Shown here piece after piece: positions 1 to 64,000 of a stretch of 64,000 nt of DNA. The stretch comes from Populus alba (lineage: Eukaryota > Streptophyta > Magnoliopsida > Malpighiales > Salicaceae): positions 3,038,001-3,102,000 of the forward strand of contig NC_133293.1 in the NCBI RefSeq assembly GCF_005239225.2. Direction: 5' to 3'. Position 1 is the stretch's first letter; each line of letters starts with the position of its first letter. The position numbers were made by a program, and so were the translations under genes. Under the pieces are notes generated by a model. That model did no database searches, had not been told where the DNA came from, and saw only the letters and a list, made by a program, of their open reading frames with translations.

Positions 1-351
1 CCCCATTAAATATCCTTATAAGGCTAGGATATTCCCAAAACAAGATTCCCAAAACAAACTGCCCAATCCTTGTATCATTAGGAAATACAAGCCTAATAAG
101 GCTGTTATAGTACCGGACAAATCAGCCCCTTGTTCTACATGAATTGGCTCTTCTTGGACCTTAATAACATTAATTAGAGGTTGTCCTTTATGTTCTCTAG
201 ATGTCCCAAGCTCCTTTAGGTCCATCTAGCTCCATATAATCTGAACAAGCTCATTCAATGCTTCTTTACCCTAACTCTTCTAATCGGCCCAATTGGCACC
301 TCTAATGGGTCGTTGGCATGATTACACTTGGTGTTGGGCTAATCCTTATCA
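1..351 (-). repeat. LTR type B, 5' part (family 1 gypsy), truncated by window edge
   Basis: Reading the minus strand from 351 gives TGATAAGGATTAGCCCAAC, matching the start of the type-B LTR at 34280. It encodes the same pol C-terminal tail (a DLKELG...QPLI..VQVQEEP-like reading). It directly abuts a gag remnant with no pol between, so an internal deletion joined gag to the 3' LTR. Confidence 0.75.
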
Positions 352-1027
352 GCTATCCTCAATTACGTTGTCCTGAATCATCATGATCTCCATTACCTTG
401 TAATACTCATCAACTAACTTAGAACCCTGATTCAGACTTTGTAATTTAATATACAAATCCCTATAATAATGGTTAGGCACAAATCATCTCCTTTTTAACA
501 CTTTCATCTCCTCCCACAAAGCTATTAACCTTTCTCCATTCCTCCTCCTACCAATCACATTCTGATCCCACCAAATTAAAGCATAATTTGTAAATTCAAT
601 GACTACCAATTTCACCTTCCTCACCTCCAAATAGCTACAATAATCTAAAATCAAATCCACCCTTTTCTCTCACTTCAAATAAGCCTTTGGATTGTTTTTA
701 CCTTGAAAGTTAGGAATTTGAAGTTAAATGGAGTCAAAGTCCCCGTCCATATCTTCATAATTCCCCATACCATGGAAATTCACATTCCTCCTAGCCATAT
801 TCGATCTTGATATGATTCCTTGGCCAGCAAATGCAAAATCATGGTCTTCTTCACTCGTATTTGTGTTTTTTATCAACAAAACCCTCAAAATCAAACCTTC
901 TAAACGACCCCACGAAGTGTATTTACTTGGAGATCAACCCCATTATTCTATTAACTTATCAAATTCACCTCGTCTTTTAGATCCTTATACGTCCTAGACA
1001 AGAGCTTGAGTTGATGGCTAATGGCTC
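352..1027 (-). pseudogene. Ty3/gypsy gag remnant (family 1)
   Basis: Minus-strand translation gives a degenerate gag similar to the plus-strand gag at 17060-18141: an R-RRNVNFHGM-YEDMDGD stretch, then PNFQGKN-P-AYLEWE, a WWDQ box and RRFVPNHYYRDLY. This is the plant retrotransposon gag domain, the capsid-like core of the particle. There are frameshifts and stops, and the 3' end (zinc knuckle and all of pol) is missing, because position 351/352 joins it straight to an LTR. Not functional. Confidence 0.75.
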
Positions 1028-1868
1028 GTAAATTGGAAAGCGACGTTAGTGTTTTGTGTCATTGATTCGTTGTTTTCAAACATTCTTTGATTCTGTAAAA
1101 TTTGGTTAGGAGCACAAAATATATCCTCACACCTCTCATGTTTCATACAAAAATCAAGGTTTTTCACTCTAATAAGTCCACTATGCCTTTTACCTCACAA
1201 ATTGTTTCTTTTGGTTCTTTAGAAATTGAAATCAACAAATCAAAGTTAATTGCCTCTGCAGCACAATCCAATTATAATTTTTAGACTAAAGAATCAATAA
1301 TTATACTAAAATAAAGCAAAATGAATCTAAGATCATGATTTTACAAGTAGCAATGCAAATTCGTACAAATAGTGAACAAAACAAAGACAACATAAAACAG
1401 TAACAAATATTCAAAAATAATTACTTGACTCCTAAATAACCCAATTATAATAAAAAAAAAAACATGGATAAAAATAAACAGTAATGATCACGTTTTGGAA
1501 CTTGACGCAAATCTGACCTATTAAGCAATTTTTAAGTAACATAATTGAAATCTAGACCAAATGATATCAGAATGACCTTAAATTCAATATTTTCTATTCT
1601 GATATCAAACAAACAAGAAATCTCAGTATATAGTATGTTCTCCTATGTCTAGGTACCCAAAGCCCCTTGTATGATTTGAACCTCAAATTAAAATCTTAAG
1701 CAAAAGATATCAAAATAAGCTCAAATTTAATATATGTTGCAATCTCACCCCCACTAGATAGAATATGAAGCATCAATTGTTTCTCAGGTGGTATGCTTAT
1801 AACCACTAAGAGTTGTGTTTCTACGACACAAATAAACCTCAAATTAAAACCTCATGCAAACCACATGA
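1028..1868 (-). repeat. 5' leader of family 1 element (minus orientation)
   Basis: Untranslated leader matching in reverse complement the leaders at 16259-17059 and 55238-56225, including the segment on the leader theme 'gaggttttaattcg'. It has no open frame of note. It ends at 1868, head to head with a plus-strand LTR fragment, without its own PBS or U5. Confidence 0.6.
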
Positions 1869-2163
1869 AAGTGGGCCTCATCTAAGTCTACCTAAGGGGG
1901 GTCCATTAGGGTTTCTTAAGTTTATGAGTCAGTATAAAGAAAGGTATAATCATACATATAAGTTAGACAATTCAGATTAATAAAACTTTTTGTTTACCAC
2001 ACTTGTTGTGTGTTGGTGGGATAATCTCCCTTCCTTGGTTCTCTAAAGAACTAAAAAATGACTTATCGAATAACAACTGACTTCGTGGCATCGTCATTAT
2101 ACTTCTTGTTCATGAATCAAGGCATGTCAGTTTCTTGACCGTGTGATCAAGAGGTTCACATGA
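1869..2163 (+). repeat. LTR 3' part, beta type (fragment)
   Basis: Starts in the conserved GTGG..CTCAT-TAAGT block and continues through the beta half ('gataatctcccttcc', 'ggttctctaaagaact', 'cttcgtggc') to the degenerate end 'gttcacatga'. It is followed two bases later by a tRNA-iMet primer site, so it is the U5 end of a 5' LTR. Confidence 0.75.
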
Positions 2164-2165
2164 TT

Positions 2166-2177
2166 TGGTATCAGAGC
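2166..2177 (+). other. Primer binding site, tRNA-iMet type
   Basis: TGGTATCAGAGC, complementary to the 3' end of plant initiator tRNA-Met, just after the LTR end. This is the standard minus-strand primer site of many plant LTR retrotransposons. Confidence 0.9.
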
Positions 2178-2925
2178 TAGGCTCCATTACTAGTTTTTTC
2201 CATAAAAAACTAAACAAGGGAAAATTAGATCAAATCAATTCAAAATTAGCTCAAATTTGATTCTCTGATTACTGGGGGTCCCAATTGGTTTTCAATTTTG
2301 GGTCTAATAAGGTTTGATTCATAATGTTTTTGCATCAGTATATCAAACCTTATCGTAAAATTCTCAAATTTTGTTTTCTGTCTATTTGGGTTGAAATTAC
2401 ACTATATCTGAAATTTTAACTCAATTGGATATCATTTACTTTAGGTTCCAAATTCGGACTGTAAATTGCATTATATCTGAAATTTTAGCTCAAATTTTGT
2501 ATTATGATTGTTTTGCGTTAACTTTTGAAATTCGCTTTGTTTATGTTGTTTTCATTTCTTGTAGTATATTTTCAACTTTATGCCAATATTTGGGTGTTTT
2601 TTCATCCTTTTTCAATTTTTCATTTCTATTTTAATTCTAGTCTTCAGTTTCGTTCATATTTCAGATAGATTCGCTTGCTACTCATGAGACTATAATCATA
2701 GTTTTGTTTTGCTTGTTTTCTGGTTTTTATTGCTTCCTGAGTCATATATACATATTTGGATTGCGCTGTTAAGTTGGTTCTATTTGGTGTTGGTTTCCAT
2801 TCTACAAGAATTGCAAGGTGAGATGAGAGGTGTGAGCTTGTGAGGATATATTAAGAGTGTTTGAACGAAAAATGAGCAACGTAAGGATATGTTTTTACCA
2901 CTTACCAATTTTTGCAAGTAACTAT
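2178..2925 (+). repeat. Retrotransposon 5' leader (family 1)
   Basis: AT-rich, T-biased non-coding leader between the PBS and a gag remnant, repeated at 13171-13600 and in reverse at 18439-18969. No gene seen. Confidence 0.65.
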
Positions 2926-3239
2926 CGTGTCAAATCAAAACAACACACGACCCCCTCCCGAGGGAGATCTTAAGTTCCAAATGCAAGCTATAATGCAGAT
3001 GGTGGAGATGATGAATTTTGTTATGGGGAACATGTGTGACAGACTTTATAAGGTGAAGAGGCTAGTGCAAGCACCCAAAATGTGAGGAAGGTTGGGGCTG
3101 AACCAAAAGCAAATAGTGGCAATAGGGGCCGTTGGCCAAGGTGGGCTGATCAGAGGAGATTCAATACGAGGAAGGAAGAGAAACGGGGTTATGAGTTTCA
3201 AATATTCATGCTCATAATGCTTTTACAAGGCTAAACAAC
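2926..3239 (+). pseudogene. gag fragment
   Basis: Degenerate reading with a Met-rich helix (MQAIMQMVEMMNFVMGN) followed by a basic stretch rich in Arg and Trp (GNRGRWPRWADQRRFNTRKEE). Its position right after PBS and leader makes it the N-terminal part of a gag. It is interrupted by stops, and the rest of gag and pol is missing. Which gypsy family it belongs to is uncertain. Confidence 0.5.
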
Positions 3240-4199
3240 CCGTAAAGGTTTTAAAAGAAACAAATAAAGAATGTGAAGAATAGAGAACTTCAATTCAGCG
3301 CCAAAGGGATAAAAGACGTGATATGGTTCAACCTTGTGATACGACCCAAGGTCAAATTCGGATTTTGGCATAAAAAAGGCAACAATCCAAGTTCACGGCA
3401 ATAGTCATAATTTTCAATCCGACCGTTGGATCGGGGTAATATTTTATGTGGACTCTCCAAACATGTTTGCCTACCTTGGGTTAAAAATTAAGGTCACTCG
3501 AAGTTCGAGAAGCCACCGCAATACTGGTCAACAGAGGCTGTATGAATTTTGTTATTTACTTTCATTTGACTTGTGGACTTCCTATTTGGTTATGATTATT
3601 TTCCTACAAGGATATGACAGTTGGTTTTCAGAATTTCTTAGTTCCAAAAGGATCTTTAATGAGCTGAAATATAATCTACAAGTGTGGCAAGGATTCATTA
3701 ATGTTTCAAAATCTTTTTCTTGTAAGGATTCCTTATTCATCCTAGCTACATAAGGAAAGAAGGGCTGGTGGTTTTTAATGACATAATAGTTATTTTTATT
3801 ATTTTCTTTCATCTTTGGGCTTAATTAAAACTTTGTTTTGAGCTAGGGTCCAAGGCTTGTTTGGATCAGGTTATGGGCTTTTCAATTTAGGATTTTTGGG
3901 CCATTTTTGTATGGGGTCAGTTCAGCCCACAAGGGTAGATCCATTAAAGTTATTTTTAAGAACTATTTAAACACATGTAACCTAAATTTCAGTAGCTTTT
4001 GATGATTATTATTTTGAATTTTTTCAATTTTAACATGTGAAAGTGATTTTTGCATTCTTCAGTTCTTGAATGAACTGACTCTAACTTATCGAAGATTAAC
4101 TAGCTTCGTGACATCATTCTACTCATTCCAATAATGTTGATGCCTTGGGGCAAGTTTCTATTATATCACACTCCTATCAGACTTATTTTGGGTTTTTAG

Positions 4200-4214
4200 G
4201 ATCAGATCTCAATC
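4200..4214 (+). other. LINE1 target-site duplication, left
   Basis: GATCAGATCTCAATC, matched by GATCATATCTCAATC at 10009-10023 (one mismatch). The T-run of the LINE tail starts right after it. Confidence 0.85.
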
Positions 4215-4761
4215 TTTTTTTTTTTTTTATCAAATGTAAGAAGTATATTAGATCAAAAAGAGCAAGACGAGCTTGCAATACAAGCTGGAAACCAGCAGAG
4301 TTCAGAATATATACATACAAGCGAATATGGAGTAAACACCCCAGAGACACAAAAACTGAAAATCAACGGAATTCAAGCTGAAAACCAGAAAAGGGAACAT
4401 ACTCCCTTGAACGAAGAAAATAATAACAAAACAGCTCAACAGATTAGCTGACCATTTCCTCAGCAATCAGCACCACCAAAGCCCAAGCTAACCATCTGAT
4501 CAACCTGAGAGCAACCATCGAAGCCTAAAGCACAATCATCCAGCAAGGCAAGCAGACACCCATGCACGTCCTGACTCCAGCCATTGAAGACCGAAACATT
4601 CCTAGCCACAAATTTCTTCAACCCCATGCAGACAAGCAAGAAGAGGTTAGACCATGATGGGACAAGAGACCCAAGTATGCACTCCAAACTATTATTCAGA
4701 ATGCAACATTATAAACCAGGGGATCTTTTTCATGAAAATACAGTATAGTGTAGAATAGTAT

Positions 4762-7700
4762 CTAAAATTTCCTGAAAATAGCCTCAACTGATTTTCCAGC
4801 ATTGTCAAAAATTCTCCTGTTTCTTTCCTCCCAAATCAGATACACAAGAACGGTTAGAGAAACTCTTCGCATTCTCGGCTGTAGGCCTTTTTTCCTGTTA
4901 TGCAAAACCCGGGTGGCTATATCTAAGGAACACATATTTCTGTGTAGCCGGAGCCAGTGCTTGGCCTTTCTCCATAGAGAAGACGACCAGTCGCAAGTGA
5001 AGAAGAGATGAGCATGAGACTCTTCAACATTTTGACAAAGAGGGCATATAGGATCAGGGGAGAGAAATTGAAGACTATCTCTCGTTCTCAGCTTGCCCAA
5101 AATTGCCAGCCATAAGGAGAAGCTATGTCTTGGAAGAGACCATTGCTCCTAGACTACATTAGCCCAATGGACAGGATCGACTTTATGTCTGAAAAAATCA
5201 TATGCATTGGCTGTAAGGGAACATTGATCAGATTGCCAGCTTGAGAGCAGCTGTTGCACTGGAGCAACCCCTCCACAAAGGCTAATCAATTTATTATGAA
5301 TCGAGAAGATAGACTTCCACATAGGAGAGTCTGTTTTCTTGGTATCCAAGGACCAGATGGAGGCACGCATAATGTAGTAGTGGCTTACCCATCTAATCCA
5401 AAGGGAATCTGTCTTAGAGTGAATATTCCAAAGATGTTTGGCAAAGAAACTTTCATTTCTAGCTTTGATGTCATGAACCCCCAGACCCCCTTCATCTTTT
5501 GGCAAACACACTTGCCTCCAAGCAACAAGAGCCGATTGACTTCTAAGCATATCCTCAGTCCATAGAAAATTCATGTACAAACTGGTAATCCTGCTAATAA
5601 CAACAGTTGGGATAGGGAAGATACTAATCCAAAACTACACCATGCCATGCAGGACTGATTTGATTAACTGCAGCCGACCTGCATAGGAGAGATACTTTCC
5701 CATCCAATTCTGTATAGCAGATTCTAATTGGTGAATGAGGGGTGAGAATTGGCTGGCGACAAGCTTGTGAGGGCTCAGAGGGACACCAAGGTACTTAAAG
5801 GGAAAGCTTCCTTCGGAGAACTGGGAGAGGCTTAGGATTGCCTGCTTCATATCCTCTGATACACCAGCGAAGAAAATAAAGGATTTGGATGCATTAATTA
5901 CTAGCCCGGAAGCCTCCCTAAAAACTCGAAGTTGTTGGAGGATAATGTTAACGGAGGCCATGTCAAAACGGCAAAGCAGGAGAATATCATCAGCAAATCC
6001 AAGATGATTGATTCCCAAAGCTTGACATTTAGGATGGAAATTGAAATCTGAATGTTGGGTGGTGCTTTTTAGGAGTCTAGAGAAGTACTCCATGCAGATA
6101 ATGAAGAGATAGGGAGACAATGGATCTCCTTGTCTAACACCACACTTGCCTTGGAAGAACCCGAAAAGATTATCATTAATGCAAATAGAGAAAGAGGCAG
6201 TCTCCACACATTTTATAACCAGATGAACAAACCTAGCAGGGAAACCCAGAAGAAGAAGCAGGTCGCGTAGAAAAGACCACTGAACAGTATCAAAAGCTTT
6301 CCTGAAGTCAATCTTGATGGTGCATCGGGGTGACACACGTTTCCTCCCATAACTTCTTAGTAGCTCTTGCATGAGATTAATATTGTCAGCCATTAGCCGC
6401 CCACTAAGAAAAGCATTTTGAGAAGGGCTGATGATCTCATTTAATACATGAGATAATCTCTCTGCAAGAAGCTTGGAAATAACTTTGTAAGTGGCATTGC
6501 AGCATGAGATAGGTCTGTAATCTGAAGCAATGTTGGCATTAGCTGATTTTGGGACAAGGGCTATGGTAGAGTGATTAATCTGCTTGACGATCTCCCCAGA
6601 AGCAAAGAAATCTTTAACAACAAAACAAAAGTCTTCGCCCACTATGCTCCAAGATTTTTTAAAGAATGCAGAGGTGTATCCATCTGGCCCCGGAGCTTTA
6701 TTATCATCCATACTGAAGAAAACTCGTTTGATGTCATCAGCCGATACTGGGGCAAGGAGAAATTCGTGGGAATTAGCATTAATGCAGGTCCCCCTTTGAA
6801 CAACATCAACACGCGGGGGAATAGTATTCTTTGCAGTCCCAAGCAGGTCTTTATAGTAAGCAATAAACACTTTGCCCACCTCTTCAGTCGAAGAAGTTAG
6901 TATGCCATCACTTCGAACAATTGCTGAAATGTGGTGTCTTTTATGTCGTTAACTCATGAAAGAGTGGAAGAATCTGGTTCCCTTGTCATAGTCTTTGAAA
7001 AAGGAACATTTAAGCTTTTGTACAAAGAACATCTTCTCAGCTGATTTGAGGTTTACAAGATTCAACCTTTGCTGTTTTTCTAGAGCAAGAAGATCACCAT
7101 TGTCCATGTCATTCTGAAGGAGAAGTTGAGTATCGTCTAGCTCTTTCTCTGCTCTTGCGACTCTCTCTGAAATGTGACTGAAATGAAGATTGTTCAAAGT
7201 TTTCAGCTTGCCTTTTAAGTGCTTAAGTTTATTGCATAGAATATACATGTGGGACCCGTAGATATCCAAGGACCAATGTTGGGAGATGGTTTCCAAGAAC
7301 TGTGGATGAGCAGCCCATATGTTAAAGAATTTGAAGTTCTGTTTTCCACAAAGTTCACGAGAACCCATTTGCACGGTAGAAGGTGAGTGGTCTGAGAAGG
7401 CTCCCGGGTTGCCAAAGTGAGCAAGAGTCGTTTGCTGTAAATTGAACCATTGGTTGTTTGCCATAACTCTATCTATCTTTGTCCAGATATTACCATTTGT
7501 CCATGTAAAATGGGAGCCCGTAGAGTTTAGGCCAGCTATCCCAAGATCAGAACAACAATTCCTGAAGTCAGAGGTTTCATAAGTGGAAACAGGCTCCCCG
7601 TTGTGCTTGTCTTCTTGAGAGAGAATAGAGTTGAAGTCACTAAGAAGCAACCATGGAGCATCCGGACCCCATCTTCTCAAATCCTCCCACAAATCTCTCC

Positions 7701-8049
7701 TGGCAGTAATGGTATTAAAACCATATATGAAGGTAGTTGTAAAACATAATTGTTGCACCAAAGTTGTAACCATAACGTGAATCCCTTGGGCAGAGAAGTG
7801 AAGCATGTCAACCTTAACTGTTTCAAGATTCCAAAACACAATTATACGGGCATAGGCTGCAGATTCAGCATTGCAAACAAACTTTCAAGCCTTTAACCGA
7901 AACTTATGCATGCATTCAACTTTAGGCAAAGACAGCTTAGTCTCTAGGAGACCACATACATCAATCTTCTTACTCTTCATGAGGCCAGTGACCTCATGCT
8001 GCTTGAGAGGGCTGTTCAGCCCTCTCACATTCCAGCAATGGATAATCAT
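4762..8049 (-). pseudogene. LINE1 ORF2: endonuclease / reverse transcriptase
   Basis: A single 1096-codon frame broken by four in-frame stops (7885-7887, 6949-6951, 5635-5637, 5149-5151) and no frameshift. The N-terminus MIIHCWNVRGLNSP is the start of an APE-type endonuclease, with LLSDFNSI and FSDHSP motifs following. The RT domain has NKAPGPDG, DYRPISCCN, KIDFRKAFD, GVRQGDPLSPYLF and the catalytic FADD at about residues 685-688. A C-terminal zf-RVT-type Cys/His motif (CPLCQNVEESHAHLFFTC) follows. The enzyme would nick DNA and copy LINE RNA. Its ATG overlaps the ORF1 stop as ATGA. The copy is inactive but was lost by point mutation only. Confidence 0.92.
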
Positions 8050-9841
8050 GGGTGGGGGAGGGTGGGAGGAGCCCGACCAACGCCAGCAACTGTATTGGAA
8101 GTCTTTTGAAACGAGCTCCTGGTGAGCACACCTAAACGTGGACGCTGAAAAGTCTTTGTGCCAGCTATGTCAACTGAGCAAGCAGGAGCTTTCCCCTTGG
8201 AAACATGTTGTCGGGCCTGCTGGTTACTTGGAGCATTATTTGCAACATTTTGTTGAGCTGGCTGGTTACCTTCAGAATGCACAGGAGGAGGTGACTGTCT
8301 CTTGTTCCCTGATTTATGCCTCTTTTTACCCACAGTATGCCACTCTTCTGAATCGACAGCTGTGACTTGGGAGCATGGCCGACCATCCTTAGCTGCACTA
8401 GACGTTGGGGGATGAGTGGGAGCCACGGGATCAGAGGCATCAACTGGAGAAAGATGAGTTGCACAAGACGTTGGGGGATGAGTGGGAACAATGGGTTCAG
8501 AGGTATCAACTGGAGAAGGAGCAATACTTGGGACTTGTACCGTGGGAGCAGCAGTAGATGGGGAATCCACAAGAGCTTGATCAACCAGGTTAAGACAAGT
8601 GGAGACCTTTTCTTTGCCTTTGACATTTGCTTTTGTAACTACACAAGCAGGGAAAACTGTCTCAACATTTGTGACTTCTTCCTTAGTCTTTGAGCATGTT
8701 CCAGTAGAGTGACCTCACACTTTACAGTGCTTGCAAAACTTGGGCAACGCTCATATATGACCTTTTGAGTGAGTGTGTTTCCATTGGGCAGGATGACATT
8801 GATGAATGATCTGAGGTCAGCTAGGAGGTCGATTTCCACAAGCACCCGAGCATATGAAACTCTCTCTTTGGTGGCAGTAAGTTTGTCACTTTGTATAGGC
8901 TTGCCCAAGACGCTTGATAGTTTTGATAAGCACCTAGGGGACCAACATTTCAATGGTAGATTTGGAAACTTAATCCAAACTAGAACTTGAGTCATTTCAG
9001 AGGATGAAAAATCAAAATACTAAGACATGGAACGCAGGATAAGAGGTCTACCATAGACAAGGTATGGACCTCCACACAACACAGAGCACTTATCCTCTTC
9101 ATTTTGAAATTTATAAACAAGCCAACCCGATTCATGCATACGAAGTGTGGCTTTACATTTCCATACGTTCTCAATGATGCTAGTCAAAGCTCTATACCCA
9201 GGAAATTTTCTAGAAACATAACCAATGACACAAAGTTTCCACTCATCACAAGAATGGTCCAGGTCTTCAGTTAAGAAAGGGTAGGATGATATGTCATGTA
9301 AGGCTGAAAAATGCATGAGCTTCAGGCAAGATGAGATGTTTCTATTTGTAGAAAATAAATCTCTCCATGTACCATTAACAGGTGGTGGTGGAGCTGGTGG
9401 GTTACTTGTTTTAACAGATCCGGACGGGGTGAAGCTGGCATCTTAAGATCTAGTTGGTGGTTTAAGAGCAGTTGGAGATGAAGAAGGAGGTGGATCTGGG
9501 CTGATTGGAACCAGAGAAGGTGGTGAAGCTGAGCTGATTGGAATCGGGGAAGATGGTAGAGGGGACGTTGCATATTCATCATCCGAATAAGAGAAATTAA
9601 GTTACTCTTCTTCGAGATCTTCATTGGTAGGATGGTCAACTTCAAGGGACCCATTCAGAGCTATCTTTGTGCCAGAACCGCTGGCTTGGTTGACTATGGG
9701 GTGAGGGGACAGATCTGCACTAGAGATGTTGGAGCCGGCCAGCAAAGCAAAAGCTGATTTGATTCCAAGAACTGTAGTGGGAGGTGATGCTAGGACCTGT
9801 GCGCACTTGACAGATGTTGTTTTCCTTTTACTTTTTTCCAT
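8046..9841 (-). pseudogene. LINE1 ORF1: DUF4283 / zinc-knuckle RNA-binding protein
   Basis: Starts MEKSKRKTT at 9841. A Pro/Ser-rich linker is followed by a DUF4283-like core (FPGYRALTSII, HESGWLVYKF, GGPYLVYGRPLILR) at 9020-9316, then VWIKFPNLPLKCW and RVSYARVLVEIDL at 8639-8995. A CCHC knuckle (CKHCKV-GHSTGTC) near 8690-8740 is broken by a stop and a frame change, and a Pro/Thr/Ser-rich tail runs to the stop at 8046. In-frame stops lie at 9602, 9443 and 9020, and the last section is in another frame. The family is thought to act as the RNA chaperone of plant LINEs. Inactive. Confidence 0.85.
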
Positions 9842-10008
9842 TTGAGAAAAGAAGTCGGAAAGAAAGGAAAAAAGTTGAAAGGAACGGGCACTAGTTACAG
9901 GGAAAGGAGACGGGTGTAGTGGACAGCCATGTTCAACGGAGGAGACAGCTTCGGGTGGAAGGAGAGCATCTCTCTCTAGTTTCTCTCTCTATCACTAAGG
10001 CTACTTCT

Positions 10009-10023
10009 GATCATATCTCAATC
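10009..10023 (+). other. LINE1 target-site duplication, right
   Basis: GATCATATCTCAATC, the partner of 4200-4214. Confidence 0.85.
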
Positions 10024-10067
10024 TTGATTGTGGGTTGCGTGCCCATGCAATCACGAGGTTCACATTA

Positions 10068-10230
10068 AGACAAAAGAGGACAGCAGTGGATGGGAAGACA
10101 TGCTTATTTGAAATTATTATTGGCAACTACATTCATATAATGTTGTGTGCTAGAAAAGAACTCTAACGGTTGAAACAAGAGGCAAAGGAATTGTCCATCA
10201 AACCTGTTGGTGATTCGAGGATGAATTACC
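10068..10230 (+). pseudogene. IQ-motif element, internal fragment (copy 1)
   Basis: Resembles 36070-36260 of the IQ-motif element: a reading with HAYLKLLLATTFI followed by a stop and CC, then 'gattcgagg'. Only the end of the cargo region remains. It lies between the LTR end at 10067 and the start of another LTR fragment. Confidence 0.6.
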
Positions 10231-10546
10231 CAAGCAAGGTTAGATTCAGATTTTGGCGTAAAATTTCCAATTGTCCAATTTTACGCTTCTAAGCATAACT
10301 CCAAATCCAACTATTAGATCGAGCTGAATGTTTACATGAAAATTCCGGAGGTATTGTTCTATGTTGGTGTAAAGATTCAGATGAATCGAAGTTCAGTAAG
10401 TATATGCGATATGGTCGGAACAAGCTATATGAGATATGGTCGGAACAAGCTATATGAATTTTATTATTTCTTTCTTTTGACTCGTGGACTTCCTATTTGG
10501 CAAGGATCCTTTTTCTACAAGGACATTGCAGCTTGTTTTGGTAATC
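10231..10546 (+). repeat. LTR type C, 5' part (diverged fragment)
   Basis: Matches the first third of type-C LTRs ('gattcagattttggcgtaaaa', 'tttctacaaggac') but lacks its first bases. It carries a small local duplication ('gatatggtcggaacaagctata' theme, twice near 10408-10458). It is cut at 10546 by a type-A LTR. Confidence 0.7.
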
Positions 10547-11437
10547 TGATGCGGACCAGCCCAGAAACACCAGCAAGGACCCATTACATGTTCCAAATGG
10601 ACCAATGACTCGGTTCAAGACAAAGACATTGAAAGACGCATTGAATGCATTGGTTTTGAAGGTTTCCACCAAGTCAGAATTGGAAGGTCCATTGGAGTAT
10701 CAAGAGGAGATCCTAGTACATCTTATCCATGTGCAAGAGGGGTCCAATACAACCTTATTTGGGCCATGAGATGAGGACAACAAAGGAAACAAAAGAATCC
10801 TACTACAACTTGGAAACAACATGGTGGCTACCTTTTGCTTTCGTTTCTAGAATTAAGGGGCTGCATGGAAGGCTATAAATAAGCCTTCAATCAGTTCTGT
10901 ACTATTTTAGTTCATTCTCTTCTTCTCATGGCAGAACATGGATTTAATATTAGGGGCTTTATTTTATTTTGTTAGCTACAGCCCAAGGCTTGTTTGGGCT
11001 TAATTAATACTTTGTTTTAAGCTAGGATCCAAGGCTTGTTTGGATTAAGTTATGGGCTTTTCATATTAGGGTTTTGGGCTAGTTTTGAGTGGACCTCATA
11101 TAAGTCCACATAAGGGGTCCATTGAGGTTAATTCTTCAGGAACTATTTAAACCCATGTAAGCCAAAATTTCAGGAGCTTTGATTATTATTATTCTGAATT
11201 TTTCAGTTTTAACGTGTGAGAGTGATTCTTGCATTCTTCAGTTCTTGAACGAACTGAATCTGACTTATCGAAGATTAACTGGCTTCGTGGCGTCATTCTA
11301 CTCATTCCAATAGTGTTGGTGCCTTGGGGCAGGTTTCCATTGTGTCACACTCTTATTAGACCTCTTTTGGCTTTCCGGGATTAGATATCAATCTTGATTG
11401 TAGGTTGCATGACCACGTGATCACGAGGTTCGCATCA
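10547..11437 (+). repeat. LTR type A/alpha, complete, 891 bp
   Basis: Begins TGATGCGGACCAGCCC and ends GAGGTTCGCATCA. It contains a TATA box (TATAAATA, 10874-10881), the GTGGAC-N9-GTCCAC inverted repeat (11089-11109), two tandem hairpins (11239-11287) and the terminal palindrome CGTGATCACG (11416-11425). No PBS follows; instead an Athila LTR fragment does. The 5-bp flanks (taatc, tatat) do not match, so one side has been rearranged. Confidence 0.9.
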
Positions 11438-12401
11438 TATATACTGAGTTTATAAAAAGATCAAAGAGATATATTATATAATATAAACAGATTTCTGATG
11501 CGAATGAACAAGGCAAGACCAACAATGTCAGGATCCTTGATCAAACACAGAGCATACTTAACGTACATAAAATATAACAAGAATGTAAATAATAATAGTA
11601 GTAGTAGTCGTAAAAAAAGAAGAGAAAGAAATTAATGAGAACTTTGAGATGGAAGATTACTGTAAGGATTAAACAATGATAAAAACAAATGTCAAGGTTA
11701 AAGGATCCACTAATGGTATTTCAAACAAGTATAGTATAAACTCTTATTACTCAAGTTGAAAACCTCATACGAAGGAGGTTCCAATCAGATTATAAATTGT
11801 TAACATGATTACATTAGTTATCTTATTCGAATGATGCTAATACTTGTAAATGTTGCCAGGCATTCATGATTATAACTTAAATTAACAACAAATCAAGTTC
11901 CTTTCATAGCTCAAGTGTCGATTATACCATACAGTATGGGCTATGAAAGTGCCAAGTATTTGTTGTACCAAGTGTTATACAACATAAATCTAGATTAACT
12001 ATTTAACAAGCAAAGTATTAAAAGTGAACAAGGTAACAAATATAAAACATGTTAATATCAAACATTAAAGTCCATGTTGAGTTTATACTATACTTATTCT
12101 TACACCATTAGTGAACCCTTTTCACCTTGACATAATAGATTTAGCTAAACATAATGAAAGAAAGAAACACAAATAAACAAGATAAGAACATAATTATACA
12201 AATAAAGGAAAGGAAATGAAGAGCATAAACAAGAAATTGATATAGCTTCAAATAAAACGTAAACATTACAAAATACAAAGAAAGAGAGCAAGAGCATGAT
12301 CTTGATCTGAAGACCAAGATGCTTAAATGCATGGCAAATGCCTCCTTTTATAGGCCAAAATTTGAAACTATTGATTTGATGAATAATTGTTGAGTGGGTG
12401 G
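11438..12401 (-). repeat. Athila LTR fragment (minus orientation)
   Basis: Collinear with the interior of the Athila LTR at 19240-20095, from 'tatatactgagtttat' to 'tgagtgggtgg'. It has simple repeats (tag/taa) near 11590. Both LTR ends are missing. Confidence 0.8.
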
Positions 12402-12839
12402 TTGTAGCTAACAAAATAAAATAAAGCCCCTAATATTAAATCCATGTTCTGCCATGAGAAGAAGAGAATGAACTAAAATAGTACAGAACTGATTGAAGGC
12501 ATATTTATAGCCTTCTTCTATGTAGCCCTTTAATCCTAAAAACAAAAGGAAAAGGTAGCCACCATGTTGTTTTCAAGTTGTAGTAGGATTCTTTTGTTTC
12601 CTTTGTTGTCCTCATCTCATGGCCCAAATAAGGTTGTATTGGACCCCTCTTGCACATGGATAAGATGTACTAGGATCTCCTCTTGATACTCCCAAGAACC
12701 TTTCAATTTTGACTTGGTGGAAAACTTCAAAACCAATGCATCCAATGCGTCTTTCAATGTCTTTGTCTTGGACTGAGTCATTGGTCCATTTGGAACATGT
12801 AATGGGTCCTTAATGGTGTTTCTGGGCTGGTCCGCATCA
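12402..12839 (-). repeat. LTR type A, 5' half (minus orientation)
   Basis: Reverse complement of the first ~430 bp of type A, starting TGATGCGGACCAGCCC at 12839 and reading down to 'gtagctaacaaaataaaa'. It abuts a plus-strand LTR half at 12840, making a fold-back junction. Confidence 0.85.
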
Positions 12840-13156
12840 TTAGTTGTTTTTATTATTTTCTTTCATGTTTAGGCTTAATTAAAACTTTGTTTTGAGCTAG
12901 GGTCCAAGGCTTGTTTGGATTAGGTTATGGGCTTTTCAGTTTAGGGTTTTGGGCCAGTTTTGAGTGAACCTCATATAAGTCCACATAAGGGTTTTAACTG
13001 GCTTCGTGGCGTCATTCTACTCATTCCAATAGTGTTGGTGCCTTGGGACAGGTTTCCATTGTGTCACACTCCTATCAGACCTATTTCAACTTTTCGGGAT
13101 CAAATCTCAATCTTGATTGTGGGTTGCGTGACCATGTGATCACGAGGTTTGCATCA
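12840..13156 (+). repeat. LTR 3' half, alpha type
   Basis: Runs from 'tagttgtttttattattttc' to 'gaggtttgcatca', with a short deletion after the conserved hairpin block. It is followed by a PBS, so it was a 5' LTR. Confidence 0.8.
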
Positions 13157-13158
13157 TT

Positions 13159-13170
13159 TGGTATCAGAGC
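13159..13170 (+). other. Primer binding site, tRNA-iMet type
   Basis: TGGTATCAGAGC two bases after an LTR end, complementary to initiator tRNA-Met. Confidence 0.9.
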
Positions 13171-13600
13171 TTGGCTCCATTAATCAGGTTATATCCTTCT
13201 GAAATTTTGGTTTCTTGTTGTTTCCACAAAAAATTCCTTAGTGTCCAATTTCTTCTTCTCTTGATTTGGCAGCATATCAGGGAAAAAAAAAATTTATTTC
13301 GTTTGGTTCCTGACCAAAATATATCAGTGGTGTAAAAAAAAGAGAGAATAAAAAAAGATAAAACAAGTAGTTCAAAAAGGCATTTATTTGTTTCTGCCGT
13401 AGAAAACTAAACAAAGGATAATTTGACCAAATCAACTCTGAATGAGCTGAAATTTGATTTTGTTATTACTGGGACCCTAATCACACCACATATTGATTTT
13501 GGGGTCAATTGGATATCATTTTCTTTGGGTTTCAAATTCGAGTCTAATCAGGTCTGATTCATAATGTTTTTGTGTCAGTATATCAAAACTTATCGTAAAT
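13171..13600 (+). repeat. Family 1 leader
   Basis: Non-coding leader collinear with 2178-2360. Interrupted at about 13600 by LTR pieces. No gene seen. Confidence 0.6.
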
Positions 13601-13981
13601 TTACTTCCTTTTAACTTTTGGACTTCCTATTGGATTAGGATTTTTTTCCTACAAGGATCTGCCAGCTGGTTTTAGAAATTTTCTAGTTCCACAAAGATCT
13701 TTAATGAGCTACAATATAATCACCGAGTGTGGTAGAGATTCATTAATGTTTCAGAATCATTTTTCTTATAAGGATTCCTTATTCGCCCGTGTTCGGATGC
13801 CTTTTCCGAACTCCGATTCACATGATATTTTAACCCAAGGTAGGACAACATGTCAGGAGACTCCACGTAAAATGTCAGCTTGATCCAATGGTAGGATTGA
13901 GAATTATGATTGTTGCCATAAAACTGGATAGTTGCACATTTTACATCAAAATCCAAATTTAACCTTGCCTAAATCGTATCA
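13601..13981. repeat. Inverted type C LTR pieces (fold-back)
   Basis: 13601-13790 is the plus-strand middle of a type-C LTR ('ggacttcctatt' to 'aaggattccttatt'). 13791-13981 is the minus-strand first ~190 bp of a type-C LTR, ending at its terminus 'gatcgtatca'-like at 13981. The adjacent, opposed halves indicate an inversion or nested insertion followed by deletion. Confidence 0.7.
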
Positions 13982-15295
13982 GCTAGGCTCTGAAATAAGG
14001 TCATATATCCTTCTGTTATTTTTGTTTTGTTAGTGTTCCTTCAAGTTTTTCAGTGTTTGTGTTCATCTTCAAGTTCTTTGTGTTTGTGTCATTTAAGCAA
14101 TAAAAACAAATAAAAAAGGGTTATATTTCATTTTATTACTTCATATTCTTTCTATTGGGGGCAAGATCACATCATATATCCAATTTGAATTTATTCTGAT
14201 ATCGTTTGCTTGGGGTTTTAATTCGAAGTTCAATTATGCTGCAGAAACACTACTATTAGTGAACAATAGCAAATCACCTCAGAATCAATTGCAGCTTCAT
14301 ATTCAATCTATTGGGCCTACGATCGCATTATAAGTCAAATTTGGGCTTATGTTTATATCTTTTGCTTGAGGTTTTAATTCGATGTTCAATTTTACCGTAG
14401 AAACACAACTTTTAGTTAACTATAAGCAAATCACCTCATAATTAATTGCAACTTAATATTCTGTCTATTGGTGGTGATATCACAACATATGTAAAATTTA
14501 GGGTAATTTTGATATAGTTTGCTTGAGGTTTAATTTTACAGCAGAAGCACTACTCTTAGTGAACCAAGCAAACTACGTTAGAATCAATTGAAACCTCATA
14601 TTATGTGTAAGATCGCACCATATATTATATTTGGGTTTGTTTTGATATCGGCTTCTGGAGGTTTTAATTGGAGCTTTAATTCTGCCGCAAACTGATCTTA
14701 CAAGGGGTTTTGGAGCCCAAACATAACATAACATCCTATAAAGTTTGAGTTATTGTTTGTTTGGTATCAGAATACTATATATTAAAATGAGAAGTCATTT
14801 GGATATCGGTTTCTTTAGGTTCCCAAATTGGGTCTTGTTTTGTCATCACGAGTCTGTTTGGTGTTATCTTTCAAAATTTGTTTTGTTTCTAATGATTTCA
14901 TTCCTACCACTATACAATCATCATTTTTTACTTATTTTTGGCTGTAGTTTGAGTCATTTTGATCACTTTCACATTTGTTCGTTTTTCGATAAGTTCTGCT
15001 CCAAACAAAAGTCAGATTCGTAATCTCAAGTCTAAATCAGTGTTCTTCCTGTTATAAACTCTATTATTATCTTTGTCTTCTTCTTCTTGTTTTTTCCCCC
15101 TATTTGTGTCATGTATTAACCAATGGAGAGGGAACAGAGGAGGATTATAGATCAATGATGCCAAAAACTAAGCCATGGTTTGGGGGTTTTAGAACGAGAA
15201 GTTGATAAGTGTTAAAATATTATTCTTTGATCTTCAAGCTTCATGGGAAAAAGAGGTATGGCACCAAAAGAATGAAAGACGAAGCAAATCTTCTT
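13982..15295 (+). mobile_element. IQ-motif non-autonomous element, internal region (copy 2)
   Basis: Starts in a damaged PBS/leader ('gctaggctctgaaataaggtc') and continues through the ~1.1-kb leader with four diverged repeats of a 'gaggttttaattcgaagttcaatt' theme. It ends with a shortened cargo region (15121-15295; 'gagggaacagaggaggattatagatc'). The segment encoding the IQ motifs is deleted; the reading jumps from 'gaaagacgaag' to 'aatcttcttgaag'. No gag or pol. Confidence 0.65.
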
Positions 15296-15309
15296 GAAGA
15301 GGGAGGAAA
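15296..15309 (+). other. Polypurine tract
   Basis: GAAGAGGGAGGAAA immediately before an LTR start (TGATACGG at 15310). It is the plus-strand primer for reverse transcription. Confidence 0.8.
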
Positions 15310-15581
15310 TGATACGGTTCAACCTTGAGATATGACCCAAGGTCAGATTCGGATTTTGGCATAAAATGTGCAATAGTCCAGGTTTACGGCAATAGTCAAA
15401 ATTCTCAATCCAACTGTTGGATTGGGCTAACATTTTACTAGGACTCTCCAGACATGTTGTCCTACCTTTGGTTAAAATGTTCAGGTCAATCAGAGTTCGG
15501 GAAGGCACCGCACTACCGGTCAACATAGGCTATACAAATTTTGTTATTTACTTCCTATTTGATTAGGATTCTTTTTTATAC
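15310..15581 (+). repeat. LTR type C, 5' part
   Basis: Starts TGATACGGTTCAACC and is collinear with 36276 onward, until it switches near 15581 to type-B LTR sequence without a boundary motif. Confidence 0.8.
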
Positions 15582-16047
15582 GGATTAGCCCAACACCAAG
15601 CATAATCATGCCAACAATCCATTGGAGGTGCCAATTGAGCCAATCACAAGAGCTAGTTCAAAGAAGCTTAAAGAAGCATTGAATGGGCTTGTTCAGAACT
15701 TATGGAGCAAGATGGACCTAGAAGGGCTTGGGAAATTTAAGGAGCAAGAAGGACAACCTTTAATTCATCTAGTTCAGGTCCAAGAAGAGCCCAATTCATG
15801 TGGAAAAAGGGGTTGATATGTCCGGCCCAATACCAGCCTTGTTAGGCTTTTTTTTTTTTCCTCTGAATGCTACAGGATAAAAAGTCAACAATTTATTCTC
15901 CTAATTAAGAAAGGGAAGTTGGCCATATCTTATTCCTAAATAGGGGAGGACTATTTAATGTTTTTCCTAACAAAGGAAGGAAAGTAATTAAATCAGTAAC
16001 AAAGGAGGAAATTTGTTCTCTTATTTGTGCAAGTTAAACAAGGAAAT
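15582..16047 (+). repeat. LTR type B, 5' part (fused to type C)
   Basis: From 'cggattagcccaacaccaag' it follows the type-B LTR at 34284-34720. It includes an open reading (15622-15816) that is the pol C-terminal tail with the GPITRA-like motif PITRASSKKLKEAL. It is cut at 16047 by type A. Confidence 0.8.
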
Positions 16048-16258
16048 TGATGCGGACTAGCCTAGAAACACCAGGAAGGACCCATTACATGTTCCAAACG
16101 GACCCATGACTCAGTCCAAGACAAAGACATTGAAAGACGCATTGAATGCACTGGTTTTGAAGGTTTCCACCAAGTCAGAATTGGAAGGTCCATTGGAGTA
16201 TCAAGAGGAGACCTTAGTACATCTTATCCATGTGCAAGAGGGATCCAATACAACCTTA
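16048..16258 (+). repeat. LTR type A, first ~210 bp
   Basis: Starts TGATGCGGACTAGCC. Encodes the type-A tail (TQSKTKTLKDALNAL). It ends in the middle of the LTR and is fused directly to leader sequence, with no U5 or PBS. Confidence 0.8.
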
Positions 16259-17059
16259 ATGACCCTAGGTAAAACACCTTGGAATCTATTGAAACTTCAT
16301 ATTCGGAGTACTAGGTATACGATCACACCACATATTAAATTTGGGATTATTTTGATATCAGTTTCTGGAGGTTTTATTTGGAGGTTCAATTCTGCCACAA
16401 ACTGATCATACAAGGGGTTTGGGTACCTAGACATAAGAGAACGGCCTATAAATTAAGTATTAGTGTTTTCATAGTATTATATTACTAAATATTGAATTTG
16501 AGGTCATTTCGAGATCGTTTGGTCTGGATTTCAATTCTGTTACGTAAAAATTGCGTAACAGGATAGATTTGCATCAAGTTTGAGAACATGATCTATACTG
16601 TTTAGATTTGTCTAAATCTTTTTATTTATATTATATTTGGGTTATCTAGGAGTCAAGTAATTGTTTTCGCTAATATTCGCTTTTGTTTTATTTTGTGTCT
16701 TCGTTTCGTCCACAATTCGCACAAATTTGCATTGCTACATGCAAAATCGTAATCGTAGTTTCAATTTGCTTTGTTTTAGTATATTTTTTTTTATTCTTGA
16801 GTCTGCAAATTATAATTAGAGTGCGCTGCGAAAGCTACTGACTTTGATTTGTTGATTTCAATTCCTAAAGAACCAAAAGAAAGCAAGTTGTGAGGTAAAA
16901 GGCATAGAGAGCTTAATAGAGTGAAAAGCCTTGATTTTTGTTTTGTGTGATACACGAGAGATGTGAGAATTAATTTGTGCTACTGACCAAATTTTGCATA
17001 TTCAAAGAATGTTTGAAAACAACGAATCAGCGACATAAAATACTGACGTAGCTTTCCAA
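16259..17059 (+). repeat. Family 1 leader before gag
   Basis: Non-coding leader shared with 35454 onward and, in reverse, 1028-1868. It leads directly into gag. No other gene seen. Confidence 0.6.
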
Positions 17060-18141
17060 TTGCGATCCATAGGCCAGCAACTTGAGCTGTTGTCTAGGAC
17101 ATACAAGGATCTGGAAGATGAGGTGAATTCGATAAAGCAACAGAATAGTGGGGCTGATCACCAGGGAAATACGGTCCGTATGGTTGCATGGAATGTCAGA
17201 TCTGATTTTGAAAAGTTTGTTGATGAAAACACAAATGGGGGTGAAGATGACTATAATTTTGCATCAGCTAGCCAAGGAATCAGGTCTGGACCGAACAGGG
17301 CTAGGAGGAATGTGAATTTCCGTGGCATGAGCACTTATGAAGATATGGATGGGGACTTGGACACCATTAAACTGAAAATTCCTATCTTTTAAGGTAAAAA
17401 TGATCCCGAGGCTTATTTAGAGTAGGAGAAAAAGGTAGATTGGATTTTTTATTGCCATAGCTATTCTGAACAGAAAAAGGTGAAATTGGTGATAATTGAG
17501 TTTACGAAGTATGGGTTGATTTGGTGGGATCAAATTGTGATCAGTAGGAGGAGGAATGGGGAGCGACCCGTTCAGACTTAGGGGGAGATGAAAGTCTTAA
17601 TGAGGAGGCGATTTGTGCCAAACCACTATTATAGAGACTTATATCTGAAGCTCCAAGGTCTGAATCAAGGTTATAAGACAGTAGATGAATATCACAAAGA
17701 GATGGAGATAGCAATGATTCAGGCTAATGTTGTTGAGGATAGAAAAGCCACCATGGCTAAATTTCTTAATAGGTTGAATCAGGACATTGCTAATGTGGTT
17801 GAGCTACAACACTATATGGAGTTAGAGGACATGGTTCACATGGCAACGAAGGTGGAGAGACAACTTAGGAAGGGGCATGCTCGGCCAGCGTTTAATTCGA
17901 GTTCATCATCATCTTAGAAGCCGAATCTAAAGAGAGAGGGTACTGTCCGGCCAAGATCCTTTGGTTCTTCTAGAACTGAACCACCAAAGGCTAAAGTTGA
18001 TGTCCCTACTAATGCCAAAGGTAAATCTGAAACTCAACCTAAACGTATTCGTGATGTTAAATGTTTCAGGTGTCAGGGACATGGACATTATGTTTCAGAG
18101 TGTCCAAACAAGAGAATCATGATGATTAGAGATAATGGTGA
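17060..18141 (+). pseudogene. Ty3/gypsy gag (family 1)
   Basis: One frame, starting MRSIGQQLELLSRTYKDLEDE (coiled-coil-like N-terminus) but with in-frame stops at 17390-17392, near 17423, at 17578-17580 and at 17915-17917. A plant retrotransposon gag domain follows (VKLVIIEFTKYGLIWWDQ; RRFVPNHYYRDLYLKLQGL). A CCHC zinc knuckle, CFRCQGHGHYVSEC, lies at about 18063-18105. Gag forms the virus-like particle and packages RNA. At 18142 the frame runs into a minus-strand LTR, so pol is absent. This is the best gag in the window for family 1, but it is inactive. Confidence 0.88.
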
Positions 18142-18438
18142 TGATGCGAACCTTGTGATCACGCAACCCACACGCAAAGACACCAATTCCCGGAAAGCCA
18201 AGTAAATCAGGTTTGATAGGAGTGTGACACAAAGATAAGTTGTACCTAGGCACCAGTACTATTGGAAACGGAGATCCCCACCCAACAAATATTGATTCGC
18301 GAACAAGTATAAGGATGACGCCACGAAGACAGTTGTTCTTCGATAAGTCGTTTTCAGTTCTTTAGAGAACTGTGGAAGGGAGATTATCTCACCAACACAC
18401 ACACACACACAAAGTGCGGCAAACAAGAAGTTTTATTA
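18142..18438 (-). repeat. LTR 3' part, beta type (minus)
   Basis: Plus-strand reading TGATGCGAACCTTGTGATCACGC is the LTR 3' terminus reversed. It extends to 'aacaagaagttttatta' and includes a short (AC)n at 18396-18412. It is fused directly to minus-strand leader with U3 missing. Confidence 0.8.
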
Positions 18439-18969
18439 TCCTCACACGCTCACACCTCTCGTCTCACCTTGCGGTTCTTGCGAAACTGAAACCAACACCA
18501 AGTAAAACCAACTTGGCAGCGCAATCCAAATATATATATGACTCAAGAAGCAATAAAAACCAGAAAACAAGCAAAAACAAAACTAAGATGATAGTCTCGC
18601 GAGTAGCAAGCAAATCTATCCGAAATACAAACGAAACTGAAGACTCGAATAACAATAGAAACGAAATATGCAAAGTATGATGAAACAACACCCAAATATG
18701 CAGCAGAAAAAAAATGAAAACAATAGAAAGAAAGCGAATTTCAAAACTTGACGCAAAACAGACTCGTTTCCGACGAGTTAAGTCCGAATCTGGAACCTAA
18801 AGTCAATGATGTCTAATTGAGCTAAATTTTAATATATAGTGCGATATCAACCCAAATAGACAGAATATGAAGTTTGAGCAATTTACGATAAGGTTTGATA
18901 TACTGACGCAAAAACAATATGAATCATACGTGATTAGACCTGAAATTGAAAACCAAATCGAACGATATC
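18439..18969 (-). repeat. Family 1 leader (minus orientation)
   Basis: Reverse complement of the leader at 2290-2870. This is the site into which the Athila element at 18970 is inserted on its left side. Confidence 0.65.
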
Positions 18970-20718
18970 TGACACGACCAAAAGCTTGATGTCTTCTCCC
19001 AAGTGCAGGAGTGTCGAAGTAATAAATAACCCGGCAAGACTGGGGTCGAACCATAGAAAGGGTAATTGTATAAATTATAAATAACAACACAACAACAACA
19101 ACAACAACAATAACAATAATAACGATAATAATAACAATAGTAGTAGTAGTAATAGTAATAATAATAATAATAATAATACTCAGTACGTGGCGTTGTTATA
19201 CCTGAGAATGATCTAAAAGATCGGGTCACAGGTTTCCAACCTATATACTAAGTTTATGAACAAATAATAATAATAATAATAATAATAGTAGTAATAGTAA
19301 TAACAATAATAAAGAAGAGAAGGAAGAAATTAATGAGAACTTTGAGTTGGAAGATTAATGTAAGGATTAAACAATGATAAAAATAAATGTCAAGGTTAGA
19401 GGATGTGGATGGTACTTCAAACAAGTATAGTATAAACTCTTATTACTCAATTGGAAACCACACATAAAGGAGGTTCCAATCAGATTATAAATTGTTAACA
19501 TGATTACATTAGTTATCTTATTCGAATAAAGCTATACTTGTAAATGTTGGCAGACATTCATGATTATAACTTATGTTAACAACAAATCAAGTTCCTTTCA
19601 TAGCTCAGATGTCGGTTATACCATACAGTATGGGCTATGAAAGTACCAAGTATTTGTTGTACCAAGTGTTATACAACATAAATCTAGATTAACCATTTAA
19701 CAAACAAAGTATTAAAAGTGAACAAGATAACAAACATAAAACATGTTAGTATCCAACGTTAAGGTCCATGTTAAGTTTATATTATACTTATTCTTACACC
19801 ATTAGTGTACCCTTTTCACCTTGACATAATTAACTTAGCTAAACATAATGAAAGAAAGAAACATAAATGAACAAGATAAGAACATAAATGAGAAAGAAGT
19901 TAACTAAGTAAAGGAAAGGAAATGAAGTGCATAAACTTGATATTAATGAAAGCAAAACATAAGCAATACAAAGAGAGAAAGCAAGAGCATGATCTTGATC
20001 TGCAAACCAAGATGCCTCAATACATGGTAAGTGCCTCCTTTTATAGGCCAAAATTTGGAACTATTGATTTGTTAATTAATTGATGAGTGGGTGGCCACAT
20101 CTTGACTTGGTGACAATCCTTATCTTCTTGTCTGAACAAGACATCATTGCTAACATCATAATTTGCCCAGAATCCTCAGGAATGTTCTAGGAAATGGTCT
20201 CATCTTTCCAACAAAAAAAAGATGAGGTCATTTGGACTTCTAGAACTCAAGTTTTGGGCTGAACACTAAATAGTGTCTGGGCTGCAGGACAACTTCGGAC
20301 TTCTTTGTTGTTCCTTCAGTTTGGACTTCAAAACGGCCTTTTTAAATCTTGGGCTCCTCATGAAAGTTGTAGGCCTTTGTCTTACCTTTCCATCCATATA
20401 AAATGGACCTAAATCCGAGATCTAGAGCTCCAGATATGATCCAATTACCGAGCAATGTTCCGGTTTGGACTGCATCGACATCTCTTTTCTAAGTTTGGCC
20501 ATCTCTTTGTCCTTTCACTTTCAATACTTAAACTCATCAATCAATCCTTTTATTTATGTGATAGGCCTGCATTTAAAATGAGCATTTACCATAAATTAAG
20601 GTATCTTATAGTATCAAACTTGTTATTAAAACATGCTTTAGTTAAGGAGTTATTGATACTTCAAGTGCAAAATGATGATATAAAACTTTGATAAACATGC
20701 AATTTTAAGTACTAATCA
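18970..20718 (-). repeat. Athila 3' LTR, 1749 bp
   Basis: The plus strand begins TGACACGACCAAAAGC and ends ACTAATCA, pairing with 29081-30809. It holds long (TAA)n and (AAC)n simple repeats at about 19083-19185 and 19263-19310. Confidence 0.92.
19083..19185. repeat. Simple repeat (AAC/AAT/AGT)n
   Basis: Trinucleotide tract inside the Athila LTR. Its reverse translation gives a spurious poly-Tyr ORF. Confidence 0.9.
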
Positions 20719-21096
20719 CACCCCCCAACCAGCTTATTACTAGTCCCTAGTAATCTAAAGCGTTAAAATAGAGAAACAATTTGCAAGTTTCACAAAGCAA
20801 GGCATTCATCATTCAACTTCCATTAATCTATCCAGATAAACAAATTCTCATTAAATTTATATTACTGCTTCATACTTCTTAAACAAGATATTAATAAACC
20901 TTCTTTTTATATGCTCAATATATGAAAACATAGATGATGGGGCTTTTGTTGGAAGAAAACAATATTATGTTCAAATGTTTAAGGTGAACTTCCTTGGGTT
21001 GGGATTATTATTATTTACTTTTTTTTATTTTTTTTATTTTTATTTATATACACATACAACATAATGTATCTTTAACCCATGTAACGAGTTTTAGGC

Positions 21097-21145
21097 TAAT
21101 GACTCCCAGACCAGTTGGTCTTAGGGCATTAGGTGTTGAGACACC
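21097..21145 (-). ncRNA. Predicted RNA hairpin pair, unit 1 (Athila 3' region)
   Basis: Hairpin a: TAATG..CCC.A.GACCA-GT-TGGTC..GGG.CATTA (21097-21131). Hairpin b: GGTGT-TGAG-ACACC (21132-21145). Read from the sequence by eye; no folding program was run. Confidence 0.5.
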
Positions 21146-21249
21146 CCTACGAGCTTAAACAACTCGGGTTGTAGATACTGATACGTAGATAGTGCAATGT
21201 TTGATTCCCTTAAGCTTTTCTCCTTAACCCATGTAACAAGCTTTAGGCC

Positions 21250-21297
21250 AATAGCTCCCAAGTCAGTTGACTTTAGGGTATTAGGTGTTAAAACACC
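21250..21297 (-). ncRNA. Predicted RNA hairpin pair, unit 2 (Athila 3' region)
   Basis: Same architecture as unit 1, with compensated stem bases: AATA..CCC.AAGTCA-GT-TGACTT..GGG.TATT (21250-21282) and GGTGT-TAAA-ACACC (21284-21297). Confidence 0.5.
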
Positions 21298-21939
21298 CCT
21301 TCGGGCTTAATTACTTAGGTTAGGGAGGCTACGAAACCAAACTTATCTACGTTTTTATTATCATCAATATTATTATTTTTTTTTTTGCAAATTATATACT
21401 ATCCCTTTCCCTTAGTTGTTACCTTTAACAAAAGAACATAAATAATGTAATAATCCAATGTGCAACCCACAATCATATGTTAAAATGTGTGTGTGAAAAT
21501 GAAGGTTTAATAATACTTGTTAAATGAGTATATGAGCAGAATCAAGTGATAACAATGCGAGAGTTTGTAAACCTGAATATTTCAAGAAGTATTCTAATAG
21601 GCCAAGAATATTGCAAATAACCATTAGAAAATTTTTACTACGATGCGTCTCAAGAATAATTCCTCTTTACTCTGCCATCCTAGTAATAACAGTTTTGCCA
21701 AATGGTTTTTTTAAAAACAACAACAGTTAGTTGGTTAGTTTTTTTTTTTTTTAAAACTACTACCCTCTCCCCCCCAACCAAAACGAGACATTGTCCTCAA
21801 TGTCCTAAGGTAGAAAGATAGAGTATAGAAGACATCACCTGAAACAGCGAACAATGACAAACCTTAAACACACTTAAACAAATATAAGAAGTAACAAAAC
21901 AAAATAATATGCTATTAATAACACAAAAGACACAAGGTT

Positions 21940-22593
21940 TCACAAATGAAGGCTCAAATCTAATCTAAGCTTTTTACGGCTTTCCTTAGCTGACCAATCT
22001 AGGCGACTCATGCAAGGATCAATGACAGGGATGAAAGATTGTAGTTGGTCAATCAATTGTTCAGCAGTAGCAGCAGAGATTATGATTTGTCGTGCCGAAG
22101 ATATTAGAAATTCTTGCTCCACAGCTTGATCAAGGAAAGATAACAACTTATCATAAAAACCATTAACATTTAACAAACCTATAGGTTTATGGTGAATGTG
22201 CAGTTGGGCCCAAGATGAAATATGAAAGATCTCTTCCAATGTGCCCAGACCACCTAGTAAGGCAATGAAGGCATCAGCATGGTTAAACATGGTATTCAGT
22301 CGGTCAGACATTGTTGGGACCTGTAGTTCCTCTCCAATTGTTTTTCCAATGATGTCCCCATTTGCTAAAGCTTTGGGGACAACCCCCAAAACTTGACTGC
22401 CTCCTAAAAATGCAGCCATTGAAACACCTCCCATTAACCCAAGGCTGCCTCCCCCATACACTAAATGAATCTTTCTCTCAGCTAGTACTTGACCAAGATG
22501 ATTTGCGGATTCTAAAAACTCCTTTTCTTTCCCAGGGCTGGATCCACTGAAAACACAAATATTTCTTATGTGATGACTTGAGGAACCTGCCAT
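21940..22593 (-). CDS. LOG-like cytokinin riboside 5'-monophosphate phosphoribohydrolase carried by Athila element
   Basis: A 217-aa intact, intronless ORF from ATG at 22593. LOG enzymes release active cytokinin base from its riboside monophosphate. Visible family features are an N-terminal Rossmann start (NICVFSGSSPGKE, residues 11-23), YGGGSLGLMGGVS (46-58), GVVPKAL (70-76), the conserved Arg98 in MSDRLNTM, and the signature region, here LGGLGTLEE (113-121), then SSWAQLHIHHKPIGLLNV. The length is normal for the family. The first residue of the PGG signature is Leu113 (codon CTA at 22255-22257), one C-to-T change from Pro; Gly-Gly and both Glu are kept, so activity is uncertain. Plant LOG genes normally have several introns, so this looks like a retro-copied capture. 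It lies in the sense direction between ORF X and the 3' LTR, with its own TATA-like box. Confidence 0.9.
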   Translation of the reverse strand: MAGSSSHHIRNICVFSGSSPGKEKEFLESANHLGQVLAERKIHLVYGGGSLGLMGGVSMAAFLGGSQVLGVVPKALANGDIIGKTIGEELQVPTMSDRLNTMFNHADAFIALLGGLGTLEEIFHISSWAQLHIHHKPIGLLNVNGFYDKLLSFLDQAVEQEFLISSARQIIISAATAEQLIDQLQSFIPVIDPCMSRLDWSAKESRKKLRLDLSLHL

Positions 22594-22658
22594 TTCTACA
22601 CACTTCTATATTTGATGAATGTATGGGATGAGTAGAAATGAAGGGAAGGAAGAGAAGA

Positions 22659-22665
22659 ATTTATA
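22659..22665 (-). promoter_or_regulatory. TATA-like box upstream of LOG-like ORF
   Basis: Minus-strand TATAAAT, 66 bp before the ATG, followed by a CT-rich leader (TCTTCTCTTCCTTCCCTTC), the composition of a plant 5' UTR. Promoter function is inferred. Confidence 0.45.
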
Positions 22666-22831
22666 AATGAAAAAGTGAAAATGCAATCATACCACCTACA
22701 TGTAGGCCAGCTGTAGTCTCACACTCTCTCTCTTTATTTATTTATTTTGACAAAGCATGTATGTACAGGTAGTTGTGATTGTGGCTCACATCTTCCCTTG
22801 GTTTTACGTCCAAGAACGGCTTAAACGCCCT

Positions 22832-23380
22832 CTATGGGTCGGGGATAGGCTTCCCATCCAGTTTTCTTAAAAACTGACAAACAGGGTTTTTTTTAGTCAG
22901 ATTCCCAAGACTAAGTCGATCATGTTCTTTATGGAATTGTAGCCATAAATCATGAAATACACGATGCACATCTCCATTAGGATGCGTCTCAAGGGTCAAT
23001 AAAAGATTATCTAAAGACCCTTTACTCAGGCCATCCTTAATGAATTGTATTTTATCTTCACGGTTTACAGATACCATTCCTAAAGAACGACATGTCGCAT
23101 TACAAGTCCATCTGGCACATCTGTGACAGACTTTCAATCGTTTTGCACGACGTTTCTTTGCAAAAGTGCTTTTACCTGTTCCAGGCATGTGTAAAATGAA
23201 AGAATTGGAGGACTCACCTGATAATCGGACCTTTGCTTCAATCAGCCAACGAATATCTTCAGGAATTCCATGGTTCATTAACAATCTCAATCTTTCACAC
23301 CTAGCACGGTAAATTTTTGTAATCGCATTCTGAGGCAGAGCGGGAAAATACTTTTTCAATTTTTCAAGAGTGGTGTCCAT
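22832..23380 (-). CDS. Accessory ORF X: basic, cysteine-cluster protein of Athila element (function unknown)
   Basis: 182 aa from the first ATG (23380); a longer reading would need a TTG at 23440. The N-terminal half is helical and charged (LEKLKKYFPAL; IYRARCERLRLL). An Arg/Lys patch, AKKRRAKRLK (residues 74-83), resembles a nuclear localisation signal. It leads into a Cys cluster CHRC-X4-C-X3-C (Cys85, 88, 93, 97) and then REDKIQFIKDGL. A basic patch followed by paired cysteines is the layout of the small cysteine-rich nucleic-acid-binding proteins of carla-like plant RNA viruses. That is a resemblance seen by eye, not a proven relationship. The frame is intact and sense to the element, 211 bp after pol and 239 bp before the LOG-like ORF. 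It does not look like gag, pol or a membrane env. Nucleic-acid binding or silencing suppression is an inference. Confidence 0.7.
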   Translation of the reverse strand: MDTTLEKLKKYFPALPQNAITKIYRARCERLRLLMNHGIPEDIRWLIEAKVRLSGESSNSFILHMPGTGKSTFAKKRRAKRLKVCHRCARWTCNATCRSLGMVSVNREDKIQFIKDGLSKGSLDNLLLTLETHPNGDVHRVFHDLWLQFHKEHDRLSLGNLTKKNPVCQFLRKLDGKPIPDP

Positions 23381-23440
23381 TTTTAAATGAGAATTAGATG
23401 GGAGATTCAAAGAAAGAAGAAAGAGCAGAGAATTGCACAA

Positions 23441-23447
23441 TTATATA
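23441..23447 (-). promoter_or_regulatory. TATA-like box upstream of ORF X
   Basis: Minus-strand TATATAA, 61 bp before the ATG, followed by a CT-rich leader (CTCTGCTCTTTCTTC). Same spacing and style as the box before the LOG-like ORF. Confidence 0.4.
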
Positions 23448-23590
23448 CACAGATATAAGTTATCATAGGAAACTGAAAGAACCGACTTAAGAGTCACGGA
23501 GTACCGTTATCCGCCATTTGACCGGGGTGAGAGAAACTAGCAAAACAAAAGATACACCAAAACAAACACAAAACAATGTGAGAAAAAGAA

Positions 23591-25819
23591 TCAATCTTTA
23601 TATACAGGATCACGCAATTCAGTAGAGTCATTTTCAACTGAAAAATTGTCAAAATAAACTTTCAACCGATGCCCATTTACCTTGAAAACATTGCCATTCT
23701 TTGGATTCTCGATATCACAGGCCCCATATGGATACACATGTTTCACAATAAAAGGACCGCTCCATCTTGATCTTAGTTTTCCAGGAAATAAATAGAGTCG
23801 AGAATTATAAAGCAAGACTTTTTGACCAACATTGAATGTTTTTCTCTGTATTTTCTTGTCATGAAACTCTTTGATTCTTGCTTTATGAATTCTTGAATTG
23901 TCATATGCATCATTTCTAATTTCCTCAAGCTCATTTATTTGCAATTTTCGCAGCTGACTAGCATCATCAATGTTTGAATTGAAAGCTTTAATAGCCCAAT
24001 AAGCTTTGTGTTCAATTTCCACAGGCAAGTGACAAGGTTTTCCATAGACTAGTCTATAAGGTGACATACCTAATGATGTTTTATATGCAGTTTGATAAGC
24101 CCAAAGTGCGTCATTAAGTCTTAAAGACCAGTCTTTCCGATTAGGGTTCACCGTTTTCTCTAAGATCTGTTTGATCTCCCTATTAGCAAGCTCTACTTGT
24201 CCACTTGTCTGAGGGTGATAAGGGGTGGCAACTTTGTGTGTGATTCCATATTTCTTCATTAAAGAAGCAAATGGCTTGTTGCAGAAATGTGTTCCACCAT
24301 CACTTATTATGGCTCGAGGAATTCCAAATCGACTCAAAATATTGTCTTTCAAAAACTTTATCACTGTTTTGTGATCATTGTTTCGACTTGGAATTGCCTC
24401 TATCCATTTTGAAACATAATCTATTGCGACTAATATGTACACGAAACCAAATGATGGAGGAAATGGACCCATGAAATCTATACCCCAACAGTCAAAGATC
24501 TCAATGACAAGAATGAGATTTAAAGGCATCATGTGACGTTTTGAAATAGATCCCAACTTTTGACAATTTTCATAAGTCTTGCAGAATGCATGTGAGTCTT
24601 TGAACATGGTGGGCCAATAAAATCCACTTTGTAAGATTTTTGCAGTTGTCTTTCTTGATGAGAAATGACCCCCACATGCCTCAGAATGACAAAATTTAAT
24701 GACACTACTTACCTCATTGTCAGGAATGCATCTTCGAAATATTTGATCAGGACAATATTTGAATAAATAAGGGTCATCCCAATAAAAGTTCTTCACTTCG
24801 TTCAAGAACTTTCTTTTGTCTTGGGTACTCCAATGAGCTGGCAATTGTCCTGAAACAAGAAAATTAACAATATTAGCAAACCAAGGCATCGTAGAAACGG
24901 AAAATAAAGATTCATCGGGAAAGTAGTCATCGATTGGTGTGATGTCAGATTTCGAATCTGTTGTCAATCTTGACAAATGATCTGCAACAACATTTTCGGT
25001 GCCTTTCTTGTCTTTGATTGTGATATCAAATTCTTGAAGTAACAAAATCCACCGCACCAATCTAGCCTTAGAATCTTTCTTAGAAAGAAGATATTTCAAT
25101 GCTGTATGATCACTAAAAACAACAAGTGAGCCAACTAGATAAGACCTGAATTTATCACAAGCAAATACTACTGCAAGTAATTCTTTTTCAATGGTGGTGT
25201 AATTCATTTGAGCACTATTTAAAGTTTTACTTGCATAGTAAATCACATAAGGTTTCTTATCTTTTCTTTGTCCCAAGACAGCACCCATGGCATAATCACT
25301 AGCGTCACACATTATTTCGAAAGGTAATGACCAATCAGGAGGTTGAATGACAGGAGCAGAAGTAAGCAAGTTTTTAAGTTTAACAAAGGCTTCTTCACAA
25401 TGTTCAGTCCATTCAAAAATATTATCATTTGTTAGAAGGTTACTCAAGGGCTTAAATATTACACTAAAATCTTTGATGAACCTTCTGTAAAAACCAGCAT
25501 GTCCTAAGAATGATCTAACATCTTTAACAGATTTTGGTGTTGGTAAGTTGGCAATTAACTCGATTTTAGATTTGTCAACCTCAATTCCTTTCGATGAAAC
25601 AATGTGACCAAGTACAATGCCGTTTGTTACCATAAAGTGACATTTTTCCCAATTCAATACAAGATTCTTCTCTTCACACCTGCTCAAAACCTTTTCTAAG
25701 TTAGTCAAACAATCATCAAATGAATCACCAAAAACAGAAAAATCATCCATAAAAATTTCAAGAAAACGTTCAACCATATCACTGAATATGCTAAGCATGC
25801 ATCTTTGAAACGTGGTGGT
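23591..25819 (-). pseudogene. Athila pol: RT C-terminal half, RNase H, integrase
   Basis: Uninterrupted frame of about 740 codons after a 1-bp frameshift near 25813-25819. It has the RT catalytic FMDD ([12 protein letters not shown]) near 25740-25755, then [13 protein letters not shown] and [14 protein letters not shown]. RNase H shows [16 protein letters not shown] and [13 protein letters not shown]. Integrase has the HHCC zinc motif ([17 protein letters not shown]) and a DDE core with [20 protein letters not shown] and [13 protein letters not shown], then a GPF-type C-terminal module. The enzymes copy RNA to DNA and insert it. Only the frameshift disables this part. Confidence 0.92.
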
Positions 25820-28800
25820 GCATTGCATAATCCAAAAGGCATCCTTCGATATGCAAAAGTACCAAATGGACATGTGAAAGTAGTCTTCTCTTGATCTTCC
25901 AATGCAATTTCAATTTGATTGTAACCTGAATAGCCATCTAGGAAACAATAAAATTCATGACCTGCAACTCTTTCTAGGATTTGGTCCATGAAAGGTAAAG
26001 GGAAATGATCTTTTCTAGTCATTGAATTAAGTTTCCTATAGTCAATGCACATGCGCCAACCAGTAACAGTCCTAGTTGGAATTAACTCATTTTTCTCATT
26101 CATTATCACAGTGACTCCAGACTTTTTGAGTACAACTTGGGTAGGACTTACCCATTTGCTGTCAGAAATAGGATAAATGATTCCATTATCTAGAAGCTTA
26201 ATGACTTCATTTTTCACTACTTCTTTCATATTAGGATTAAGCCTTCGTTGCATTTCTCTAGAGGGTTTAGCATTTTCCTCCAAATAAATCCTGTGTGTGC
26301 AAATCAAAGGGCTAATTCCTTTTATGTCAGCTATGGTCCATCCTAATGCATTTTTGTGCATTTTCAAAATCTGTAATAACTTACCTTCTTGATGTGCATT
26401 AAGTTTGGAAGAGATTATTACCGGAAAAGTTTCATTTTCTCCCAAAAATGAGTATTTGAGATTAAATGGTAACGACTTCAATTCAGGTTTTGGTGGTTGA
26501 ACACTTGAAGGTATGGGCTCAATTGATCGTGGTGGCAATTCTTCAATTTGTGGTCTCCAATTGCATGCCTTTGATTCCTGAAAGTAGACCATTTGCAAAT
26601 CATCAGATTCATCAATCTCAGTTTCACTGGAAGTGGTTTGAAATTGATCATGAACTAATTTTTCAATAAAGTCCACTTCCTGTAAATCATTATCATCTCC
26701 AGGTTGCTTGTAAATGTTGAAAACATTCATCTCTAATGTCATGTTTCCAAATGATAGCTTCATCAGTCCATTCCTACAATTAATCAATGCATTAGAAGTG
26801 GCAAGAAATGGACGTCCTAAAATGACAGGAATTGAATTACATGCTTTAACAGGTTGTGTATCCAAGACAACAAAATCTACAGGGTAAATGAATTTATCCA
26901 CTTGTACTAACACATCCTCAACTATTCCTCTAGGCACTTTTACAGATCTATCGGCAAGTAAAAGAGTTACAGTAGTTGGTTTTAACTCACCTAGATTAAG
27001 ACTTTGAAAGACTGAATATGGAAGTAAATTCACACTAGCTCCAAGATCAAGTAAGGCTCTTTCAATTTTATGTTCTCCAATAAAGCAAGAAATTGTAGGA
27101 CAACCAGGGTCTTTATATTTCAAAGCATTATTGTTTTGAAGAATGACACTTACTTGTTCGGCTAAAAAGGCTTTCTTTTTCACATTCAGTTTTCTCTTCA
27201 CAGTGCACAAATCTTTCAAAAATTTAGCATAGGAAGGTACCTGTTTAATAGCATCCAACAAAGGTATATTGATCCTTACCTGTTTGAAAGTTTCAAAGAT
27301 TTTAGAGTTATGATTGACTTTCCTTTGTTTGGTCATGGCATGAGGAAATTGAAGTGCTGGCGGGGAATCAATCTTTTCTTTGCAATGTTCAGGTTCAACC
27401 CCTTCCTTACCCTCAGAGATAGACTCATCATCTTTCTCACAAGGTTCAAGAATAGGTTTTTCAATAACCTTACCACTACGAAGAGTGATGACTGATTTGA
27501 CTTGATCCATGTGTTGGCTTCCAGAACCACTTGCATTTGCATTGTATTGCCCCCTTGGATTTTGCTGTGGTTGAGATGGAAACTTACCTTTCTCTTGAAA
27601 ATTGAGAGCAGATGTTAATTTTGCAAGAGCATCTTTAAAATCTATCATGCTATGAGCAAGTTGAGTGTTGATTGTCTCCTGCTTTTCAATGAATGCATGC
27701 AATGTTTCCTCAAAATTTCTTCTAGGAGGTGGAGCATAAGGAGGTGCATATCCATGAGAATTTTGAAAATTATGGTGTGCTTGAAACGGTGGCTGTGAAG
27801 TTTGTGCATTGTTTCTATCACTCTTCCAACTGAAATTTGGGTGATTTCTCCAACCAGGGTTGTACGTTTGTGAGTATGGGTTATGGTTGGGTCTTTGGAA
27901 ACTGTTTAAAGCATGGGCTTGTTCATGGAGGCATTCCTTAAAAGAAGGCAAAGTTGGACAATCATTTGTTGAATGTTCATTAGTTTCACAGATTTGACAC
28001 ACAATGTCTTGAACAGATTTTAATTGACCATTTTTTTTCAATTTAAGTGCTTCGACTTTTCTAGCTAAAGATGCAAACTTGGCTTGGAGGTCATGATCTT
28101 CCCTAAGGTTGTGCATACCTCCACTAGATGTATGAGGTTGTGTTTTACTTGGTGCCTCATAAGTACCTGTGGTGTCCCAATTTTGAGCATTTTTGGCTAG
28201 CAAGTCTAGGTACTCCATTGCTTCATTAGGGTCTTTATCTTCGAAAGTTCCATTGCACATCAATTCAACCATTTGCCTATCTCTAGGTGTTAAACCTTCA
28301 TAAAAATGTGAAACCAATCTTCATGTTTCAAAACCATGATGTGGGCAAGTATTAAGCAAATCTCAATACCTATCCCAACATTGGTAAAATGTTTCTCCTG
28401 GTTTTTGAGTGAAAGTGATGATTTGTCTTTTGAAAGAGTTTGTTCTGTGAGACGGAAAAAACTTCTTTAAAAATTGTTGTTGCATTTCATCCCAAGCACG
28501 AATAGATCCTGGTCTCAAATTTTATAGCCATGTTTTAGCTTTATCTTTTAATGAAAAAGGAAAAAGCTTTAATCGAATGGTGTTCATGCTACAATTTGAG
28601 TCATTATAGGTATTACAGACCTTCTCAAATTCCCTTAAATGCAAGTATGGATTTTCTAGGTCTAAGCCATGAAAAGATGGTAAAAGTTGAATAATGCCTG
28701 GCTTAAAATTAAAATAAGATGCATCATGAGGGAAAACTATGCATGAGGGTGCACTTGTTCTTGTGGGATTCATGTGGTCTCTAAGTGTTCTCTTACGGTT

Positions 28801-28848
28801 ATTCTCATTATTCTCATTATGAAGCGATTGATTATCTTCTTCAGTCAT
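25820..28848 (-). pseudogene. Athila gag, protease and RT N-terminal half
   Basis: Starts MTEEDNQSLHNENN at 28848. Gag core: IIQLLPSFHGLDLENPY, LREFEKVC and KDKAKTWL. Three in-frame stops lie at 28522-28524, 28363-28365 and 28321-28323, all consistent with C-to-T or G-to-A changes. A CCHC knuckle CQICETNEHSTNDC is near 27960-28010. The protease has ALLDLGASVNLLP, the DLGAS variant common in the Athila/Tat group. RT motifs are KWVSPTQVVLKK, RMCIDYRKLNSMT and [10 protein letters not shown] one-base loss after NAP (CCACCACG where CCAGCCACG is expected) breaks the frame at 25813-25819. Inactive. Confidence 0.9.
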
Positions 28849-29054
28849 ATTTTCTGAAAATGATGAGGATACCCTACAAAGTCGACCACTTAATGTACGT
28901 GACCAAACTCGCATGCACGTGTAAAAAGAGAATAAAAGGAAGAAAAGAAAATAGAAGAAAACGAAACAAAACAAAACAAAGAAAACAAAAGTTAGATAAA
29001 ATGAAAAGTGAAAAGAGAAAATAAAATAAATATTATAATTTATACAAGAATTTA

Positions 29055-29074
29055 CCTCCCCAGCAACGGCGCCA
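29055..29074 (-). other. Primer binding site, tRNA-Asp type (Athila)
   Basis: Minus strand TGGCGCCGTTGCTGGGGAGG, six bases inside the 5' LTR, close to the known Athila-group site complementary to tRNA-Asp. Confidence 0.9.
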
Positions 29075-29080
29075 AAAACT

Positions 29081-30809
29081 TGACACGACCAAAAGCTTGA
29101 TGTCTTTTCCCAAGTGCAGGAGTGTCGAAGTAATAAATAACCCGACAAGATCGGGGTCGAACCACAAAGAGGTTAATTGTATAAATTATAAATAACAACA
29201 CAACAATAACAACAATAACAACAATAATAACAATAGTAGTACTAGTAATAGTAATAATAATAATAATACTCAGTATGTGGCGTTGTTATACCTGAGAATG
29301 ATCTAAAAGATCGGGTCACAGGTTTCCAGCCTATATACTGAGTTTATGAACAAATAATAATAATAATAATAATAACAACAATAACAACAACAATAATAAA
29401 GAAGAGAAGGAAGAAATTAATGAGAACTTTGAGTTGAAAGATTAATGTAAGGATTAAACAATGATAAAAATAAATGTCAAGGTTAGAGGATCCACTAATG
29501 GTACTTCAAACAAGTATAGTATAAACTCTTATTACTCAATTGGAAACCACACATAAAGGAGGTTCCAATCAGATTATAAATTGTTAACATGATTACATTA
29601 GTTATCTTATTCGAATAAAGCTAATACTTGTAAATGTTGGCAGACATTCATGATTATAACTTATGTTAACAACAAATCAAGTTCCTTTCATAGCTTAGGT
29701 GTCGGTTATACCATACAGTATGGGCTATGAAAGTACCAAGTATTTGTTGTACCAAGTGTTATACAACATAAATCTGGATTAACCATTTAACAAGCAAAGT
29801 ATTAAAAGTGAACAAGATAACAAACATAAAACATGTTAGTATCCAACGTTAAGGTCCATGTTAAGTTTATATTATACTTATTCTTACACCATTAGTGTAC
29901 CTTTTTCACCTTGACATAATTAACTTAGCTAAACATAATGAAAGAAAGAAACATAAATGAACAAGATAAGAACATAAATGAGAAAGAAGTTAACTAAGTA
30001 AAGGAAAGGAAATGAAGTGCATAAACTTGATATTAATGAAAGCAAAACATAAGCAATACAAAGAGAGAAAGCAAGAGCATGATCTTGATCTGCAAACCAA
30101 GATGCCTCAATACATGGTAAGTGCCTCCTTTTATAGGCCAAAATTTGGAACTATTGATTTGTTAATTAATTGATGAGTGGGTGGCCATATCTTGACTTGG
30201 TGATAATCCTTATCTTCTTGTCTGAACAAGACATCATTGCTAACATCATAATTTGCCCAGAATCCTCAGGAATGTTCTAGAAAATTGTCTCAGCTTTCCA
30301 ACAAAAAAAAGATGAGGTCATTTGGACTTCTAGAACTCAAGTTTTGGGCTGAACACTAAATAGTGTCTGGGCTGCAGGACAACTTCGGACTTCTTCGTTG
30401 TTCCTTCAGTTGGACTTCAAAACGGCCTTTTTAAATCTTGGGCTCCTCATGAAAGTTGTAGGCCTTTGTCTTACCTTTCCATCCATATACAATGGACCTA
30501 AATCCGAGATCTAGAGCTCCAGATATGATCCAATTACCGAGTAATGTTCCGGTTTGGACTGCATCGGCATCTCTTTTCTAAGTTTGGTCATCTCTTTGTC
30601 CTTTCACTTTCAATACTTAAACTCATCATTCAATCCTTTTATTTATGTGATAGGTCTGCATTTAAGATGAACATTTACCATAAATTAAGGTATCTTATAG
30701 TATCAAACTTGTTATTATAAAACATGCTTTAGTTAAGGAGTTATTAATACTTCAAGTGCAAAATAATGATATAAAACATTGATAAATATGCACTTTTAAG
30801 TACTAATCA
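29081..30809 (-). repeat. Athila 5' LTR, 1729 bp
   Basis: Partner of 18970-20718, with the same termini and simple-repeat tracts. The PBS lies immediately inside. Confidence 0.92.
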
Positions 30810-31485
30810 CTCATGCTTTAAACAGTTTTCAAAGGCCCAATCATAACCCATACTTGCAAATATACAACCCTGGTTGGAGAAACCACCCAAATTTAAGTTG
30901 GAAGAATGATAACAATAATGCACAAACTTTGAGGCCACCATTTCAAGCAAACCATAATTCCCAAAATTCTAATGGATATGCACCTGCTTATGCTCCCCCT
31001 CCTAGAAGAAATCTTGAGGAAACTTTGCATGCATTCATTGAAAAGCAAGAGACAATCAACACTCAACACTCAACTTGCTTAAGGCATGACAACTTTTAAA
31101 GATACTCTTGCAAAGTTAACATCTGCTCTTAGTTTCCAAGAGAAAGGTAAGTTTCCATTTCAACCACAACATAATCCAAAGGGGCAATACAATGCAAATG
31201 CAAGTAATTCTGGAAGTCAATACATGGATCAAGTCAAATCAGTCATCACTCTTCGTAATGGTAAGGTTATTGAAAAACCCACTCTTGAACCTTGTGAGAA
31301 AGATGAGTCAATCTCTAAGGGTAAGGAAGGGGTTTTATTTGAACATTGTAAAGAAAATATTGATTCTCCGCCAGCACTTCCATTTCTTCATACCATGACC
31401 AAACAAAGGAAAGTCAATCACAATTTCTGAAATCCTTGAAACTTTCAAAAAAGTAAGGATCAATATACCTTTATTGGATGCTATT
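30810..31485 (+). pseudogene. Athila gag fragment (plus strand)
   Basis: Reads HALNSF then YNPGWRNHPNLSWK, YAPAYAPPPRRNLEETLHAF, VKSVITLRNGKVIEKP and PALPFLHTM, the middle to end of Athila gag as in 27250-27930. It has a frame change near 31080, and both ends are lost: the Athila LTR on the left, an LTR insertion at 31486 on the right. Confidence 0.85.
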
Positions 31486-32489
31486 TGATATGGTTCAACC
31501 CTATGATACAACCCAGGTAAGGTCAGATTCGGATTTTGGCGTAAATAGCGCAACAATCCAGGTTTACAACAACATTCATAATTCTCAATCTGACCGTTGG
31601 ATCGGGATAATATTTTATGCGGACTCTTCAGACATATCTTACTACCTTGGGTTAAAAATTCAGGTCAATCAGAGTTCGGGAAGGAACCGTAATACTGGTC
31701 AACAGAGGCTATACGGATTTTGTTATTTACTTCCATTTGACTTGTGGACTTCCTATTTGGTTAGGATTCTTTTCCTACAAGGATGTGGCAGCTGGCTTTG
31801 GGAATTTCCTAATTCCATAAGGATCTTTAATGAGCTGCAATATAATCTACAAGTGTGGCAGTGATTCATTAATGTTTCAGAATCCTTTTCTTATAAGGAT
31901 TCCTTATTCATCCAAGCTACACAAGGAAAGAAGGGCTGGTGGTATTTAATGATAGATTAGTTATTTTTATTATTTTCTTTAATGTTTGGGCTTAATTAAA
32001 ACTTTGTTTTGAGCTAGGGTCCAAGGCTTGTTTGAATCAGGTTATGGGCTTTTTAGTTTAGGGTTTTGGGCCAGTTTTGAGTGGACCTCATATAAGTCCA
32101 CATAAGGGGTCCATTAGGGTTTATTTTAGTTTGTAGTCACTATAAATAAGGGCATAATCAGACATGTAAGGAAGACAATTCATATTAATAAAACTTCTTG
32201 TTTGCCGCACTTTGTGTGTGTGTGTTGGTGAGATAATCTCCCTTCCATGGTTCTCTAAAGAACTGAAAACGACTTATCGAAGAACAACTGTCTTCGTGGC
32301 GTCATCCTTATACTTCTCGTTCGCGAATCAATATTCGTTGAGTGGGGGTCTCCATTTCCAATAGTGCTGGTGCCTAGGTACAAGTTATCTTTGTATCACA
32401 CTCCTATCAAACCTGATTTACTTGGCTTTCCGGAAATTGGTGTCTTTGCGTGTGGGTTGCGTAACCACGTGATCACGAGGTTCGCATCA
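31486..32489 (+). repeat. LTR type C/beta, complete, 1004 bp
   Basis: TGATATGGTTCAACC ... GAGGTTCGCATCA. Contains the GTGGAC-N9-GTCCAC repeat (around 32091-32111), a TATAAATA box near 32142, and hairpins at 32249-32296. The flanking 5-mers (ctatt, aggtt) differ, and the right flank is pol, not the gag it entered, so a deletion followed. Confidence 0.88.
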
Positions 32490-34439
32490 AGGTTTGTGAA
32501 GGATTTTAGTACTATTGATGCACCTCTAACTGAAATTGTTAAAAAGTCTGTTGGATTCAAATGGAATGATGAACAGGATAAGGCTTTTAATTTGTTGAAA
32601 GATGAACTTTGTTCGACACTAGTTTTAGCTTTGCCTGACTTTACGAGAGCTTTTGAAGTTGAATGTGATGCGTCAGGTATTGGTATAGGAGCTGTGTTAA
32701 TGCAGGATAAAAGGCCGATTGCGTATTTCAGCGAAAAACTTAATGAGGCAGCTTTGAATTACCCTACATATGACAAGGAGCTCTATGCCTTGGTAAGATC
32801 TCTAGAGACGTGGCAACATTACCTGTGGCCCAAGGAGTTTGTCATACATTCTGATCATGAATCATTGAAGCACTTGAAAGGGCAAGGTAAGTTGAGTAGG
32901 AGACATGCTAAATGGGTGGAATTTATTGAAACCTTTCTGTATGTGATCAAGTATAAGCAAGGAAAGGAAAACATTGTGGCTGATGCACTTTCGCGTAGGT
33001 ATGTTCTTTTATCTACTTTGGATGCTAGATTTCTAGGATTTGAACATACAAAAGAATTGTACAAGGATGATAGTGATTTTGCTAATGTTTACAATGCTTG
33101 CGAAACTTCGACTTTTGGGAAGATTTATAGACTTGATGGATATTTGTTTAAAGAAAGTCGATTGTGTGTTCCATTAAGTTCTATGCATGAATTGCTTGTA
33201 CCTGAAGCACATGGGGGCGGGTTGATGGGGCATTTTGGTGTTGTTAAGACTTTGGATGTGTTGCATGAGCATTTTTATTGGCCTAAAATGAAAAAAGATG
33301 TGCAGCGCATATGTGATAAATGCATAACTTGTAGGAAAGCAAAGTCTAGGAATCAACCACATGGCTTGTATACCCCTTTGCCTGTACCTAAGGAACTATG
33401 GGTAGACATTTCGATGGATTTTGTCTTAGGTTTACCTAGGTCAAAACAGGGTAGGGATTCAATCTTTGTAGTTGTTGATAGGTTTTCAAAGATGGCACAC
33501 TTTATTCCATGTCATAAAACCGATGATGCCACTAACATTGCTGATTTGTTCTTTAGGGAGATAGTACGACTTCACGGGGTCCCTAAGAGCATTGTTTCTG
33601 ATAGAGATGTTAAGTTCCTTAGCTATTTTTGGAAGGTGTTATGGGGAAAATTGGGTACTAAATTGTTGTTTTCAACTACTTGTCACCCCCAAACAGATGG
33701 ACAAACCGAAGTAGTTAATAAGACCTTAACACAACTTCTGCGTGCTGTCATTCAAAAGAGCTTAAAGAATTGGGAAGATTGTTTGCCATTTATAGAGTTT
33801 GCATATAATCGTAGTGTGCACTCTACTATTGAATTTTCACCATTTGAAATTGTGTATGGATTTAACCCTTTAACTCCAATGGATTTCATTCCTTTGCCTG
33901 TTGATGAAAGGGTTAGTTTGGATGGTAATCATAAAGCACAGGTGGTGCAGACACTCCATGAGAGTGTGCGGCAACAAATTGAAAAGAGGAATCGTGTGTA
34001 TGCGACCAAAGCCAATAAGGGGCGCAAACATGTTGTCTTTCAGCCCGACGATTGAGTTCGGGTGCATATGCGTAAGGAGAGATTTCTGGCCCTTAGAAAA
34101 TCAAAGCTACAACCACGAGGAGATGGGCCATTTCAGATGCTTGAGAGGATCAATGACAATGCTTATAAAGTTGATTTGCCAGGTGAGTATGGTGTTAGTG
34201 CTACCTTTAATGTTTCTGATCTTACTTTGTTTGATGTAGGCAATGATTCGAGGTCAAATCCTTTTGAAGAGAGAGGGGATGATGCGGATCAGCCCAACAC
34301 TAAGCTTAATCATGCCAACGATCCATTGGAGGTGCCAATTGGGCCAATCACAAGAGCTAGGGCAAAGAAGCTTAAAGAAGCATGGGCTTGTTCAGAACTT
34401 ATGGAGCAAGATGGACCTAGAAGGGCTTGGGACATTTAA
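32490..34439 (+). pseudogene. Ty3/gypsy pol (family 1), RT end to integrase and C-terminal tail
   Basis: Begins abruptly after the LTR at [13 protein letters not shown] (end of RT), then RNase H ([38 protein letters not shown]). The integrase has the HHCC motif and a DDE core ([32 protein letters not shown]). A GPF module (GDGPFQMLERINDNAYKVDL) follows. An in-frame TGA at 34053-34055 replaces a Trp codon of the GDWVW-type motif; otherwise the frame is open to 34439. The last ~50 codons are read from the 3' LTR, ending in GPITRARAKKLKEA. No chromodomain was recognised. RT N-terminus, protease and gag are missing. Confidence 0.92.
34266..34279 (+). other. Polypurine tract
   Basis: GAAGAGAGAGGGGA directly before the LTR TGATGCGG, inside the pol reading frame. 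Confidence 0.88.
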
Positions 34440-35269
34440 GGAGCATGAAGGACAACCTTTAATTCATCTAGTTCAGGTCTAAGAAGAGCCCAATTCATGT
34501 GGAACAAGGGGTTGATATGTCCGGCCCAATACCAGCCTTGTTAGGGCTTGTTTTGTTTCCTAATGCTACAAGGATAAAAAGCTAGCAATTTATTCTCCTA
34601 ATTAAGTAAGGAAGTTGGCCATATCTTATTTCTAAAGAGGGGAGGACTATTTAATGCTTTTTTCCCTAACATAGGAAGGAAAGTAATTAAATCAGCAACA
34701 AAGGAGGAAATTTATCCAAGCTGATCAAGGACATCAAAGGAAGGGGGGCAGCAACACAAATTTGATTCTAGCATATTTAGGATGGTAATTTTCGGATTTT
34801 TATTATTTTTATTATTTTCTTATTAGTTTTTGGGTTATTATTACTTATTTGGGTCAATTGTAAGTGGGCTTCATATAAGTCCACCTAAGGGGGGTCCATT
34901 AGGGTTTCTTTAAGTCTAGAGTCAGTATAAATAGAGGCATAACCAAACATGTAAGGTTACACAATTTTCATATCAATAAACTTCTTTGCTACACTTGTTG
35001 TGTGTTGGTGGGATAATCTCCCTTCCTTGGTTCTCTAAAGAACTGAAAACGACTTATCGAAGAACAACTGGCTTCGTGGCGTCATCCTTATACTTCTCGT
35101 TCGCTAATCAATAATCGTTGGGTGGGGGTTTACATTTTCACTAGTGTTGGTGCCTAGGTACAAGTTATCTTTGTGTCACACTCCTATCAAACCTGATTTA
35201 CTTGGCTTTCAGGGAATTGGTGTCTTTGCGTGTGGGTTGCGTGACCACGTGATCACGAGGTTCGCATCA
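34280..35269 (+). repeat. LTR type B/beta, complete, 990 bp
   Basis: TGATGCGGATCAGCCC ... GAGGTTCGCATCA. 3' LTR of the pol copy at 32490. It contains the conserved inverted repeat near 34867, TATAAATA near 34928, and the beta hairpins near 35028-35078. Confidence 0.9.
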
Positions 35270-35453
35270 GTCCAAGGCTTGTTTGGATCAGGTTATGGGC
35301 TTTTTAGTTTAGGGTTTTGGGCCAGTTTTGAGTGGACCTCATATAAGTCCACATAAGAGGTCCATTAGGGTTAATTTTTCAAGAACTATTTAAACTCATG
35401 GAGGCCACAATTTTGGCAGCTTTGATGATTATTATTCTGAATTTTTCAGTTTT
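35270..35453 (+). repeat. LTR alpha fragment fused to leader
   Basis: From 'tccaaggcttgtttgg' to 'tgaatttttcagtttt', then direct fusion to leader sequence. The U5 end and PBS are deleted. Confidence 0.75.
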
Positions 35454-36262
35454 AATTGGAGGTTCAATTCTACCGCAAACTAATCATACAAGGAGTTTGG
35501 GTACCTAGAAATAAGAGAACGACCTATAAATTGAGTTTTGGTGTTTTCATAGTATTGTAATAATACATGTTAAATTCGACGTCATTTGGATATCGGTTTC
35601 TTTAGGTTCCTGAATTAGGTCTTGTTTTGTCGTAACGGGGCTGTTTGGTGTTATCTTTCAAAACTTGTTTTGTTTCTGTTGATTTCATTCCTACCATTAT
35701 ACTATCATCATATTTTGATATTTGGCTGTTATTTGAGTCATTTTCATCACTTTCGCACGTGTTTGTTTTTTCCGATAAGTTTGGGTCCAGACAAAAGTCA
35801 GATTCGTAATCTCGAATCTAAATCAGTGTTCTTCCTATTATGAACTCTATTCTTTTCATCTTTTTTTTATTTTTTTTCCCCTATTTGTGTCATGTATTCA
35901 CCAAAGGAGAGGGAATAGAGGAGGATTGTAGATCAACGATGCGAAAAACTAAGCATGGTTTAGGGGTTTTAGAATGAGAAGTTGATAAGTGTAGAAGATT
36001 ATTCTATGATCTTCAAGCTTCATGGGAAAAGGAGGTACAGTGCCAAAATGATGAAAGATGAAGGAGAGTCACTGTGGTTATCATTCAAAAGTATGTACGC
36101 AAGTGGTTAGTACGGCGTGCTTATTTAAAATTCTTGTCAGTCACTACTTCTATACAATGTTGTTGGAGAAAGGTGTTAGCAATAAGGGGATTCTGAAGGC
36201 CTAAACAAGAGGCTACTGAAGTTGCTATTGATCATATTCAAGATTCGAGGGCGAATCTTCTT
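35454..36262 (+). mobile_element. IQ-motif non-autonomous element, internal region (copy 3)
   Basis: Leader (35454-35890) followed by the cargo region (about 35895-36262). Translated with frame changes, it gives a basic coiled-coil-like stretch, then VVIIQKYVRKWLVRRAYLK and TSIQCCWRKVLA, i.e. two IQ calmodulin-binding-type motifs. It ends in the EEG-encoding polypurine region. No gag or pol. In this copy the second IQ keeps its Gln (CAA), unlike copy 4. Confidence 0.7.
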
Positions 36263-36275
36263 GAAGAGGAGGGAA
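36263..36275 (+). other. Polypurine tract
   Basis: GAAGAGGAGGGAA just before TGATACGG. Confidence 0.85.
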
Positions 36276-37127
36276 TGATACGGTTCAGCCCTATGATACG
36301 ACCCAAGTAAGGTCAGATTCAGATTTTGGCGTAAAAAGCGCAACAGTCCAGGTTTACGGCAACGGTCATAATTCTTAATCCGACTGTTGGATCGGGCTAA
36401 TATTTTATGTGGACTCTCCAAACATGTTTTACTACCTTGGGTTAAAACATCAAGTCAATCAGATTTTGGGAAGGAACCACAATACTGGTCAACGGAGGCC
36501 GTACGAATTTTGTTATTTACTTCCATTTGACTTGTGGACTTCCTATTTGGTTAGGATTCTTTTCCTACAAGGATGTGACAGCTTGTTTTGGAAATTTCCT
36601 AGTTCCACAAGGATCTTTAATGAGCTGCAATATAATCTACAAGTGTGGCAGTGATTCATTAATGTTTCAGAATCCTTTTCTTATAAGGATTCCTTATTCA
36701 TCAAAGCTACACAAGGAAAGAAGGGCTGGTGGCATTTAATGACGGATTAGTTATTTTTATTATTTTCTTTAATGTTTGGGCTTAATTAAAACTTTATTTT
36801 AAGCTAGGGTCCAAGGCTTGTTTGGATCAGGTTATGTGCTTTTCAGTTTACGGTTTTGGGCCAGTTTTAAGTGGACATCATATAAGTCCACATAAGAGGT
36901 CCATTAGGATTAATTTTTCAAGAACTATTAATTTTTCAGTTTTAACGTGTGAGAGTGATTCTTGCATTCTTCAGTTCTTGAACGAACTGAATCTGACTTA
37001 TCGAAGATTAACTGGCTTCGTGGCGTCATTCTACACATTCCAATAGTGTTGGTGCCTTGGGGTAGGTTTCCATTGTGTCACACTCTTATCAGACCTATTT
37101 CGGCTTTTCGGGATCAGATCTCAATCT

Positions 37128-39400
37128 ATTTTTTTTTTTTTATCAAATGTAAGAAATTTATAGATCAAAAAGAAGCAAGACAAGCTTGCAATACAAGCTG
37201 GAAACCAGCAGGGTACAGAATATACATAAATTGAAGCCATAAGCTAGGGAACAGGCTCCCCAGAAAAACAAGCAAGAAACCAGCAGAACAAGGGATATAC
37301 CTAAGTACCACCGAACCTGCATACAATAAACTGGAAAAACCAGCAAACCCACAACCAGAATCTAGCCAGCCAGAATAGACCCGGCAAATAAACAAGCAAA
37401 ACAGCAAATCAGCAAGCACCTAGAGGAGCGCCAGGACAACAGCCAGCAGCACAGCAAAACCACAAGGTCTACAAGTCTACAGAAAAATCTGCCAAAAAGA
37501 TATCTAACAGCCAGTAGGGGCCCAGCTAAGCAGACCAAACAGCAGCAGAAACGGCCAACCAGCTACCAAAAGGGGCCGCATATCACAACCAGGAATGACC
37601 ACAAGGCCTTTCCAGACAGCCTAAATACACAAGCAGAAGCCAAAGGATCCTGCCAAACAAATATGATAACATCAACAAAGCAATGTAGGATCATCTGGAC
37701 GATGATGATATTGGAATGCAGCAGCAGGAGCTTTAGATTGCCTAATGGCAACTGCTTTGCTTCGGGTAATGTATTGCCTTTTAGGGGGGGTTGTAGATGA
37801 TGTATCTATAGCTGCAGAATGGTGGGAAATAGACTGAGGGGGCTCAGTGACAGCAACCTTGGACCTCTTGCGATCTGGAGCCTGAGTGCTCATTACTCCA
37901 GCAGTAGCTGCTTCAGTAGTCATAGGATCCTCTTGCATATCTTTAGAAGGACCTGCACAGTGTTGAACCTGTTGCACAACTGCAGCAATCTCTACAGAAG
38001 GATTAGGACTGGCTGAACCAGTTGGAGGCTGATGAGATCGCTTTTTGTTTATTGATTTGAGTCCTTTAGAGCATATGAGAGTTGAATGACCAAGGGACTT
38101 ACACTGTCTACAAAACCGGGGCAAGGATTCATACACAATATGTTGTTGTAAAGCAATGCCATTGGGCAAGATCACATTAACCGATGATGGCAAGATGGAT
38201 AGGAGGTCTACTTCAATAAGAATTCTAGCATAAGAGACCCGAGTCATAAGTGCTGTAGGATCATCACATTTGATGGGTTTCCCAATCATGCTAGCAATCT
38301 TGGATAAGCAAATATTATTCCAACAACGTAATGGCAGATTAGGAAAACGGACCCATGTTGGCATAGAAGATAGTTCTGTAAATTGAAAGTAAAAAAATGC
38401 TGGCATTATCCGCAGGATAAGAGGCCTACCAAACACAGCATAAGGACCTGCTCCTAAAACATCTAGCATCTTGGATTCAGAAGAGAATGTAAAAATCAGC
38501 CAACCCGAATCATGCATAGTGAATGAAGCTCTATGTTGCCAAGTACGGTTGATGTATGATAATAGAGCAGCATAACCTGGGCATTTCCCAGCCACAAACT
38601 CAATCAAGCAATGCTTCCAGTGAACATCAATTTCACTTACATCACTTTCCTGAAGATGACAGGAAGCAGAGGAGGAATAGGTAGGAAAGTGAACAAGAGT
38701 AGGGGATAGGGAATGTGGGGAACCTGGGGAATCGTTTATAGGAGAGCTGGTGCTATTACCAGTCTGGGGCGTTCCGATCGCAGGTGATACATGAGTGGCA
38801 CCCACAGGGGAAAGAGAAATCCCAGGGCAAAACATAGAGGGAAAGTAGATGAGGTAGAAGCGATATCACCTGAGCTGGGGTAGGGCCTACTAAGGTGAGC
38901 CACACCATGACACTTAGAATTAGGGTCCGAAACCTAGGGGGTTGACTTGGAACAGCCAGAGAAATCACCATTATGTCCAGAAGGAGCAGGGGAACCTTTC
39001 TTACACATGGATTTGTTCTTCCTTCATGACGAAACCCTAGCATCGCTGGAGAAGACTGTGAAATCAGCCAAGGCAGCCTTCGTATAAGGTGGAGTGAAGG
39101 TTGGGGAAGTGGGATGAACTAGGGAACATCTCCTAGACTGATCTCTTGAGGTGTGCGAAGCTGAGGTGTGTTGATTTGATTGGAGACAGAAATAGTCCAT
39201 GCTGGAACGAGTAATGGATTATTTAACTTTGGATTTTGTCATATTGACCGATAGAAGAACTCTAGGGAGCAGTAATCAGACCAGTGAAGAAATAGGTGAC
39301 TAGAGAGGGAAGAACTCAAATCAACAGGACCGCTTCTCTCACTACACCATGAGTTTCTCTCACTAGACTGCAATTACTCCACGACTGAGAGCTCTTTCTT
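37128..39400 (-). mobile_element. LINE2, ORF1-only L1-like element, 2.3 kb
   Basis: Flanked by a perfect 16-bp duplication GATCAGATCTCAATCT (37112-37127 and 39401-39416). The T-rich tail is on the left. Its 3' end shares the LINE1 tail ('atcaaatgtaagaa', 'cttgcaatacaagctggaaaccagcag'). It has a DUF4283 ORF1 but no endonuclease or RT: after the ORF1 stop at 37672 there is only ~540 bp of 3' UTR, the same length as in LINE1. It needs an enzyme in trans. ORF1 is only moderately similar to that of LINE1, so it is a separate lineage. Confidence 0.9.
37672..39043 (-). pseudogene. LINE2 ORF1: DUF4283 / zinc-knuckle protein
   Basis: A 387-codon frame at 37672-38835 plus an upstream piece in another frame (38756-39043). 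Core motifs: CPGYAALLSYI, HDSGWLIFTF, AGPYAVFGRPLILR, VRFPNLPLRCW and RVSYARILIEVDLL. A complete CCHC knuckle CRQCKSLGHSTLIC follows. The C-terminus is Ser/Pro/Thr-rich and ends HHRPDDPTLLC. The central domain is intact, and the frameshift near the N-terminus may be the only defect. Likely an RNA-binding chaperone of a LINE RNP. Confidence 0.88.
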
Positions 39401-39536
39401 GATCAGATCTCAATCTTGATTGTGGGTTGCGTGATGATCACGAGGTTCGCATCAGTTGCACATTGAATTATTATATTATTTACGTTCTTTTGTTAAAGGT
39501 AATAACTAAGGGAAAGGGATAGTATATAATTTGTAA

Positions 39537-39538
<2 letters not shown>

Positions 39539-39581
<43 letters not shown>
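39539..39581. repeat. Simple repeat (ATA)n
   Basis: About 14 uninterrupted trinucleotide units in the Athila 3' region. Confidence 0.95.
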
Positions 39582-39582
<1 letters not shown>

Positions 39583-39698
39583 GCATAGATAAGTTTGGTT
39601 TCGTAGCCTCCCTAACCTAAGCAATTAAGCCCGAAGGGGTGTTTTAACACTTAATACCCTAAAGTCAACTGACTTGGAAGCTATTGGCCCAATGCTTG

Positions 39699-40828
39699 TG
39701 ATGCGAACCTCGTGATCACGTGGTCACGCAACCTACAATCAAGATTGAGATCTCATCCCGGAAAGCCAAAAGAGGTCTGATAAGAGTGTGACACAATGGA
39801 AACCTATCCCAAGGCACCAACATTATTGGAATGAGTAGAATGACGCCACGAAGCTAGTTAATCTTCGATCAGTCAGATTTAGTTCGTTCAAGAACTGAAG
39901 AATGCAAGAATCACTCTCACACGTTAAAACTGAAAAAAAATCAGAATAATATTCATCAAAGCTGCTGAAATTTTAGCTTACATGAGTTTAAATAGTCTTT
40001 GAAAAATTAACCCTAATGGACCCCTTATGTGGACTTATATGAGGTCCACTTAAAATTGACCTAACACCCTAAACTGAAAAGCCCGTAACTTAATCCAAAC
40101 AAGCCTTGGATCCTAGCTGAAAACAAAGTATTAATTTAGCCCAAACAAGCCTTGGGCTGTAGCTATCAAAATAAAAATAAATCCCCTAATATTAAATCCT
40201 TGTTCTGCCATGAGAAGAAGAGAATGAAGTAAAATATTACAGAACTAATTCAAGGCTTATTTATAGCCTTCCATGTAGCCCCTTAATCCTAGAAACAAAA
40301 GGAAAAGGTAGCCACCCATGTTGTTTCCTTTGTATAGGATTCTTTTGTTTCCTTTGGTAAGCTGTCCTCACTTCAAGGCCCAAATAAGGTAGCCCAACAA
40401 AACAAAAACTTGTATTGGACCCCGCCCTCCAAGTCTTTGGATGTTTTCATCTGTTTGTTGAACATATCAGATGATATTATTTGATCAAAAACCAATTCGA
40501 AGTTTAGACACATCCTCTTCTGGCCATGGGAATCCATTCATCCAAGCTTTTTGTCATTCTTGGATTGGTGGTTGTGATCTTCATTATTGCAGAGACAGAG
40601 TGAGCACTCCATGAATACCAACCGATGAAGTCTATCCTGGGGCGTTGAGAGTTTCCGCCACCCAAAGAAGAAATGCATGATATGAGACCTTTCAATTCTG
40701 ACTTGGTGGAAACCTTCAAAGTCAATGCATTCAATGCCTCTTTCAATGTCTTTGTCTTGGACCGAGTTATTGGACCATTTGGAACATGTAATGGGTCCTT
40801 GCTGGTGTTTCTGGGTTGGTCCACATCA
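39699..40828 (-). repeat. Solo LTR type A/alpha with foreign insert, 1130 bp
   Basis: Perfect 5-bp target duplication GCTTG (39694-39698 and 40829-40833). The ends are TGATGCGAACC and the reversed type-A start (CCACATCA). About 260 bp (roughly 40425-40688) replaces ~60 bp of normal LTR and is not found in other copies here. Confidence 0.92.
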
Positions 40829-40942
40829 GCTTGCTACATGGGTTAAGGAGAAAAGCTTAAGGGAATCAAACATTGCACTATCTACATATCAGTATCTGCA
40901 ACTCGAGTTACTAAGCTCGTAGGGGTGTCTCAACACCTAATG

Positions 40943-41937
40943 TGATGCGAACCTCGTGATCACGTGGTCATGCAACCCACACGCAAAGACACCAATTCCC
41001 GGAAAGCCAAGTAAATCAGGTTTGATAGGAGTGTGACACAAAGATAACTTGTACCTAGGCACCAGCACTATTCGAAATAGAGACCCCCACCCAACAAATA
41101 TTGATTCGCGAACGAGAAGTATAAGGATGACGCCACGAAGATAGTTGTTCTTCAATAAGTCGTTTTCAGTTCTTTAAAGAACCATGGAAGGGAGATTATC
41201 TCACCAACACACATAAAGTGCGGCAAACAAGAAGTTTTATTAATATGAATTGTCTCCTTACATCTCTGGTCATGCCCTTATTTATAATGACTCCAAACTA
41301 AAATGAACCCTGATGGACCCCTTATGTAGACTTATACGATGCCCACTTACAATTAAACCCAAGTAATATAAATAAACCCTATAATAATAATAAAATAAAT
41401 AAATCTGAATTTAAAATCCTAAATATGATAGGATCATATTTGTTGCCCTTTAGAAGTCCTATATAAGCTGGAGAATCAAATCTGAAGGTCAAATTATTTC
41501 TGAAATCTTCTTTCCTTTTTGTAGCTAGGATGAATATGGAATCCTTATAAGAAAAGGATTCTGAAACATTTATGAATCATTGCCACACTTGAAAACTATG
41601 TTGCAACCCATTAAAGATCTTTGTAGAATTAGGAGATTTCCAAAATAAGCTGCCATATCCTTTTAGGAAAAGAATCCTAGCCAAATAGGAAGTCCACAAG
41701 TCAAAAGGAAGTAAATAACAAAACTCGTACAACCTTTGTTGACCTGTATTTGGATGCCTTGCCGAACTCCAATTGGCATGATATTTTAACCCAAGGTAGG
41801 CAAACATGTCAGGAGCCTCCACGTAAACTTTCAGCCCAATCCATTGGTAGGATTGAGAATTATGACTATTTCCGTAAAACTGGATAGTTGTGCATTTTAT
41901 GTGAAAATCCGAATTGGACCTTGCATGGATCGTATCA
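40943..41937 (-). repeat. Solo LTR type C/beta, 995 bp
   Basis: Perfect target duplication TAATG (40938-40942 and 41938-41942). The flanks rejoin exactly to the Athila 3' sequence of the other copy. Confidence 0.93.
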
Positions 41938-42018
41938 TAATGCCCGAAGACCAACTGGTCTTGGAGTCATTAGCCGAAAGCTCATTACATGGGTTAAAGA
42001 TGCATTGTGTTTTAAGTT

Positions 42019-42041
42019 ATATATATATATATATATATATA
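42019..42041. repeat. Simple repeat (AT)n
   Basis: Alternating AT tract inside the Athila 3' region. Confidence 0.95.
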
Positions 42042-42345
42042 AAGAGAAGAAAAAGATAATAATACTAACCCAAGGAAGTTATCCTTAAATATTAGAACAA
42101 AAATTGTGTTTTCTTCCAAGTAGAGCCCCATAACTATATATTGATATTTTGAACATAAAAGAAAGGTTTATTAATATCTTGTTTAAGAGGTATTGAGTAG
42201 ATATATGAATTTAATAAGAGTTTGTTTATCTCGATAGATTAATGGAAGTTGAATGATGAATGCCTTGCTTTATGGAATTTGCAAATTGTTTTTCTATTTT
42301 AACGCTTTGATTACTAGGGACTAGTAATAAGCTGGTTGGGGTGTG

Positions 42346-44805
42346 TGATTAGTACTTAAAAATGCATTTTTATCAAGGTTTTATATCATCATTTTGCACT
42401 TGAAGTATCAATAACTCGTTAACTAAAGCATGTTTTATAATAACATATCTTTAATTTATGGTAAATGTTCATCTTAAATGCAGGCCTATCACATAAATGA
42501 AATGATTGATTGATGAGTTTAAGTATTGAAATTGAAAGGACAAAGAGAGGGTCAAACTTAGAAAAGAGATGTTAGTGCAGTCCAAACTAGAACATTGTTC
42601 GATAATTGGGTCATATCTTGAGTTCTAGATGTCAAAATGATCTCAAATGTTTGGACAAATTTGGTAAGACATAGGCCTACAACTTTCATGTGGATTCCAA
42701 GATTTAAAAAGGCTGTTTACGAGTCCAAATTATAGCAACAATGGATAAGTCTGAATCTGTCCTACAATCCAAATGATGCGAACCTCGTGATCACGTGGTC
42801 ACGCAACCCATAATCAAGATTGAGATCTGATCCCAGAAACCCGAAATAGGTCTGATAGGAGTGTGACACAATGGAAACCTGCCCCAAGGCACTAACACTA
42901 TTGGAATGAGTAGAATACGAAGCCAGTTAATCTTCGATAAGTCAGATTCAGTTCATATTCAGTTCATTTACGAACTGAAGAATGCAAGAATCACTCTCAC
43001 ATGTTAAAACTGAAAAAATCAGAATAAAATTAAAAAAAAGCTGCTGAAATTTTGGCTTTCATGGGTTTAAATAGTTCCTAGAGAATTAACCTGAATGGAC
43101 CCCTTATGTGGACTTATATGAGGTCCACTCAAAACTGGCCCAAAACCCTAATATGAAAAGCCCATAACTTAATCCAAACAAGCCTTGGATCCTAGCTTTA
43201 AAAAAAGTATTAATTAAGCCCAAACAAGCCTTGGGCTGTAGCTAACAAAATAAAATAAAGCCCCTAATATTAAATCCATGTTCTACCATGAGACGAAGAG
43301 AATGAATTAAAATAGTACAGAACTGATTAAAGGCTTATTTATAGCCTTCCATGCAGCCCCTTAATCCTAGAAACGAAAGGAAAAGGTAGCTACCATGTTG
43401 TTTCCAAGTTGTAGTAGAATTCCTTTGTTTCCTTTATTGTCCTCATCTCATGGCCCAAATAAGGTTGTATTGGACCCCTCTTGCACATGGATAAGATGTA
43501 CTAGGATCTCTTCTTGATACTCCAATGGACCTTTCAATTCTCACTTGGTGGAAACCTTCAAAACCAATGCATTTAATGCGTCTTTCAATGTCTTTGTCTT
43601 GGACCGAGTCATTGGTCCATTTGGAACATGTAATGGGTCCTTGCTGGTGTTTCTGGGCTGGTCTGCATCACCAAATGACCTCAATTTTTTTTCCTAGAAA
43701 GATAAGACAATTTTCTATAACTTTCATAAGTATAGGTGATTCCAGTTCTGATACTAGCAATGATGTTTTATTCAGACAAGAAGAAAAGGATTTTCACCAA
43801 GTCAAGAGTTGGCCACCCACTCAACAATTAGTCATCAAATCAATAGTTCCAAATTTTAGCCTATAAAAGGAGGCATTTTCCATGCATTTAGGGGCTTGGT
43901 TGTTCAGATCAAGAACTTGCTCTTTCTCTCTCTCTTTATATTTTTTTTTTGTAATTCTTAAGTTTTGCTTTCATTAATATCTTGTTTATGCTTTTCATTT
44001 CCTTTCCTTTACTTAGTTAACTTGTATCTTATTTATGTTCTTATTTTGTTCATTTATGTTTCTCTTCTTCATTATGTGTAGCTAAGTTTATTATGTCAAG
44101 GTGAAAAGGTTACACTAATGGTGTAAGAATAAGTATAGTGTAAACTCAACATGGACCTTAATGTTTAATATTAACATGTCTTATCTTTTTACCTTACTAA
44201 TTCTTAATACCTTGCTTGTTAAATGGTGAATCTAGATTTCTATTGTATAACACTTGGTACAACAAATACTTGGCACTCTCATAGCCCAACCGTATGGTAT
44301 TACCTCCACCTGTGCTATGAAAGGAACTTGATTTGTTGTTAACATAAGTTATCATCATGAATTCCTGATAATATTTAAAAGTTTGGTGTTACTTAAATAA
44401 GATAATTAATATGATCATGTTAACAATTTATAATGAGCTATTAATGACAAATCATCCGATAGGAACCTCCTTTGTGTGTGGTTTCCAGTTCAATAATAAG
44501 AGTTTATACTATACTTGTTTGAAATATCATTAGTGGATCCTCTAGCCTTGACATTTGTTTTTATAATTGTTTAATCCTTACATTAATCTTCCATCTCAAA
44601 GTTCTCATCAACTTATTCTTCCTATTCTTATTCTTCTTCTTCTTCTTCTTTACTACTACTACTATTATTGTTGTTGTTGTTGTATTATTGTTGTCTATAA
44701 TTTATACAATTAACCTCCTTACGGTTCGATCCCAGTCCTGTCGGGTTATTTTTTACTTCAACACTCATACACTTGGAAGAAGACATCAATCTTTTGGTCA
44801 TGTCA
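42346..44805 (+). repeat. Athila LTR (plus copy), interrupted by solo LTR
   Basis: Starts TGATTAGTACTTAAAA after a G-rich tract and ends TTTTGGTCATGTCA. It is about 1.56 kb once the 897-bp solo LTR and duplicated CCAAA are removed. More diverged from the 18970/29081 pair than those are from each other. Confidence 0.88.
42774..43670 (-). repeat. Solo LTR type A/alpha, 897 bp
   Basis: Perfect target duplication CCAAA (42769-42773 and 43671-43675), inside an Athila LTR. Confidence 0.94.
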
Positions 44806-45531
44806 TGCAGCAAACAAGAAGTTTTATTAATTTAAATTGTTTAACCTTCATGTTTGGTTATGCCTTTATGTATTCTAACTCTTGACTTAAATAAACCCTA
44901 ATTGACCTCCCTTAAGTGGACTTATATAAGGCTAGTTACAATTGAATCAAATAAGTAATAATAACCCAAAAACTAAGAAGAAAAAAATAAAAATAATAAA
45001 AATCTGAAAATTATTATCCTAAATATGCTCGAATTAGATTTGTCACCTTAAAAAGTCCTAAATAGACTAGGAAATCTGATTTGAAGGTAGAATTAATTAT
45101 TAAGCCTTCTTTCCTTGTTGTAGCTAAGATGAATGAGAAATCCTTGTAAGAAAATGATTTTGAAACATTTATGAATTGTTGTCACCCTTGGAAACTATGT
45201 TGCAGCCCATTAAACATCTTTGTAGAATTAGGAGATTCCCAAAACAAGTTGTCACATGCTTTTAGGAAAAGAATCATAGCCAAATAGGAAGTCCACAAGT
45301 CAAAAGAAAGTAAATAACAAAACTCGTACAGCCTCTGTTTACCAGTATTGTGGTGTCTTCCCGAACTTCGATTGACTTGAAAGTTTAACCTAAGGTATGA
45401 AAATATGTCAGGAAACACCACGTACAATTTCAGATCGATCCAACGATCGGATTGAGAATTATGATTGTTGCCGTAAAACTAGATGATTGCACATTTTGTC
45501 AAAATACAAATTTGATGCCTAGATCGTATCA
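44806..45531 (-). repeat. LTR type C, U5-truncated (minus)
   Basis: From 'cagcaaacaagaagttttatt' to the type-C terminus 'gatcgtatca' at 45531. The 3' terminus is missing; the left side abuts the Athila LTR end. Confidence 0.8.
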
Positions 45532-45958
45532 GTAAGCTAGACAAATTTAACTAGCACATGTTTTTGCCCTTTATTGAAACACAAACTAACATAATTTAAA
45601 ACGGCTATAACATCTTGCACAAAAGTCCAATGCAATCATAGTTGGACAACCTAGAAAGATCATACTTTGAAATTAAAATCCACATTGTAATGTATGAGTT
45701 CAAATTCATCCACTATTCTGACAATAAACAACATCAACTCCTTCACTTATTTGCATTACCAATCCAAATTCAAGAGACCAACATCAAAAGAACCATTAAG
45801 GGCTTTTTCCCATGTCCAAGTTCTAATTGTAGGCAAATAAGCACCTTTGAACCAATTCCAAACAAACTGCTAGCTTTTAACTCCGATGTAGCTTCAATCA
45901 TTCCAGATTAGGTCCATATAGACGAACGAGAGTCGTTGTTGTTATCATTCAAGGCCCT
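45532..45958 (-). other. Unassigned sequence downstream of divergent gypsy pol
   Basis: AT-rich. Lies just 3' of the pol C-terminal tail (GPITRARVNQL) on the minus strand, so it may be the start of that family's LTR. No second copy was seen in the window. No gene recognised. Confidence 0.35.
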
Positions 45959-48651
45959 TTACAGTTGATTCACTCTTGCTCTTGTTATTGGGCCTTCTGA
46001 ATCCTCTTGTAGATTTGGTTCAGCTTTACGAGATGGATTATAATCTCCATGATGCAAATCATCAGCCCCAAGTTGAGAATGATTTGTCCTCAAATCATTA
46101 TCGTCAATATCATCCAAGTATGGAGTCAAGTCTTTCACATTAAAAGTATTTGATACATTGTAATCACCAAGAAGATCTACCTTATGTGCATTGTCATTCA
46201 CCTTCTCTATAATTCAAAATGGACCATCAACTCTTGGCATCAACTTGGACTTACGTTTGCTTGGAAATCTGCCCTTGCTAGTATGAATCCAAACAAGATC
46301 TCCAAGTTCAAACATAACCATTTTCCGCCCCTTGTGAGCTTGTTTAGCATACTTTGTCGTTTTCCCCTCAATATGTAACCGAACTTGCTCATGTAGTTTC
46401 TTCATCAATTCTGCCTTTCTAATTCCATCCATAGACATCCTCTCATTAATTGGAATAGAAACAAGATCAATAGGAACACAAGGATTAAAGCTTTCACAAC
46501 CTCAAATGATGATGAAAATTTTGTAGCCCTATGCACCCTATGATCATATGCAAACTCCACAATAGGCACACAAGTATCCCAATTCTTCAAATTCTTATGT
46601 ATAACAGCTCGTAACAAGGAAGATACAATTTGGTTTACTACCTCAGTTTGTCCATCAGTTTGTGGATGACATGCCGTACTGAAAAGTAATTTTGTTTCAA
46701 GCTTCCTCCAAAGAGTTTTCCAAAAATGGCTTAAGAACTTTGTATCACAATCAGAGACAATGATTTTAGGAACTCCATGTAAACAAACAATCTCTTGAAA
46801 GAACAAATCATCAACATGTACTGCATCATCAGTTTTGTTGCAAGGAATGAAATGGGACATTTTGGAGAATTAATCAACCACAACCATTATTGAATCCTTC
46901 CCATGCTGTGAGGTAACCCATGCTAACATCCATCCATGGTAACCCAAGTACATCCATCCATGCTAACACCACATTAACTTGCCCTTTCTTGTACTTTATG
47001 ACATAAGGAAATGATAAACTCCATCCATTTAGCATGTCTTTAATTCAGCTTGCTTTGCCCCTTAAGATACTTCAAGGATTCATGATCAGTATGTATAACA
47101 AAATCTTTAGGCAACAAGTAGTGCTTCCATACCTTTAGAGCCCGAATTAGAGCATAGAACTCCTTGTTATAAATAGAGTAGTTCAAAGTGCTCCATTTAA
47201 CTTTTCACTAAAGAATGCAATTGGCCTCTTGTCTTGCATCAAAATAGCCCCAATTCCAACTCTAGAAGCATCACACTCTATTTTAAATGTTTTAGCAAAG
47301 TCTGGAAGTGCTAACACTGGAGCAATACACAACATTTCTTGAATTAGCTCAAAAGTTTTTTGCGCATCTTCACTCCATCTAAACTTGTTCCCTTTTTTTT
47401 AAGCATTCAGTCATAGGAGCAATAATAGAGCTGAAGTCTTTCACAAATCGCTTGTAGAAAAAAGCTAAACCATGGAAACTCCTCACATCAGTGATAATAG
47501 CAGGTTTTGGTTAGTAACACTGCTAGAGATAATATATACAAAAAACACAACACTTTCATTATAGAAGTAACACTCAGTAACATTGCTGGTGTTTCTATTG
47601 CTAGAATGATGCGAACCTCATGATCACGTGGTCACGCAACCCACAATCAAGATTGAGATCTGATCCTGAAAACCCGAAAATAGGTCTGATAGGAGTGTGA
47701 CACAATGAAAACCTGCTCCAAGGCACCAACACTATTGGAATGAGTAGAATGACGCCACCAAGCTAGTTAATCTTCGATAAGTCAAATTCAGTTCGTTCAG
47801 GAACTAAAGAATGCAAGAATCACTCTCACACATTAAAACTGAAAAATTCAGAATAATAATCATCAAAGCTGCCAAAATTTTGGCTTACATGGGTTTAAAT
47901 AGTTCCTGAAGAATTAACCCTAATGGACCCCTTATGTGGATTTATATGAGGTCCACTCAAAACTAGCCCAAAACCCTAATATGAGAAGCCCATAATTTAA
48001 TCCAAACAAACCTTGGATCCTAGCTTAAAAAAAAGTATTCATTAAGCCCAAACAAGCCTTGGGCTGTAGCTAACAAGAGAATGAACTAAAATAGTACAGA
48101 ACTGATTGAAGGCTTATTTATAGCCTTCCATGCATCCTCTTAATCCTAGAAACAAAAGGAAAACGTAGCCACCATGTTATTTCCAAGTTGTAGTAGGATT
48201 CCTTTGTTTCCTTTGTTGTCCTCACTTCATGGCCCAAATAAGGTTGTATTGGACCCCCCCTGTACATGGATAAGATGTACTGGGGTCTCCTCTTGATACT
48301 CCAATGGACCTTCCAATTCTGACTGGGTGGAAACCTTCAAAACCAATGCATTCAATGTGTCTTTCAATGTCTTTGTCTTGGACCGATTCATTGGTCCATT
48401 TGGAACATATAATGGGTCCTTGCTGGTGGTTCCGGGCTGGTCCGCATCATAGAATCTCATAAAGTTTCAAACACAACCCTAAGATGCTTCGCATAATCAT
48501 CAAAGGTCTTGCTATACACCGGGACATCGTCAATATACACTACAACAAAGAGCCCAATATACTTTCTTAAAACATGATTCATAAGCCTCATAAATGTACT
48601 AGGGGCATTAGATAACCCAAATAACATTACCATCCATTCATATAACCCCTA
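45959..48651 (-). pseudogene. Divergent Ty3/gypsy pol (family 2), interrupted by solo LTR
   Basis: The minus strand reads, from 48651 down: RT with [17 protein letters not shown] and VVYIDDV (48450-48651), an RNase H region rich in stops (47000-47510), an integrase piece with [14 protein letters not shown] and TDGQTEVVN, then GRFPSKRKSKLMPRVDGPF, VDLLGDYNVSNTFNVKDLTPY and the tail GPITRARVNQL. Many frameshifts and stops. It is clearly more diverged than family 1 and has a different linker. A ~90-bp non-pol piece (47515-47606) sits beside the solo LTR at 47607-48449. Confidence 0.85.
47607..48449 (-). repeat. Solo LTR type A/alpha, 843 bp
   Basis: Perfect target duplication TAGAA (47602-47606 and 48450-48454), inside family-2 pol. 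Lacks ~50 bp around the 'gcccctaatattaaatcc' part of other copies. Confidence 0.93.
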
Positions 48652-48652
48652 T

Positions 48653-49302
48653 TGATGTGGACTAGCCTAGAAACACCAGCAAGGACCCATTATATGTTCT
48701 AAATGGTCCAATGACTCGGTCCAAGACAAAGACATTGAAAGAGACATTGAATGCATTGGTTTTGAAGGTTTCAACCAAGTCAGAATTGAAAGGTCCATTG
48801 GACTATTAAGAGGAGACCCTAGTACATCTTATCCATGTGCAAGAGGGGTCCAATACAATCTTATTTGGGCCATGAAGCAAAGATAGCAAAGGAAAATAAA
48901 GAATCCTACTATAACTTGGAAATAACATGGGTGACTACATTTTCCTTTTGTTTCTAGGATTAAGGGGTTGCATGTAAGCCTATAAAATAAGCCTTGAATC
49001 AGTTTTGTCATATTTTACTCTCTTCTCTTTTCTTATGGCAGAACATGGATTTAATATTAGGAGCTTTATTTTATTTTTTTAGCTACAACCCAAGGCTTGT
49101 TTGGGCTTAATTAATACTTTGTTTTCACCTAGGATCCAAGGCTTGTTTGGATTAAGTTATGGGCTTTTTTCAGTTTAGGGTTTGGGTCAGTTTTGAGTGG
49201 ACCTTATATATAAGTCCACATATGGGCTCCATTAGGATTAATTTTTTTAACTATTTAAAACTCATGTAAACCAAAATGTCGATAGCTTTAATGATTATTA
49301 CT
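48653..49302 (+). repeat. LTR type A, 3'-truncated
   Basis: TGATGTGGACTAGCC to 'agctttaatgattatta', collinear with 10547-11190. U5 is missing; abuts a gag fragment. Confidence 0.82.
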
Positions 49303-49440
49303 CATGTAAAAATTATGTATCAGGTTAGATTTGCGTCTTTCATCCATTCTCCTCTTAATCATTAAGTTTTCCCACCATAAAAGAGCGTAATCCATAAACT
49401 CAAGTGCTACTCCCAGCTTGCACTTCCTTTGTTCAGAATA
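49303..49440 (-). pseudogene. gypsy gag fragment
   Basis: Minus-strand reading YSEQRKCKLGVALEFMDYALLWWENL is the gag WW box, with no preceding or following gag. Its sequence differs from family 1, so it may belong with the family-2 pol. Confidence 0.6.
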
Positions 49441-50261
49441 TTCATACTATTCAAACACCTTTTCAGGCATTATTCAACTTTTACCTTCTTTTCATGGCTT
49501 AGATCTAGAAAATTCATACTTGCATTTGAGAGAATTTGAAGAAGTTTGTAACACCTATAATGACTTAAATTGTAGCATGAATACCATTAGATTAAAGCTT
49601 TTTTCTTTTTCATTAAAAGATAAAGCTAAAACATGGCTACAAAATCTTAGGTTAGGATCCATTCATGCTTGGGAGGAAATGCAACAACAATTTTTAAAGA
49701 AGTTTTTTCCATCTCATAGAACCAACTCTTTCAAAAGACAAATCACCACTTTCACTCAAAAACCAGGTGAAACATTTTACCAATGTTGGGATAAGTATCG
49801 AGACTTGATTAATACTTGCCCTCATCATGGTTTTGAAACATGGAGATTGGTTTCATGTTTTTATAAAGGATTAACACCCAAAGATAGGAAAATGGTGGAA
49901 TTGATGTGCAATGGAACTTTTGAAGATAAAGCAATGGAGTACCTAGACTTGCTAGCTGAAAATGCTCAAAATTAGGACACTACGGGCACTTCTGAGGCAC
50001 CGGGTAAAACTCAACCTCATACATCTAATGGAGGTATGTATAAACTTAGGGAAGATCATGACCTCCAATCCAAGTTTGCATCTTTAGCTAGAAAAGTCAA
50101 GGCACTAGAATTAAAAAAGGAGTGGTCAATTAAAATCTGTTCAAAACATTGTGTGTCAAATCTGTGAAACAAATGAACATGCAACCAATGATTGTCCAAC
50201 TTTGTCTTCTTTCAAGGAATGCCTCCATGAACAAGCCCATGCTTTAAACAGTTTCCAAAGG
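49441..50261 (+). pseudogene. Athila gag fragment (plus strand)
   Basis: GIIQLLPSFHGLDLENSY, LKDKAKTWLQNLRLGS, KKFFPSHRTNSFKRQIT and YKGLTPKDRKMVELMCNG are open to 49975. After that a stop and frameshifts occur (knuckle region near 50160-50200). It keeps the Gln and Trp codons mutated to stops in the main Athila copy. Ends at 50261 at an LTR. Confidence 0.88.
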
Positions 50262-50995
50262 TGATGCGAACCTCGTGATCACGTGGTCACGCAACCCACA
50301 ATCAAGATTGAGATCTGATCCCGGAAAGCCGAAATAGGTCTGATATGAGTGCGACACAATGGAAACCTGCCCCAAGGCACCAACACTATTGGAATGAGTA
50401 GAATGACGCCACGAAGCCAGTTAATCTTCGATAAGTCAGATTCAGTTCGTTCAAGAACTGAAGAATGCAAGAATCACTCTCACACGTTAAAACTGAAAAA
50501 TTCAGAATAATAATCATCAAAGCTCCGAAAATTTGGCCTCCATGAGTTTAAATAGTTCTTGAAAAGTTAACCCTAATGGACCCTTTATATGGACTTATAT
50601 GAGGTCCACTCAAAACTGGCCCAAAACCCTAAAATGAAAAGCTCATAACCCAAAAATGAAAAGCCCATAACTTAATCCAAACAAGCCTTGGATCCTAGCT
50701 TAAAACAAAGTATGAATTAAGCCCAAACAAGCCTTGGGCTGTAGCTAACAAAATAAAAATAAAGCCCTTATCTCATGGCCCAAATAAGGTTGTATTGGAC
50801 CCCTCTTCCACATGGATAAGATGTACTAGGATCTCCTCTTGATACTCCAATGGACCTTCCAATTCTGACTTGGTGGAAACCTTCAAAACCAATGCATTCA
50901 ATGCGTCTTTCAATGTCTTTGTCTTGGACCGAGTCATTGGTCCATTTGGAACATGTAATGGGTCCTTGCTGGTGTTTCTGGGCTGGTCCGCATCA
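50262..50995 (-). repeat. LTR type A/alpha, internally deleted, 734 bp (3' LTR)
   Basis: TGATGCGAACC ... reversed start at 50995, with ~200 bp missing near 50769 that removes the TATA region. Preceded on the minus strand by a polypurine tract and pol, so it is a 3' LTR. Confidence 0.9.
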
Positions 50996-53930
50996 TCCCC
51001 TCTCTCCTCGAAAGGATTCGACCTCGAATCAAAATCTGTGTCAAACAAAGTAAGATCAGCAACATTAAAGGTAGCACTAACACTATACTCACCTGGAAGG
51101 TCAATTTTGTATGCGTTGTCATTGATTCTCTCTAAAACCTGAAAAGGACCATCACCACGAGGCTGTAATTTTGATTTCCTTTGGTTAGGAAATCGTTCCT
51201 TACACATGTGCACCCATACCCAATCACCGGGTTGGAAAACAACCAGTTTACGTCCCTTATTTGCTTTAGAAGCGTAAAGTCTGTTCTTTTTCTCTATTTG
51301 TAGTCGAACTCCCTCATGGAGTTCTCTCACCATCTTTGCCTTCTTTTCACCATCTAAACTTACCTTTTCTTCAAAAGGTAAAGGAATTAAGTCCATAGGA
51401 GTTAGTGGATTAAAACCATAAACAATTTCAAAAGGAGAAAAAGTAGTAGTTGAATGCACAGTTCTATTATAAGCAAACTCAACAAAAGGCAAACATTATT
51501 CCCAACTTTTCAAATTCTTTTGAATTACATCACGTAAAAGTTGGGATAATGGTCTATTCACTACCTCAGTTTGTCCATCTGTTTGAGGATGGCATGTTGT
51601 CGAAAATAAGAGTTTAGTTCCCAACTTTCCCCATAAGGTCTTCCAAAAGTAACTAAGGAACTTAACATCACGATCTGACACTATACTCTTAGGAATGCCA
51701 TGCAAACGTACAATCTCTCTAAAGAACAAGTCTGCGATATGAGATGCATCATCTGTTTTTATGCATGCAATGAAATGCGCCATTTTAGAAAAACCTATCT
51801 ACCACAACAAAGATAGAGTCTCTACCTTTCTTTGACCTAGGTAAACCTAAAACAAAGTCCATAGAGATATCTACCCAAGGTTCAGTAGGCACAGGTAGTG
51901 GTGTATATAGTCCATGCGGTTGTACTCTAGATTTTGCCTTTCTACAAGCAATGCACTGTTCACAAATTCGTTGCACATCTTTTTTCATCTTTGGCCAATA
52001 GAAATGCTCATGCAATACATCCAAGGTTTTCGCAACCCCAAAGTGACCCATTAAACCACCCCCATGTGCTTCACGAACAAGCAATTCACGCAAAGAACTA
52101 GCAGGAACACACAATCTATTCTCTTTGAACAAATAACCATCCATCAAATAAAACTTACCGAAAGCCGAATGTCCACATGCATTATAAATCTCAGCAAAGT
52201 CAGAATCATTATCATACAATTCCTTCACATATTCAAAACCTAACAATCTAGTATTCATGGTGTGTAAAAGAACATACCTGCGCGAGAGTGCATCAGCTAC
52301 GATGTTCTCTTTCCCTTGCTTATACTTGATTACGTAAGGAAAAGTTTCAATGAATTCAACCCATTTTGCATGCCTCCTATTCAACTTACCTTGTCCTTTC
52401 AAATGTTTCAAGGACTCATGATCCGAATGGATTACGAACTCTTTTGGCCACAAGTAATGCTGCCATGTCTCAAGTGCTCTTACCAAATCATAGAGTTCTT
52501 TGTCGTAAGTGGGATAGTTCAAGGTCGCTCCACTTAACTTCTCACTGAAATACGCAATAGGTCTCCGATCCTGCATCAAAACAGCACCTATTCCTATTCC
52601 AGACGCATCACATTCTATTTCAAATGCTTTTGTAAAATCAGGTAAACCCAAAACAGGTGCAAAACATAATTTCTCTTTCAAAAGAACAAATGTCAATTCT
52701 TGTTCCTCCCCCCATTTAAACCCAACTGATTTTTTAACAACTTCATTTAAAGGGGCAGCTATTGTACTGAAATCTTTCACAAAACGCCGGTAAAAACTAG
52801 CTAACCCATGAAAACTCCTTACCTCACTTACCGATTTGGGTGTAGGCCAATCCCGAATGGCCTTAACTTTCTCCTCATCCATCTCGATACCCTGTGCAGT
52901 TACAACATAGCCAAGAAACACAATTTTTTCCATGCAAAAGGCACACTTTGTAAAATTAGCATACAATTTCTCACTATGCAACACACTAAGTACATTACGC
53001 AAATGATCAAGATGTTCAGTTAAGTTCTTGTTATATATCAAAATGTCATCAAAATACACAACCACAAACTTACCTATAAATGCACGCAAAACATGATTCA
53101 TTAAGCGCATAAATGTACTAGGTGCATTTATAAGTCCAAACAGCATTACTAACCATTCATACAAACCATGTTTAATTTTAAATGTTGTTTTCCACTCATC
53201 ACCTTCTTTCATCCTAATTTGATGGTACCTACTTTTCAAGTCAATTTTAGAGAAAATACAGGATCCATGTAACTCATCTAACATGTCATCAAGCCTAGGA
53301 ATGGGATGTCTATATTTTACCATTATGTTGTTGATGGCCCGACAATCAACACACATCCTCCATGTTCCATCCTTCTTTGGCACAAGTAGCACGGGTACAG
53401 CACACGGGCTCATACTCTCACGAATGTAGCCCTTTTCCATCAGCTCATCAGCTTGCCTTTGAAGCTCCTTTGTCTCCTCGGGATTGCTTCTATAAGCTGG
53501 TCAGTTAGGAATTGAAGCTCTGGGTACGAAATCAATCTGATGCTCTATCCCCCTCAATGGTGGTAATCTGCTAGGAGTATCGTCGGGGAACACATCATCA
53601 AATCCCTGCAACAAAGAAATAGCAACACTAGGCACAATATGATCAAGATCATTAGTATTAAAGTAAGCCTCTTTGTACACAAGTAAGATCATTGGCTTGT
53701 TAGTGAAAAAAATCTGACCTCACCCTCTCTAGCATAAAAATTGGGTTGTTTCTTTAGTTTTTCCACACAACTCTCATCACACTTGCTGAATTTCTTCACT
53801 CCTCTTGTCTTACCTCCACTCTCGGCCAGATTTGGGTGTTTTTGAGTTGTGGTCGAATGGTTTGATTTGTTTGGGGTGTTGGCCGAATATTTGCTTGTGT
53901 TTGGATGGGTGGCCGAATGGGTTGTAGTTT
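50773..53930 (-). pseudogene. Ty3/gypsy pol (family 1), protease end to integrase and tail
   Basis: From 53930 down: a Pro/Gln-rich linker with ~30-bp degenerate repeats, then GFDDVFPDDTPSRLPPLRGIEHQIDF, a stop at 53501-53503 (Arg-type CGA to TGA by analogy), and RT ([31 protein letters not shown] near 53041-53061). RNase H ([17 protein letters not shown]) and integrase ([25 protein letters not shown]) follow, with a 1-bp insertion near 51785, then [18 protein letters not shown] at 51493-51495 precedes the GDWVWVHMCKERF and GDGPFQVLERINDNAYKIDL modules. The frame runs into the LTR, ending GPMTRSKTKTLKDALNAL. Only three disabling changes were seen. This is the most complete family-1 pol here. 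Confidence 0.93.
50996..51009 (-). other. Polypurine tract
   Basis: Minus strand GAGGAGAGAGGGGA directly before the LTR start at 50995. Confidence 0.88.
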
Positions 53931-54118
53931 AGTTCCCAACTTTCCCCATAAGGTCTTCCAAAAGTAACTAAGGAACTTAACATCACGATCTGACACTATA
54001 CTCTTAGGAATGCCATGCAAACGTACAATCTCTCTAAAGAACAAGTCTGCGATATGAGATGCATCATCTGTTTTATGGCATGCAATGAAATGCGCCATTT
54101 TAGAAAACCTATCTACCA
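53931..54118 (-). pseudogene. Duplicated integrase piece fused to pol linker
   Basis: Reads [20 protein letters not shown] to GKLGTKL, a second copy of 51610-51799 without the 1-bp insertion. It is joined in frame to the Pro/Gln-rich linker ([10 protein letters not shown]). Separates pol from the LTR at 54119. Confidence 0.85.
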
Positions 54119-54851
54119 GAATGCAAGAATCACTCTCACACGTTAAAACTGAAAAATTCAGAAGTAATTATCATCAAAGCTGCCGAAATTGTGGCTTACA
54201 TGAGTTTAAATATTTCTTGAAAAGTTAACCCTAATGGACTCCTTATGTGGACTTATATGAGGTCCACTCAAAACCCTAAACTGAAAAGCCCATAACCTGA
54301 TCCAAACAAGCCTTGGACCCTAGCTCAAAACAAAGTTTTAATTAAGCCCAAACATTAAAGATAATAATAAAAATAACTAATCTGTCATTAAATATCATCA
54401 GCCCTTCTTTCCTTGTGTAGCTAGGATGAATAAGGAATCCTTATAAGAAAAGGATTCTGAAACATTAATGAATCACTGCCACACTTGTAGATTATATTGC
54501 AGCTCATTAAAGATCCTTATGGAACTAGGAAATCCCCAAAGCCAACTGCCACATCCTTGTAGGAAAAGAATCCTAACCAAATAGGAAGTCCACAAGTCAA
54601 ATGGAAGTAAATAACAAAATCCGTACAGCCTCCGTTGACCAGTATTGTGGTTCCTTCCCAAACTCCGATTGACCTGAATTTTTAACCCAAGGTAGTAAGA
54701 TATGTCTGGAGAGTCCACATAAAATATTATCCCGATCCAACGGTCAGATTGACAATTATGATTGTTGCCGTAAACCTGGACTGTTGCGCTTTTTACGCCA
54801 AAATCCGAATCTGACCTTACTTGGGTCGTATCACATGGCTGAACCATATCA
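54119..54851 (-). repeat. LTR type C/alpha, 3' LTR of IQ element, U5-truncated
   Basis: The type-C terminus (TGATATGGTTCAGCC) is at 54851. On the left it stops at 'gaatgcaagaatcactctc' and is replaced by pol sequence. Confidence 0.88.
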
Positions 54852-54865
54852 TTCCCTCCCCCTTC
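54852..54865 (-). other. Polypurine tract
   Basis: Minus strand GAAGGGGGAGGGAA just before the 3' LTR. Confidence 0.88.
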
Positions 54866-55237
54866 AAGAAGATTTGCCCTCGAATCTTGAATACGATTAA
54901 TAGTGACTGCAGTAGCCTCTTGTTTAAGCCTTCGGAATCCCCTTCTTGCTAACACCTTTCTCCAACAACACTATATAGAAGTAATGACTGACAAGAATTT
55001 CAAATAAGGACGCCGTACTAACCACTTGCGTACATACTTTTGAATGATAACCACAGCGACTCTCCTTCGTCTTTCATCCTTTTGGCGTTGTACCTCTTTT
55101 TCCCATGAAGCTTGAAGATCATAGACTAATCTTCTACACTTATCAACTTGTTGTTCTAGAACCCCCAAACCATGGCTTAGTTTTTCACATTGTTGATCTA
55201 CAATCCTTCTCTGTTCCCTCCCCCTTAGTGAATACAT
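54866..55237 (-). pseudogene. IQ-motif, coiled-coil cargo ORF
   Basis: From ATG at 55237: MYSLRGREQRRIVDQQCEKL, a coiled-coil-like stretch (LEQQVDKCRRLVYDLQASWEK), a basic run KDERRRR (residues 54-59), then IQ motif 1, IIQKYVRKWLVRR (64-76). An in-frame TAG at 54971-54973 sits where another copy (36150) has Gln. IQ motif 2 follows (CCWRKVLARRGFRRLKQEA), then RANLLEGGGN over the polypurine tract. IQ motifs bind calmodulin or myosin light chains. The spacing and the RRLKQEA ending look like the neck of plant class XI myosin, but that match is from memory and by eye. It replaces gag/pol in the element. It could instead be an unknown coding region of the element itself. Confidence 0.65.
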
Positions 55238-56225
55238 GACACATATAGGAAAAAGAAAACAAGAAGATGATGAAAAGAATAGAGTTTATCACTGGAAGAA
55301 CACTGATTTAGATTCGAGATTACGAATCTAACTTTTGTTTGGACCAGAACTTATCGAAAAAAAAAACAAACAAATGCGAAAGTGATGAAAATGACTCAAA
55401 CAATAGCCAAATATCAAAATATGATGATAGTATAATGGCAGGAATGAAATCAACAGAAACAAAACGAGTTTTGAAAGATAACACCAAACAGACCCGTTAC
55501 GACAAAACAAGACCCAATTGAGGAACCTAAGGAAACTGATATCCAAATGACCTCGAATTTAATATCTAGTATTAAAATACTATGAAAACACCAAAACTCA
55601 ATTTATAGGTCGTTCTCTTATTTCTAGGTACCCAAACTCCTTGTATGATCAGTTTGCGGCAGAATTGAACCTCCAATTAAAACCTCCAGAAGCCGATATC
55701 CAAATAAGCCCAAATTTAATATATGGTGCTATCTCATCCCCAATACACATAATATGAAGTTTCAATTGATTCTAAGGTGGTTTGCCTATGGTTCACTAAT
55801 AGTAGTGTTTCTGCGGCAGAATTGAACCTCGAATTAAAACCTCAAGCAAATAATATCAGAATAAGCCCAAATTTGATCTATGATGCTATCCCACCCCCAA
55901 TAGACTGAATATGAAGTTTAAATTGATTCGGAGGTGGTTTGCTTATGGTTCACAAAGATTTGTGTTTCTGCGGTAAAAATTGAATAATCCTTCAAATTTC
56001 AACTAATAACTCTTTTCTCTATTTCTTTCCCTTTTTTTTTTCTTTTTAATAAACTGATATGACTAGAGACAGTAACCAAAAGAAATATAAACTTTTTTTT
56101 TTTTAGATGACGCCAACTCGAAGAACAAGAAGATGGACGCAAACACTGAAAAACTTAAGGGAACACTAAAGAAAGAAAAAAAAAAACGAAAATAACAGAA
56201 TGATATGACCTTGTTACGGAGCCTA
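55238..56225 (-). repeat. Leader of IQ-motif element
   Basis: Non-coding. Contains repeated 'cggcagaattgaacctc' blocks at ~55660, ~55816 and ~55975 (diverged ~155-bp tandem units), and a poly-T/A tract near 56030-56105. No ORF. Confidence 0.65.
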
Positions 56226-56237
56226 GCTCTGATACCA
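56226..56237 (-). other. Primer binding site, tRNA-iMet type
   Basis: Minus strand TGGTATCAGAGC, two bases inside the 5' LTR end at 56240. Confidence 0.92.
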
Positions 56238-56239
56238 AC

Positions 56240-57173
56240 TGATGCGAACCTCGTGATCACGTGGTCACGCAACCCACAATCAAAATTGAGATTTGATCCC
56301 GGAAAGCCGAAATAGGTCTGATAGGAGTGTGACACAATGGAAACCTGCCCCAAGGCACCTACACTATTGGAATGAGTAGAATGACGCCACGAAGCCAGTT
56401 AATCTTCGATAAGTCAGATTCAGTTCGTTCAAGAACTGAAGAATGCAAGAATCACTCTCACACGTTAAAACTGAAACATTTAGAAGTAATTACCATCAAA
56501 GCTGCCGAAATTGTGGCTTACATGAGTTTAAATAGTTCTTGAAAAGTTAACCCTAATGGACTCCTTATGTGGACTTATATGAGGTCCACTCAAAACCCTA
56601 AACTGAAAAGCCCATAACCTGATCCAAACAAGTCTTGGACCCTAGCTCAAAACAAAGTTTTAATTAAGCCCAAACATTAAAGATAATAATAAAAATAACT
56701 AATCTGTCATTAAATACCACCAGCCCTTCTTTCCTTGTGTAGCTAGGATGAATAAGGAATCCTTATAAGAAAAGGATTCTGAAACATTAATGAATCACTG
56801 CCACACTTGTAGATTATATTGCAGCTCATTAAAGATCCTTATGGAACTAGGAAATCCCCAAAGCCAGCTGCCACATCCTTGTAGAAAAAGAATCCTAACC
56901 AAATAGGAAGTCCACAAGTCAAATGGAAGTAAATAACAAAATCCGTACAGCCTCCGTTGACCAGTATTGCGATTCCTTCCCAAACTCCGATTGACTTGAA
57001 TTTTTAACCCAAGGTATTAAGATATGTCTGGAGAGTCCACATAAAATATTATCTCGATCCAACGGTCAGATTGACAATTATGATTGTTGCCGTAAACCTG
57101 GACTGTTGCGCTTTTTACGCCAAAATCCGAATGTGACCTTACTTGGGTCATATCACATGGCTGAACCATATCA
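56240..57173 (-). repeat. LTR type C/alpha, complete, 934 bp (5' LTR of IQ element)
   Basis: TGATATGGTTCAGCC at 57173 to TGATGCGAACC at 56240. Contains the inverted repeat and tandem hairpins described elsewhere. Confidence 0.92.
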
Positions 57174-57294
57174 GGTATCTTATAGTATCAAACTTGTTAT
57201 TACAAAACATACTTTATTTAAGGAGTTATTGATACTTCAAGTGCAAAATGATGATATAAAACCTTGATGAAAATGCACTTTTAAGTACTAATCA
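57174..57294 (-). repeat. Athila LTR start (minus)
   Basis: Collinear with the first ~120 bp of the Athila LTR, ending ACTAATCA at 57294, in opposite orientation to the next feature. Confidence 0.8.
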
Positions 57295-58503
57295 TCAAGA
57301 GTTGGCCATCCACTCAACAATTAGTCATCAAATCAATAATTCTGAATTTTGGCCTATAAAAGGAGGCATTTGCCATGTATTTAGGAGTTTGGTTGTTCAG
57401 ATCAAGTTCATGCTCTTTATTTCTCTCTTTATATTTTTTTTTATAATTTGTAAGTTTTGCTTTCATTAATATCTTGTTTATGTTTTTCATTTTCTTTCCT
57501 TTACTTAGTTAACTTGTATTTTCTTTATGTTCTTGTTTTGTTTATTTATGTTTCTCTTCTTCATTATGTTTAGCTAAGCTTATTATGTCAAGGTGAAAAG
57601 GTTAAACTAATGGTGTAAGAATAAATATAGTGTAAACTCAACATGGATCTTAATGTTTAATATTAACATGTCTTATCTTTTTATCTTACTAATTCTTAAT
57701 ACCTTGCTTGTTAAATGGTTAATCTAGATTTGTGTTGTATAACACTTGGTACAACAAATGTTTGGCACTCTCATAGCCCAACCATGTGGTATTACCTACA
57801 CCTGGGCTACGAAAGGAACTTGATTTGTTGTTAACATCAATTAACATCATGAATTCCTGACAATATTTAAAAGTTTGGTGTTATGTAAATAAGATAATTC
57901 ATATGATCATGTTAATAATTTATAATGAGCTATTAATGACAAATAATCCGATTGGAACCTCCTCCGTGTGTGGTTTCCAAATTGAGTAATAAGAGTTTAT
58001 ATTATACTTGTTTGAAATACCATTGGTGGATCCTCTAACCTTGACATTTGTTTTTATCATTGTTTAATCCTTACATTAATCTTCCATCTCAAAGTTCTCA
58101 TTAATTTCTTCCTCCTCTTCTTTTTAGTACTACTACTACTACTCCTCCTCCTCCTCCTCCTCCTCCTACTACTACTACTACTACTACTATTATTATTATT
58201 TACATTCTGTTTATACTATATAATATATCTCTTTGATCTTTCATAAACTCAGTATAGAGGCTGGAAACCTGTGACTCGATTTTTTAGATCATTTTCAAGT
58301 ATAACAACGCCACGTACTGAGTATTATTATTATTATTATTGTTATTATTATTGTTGTTGTTATTATTGTTTTTGTTATTGTTCTATTGTTATTTATAATT
58401 TATACAATTAACCTCTCTGTGGTTCGACCCCGGTCTTGCCGGGTTATTTATTACTTCGACACTCCTGCACTTGGAAGAAGACATCAATCTTTTGGTCATG
58501 TCA
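57295..58503 (+). repeat. Athila LTR, 5'-truncated (plus)
   Basis: From 'tcaagagttggccatccactc' to 'tttggtcatgtca'. Forms a fold-back junction with 57174-57294. Contains (TAC)n/(TCC)n at 58127-58200 and (ATT)n at 58318-58380. Confidence 0.85.
58127..58200. repeat. Simple repeats (TAC)n and (TCC)n
   Basis: Adjacent trinucleotide tracts within the Athila LTR fragment. Confidence 0.95.
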
Positions 58504-58786
58504 ATTACATCTCAACATGGGAAGGTTCCCATAAGGTAAATTTTCTAAGCTCAAACTAAGGGTTGGTAGTATTTTAAGGTTCTGAAGCGAATTGGTGAAA
58601 ATGTGTACAAAATTGAGTTACTTGCTTACAAATACATTTCATACACTTTTAACGTTGTTGATTTATCTCGTTTTTATTGTGACAACTCAACATTTGACTC
58701 AAGGTCAAGTCTTTTTCAACCAGGGGAACATGAACAGAAGTGTCCTCTACTAGTCCAAATGGAGTTGGGTTACTTGAATTTGGGTT
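58504..58786 (+). pseudogene. Ty3/gypsy pol C-terminus (family 3)
   Basis: Reads FKVLKRIGENVYKIELLAYK, then YTFNVVDLSRFYCDN and SSLFQPGEHEQ: the GPF-type module and acidic tail of another gypsy pol. Only the last ~80 codons survive. It differs from families 1 and 2 in the tail. Confidence 0.75.
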
Positions 58787-59305
58787 AGCATTGTAAATGA
58801 AGGATGTTTTTGAGGTTGTTTCCTTTCAGCCTGTGGTCAACTTTAAGCCCAAATTTCATCTTTTTATTACATGGGAAAATGAGCATATTCTATGTGGTTT
58901 TCAAGTTCAGAATGTCATCTTTCCAGATTATTTAGCCATGTATGCATTGAAGTTTTCTATAAAGAGTTATGTTAGTTTTTAATTTTGAGTGCTTCCTAAG
59001 TGTCTATTTGCATTTTATAGACTGAAAAAAGAGTATTGTTATTTATTGTCTAAAATTATTCTAAATTCAATCATTAGGTCTCATTTACTTTAATTTGTGT
59101 TTTCTAGACTTGGAGGGATGTTCCAAGTATATAATTGTGATTCAAACCATATACTGGGATCTTTAAGAAAATTTTGAATTGAAGTCTTTTGAGTTGGCTG
59201 ATTAGCATTTATCAAATTCTATATCTCATTAGTGAGCGGTGGACTTATTTCCTTTACTTTGAATCTCTAAAGTGGTGATTTAATTTATATATTTAAAGTG
59301 GTGAG
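58787..59305 (+). repeat. LTR type E fragment (family 3)
   Basis: AT-rich sequence following the family-3 pol end. A diverged reverse copy lies at 62066-62806 (shared 'ccaaatggagttgggttacttgaatt' start, 'gtggacttatttcctt', 'atgagatat' parts). Confidence 0.6.
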
Positions 59306-60319
59306 TCGATACGATCCAGGCAAGGTTAAATTCGGATTTTGACGTAAAATGTGCAACTATCCAGTTTTATGGCAAAAGTCATAATTCTCAATCCTACCAT
59401 TGGATCAGGCTGCAATTTTACGTGGAGTCTCCTAACATGTTGTCCTACCTTGGGTTAAAATATCATGTCAATCGGATTTTGGCAAGGCATCCAAACACAG
59501 GTCAACAGAGGTTATACGGGTTTTGTTATTTACTTCCTTTTGACTTGTTGATTTCCTATTTGGCTAGGATTCTTTTCCTAAAAGGATATGGAAGCATATT
59601 TTGGAAATCTCCTAATTCTACAAAGATCTTTAATGGGCTGCAACATAGTTTCCAAGTGTGGCAAGGATTCATAAATGTTTCAGAATCCTTTTCTTACAAG
59701 GATTCCTTATTCATCCTAGCTACAAAAAGGAAAGAAGATTTCAGAATTAATTCGACCTTTAGATTTGATTCTCCTAGCTTATATCGGACTTCTAAAAAGC
59801 AACAAATCTGATCCTATCATATTTAGGATATTAAATTTTGATTTATTTATTTTATTTTTATTTTCTTCTTAGTTTAGGGTTTATTTATATTATTTGGGTT
59901 TAATTGTAAGTGGTCATCATATAAGTCCACATAAGGGGTCCATTAGGGTTTATTTAAGTCTAGAGTCAATATAAATAAAGGCATCACCAGACATGTAAGT
60001 TAGACAATTCAGATTAATAAAACTTCTTGTTTGCCGCACTTTTTGTATGTGTGTTGGTGAGATAATCTCCCTTCCATGGTTCTCTAAAGAACTGAAAAAC
60101 GACTTATTGAAGAACAACTGTCTTCGTGGCGTCATCCTTATACTTCTCGTTCACGAATCAATATTTGTTGGGTGGGGGTCTCCGTTTCCAATAGTATTGG
60201 TGCCTAGGTACAAGTTATCTTTGTGTCACACTCCTATCAAACCTGATTTACTTGGCTTTCTAGGAATTGGCGTCTTTGAGTGTGGGTTGTGTGACCATGT
60301 GATGACGAGTTTCGCATCA
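59306..60319 (+). repeat. LTR type C/beta, complete, ~1014 bp
   Basis: TCGATACGATCCAGGC (start base changed) to GAGTTTCGCATCA. No matching 5-bp flanks. No PBS follows. Confidence 0.85.
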
Positions 60320-60686
60320 TTAGTTGTTTCCATCTGAATATTTTGGGTTTGAAACCTTACAGTGGTGAGCAAAAAACAATTTCTTTTATGTGAGTGGCCT
60401 TTGTTTTATTGTTATCAAGAATTAATCAAGCCCTTTAAAATCAACTCATCAACTTACATTTGTAACTCTGCATGCTCAGTTGGACACATTAAAAAAACTG
60501 CCTTGTTTGGAAGCATAACACCCAGAATGAAGTCAATACAGTGTTGCATATCCATTATTAGAGGAAGGCCATATGGTATTTCTTAAGGAACTACATCAGA
60601 AAATCCATCAAAAAAAGGTTACACTTCTGGAGGCAATTCATTTATTCCATCATTTTCCTAAAAAGCGACAAGAGCATAAAACAAAT
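60320..60686 (-). pseudogene. gypsy pol fragment (start of RT)
   Basis: The minus strand reads LPNKAVFLMCPTEHAELQM-VDEL, the conserved stretch just before RT in Ty3/gypsy pol, and upstream 'EEIP.GLP' and 'CIDFI' pieces with frameshifts. Short and dead. Confidence 0.65.
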
Positions 60687-61579
60687 TGATGTGGACTAGC
60701 CCAGAAACACCAACAAGGACCCATTACATGTTCCAAATGGTCCAATAACTTGGTCCAAGACAAAGACATTGAAAGAGGCATTAAATGCATTGGTTTTGAA
60801 GGTTTCCACCAAGTCAGAATTAAAAGGTCCATTGGAGTATCAAGAGGAGACCCTAGTACATCTTATCCATGTGCAAGAGGGGTCCAATACAACCTTATTT
60901 TGGCCATGAAGTGAGGACACCAAAGGAAACAAAAGAATCCTACTACAACTTGAAAACAACATGGGTGGCTACCTTTTCCTTTTGTTTCTAGGATTAAGGG
61001 GCTGCATGGAAGGCTATAAATAAGCGTTGAATCATTTCTGTAATATTTTACTTCATTCTCTTCTTCTCATGGAAGAACAAGGATTTAAAATTAGGGGCTT
61101 TATTTTTATTTTGATAGCTACAGCCCAAGGCTTATTTGGGCTTAATTAATATTTTGTTTTCAGTTAAGATCCAAGGCTTGTTTGGATTAAGTTATAGGCT
61201 TTTCAGTTTAGGGTGTTGGGCCAGTTTTGAGTGGACCTCATATAAGTTCACATAAGGGGTCTATTAGGGTTAATTTTTCAAGGACTATTTAAATTCATGT
61301 AAGCCAAAATTTTGGCAGCTTTGATGAATATTATTTTGAATTTTTTAGTTTTAACGTGTGAGAGTGATTCTTGCATTCTTTAGTTCTTGAATGAACTGAA
61401 TCTGACTTATCGAAGATTAACTGGCTTCGTGGCGTCATTCTACTCATTCCAATAGTGTTGGTGCCTTGGGGTAGGTTTCCATTGTGTCACACTCTTATGA
61501 GACCTATTTTGGTTTTCCGAGATCAAATCTTAATCTTGATTGTGGGTTGCGTGACCACGTGACCACGAGGTTCGCATCA
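60687..61579 (+). repeat. LTR type A/alpha, complete, 893 bp (5' LTR)
   Basis: TGATGTGGACTAGCCC ... GAGGTTCGCATCA, followed by a PBS at 61582. Confidence 0.9.
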
Positions 61580-61581
61580 GT

Positions 61582-61593
61582 TGGTATCAGAGT
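61582..61593 (+). other. Primer binding site, tRNA-iMet type (one change)
   Basis: TGGTATCAGAGT, two bases after the LTR end. Confidence 0.88.
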
Positions 61594-61954
61594 TAGGCTC
61601 CGAAACAAGGTCATATCCTTTTGTTGTTTTTGATTTTTTTTAGTGTTCCTAATACGATCCAGGCAAGGTCAAATTTGGATTTTGACGTACAATGTGCAAC
61701 TATCCAGTTTTATGACAATAGTCATAATTCTCAATCCTACCATTAGATCGAGCTATAATTTTAACTCAATTGGACATTATTTACTGTAGGTTCCAGATTT
61801 CGACTTAACTCGTTGTAAACGAGTTTGTTTTGCGTCAACTTTTAAAATTCAGATTCTTTTTGTTGTTTTCGTTTCTTGTAGTTTATTTTCATCATATCCA
61901 ACATATCCGGGTGTTGTTTCATTATTTTTCATATCTTGTTTTTGTTTTTTATCC
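61594..61954 (+). repeat. Leader with embedded LTR type C piece
   Basis: Leader, then ~107 bp of the type-C LTR start (61651-61757: 'aatacgatccaggcaaggtc'), then leader again ('aactcaattggacattattt'). A short LTR tip embedded in leader recurs in other fusions in this window. No gene. Confidence 0.65.
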
Positions 61955-62065
61955 ATTGTTCAATATGCTCTTAGAGTTGCTGGATTTGCCTTCTCATTTT
62001 ATCCATTTTAAGAGCATGAATATTCCTTTCAAATTCTTGCATGTTATTTGCGAACAACAATGATT
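61955..62065 (-). pseudogene. Possible gag N-terminal scrap
   Basis: Minus-strand reading MQEFERNIHALKMDKMRRQIQQL has the heptad look of a gag coiled coil and lies beside LTR type E. Weakly supported. Confidence 0.3.
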
Positions 62066-62806
62066 GTAAAACAAAAGCTCTATTTAACCAACTTGATACT
62101 AGGATGGTATTAAAATTCAACAGCAAAGGTGAACTCACACTAAAGAAAGTGTTTTTCTCTCACTACACTAAAGTTTTGAAGTGAAGAGATAGAAATACAA
62201 ACAACTCACAAATCTAAAGATACAGATAAAATCACCACTTTATAGATATAGAGTCAAGGAAATAAGTCCACCACTCACAAATGAGATATGAAACTTGATA
62301 GATGCCAATTGACCAAATCAAAACACTTTAATTCAAAATTTTCAAAAAGATCTTAGTACATGGTTTGAATCATAACTATATACTTGGAGCATCACTCCAT
62401 GTTTTCAAATAACCAAATTAACATAAAATGAGACATAATAATGGAAGTTCGAAGAATTCTAGACAATAAATAACAATAACTTGTTTTTGACATAGGAAGG
62501 GCAAATAGTCTACCTAAGAAGTACTAAAATTAGAACTGACATGACTCTTTGTAGAAAGCTTCAACTAAACAAATGACATTCTGAACTTGAAAACCATATA
62601 GGATAGACTCATTTTTTCCATGCAATAAAGAGATGAAATTGGGCTCAAAGTTGTCTACAGAATGACATCAAACAACCTAAAAAACATCCTCCATTTGTAA
62701 TTCTAACCTAATTGAATTTAGCAAAATTCTAACCTGAATTCAAGTAACCCAACTCCATTTGGATCTATAAAGGGACACTCCTATGCTAATAATGGTGCAC
62801 CAATCC
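62066..62806 (-). repeat. LTR type E (family 3), minus copy
   Basis: Reverse of the type-E sequence at 58740-59300, longer at its far end. Boundary at 62806/62807 with an LTR of family 1. No ORF. Confidence 0.6.
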
Positions 62807-63168
62807 TGATGTGAACCTCGTGATCATGTGGTCACGCAACCCACACGCAAAGACACCAATTCCCGGAAAGCCAAGTAAATCAAGTTTGATAGGAGTGTGA
62901 CACAAAGATAACTTGTACCTAGGCACCAGCACTATTGGAAACGGAGATCCCCACCCAACGAATATTTATTCGCGAACGAGAAGTATAAGGATGACGCCAC
63001 GAAGACAGTTGTTCTTCGATAAGTCGTTTTCAGTTCTTTAGAGAACCATGGAAGGGAGGCTATCTCACCAACACATATACACAAAGTGCGACAAACAAGA
63101 AGTTTTATTAATATGAATTTTCTTCCTTACATGTCTAGTTATGCCCTTATTTATAGTGACTGCAAACT
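62807..63168 (-). repeat. LTR beta half (minus)
   Basis: TGATGTGAACCTCGTGATC to 'atttatagtgactgcaaac'. U3 is missing. Opposed to the next feature. Confidence 0.85.
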
Positions 63169-63605
63169 TAATTAAAACTTTGTTTTGAGCTAGGGTCCAA
63201 GGCTTGTTTGGATCAGGTTATGGGCTTTTCAGTTTAGAGTTTTGGGCTAGTTTTGAGTGGACCTCATATAAGTCCACATAAGGGGTCCATTAGGGTTAAC
63301 TTTTCAAGAACTATTTAAACTCATGTAAGCCACAATTTCGGCAGCTTTGATGATTATTATTCTGAATCTTTCAGTTTTAACGTGTGAGAGTGATTCTTGC
63401 ATTCTTCAGTTCTTGAACGAACTGAATCTGACTTATCAAAGATTAACTGGCTTCGTGGCGTCATTCTACTCATTCCAATAGTGTTGGTGCCTTGAGGCAG
63501 GTTTCTATTGTGTCGCACTCATATCAGACCTATTTCGGCTTTCCAGGATCAGATCTCAATCTTGATTGTGGGTTGCGTGACCACATGATCACGAGGTACG
63601 CATCA
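63169..63605 (+). repeat. LTR alpha half (plus)
   Basis: 'taattaaaactttgttttgag' to 'gaggtacgcatca'. Together with 62807-63168 it forms a fold-back of two LTR 3' halves. Confidence 0.85.
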
Positions 63606-63931
63606 TCTATACTGCTCGGGAGACATTTGAGAAGGAACGACATATTCACATGTTCAGATCATACGAGACACGACACTTTAATTTCTTCCTCTTTCACCAA
63701 TCAAAAAGAACTCATGTACAGAAATAAACCACGGGAATAGCTTATAGCTGAGAGCATGTCCAGCTTGATATTAGCGCACCAATCCAACTGAGCTAGCAAT
63801 AAGAAATCAGATAGCTATTTGGCAAACTAGCAACCCATCCTGGAAGTTTAAAACCAGAGAAAAATAGATTGGAGGCACAGATGATTCATGAAGAGAATAA
63901 TAACAAAGATTAACCACAAAACCATAATTTT
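63606..63931. other. Non-repetitive sequence, no gene seen
   Basis: No similarity to the other repeats in the window by eye. Could be the 3' UTR or flank of a minus-strand host gene. Confidence 0.35.
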
Positions 63932-64000
63932 TTACATGCCAAAAGGATTACAGTTAATCCAATTATCCACAACAGCTGAATTCACATCCTTGACAGTATT
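63932..64000 (-). CDS. Possible last exon of a host gene (partial)
   Basis: The minus strand is open for the 22 codons from the window edge (TVKDVNSAVVDNWINCNPFG region) to TAA at 63932-63934. There is T-rich, UTR-like sequence beyond. Short, and the family is not recognised. It may be chance. Confidence 0.25.
   Translation of the reverse strand, partial: NTVKDVNSAVVDNWINCNPFGM

Follow-up and report, generated by a model that had tools for sequence, protein, structure and literature searches.

A LOG-family gene with a predicted role in cytokinin activation in a high-copy Athila-type retrotransposon of white poplar

That LOG genes occur in gypsy elements is already known. The YgdH domain, which is that of LOG proteins, has been found in Ty3/gypsy consensus sequences of Citrus sinensis and C. 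clementina and, with the filter off, in a gypsy consensus of Populus trichocarpa (Alvarado-Marchena, 2022; PMC9289625), a result in line with Steinbauerova (2011), which that report cites. Like the element described below, these are plant gypsy elements, one of poplar among them, in which a LOG-family domain forms an additional gene. They differ in what is recorded about them: in the sections of PMC9289625 drawn on here, the domain is named only, without copy number, gene order, an NABP partner, an intron comparison or a selection test. Our literature searches returned no fuller account of LOG in gypsy elements; gene order, abundance, intron loss, partner gene and selection are what the present analysis adds.

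A host-type enzyme that was taken up and became fixed in the form of an additional ORF is also found in gypsy elements of Phalaenopsis, which encode an AlkB-type m6A demethylase (PMC9289625). As presented in the relevant sections of that source, this system differs in that the product is an RNA demethylase active in vitro, the elements are 25-kb orchid elements, and there is no hormone link. Athila elements that carry env-like ORFs, as far as the corresponding sections of PMC6317226 and PMC11728184 describe them, resemble the poplar element in that their Ty3/gypsy pol lacks a second RNase H and extra ORFs lie on the 3′ side, whereas the 3′ slot of the poplar element holds an NABP-like gene and a LOG gene.

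Architecture of the element in the window

The stretch of DNA analysed (the window) comprises 64,000 nucleotides of Populus alba contig NC_133293.1. The element that it contains is laid out as follows.

18970..20718, minus strand: 3′ LTR, a direct repeat of 29081-30809 (element on the minus strand)
20719..20730, minus strand: polypurine tract at the 3′ LTR, sense GGTTGGGGGGTG (from the sequence)
20731..21939, minus strand: 3′ noncoding region from LOG to the LTR, about 1.2 kb (the 3′ stretch of the element family)
about 21762-21779, minus strand: second purine tract, sense GGTTGGGGGGGAGAGGG, within the 3′ noncoding region
21940..22593, minus strand: LOG-family ORF, 217 amino acids, intronless, with Leu for Pro113 (ORF, PF03641)
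22832..23380, minus strand: NABP-like ORF, 182 amino acids (PF05515, E 1.2e-6; PF01623, E 1.3e-5)
23591..25873, minus strand: second part of pol, with the end of RT, RNase H and integrase (Pfam; other frame than the first part)
25705..28317, minus strand: C-terminal part of gag, protease and start of RT (Pfam for protease and RT; gag by likeness to other copies)
28522..29148, minus strand: ORF with the N-terminal part of gag (three in-frame stops before the next ORF; without a Pfam match)
29055..29079, minus strand: primer binding site region, sense GTTTTTGGCGCCGTTGCTGGGGAGG (from the sequence, PBS-like)
29081..30809, minus strand: 5′ LTR, a direct repeat of 18970-20718

This map of LTRs and domains bears out what an earlier note on this DNA had proposed: a minus-strand Athila-type element carries on its coding strand, downstream of pol and ahead of the 3′ LTR, an unbroken LOG ORF of 217 codons, without a stop. 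PBS-like and polypurine-tract-like sequences stand at the positions that such an element requires, and RT, RNase H and integrase follow one another in the gypsy order (PF00078, PF17919, PF17917, PF17921 and PF00665). The PBS is presumably of the tRNA-Asp type, and we take the name Athila to rest on this PBS together with the layout. A second (archaeal-type) RNase H is absent, as the scanned ORFs give a single RNase H stretch at E 1e-3; in the pertinent section of PMC6317226, such a second domain marks the Tat lineage. The Athila ORF-1 domain PF03078 is not among the Pfam matches of five window ORFs; by the account given in that section, it is present in 16% of Athila elements (PMC6317226), and it is not obligatory for membership.

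The window copy is probably a damaged member of its family, with gag and pol broken and a change in the LOG core that likely impairs it. The gag region carries three stops and pol occupies frames 1 and 2, both as the earlier note had stated. Between the two LTRs, 53 of 1724 aligned positions differ (K 0.031), or 24 of 1228 once microsatellites are set aside (K 0.020). This difference need not date a single insertion, because the element ends, which are flanked by ATATC and CTCAT and so lack a target duplication of 5 bp, may stem from recombination or an adjacent deletion. Athila gag pieces on the plus strand at 30812-31485, 80-86% identical to the element gag, start directly past the 5′ LTR end and, with the absent target duplication, hint at recombination. 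The LTR divergence of the window copy exceeds that of each of the seven other pairs measured, whose K values of 0 to 0.018 (0 of 817 sites in one) indicate that the family moved recently.

Minor features accompany this layout. A 90-base direct repeat (81% identical) lies within the 3′ noncoding region at 21069-21310. A TATA-like TTTATAAATT stands approximately 65-75 bases before the LOG start and is followed by a CT-rich stretch (22594-22670, minus strand); judged from their sequence, these could be a captured promoter and leader. An A-run near 21740 was considered as a relic of the poly(A) tail of a captured transcript and was rejected, because it sits past the purine tract that follows LOG. 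A second relative, on the plus strand, survives at 39455-44805 as fragments of this LTR and 3′ region, in which a LOG match at E 1e-3 is absent. Elsewhere in the window, ORFs at 5635-8570 (minus strand) resemble a non-LTR retrotransposon, with RT and endonuclease judged by eye.

The NABP-like and LOG ORFs are the only coding-strand ORFs of at least 62 codons (stop to stop) in the 3′ slot. The earlier note had stated that Athila elements usually carry an env-like ORF here; extra 3′ ORFs are indeed present, but their content is an NABP-like gene and LOG rather than an env-like gene. The NABP-like ORF exceeds the cut-offs of both carlavirus models (29.0 bits against 23 for PF05515, 25.5 against 20.9 for PF01623), which 19 and 17 of 22 members, respectively, match at E 1e-3. 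It has 587 homologues at E 1e-3, and it is kept across element copies and in Xanthoceras, whose protein is 71% identical to that of the window. Its structural model is poor (pLDDT 59.6), and a fold match at E 0.001 was absent. Carlavirus NABPs are RNA virus proteins, whereas this ORF belongs to a retrotransposon family, and the likeness suggests that the gene may have passed between element and virus, in either direction; our literature searches gave no title linking carlaviruses to LTR retrotransposons or Athila. In some viruses, of carlaviruses as well as other genera, cysteine-rich proteins suppress RNA silencing. By analogy, silencing suppression by the NABP-like protein is a lead only.

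The LOG family of the element and host LOG genes

The window LOG matches PF03641 with an E value of 1.9e-36 (125.5 bits against a cut-off of 27). Its closest solved relative is Arabidopsis At2g37210 (2a33; E 6e-59, residues 8-202), to which it is 50% identical, and the same structure is the top Foldseek match (E 8.9e-12) to a low-confidence model (pLDDT 50). We take Arg98 and the Glu of PGGxGTxxE to be the catalytic residues of LOG. Both are present in the window, and in 52 sampled genomic rows Arg98 is found in 51 and Glu121 in all; Thr118 and Gly114-115 are likewise kept in 51-52 rows. The core motifs named in the earlier note are thus there as regards Arg98 and Glu121, but the PGGxGT core of the window is incomplete. 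It reads LLGGLGTLEE, with Leu113 in place of Pro (P113L), whereas most sampled copies have the complete motif: codon 113 is CCA (Pro) in 48 of the 52 rows and CTA (Leu) in four, including the window. In the protein set, Leu113 occurs in 16 of 121 sequences, scattered across the tree. C-to-T change is expected in methylated DNA copies, and repeated change of this kind would give such scatter; the window LOG frame has six CpG where 27.6 are expected.

These features tie the element LOG to the plant LOG phosphoribohydrolases, which act on cytokinin riboside 5′-monophosphate, through Pfam family, fold match, Arg98 and Glu121. It differs from them in being intronless, in being amplified with the element and in departing from family-invariant residues. 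At six of 51 sites that are invariant across the compared Arabidopsis, Xanthoceras and Streptomyces LOGs (family residues C16, H96, K99, A100, L122 and E124), the commonest poplar element residue departs from the family; three of the six sites lie beside Arg98 and two beside Glu121. The substrate of the element LOG may therefore differ. The viral contigs scanned held no relative, and the scan of genome contigs gave four Streptomyces LOGs only, which served as outgroup.

The LOG ORF inside an Athila-type element is a real feature of the poplar genome and is repeated many times. A PF03641 search of the 416-Mb genome gave 1248 first-look candidates and the element's 3′ noncoding stretch gave 1435, numbers that count candidates rather than confirmed copies and are lower bounds. 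All 150 LOG candidates scored exceed the cut-off, and 149 are stop-free within the match; 40 of the 3′ candidates were scored. In the protein database the window LOG has 4642 matches at E 1e-3. The 120 listed among them are 80-96% identical to it, and most of these come from contigs under 10 kb of metagenome or survey sources, with a LOG frame of approximately 217 amino acids called intronless.

Two samples place the gene within the element. The first comprised 20 of the 150 scored LOG places, at 9.9 kb each (one of them, L015, scrambled, and the stretches of L031 and L023 clipped at their ends). LOG is found in all 20; in 19 it is immediately followed by the 3′ region and LTR of the element, and in 19 an NABP match, whole or part, lies upstream. 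The second comprised the 20 places that most resembled the 3′ noncoding DNA of the window copy, from 39 scored besides the window. LOG is again present in all 20 and intact in seven; the other 13 are disrupted by stops or indels, have lost the start or are missing a large segment, although in one the only lesion is a 9-base in-frame deletion. Because all of these 3′-anchored places carry LOG, the gene belongs to the element and is not a lone retrogene. The earlier note had proposed a search for other Athila copies with the ORF; across the two samples, the same gene is present in all 40 places, with element context or anchor. LOG is a fixed part of the element family as sampled, and copies decay singly after insertion.

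A short type of the element, with an internal region of approximately 6.1-6.2 kb, is represented by six copies (L013, L014, L016, L019, L022 and L032), which make up six of the seven other copies whose LTR pairs were measured. These have gag and protease, integrase parts only, and are without an RT match. LOG, the feature by which these six were chosen, is stop-free in each of them, and NABP is free of stops and indels in three.

Host LOG genes are multi-exon, as the earlier note had stated. We located 11 intron-bearing loci (L073, with seven exon pieces, L074, L076, L077, L078 with L091, L081, L083, L084, L085, L087 and L088), whereas the element LOG frame of 217 unbroken codons has no introns. 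These loci were found with a 42-amino-acid piece and splice-junction patterns, since a 111-amino-acid Arabidopsis piece was swamped by element copies; the patterns gave 18 matches, seven of them element-like copies. At nine of the loci, the matched exon pieces share 29-64% identity with the window LOG. No host LOG with the element's residues was found by patterns that needed a GGTA junction and zero mismatches, a requirement by which other host LOGs may have been missed. The capture of a spliced LOG transcript, proposed in the earlier note, fits the lack of introns, from which we infer it; a source host gene was not found among the intron-bearing loci recovered.

Phylogenetic analysis supports the same division. 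Thirteen element-type poplar LOGs form one clade (bootstrap 100; support was read by bipartition), which is joined by two Xanthoceras LOG models (bootstrap 98); two host poplar and two Arabidopsis LOGs stand apart (bootstrap 96). A wider FastTree analysis of 121 poplar rows agrees with the element/host split. Together with the 2a33 match, the tree supports the grouping of the ORF with LOG proteins. The Xanthoceras sorbifolium sequences (P0251 and P0252) are gene models with two LOG pieces each, and in P0251 LOG is fused to a piece 52% identical to the window gag (E 1.5e-11), so that LOG likely travels with such elements in Xanthoceras too; these models are likely element LOGs annotated as host genes. 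The sequences fit a single old capture of LOG. Repeated capture is possible, given that no host subtype with the same residues was found.

Variation among LOG copies

The comparison across copies that the earlier note had proposed used 41 distinct places and the window, 42 in all, from which 34 LOG rows without a frameshift were retained and eight dropped. LOG has a dN/dS of 0.27 (561 pairs of the 34 rows), as compared to 0.18 for NABP (78 pairs; 13 of 24 rows) and 0.23 for the integrase end (15 pairs; six of 19 rows). Variants of LOG confined to a single copy have an N/S of 66/24 (2.75), where 2.2-2.7 is expected without selection. In contrast, variants common to at least two copies have an N/S of 46/55 (0.84; p 1.2e-4 versus single-copy variants). 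The corresponding values for single-copy and common variants are 27/23 and 7/18 for NABP (p 0.049), and 17/6 and 9/19 for the integrase end (p 0.0047). Pairs and common variants are non-independent, and all p values serve as guides.

The 34 rows were chosen mostly by LOG score, with possible bias, so a sample drawn without regard to LOG matters. That sample has 15 rows, the window and 14 of the 20 places. Its variants, 44/20 in single copies, are 18/13 at the cut of at least two copies (p 0.36, not significant), 5/10 at three (p 0.017) and 3/6 at five (p 0.061). When small indels are allowed (19 rows), the p values at these cuts are 0.083, 0.0027 and 0.0057, and with all 52 rows the counts are 95/28 versus 72/58 (p 3.2e-4). 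A protein-only test at the 51 family-invariant sites gives a weak signal, with p 0.037 at one cut and 0.09-0.10 at the three others. The pattern of variants apparently reflects purifying selection that acts on the replicating lineage but not on copies once inserted, a signature that is weaker in the small unbiased sample.

For the window ORF itself, the earlier note had reasoned that a frame without stops beside a broken gag and pol may be younger than they are, or kept by selection. Neither suggestion found support. The same gene is present in all 40 sampled places, single-copy variants are at neutral N/S, and the window copy carries P113L. With seven of 20 copies chosen regardless of LOG intact, an open frame in one copy is unremarkable, and the step from intact to young or selected was rejected for the single copy.

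Predicted role and alternative explanations

On balance, we lean towards reading the white poplar ORF as the LOG gene of a high-copy Athila-type element, set between an NABP-like gene and the 3′ LTR, bearing a signature of selection among replicating copies and predicted to activate cytokinin. An ancestral element would have taken up a spliced LOG transcript through template switching in reverse transcription, and the enzyme would be made from element RNA. It would then convert cytokinin nucleotides to active cytokinin in cells expressing the element, and the free hormone could favour dividing, meristem-like cells and thereby element replication or access to the germ line. Cytokinin activation is the most likely task predicted from the sequence, and a benefit through dividing, permissive cells is the most likely predicted reason for LOG retention; such elements are likely, by the same prediction, to shift the hormone levels of cells in which they are expressed. 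We advance only tentatively the fuller proposal that an env-like gene was replaced by NABP and a cytokinin-activating enzyme, that the hormone is used to keep cells dividing and permissive, and that the arrangement has been kept since before the poplar-Sapindales split. If true, a selected hormone-activating gene would represent a mobile element acting on plant development for its own gain, as some pathogens do.

The enzyme might instead serve another task, as a LOG-fold phosphoribohydrolase that acts on a different nucleotide and leaves cytokinin unaffected; it could, for example, clear modified nucleotides or ones resembling AMP while reverse transcription proceeds. The departures beside Arg98 and Glu121 speak for this, yet these residues may be inherited from a host LOG subtype, and the retention of Arg98, Thr118, Gly114-115 and Glu121 in nearly every row argues the other way; we regard this alternative as unlikely. 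A mere passenger, captured once by a successful element and copied along without benefit, seems distinctly improbable. The low N/S of common variants falls well short of the no-selection expectation, the dN/dS of LOG is similar to the value for the integrase end, which is native to the element, and the short type without RT keeps LOG in its six members (chosen by LOG). These observations are set against the intact gene in seven of 20 copies taken regardless of LOG, the neutral N/S of single-copy variants, and the small unbiased sample, which falls short of significance at one of the three cuts and is borderline at a second.

Explanations that detach LOG from the element fare worse. A separate LOG retrogene that landed in the window copy alone was rejected and has practically no probability left, since the same LOG adjoins the same element sequences in 19 of the 20 places of the first sample and in all 20 of the second. 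It is also very improbable that the sequences are host genes, namely poplar LOGs of the LOGL10 kind overrun by repeats or domesticated from them. LOGL10 records of P. trichocarpa and P. nigra do sit in the element LOG clade, but this is opposed by the LTR context that 19 of the 20 places show, by the 1248 candidates, by the 29-64% identity of the host exon pieces to the window LOG and by the position of two host genes in another clade. A few domesticated copies may nevertheless exist.

The poplar records named LOGL10 that fall within the element clade (P0093, P0244 and P0111) are likely element copies filed as host genes. For annotation, element copies are likely to be found under LOGL10 in poplar and under the bacterial-style TIGR00730 family in metagenomes.
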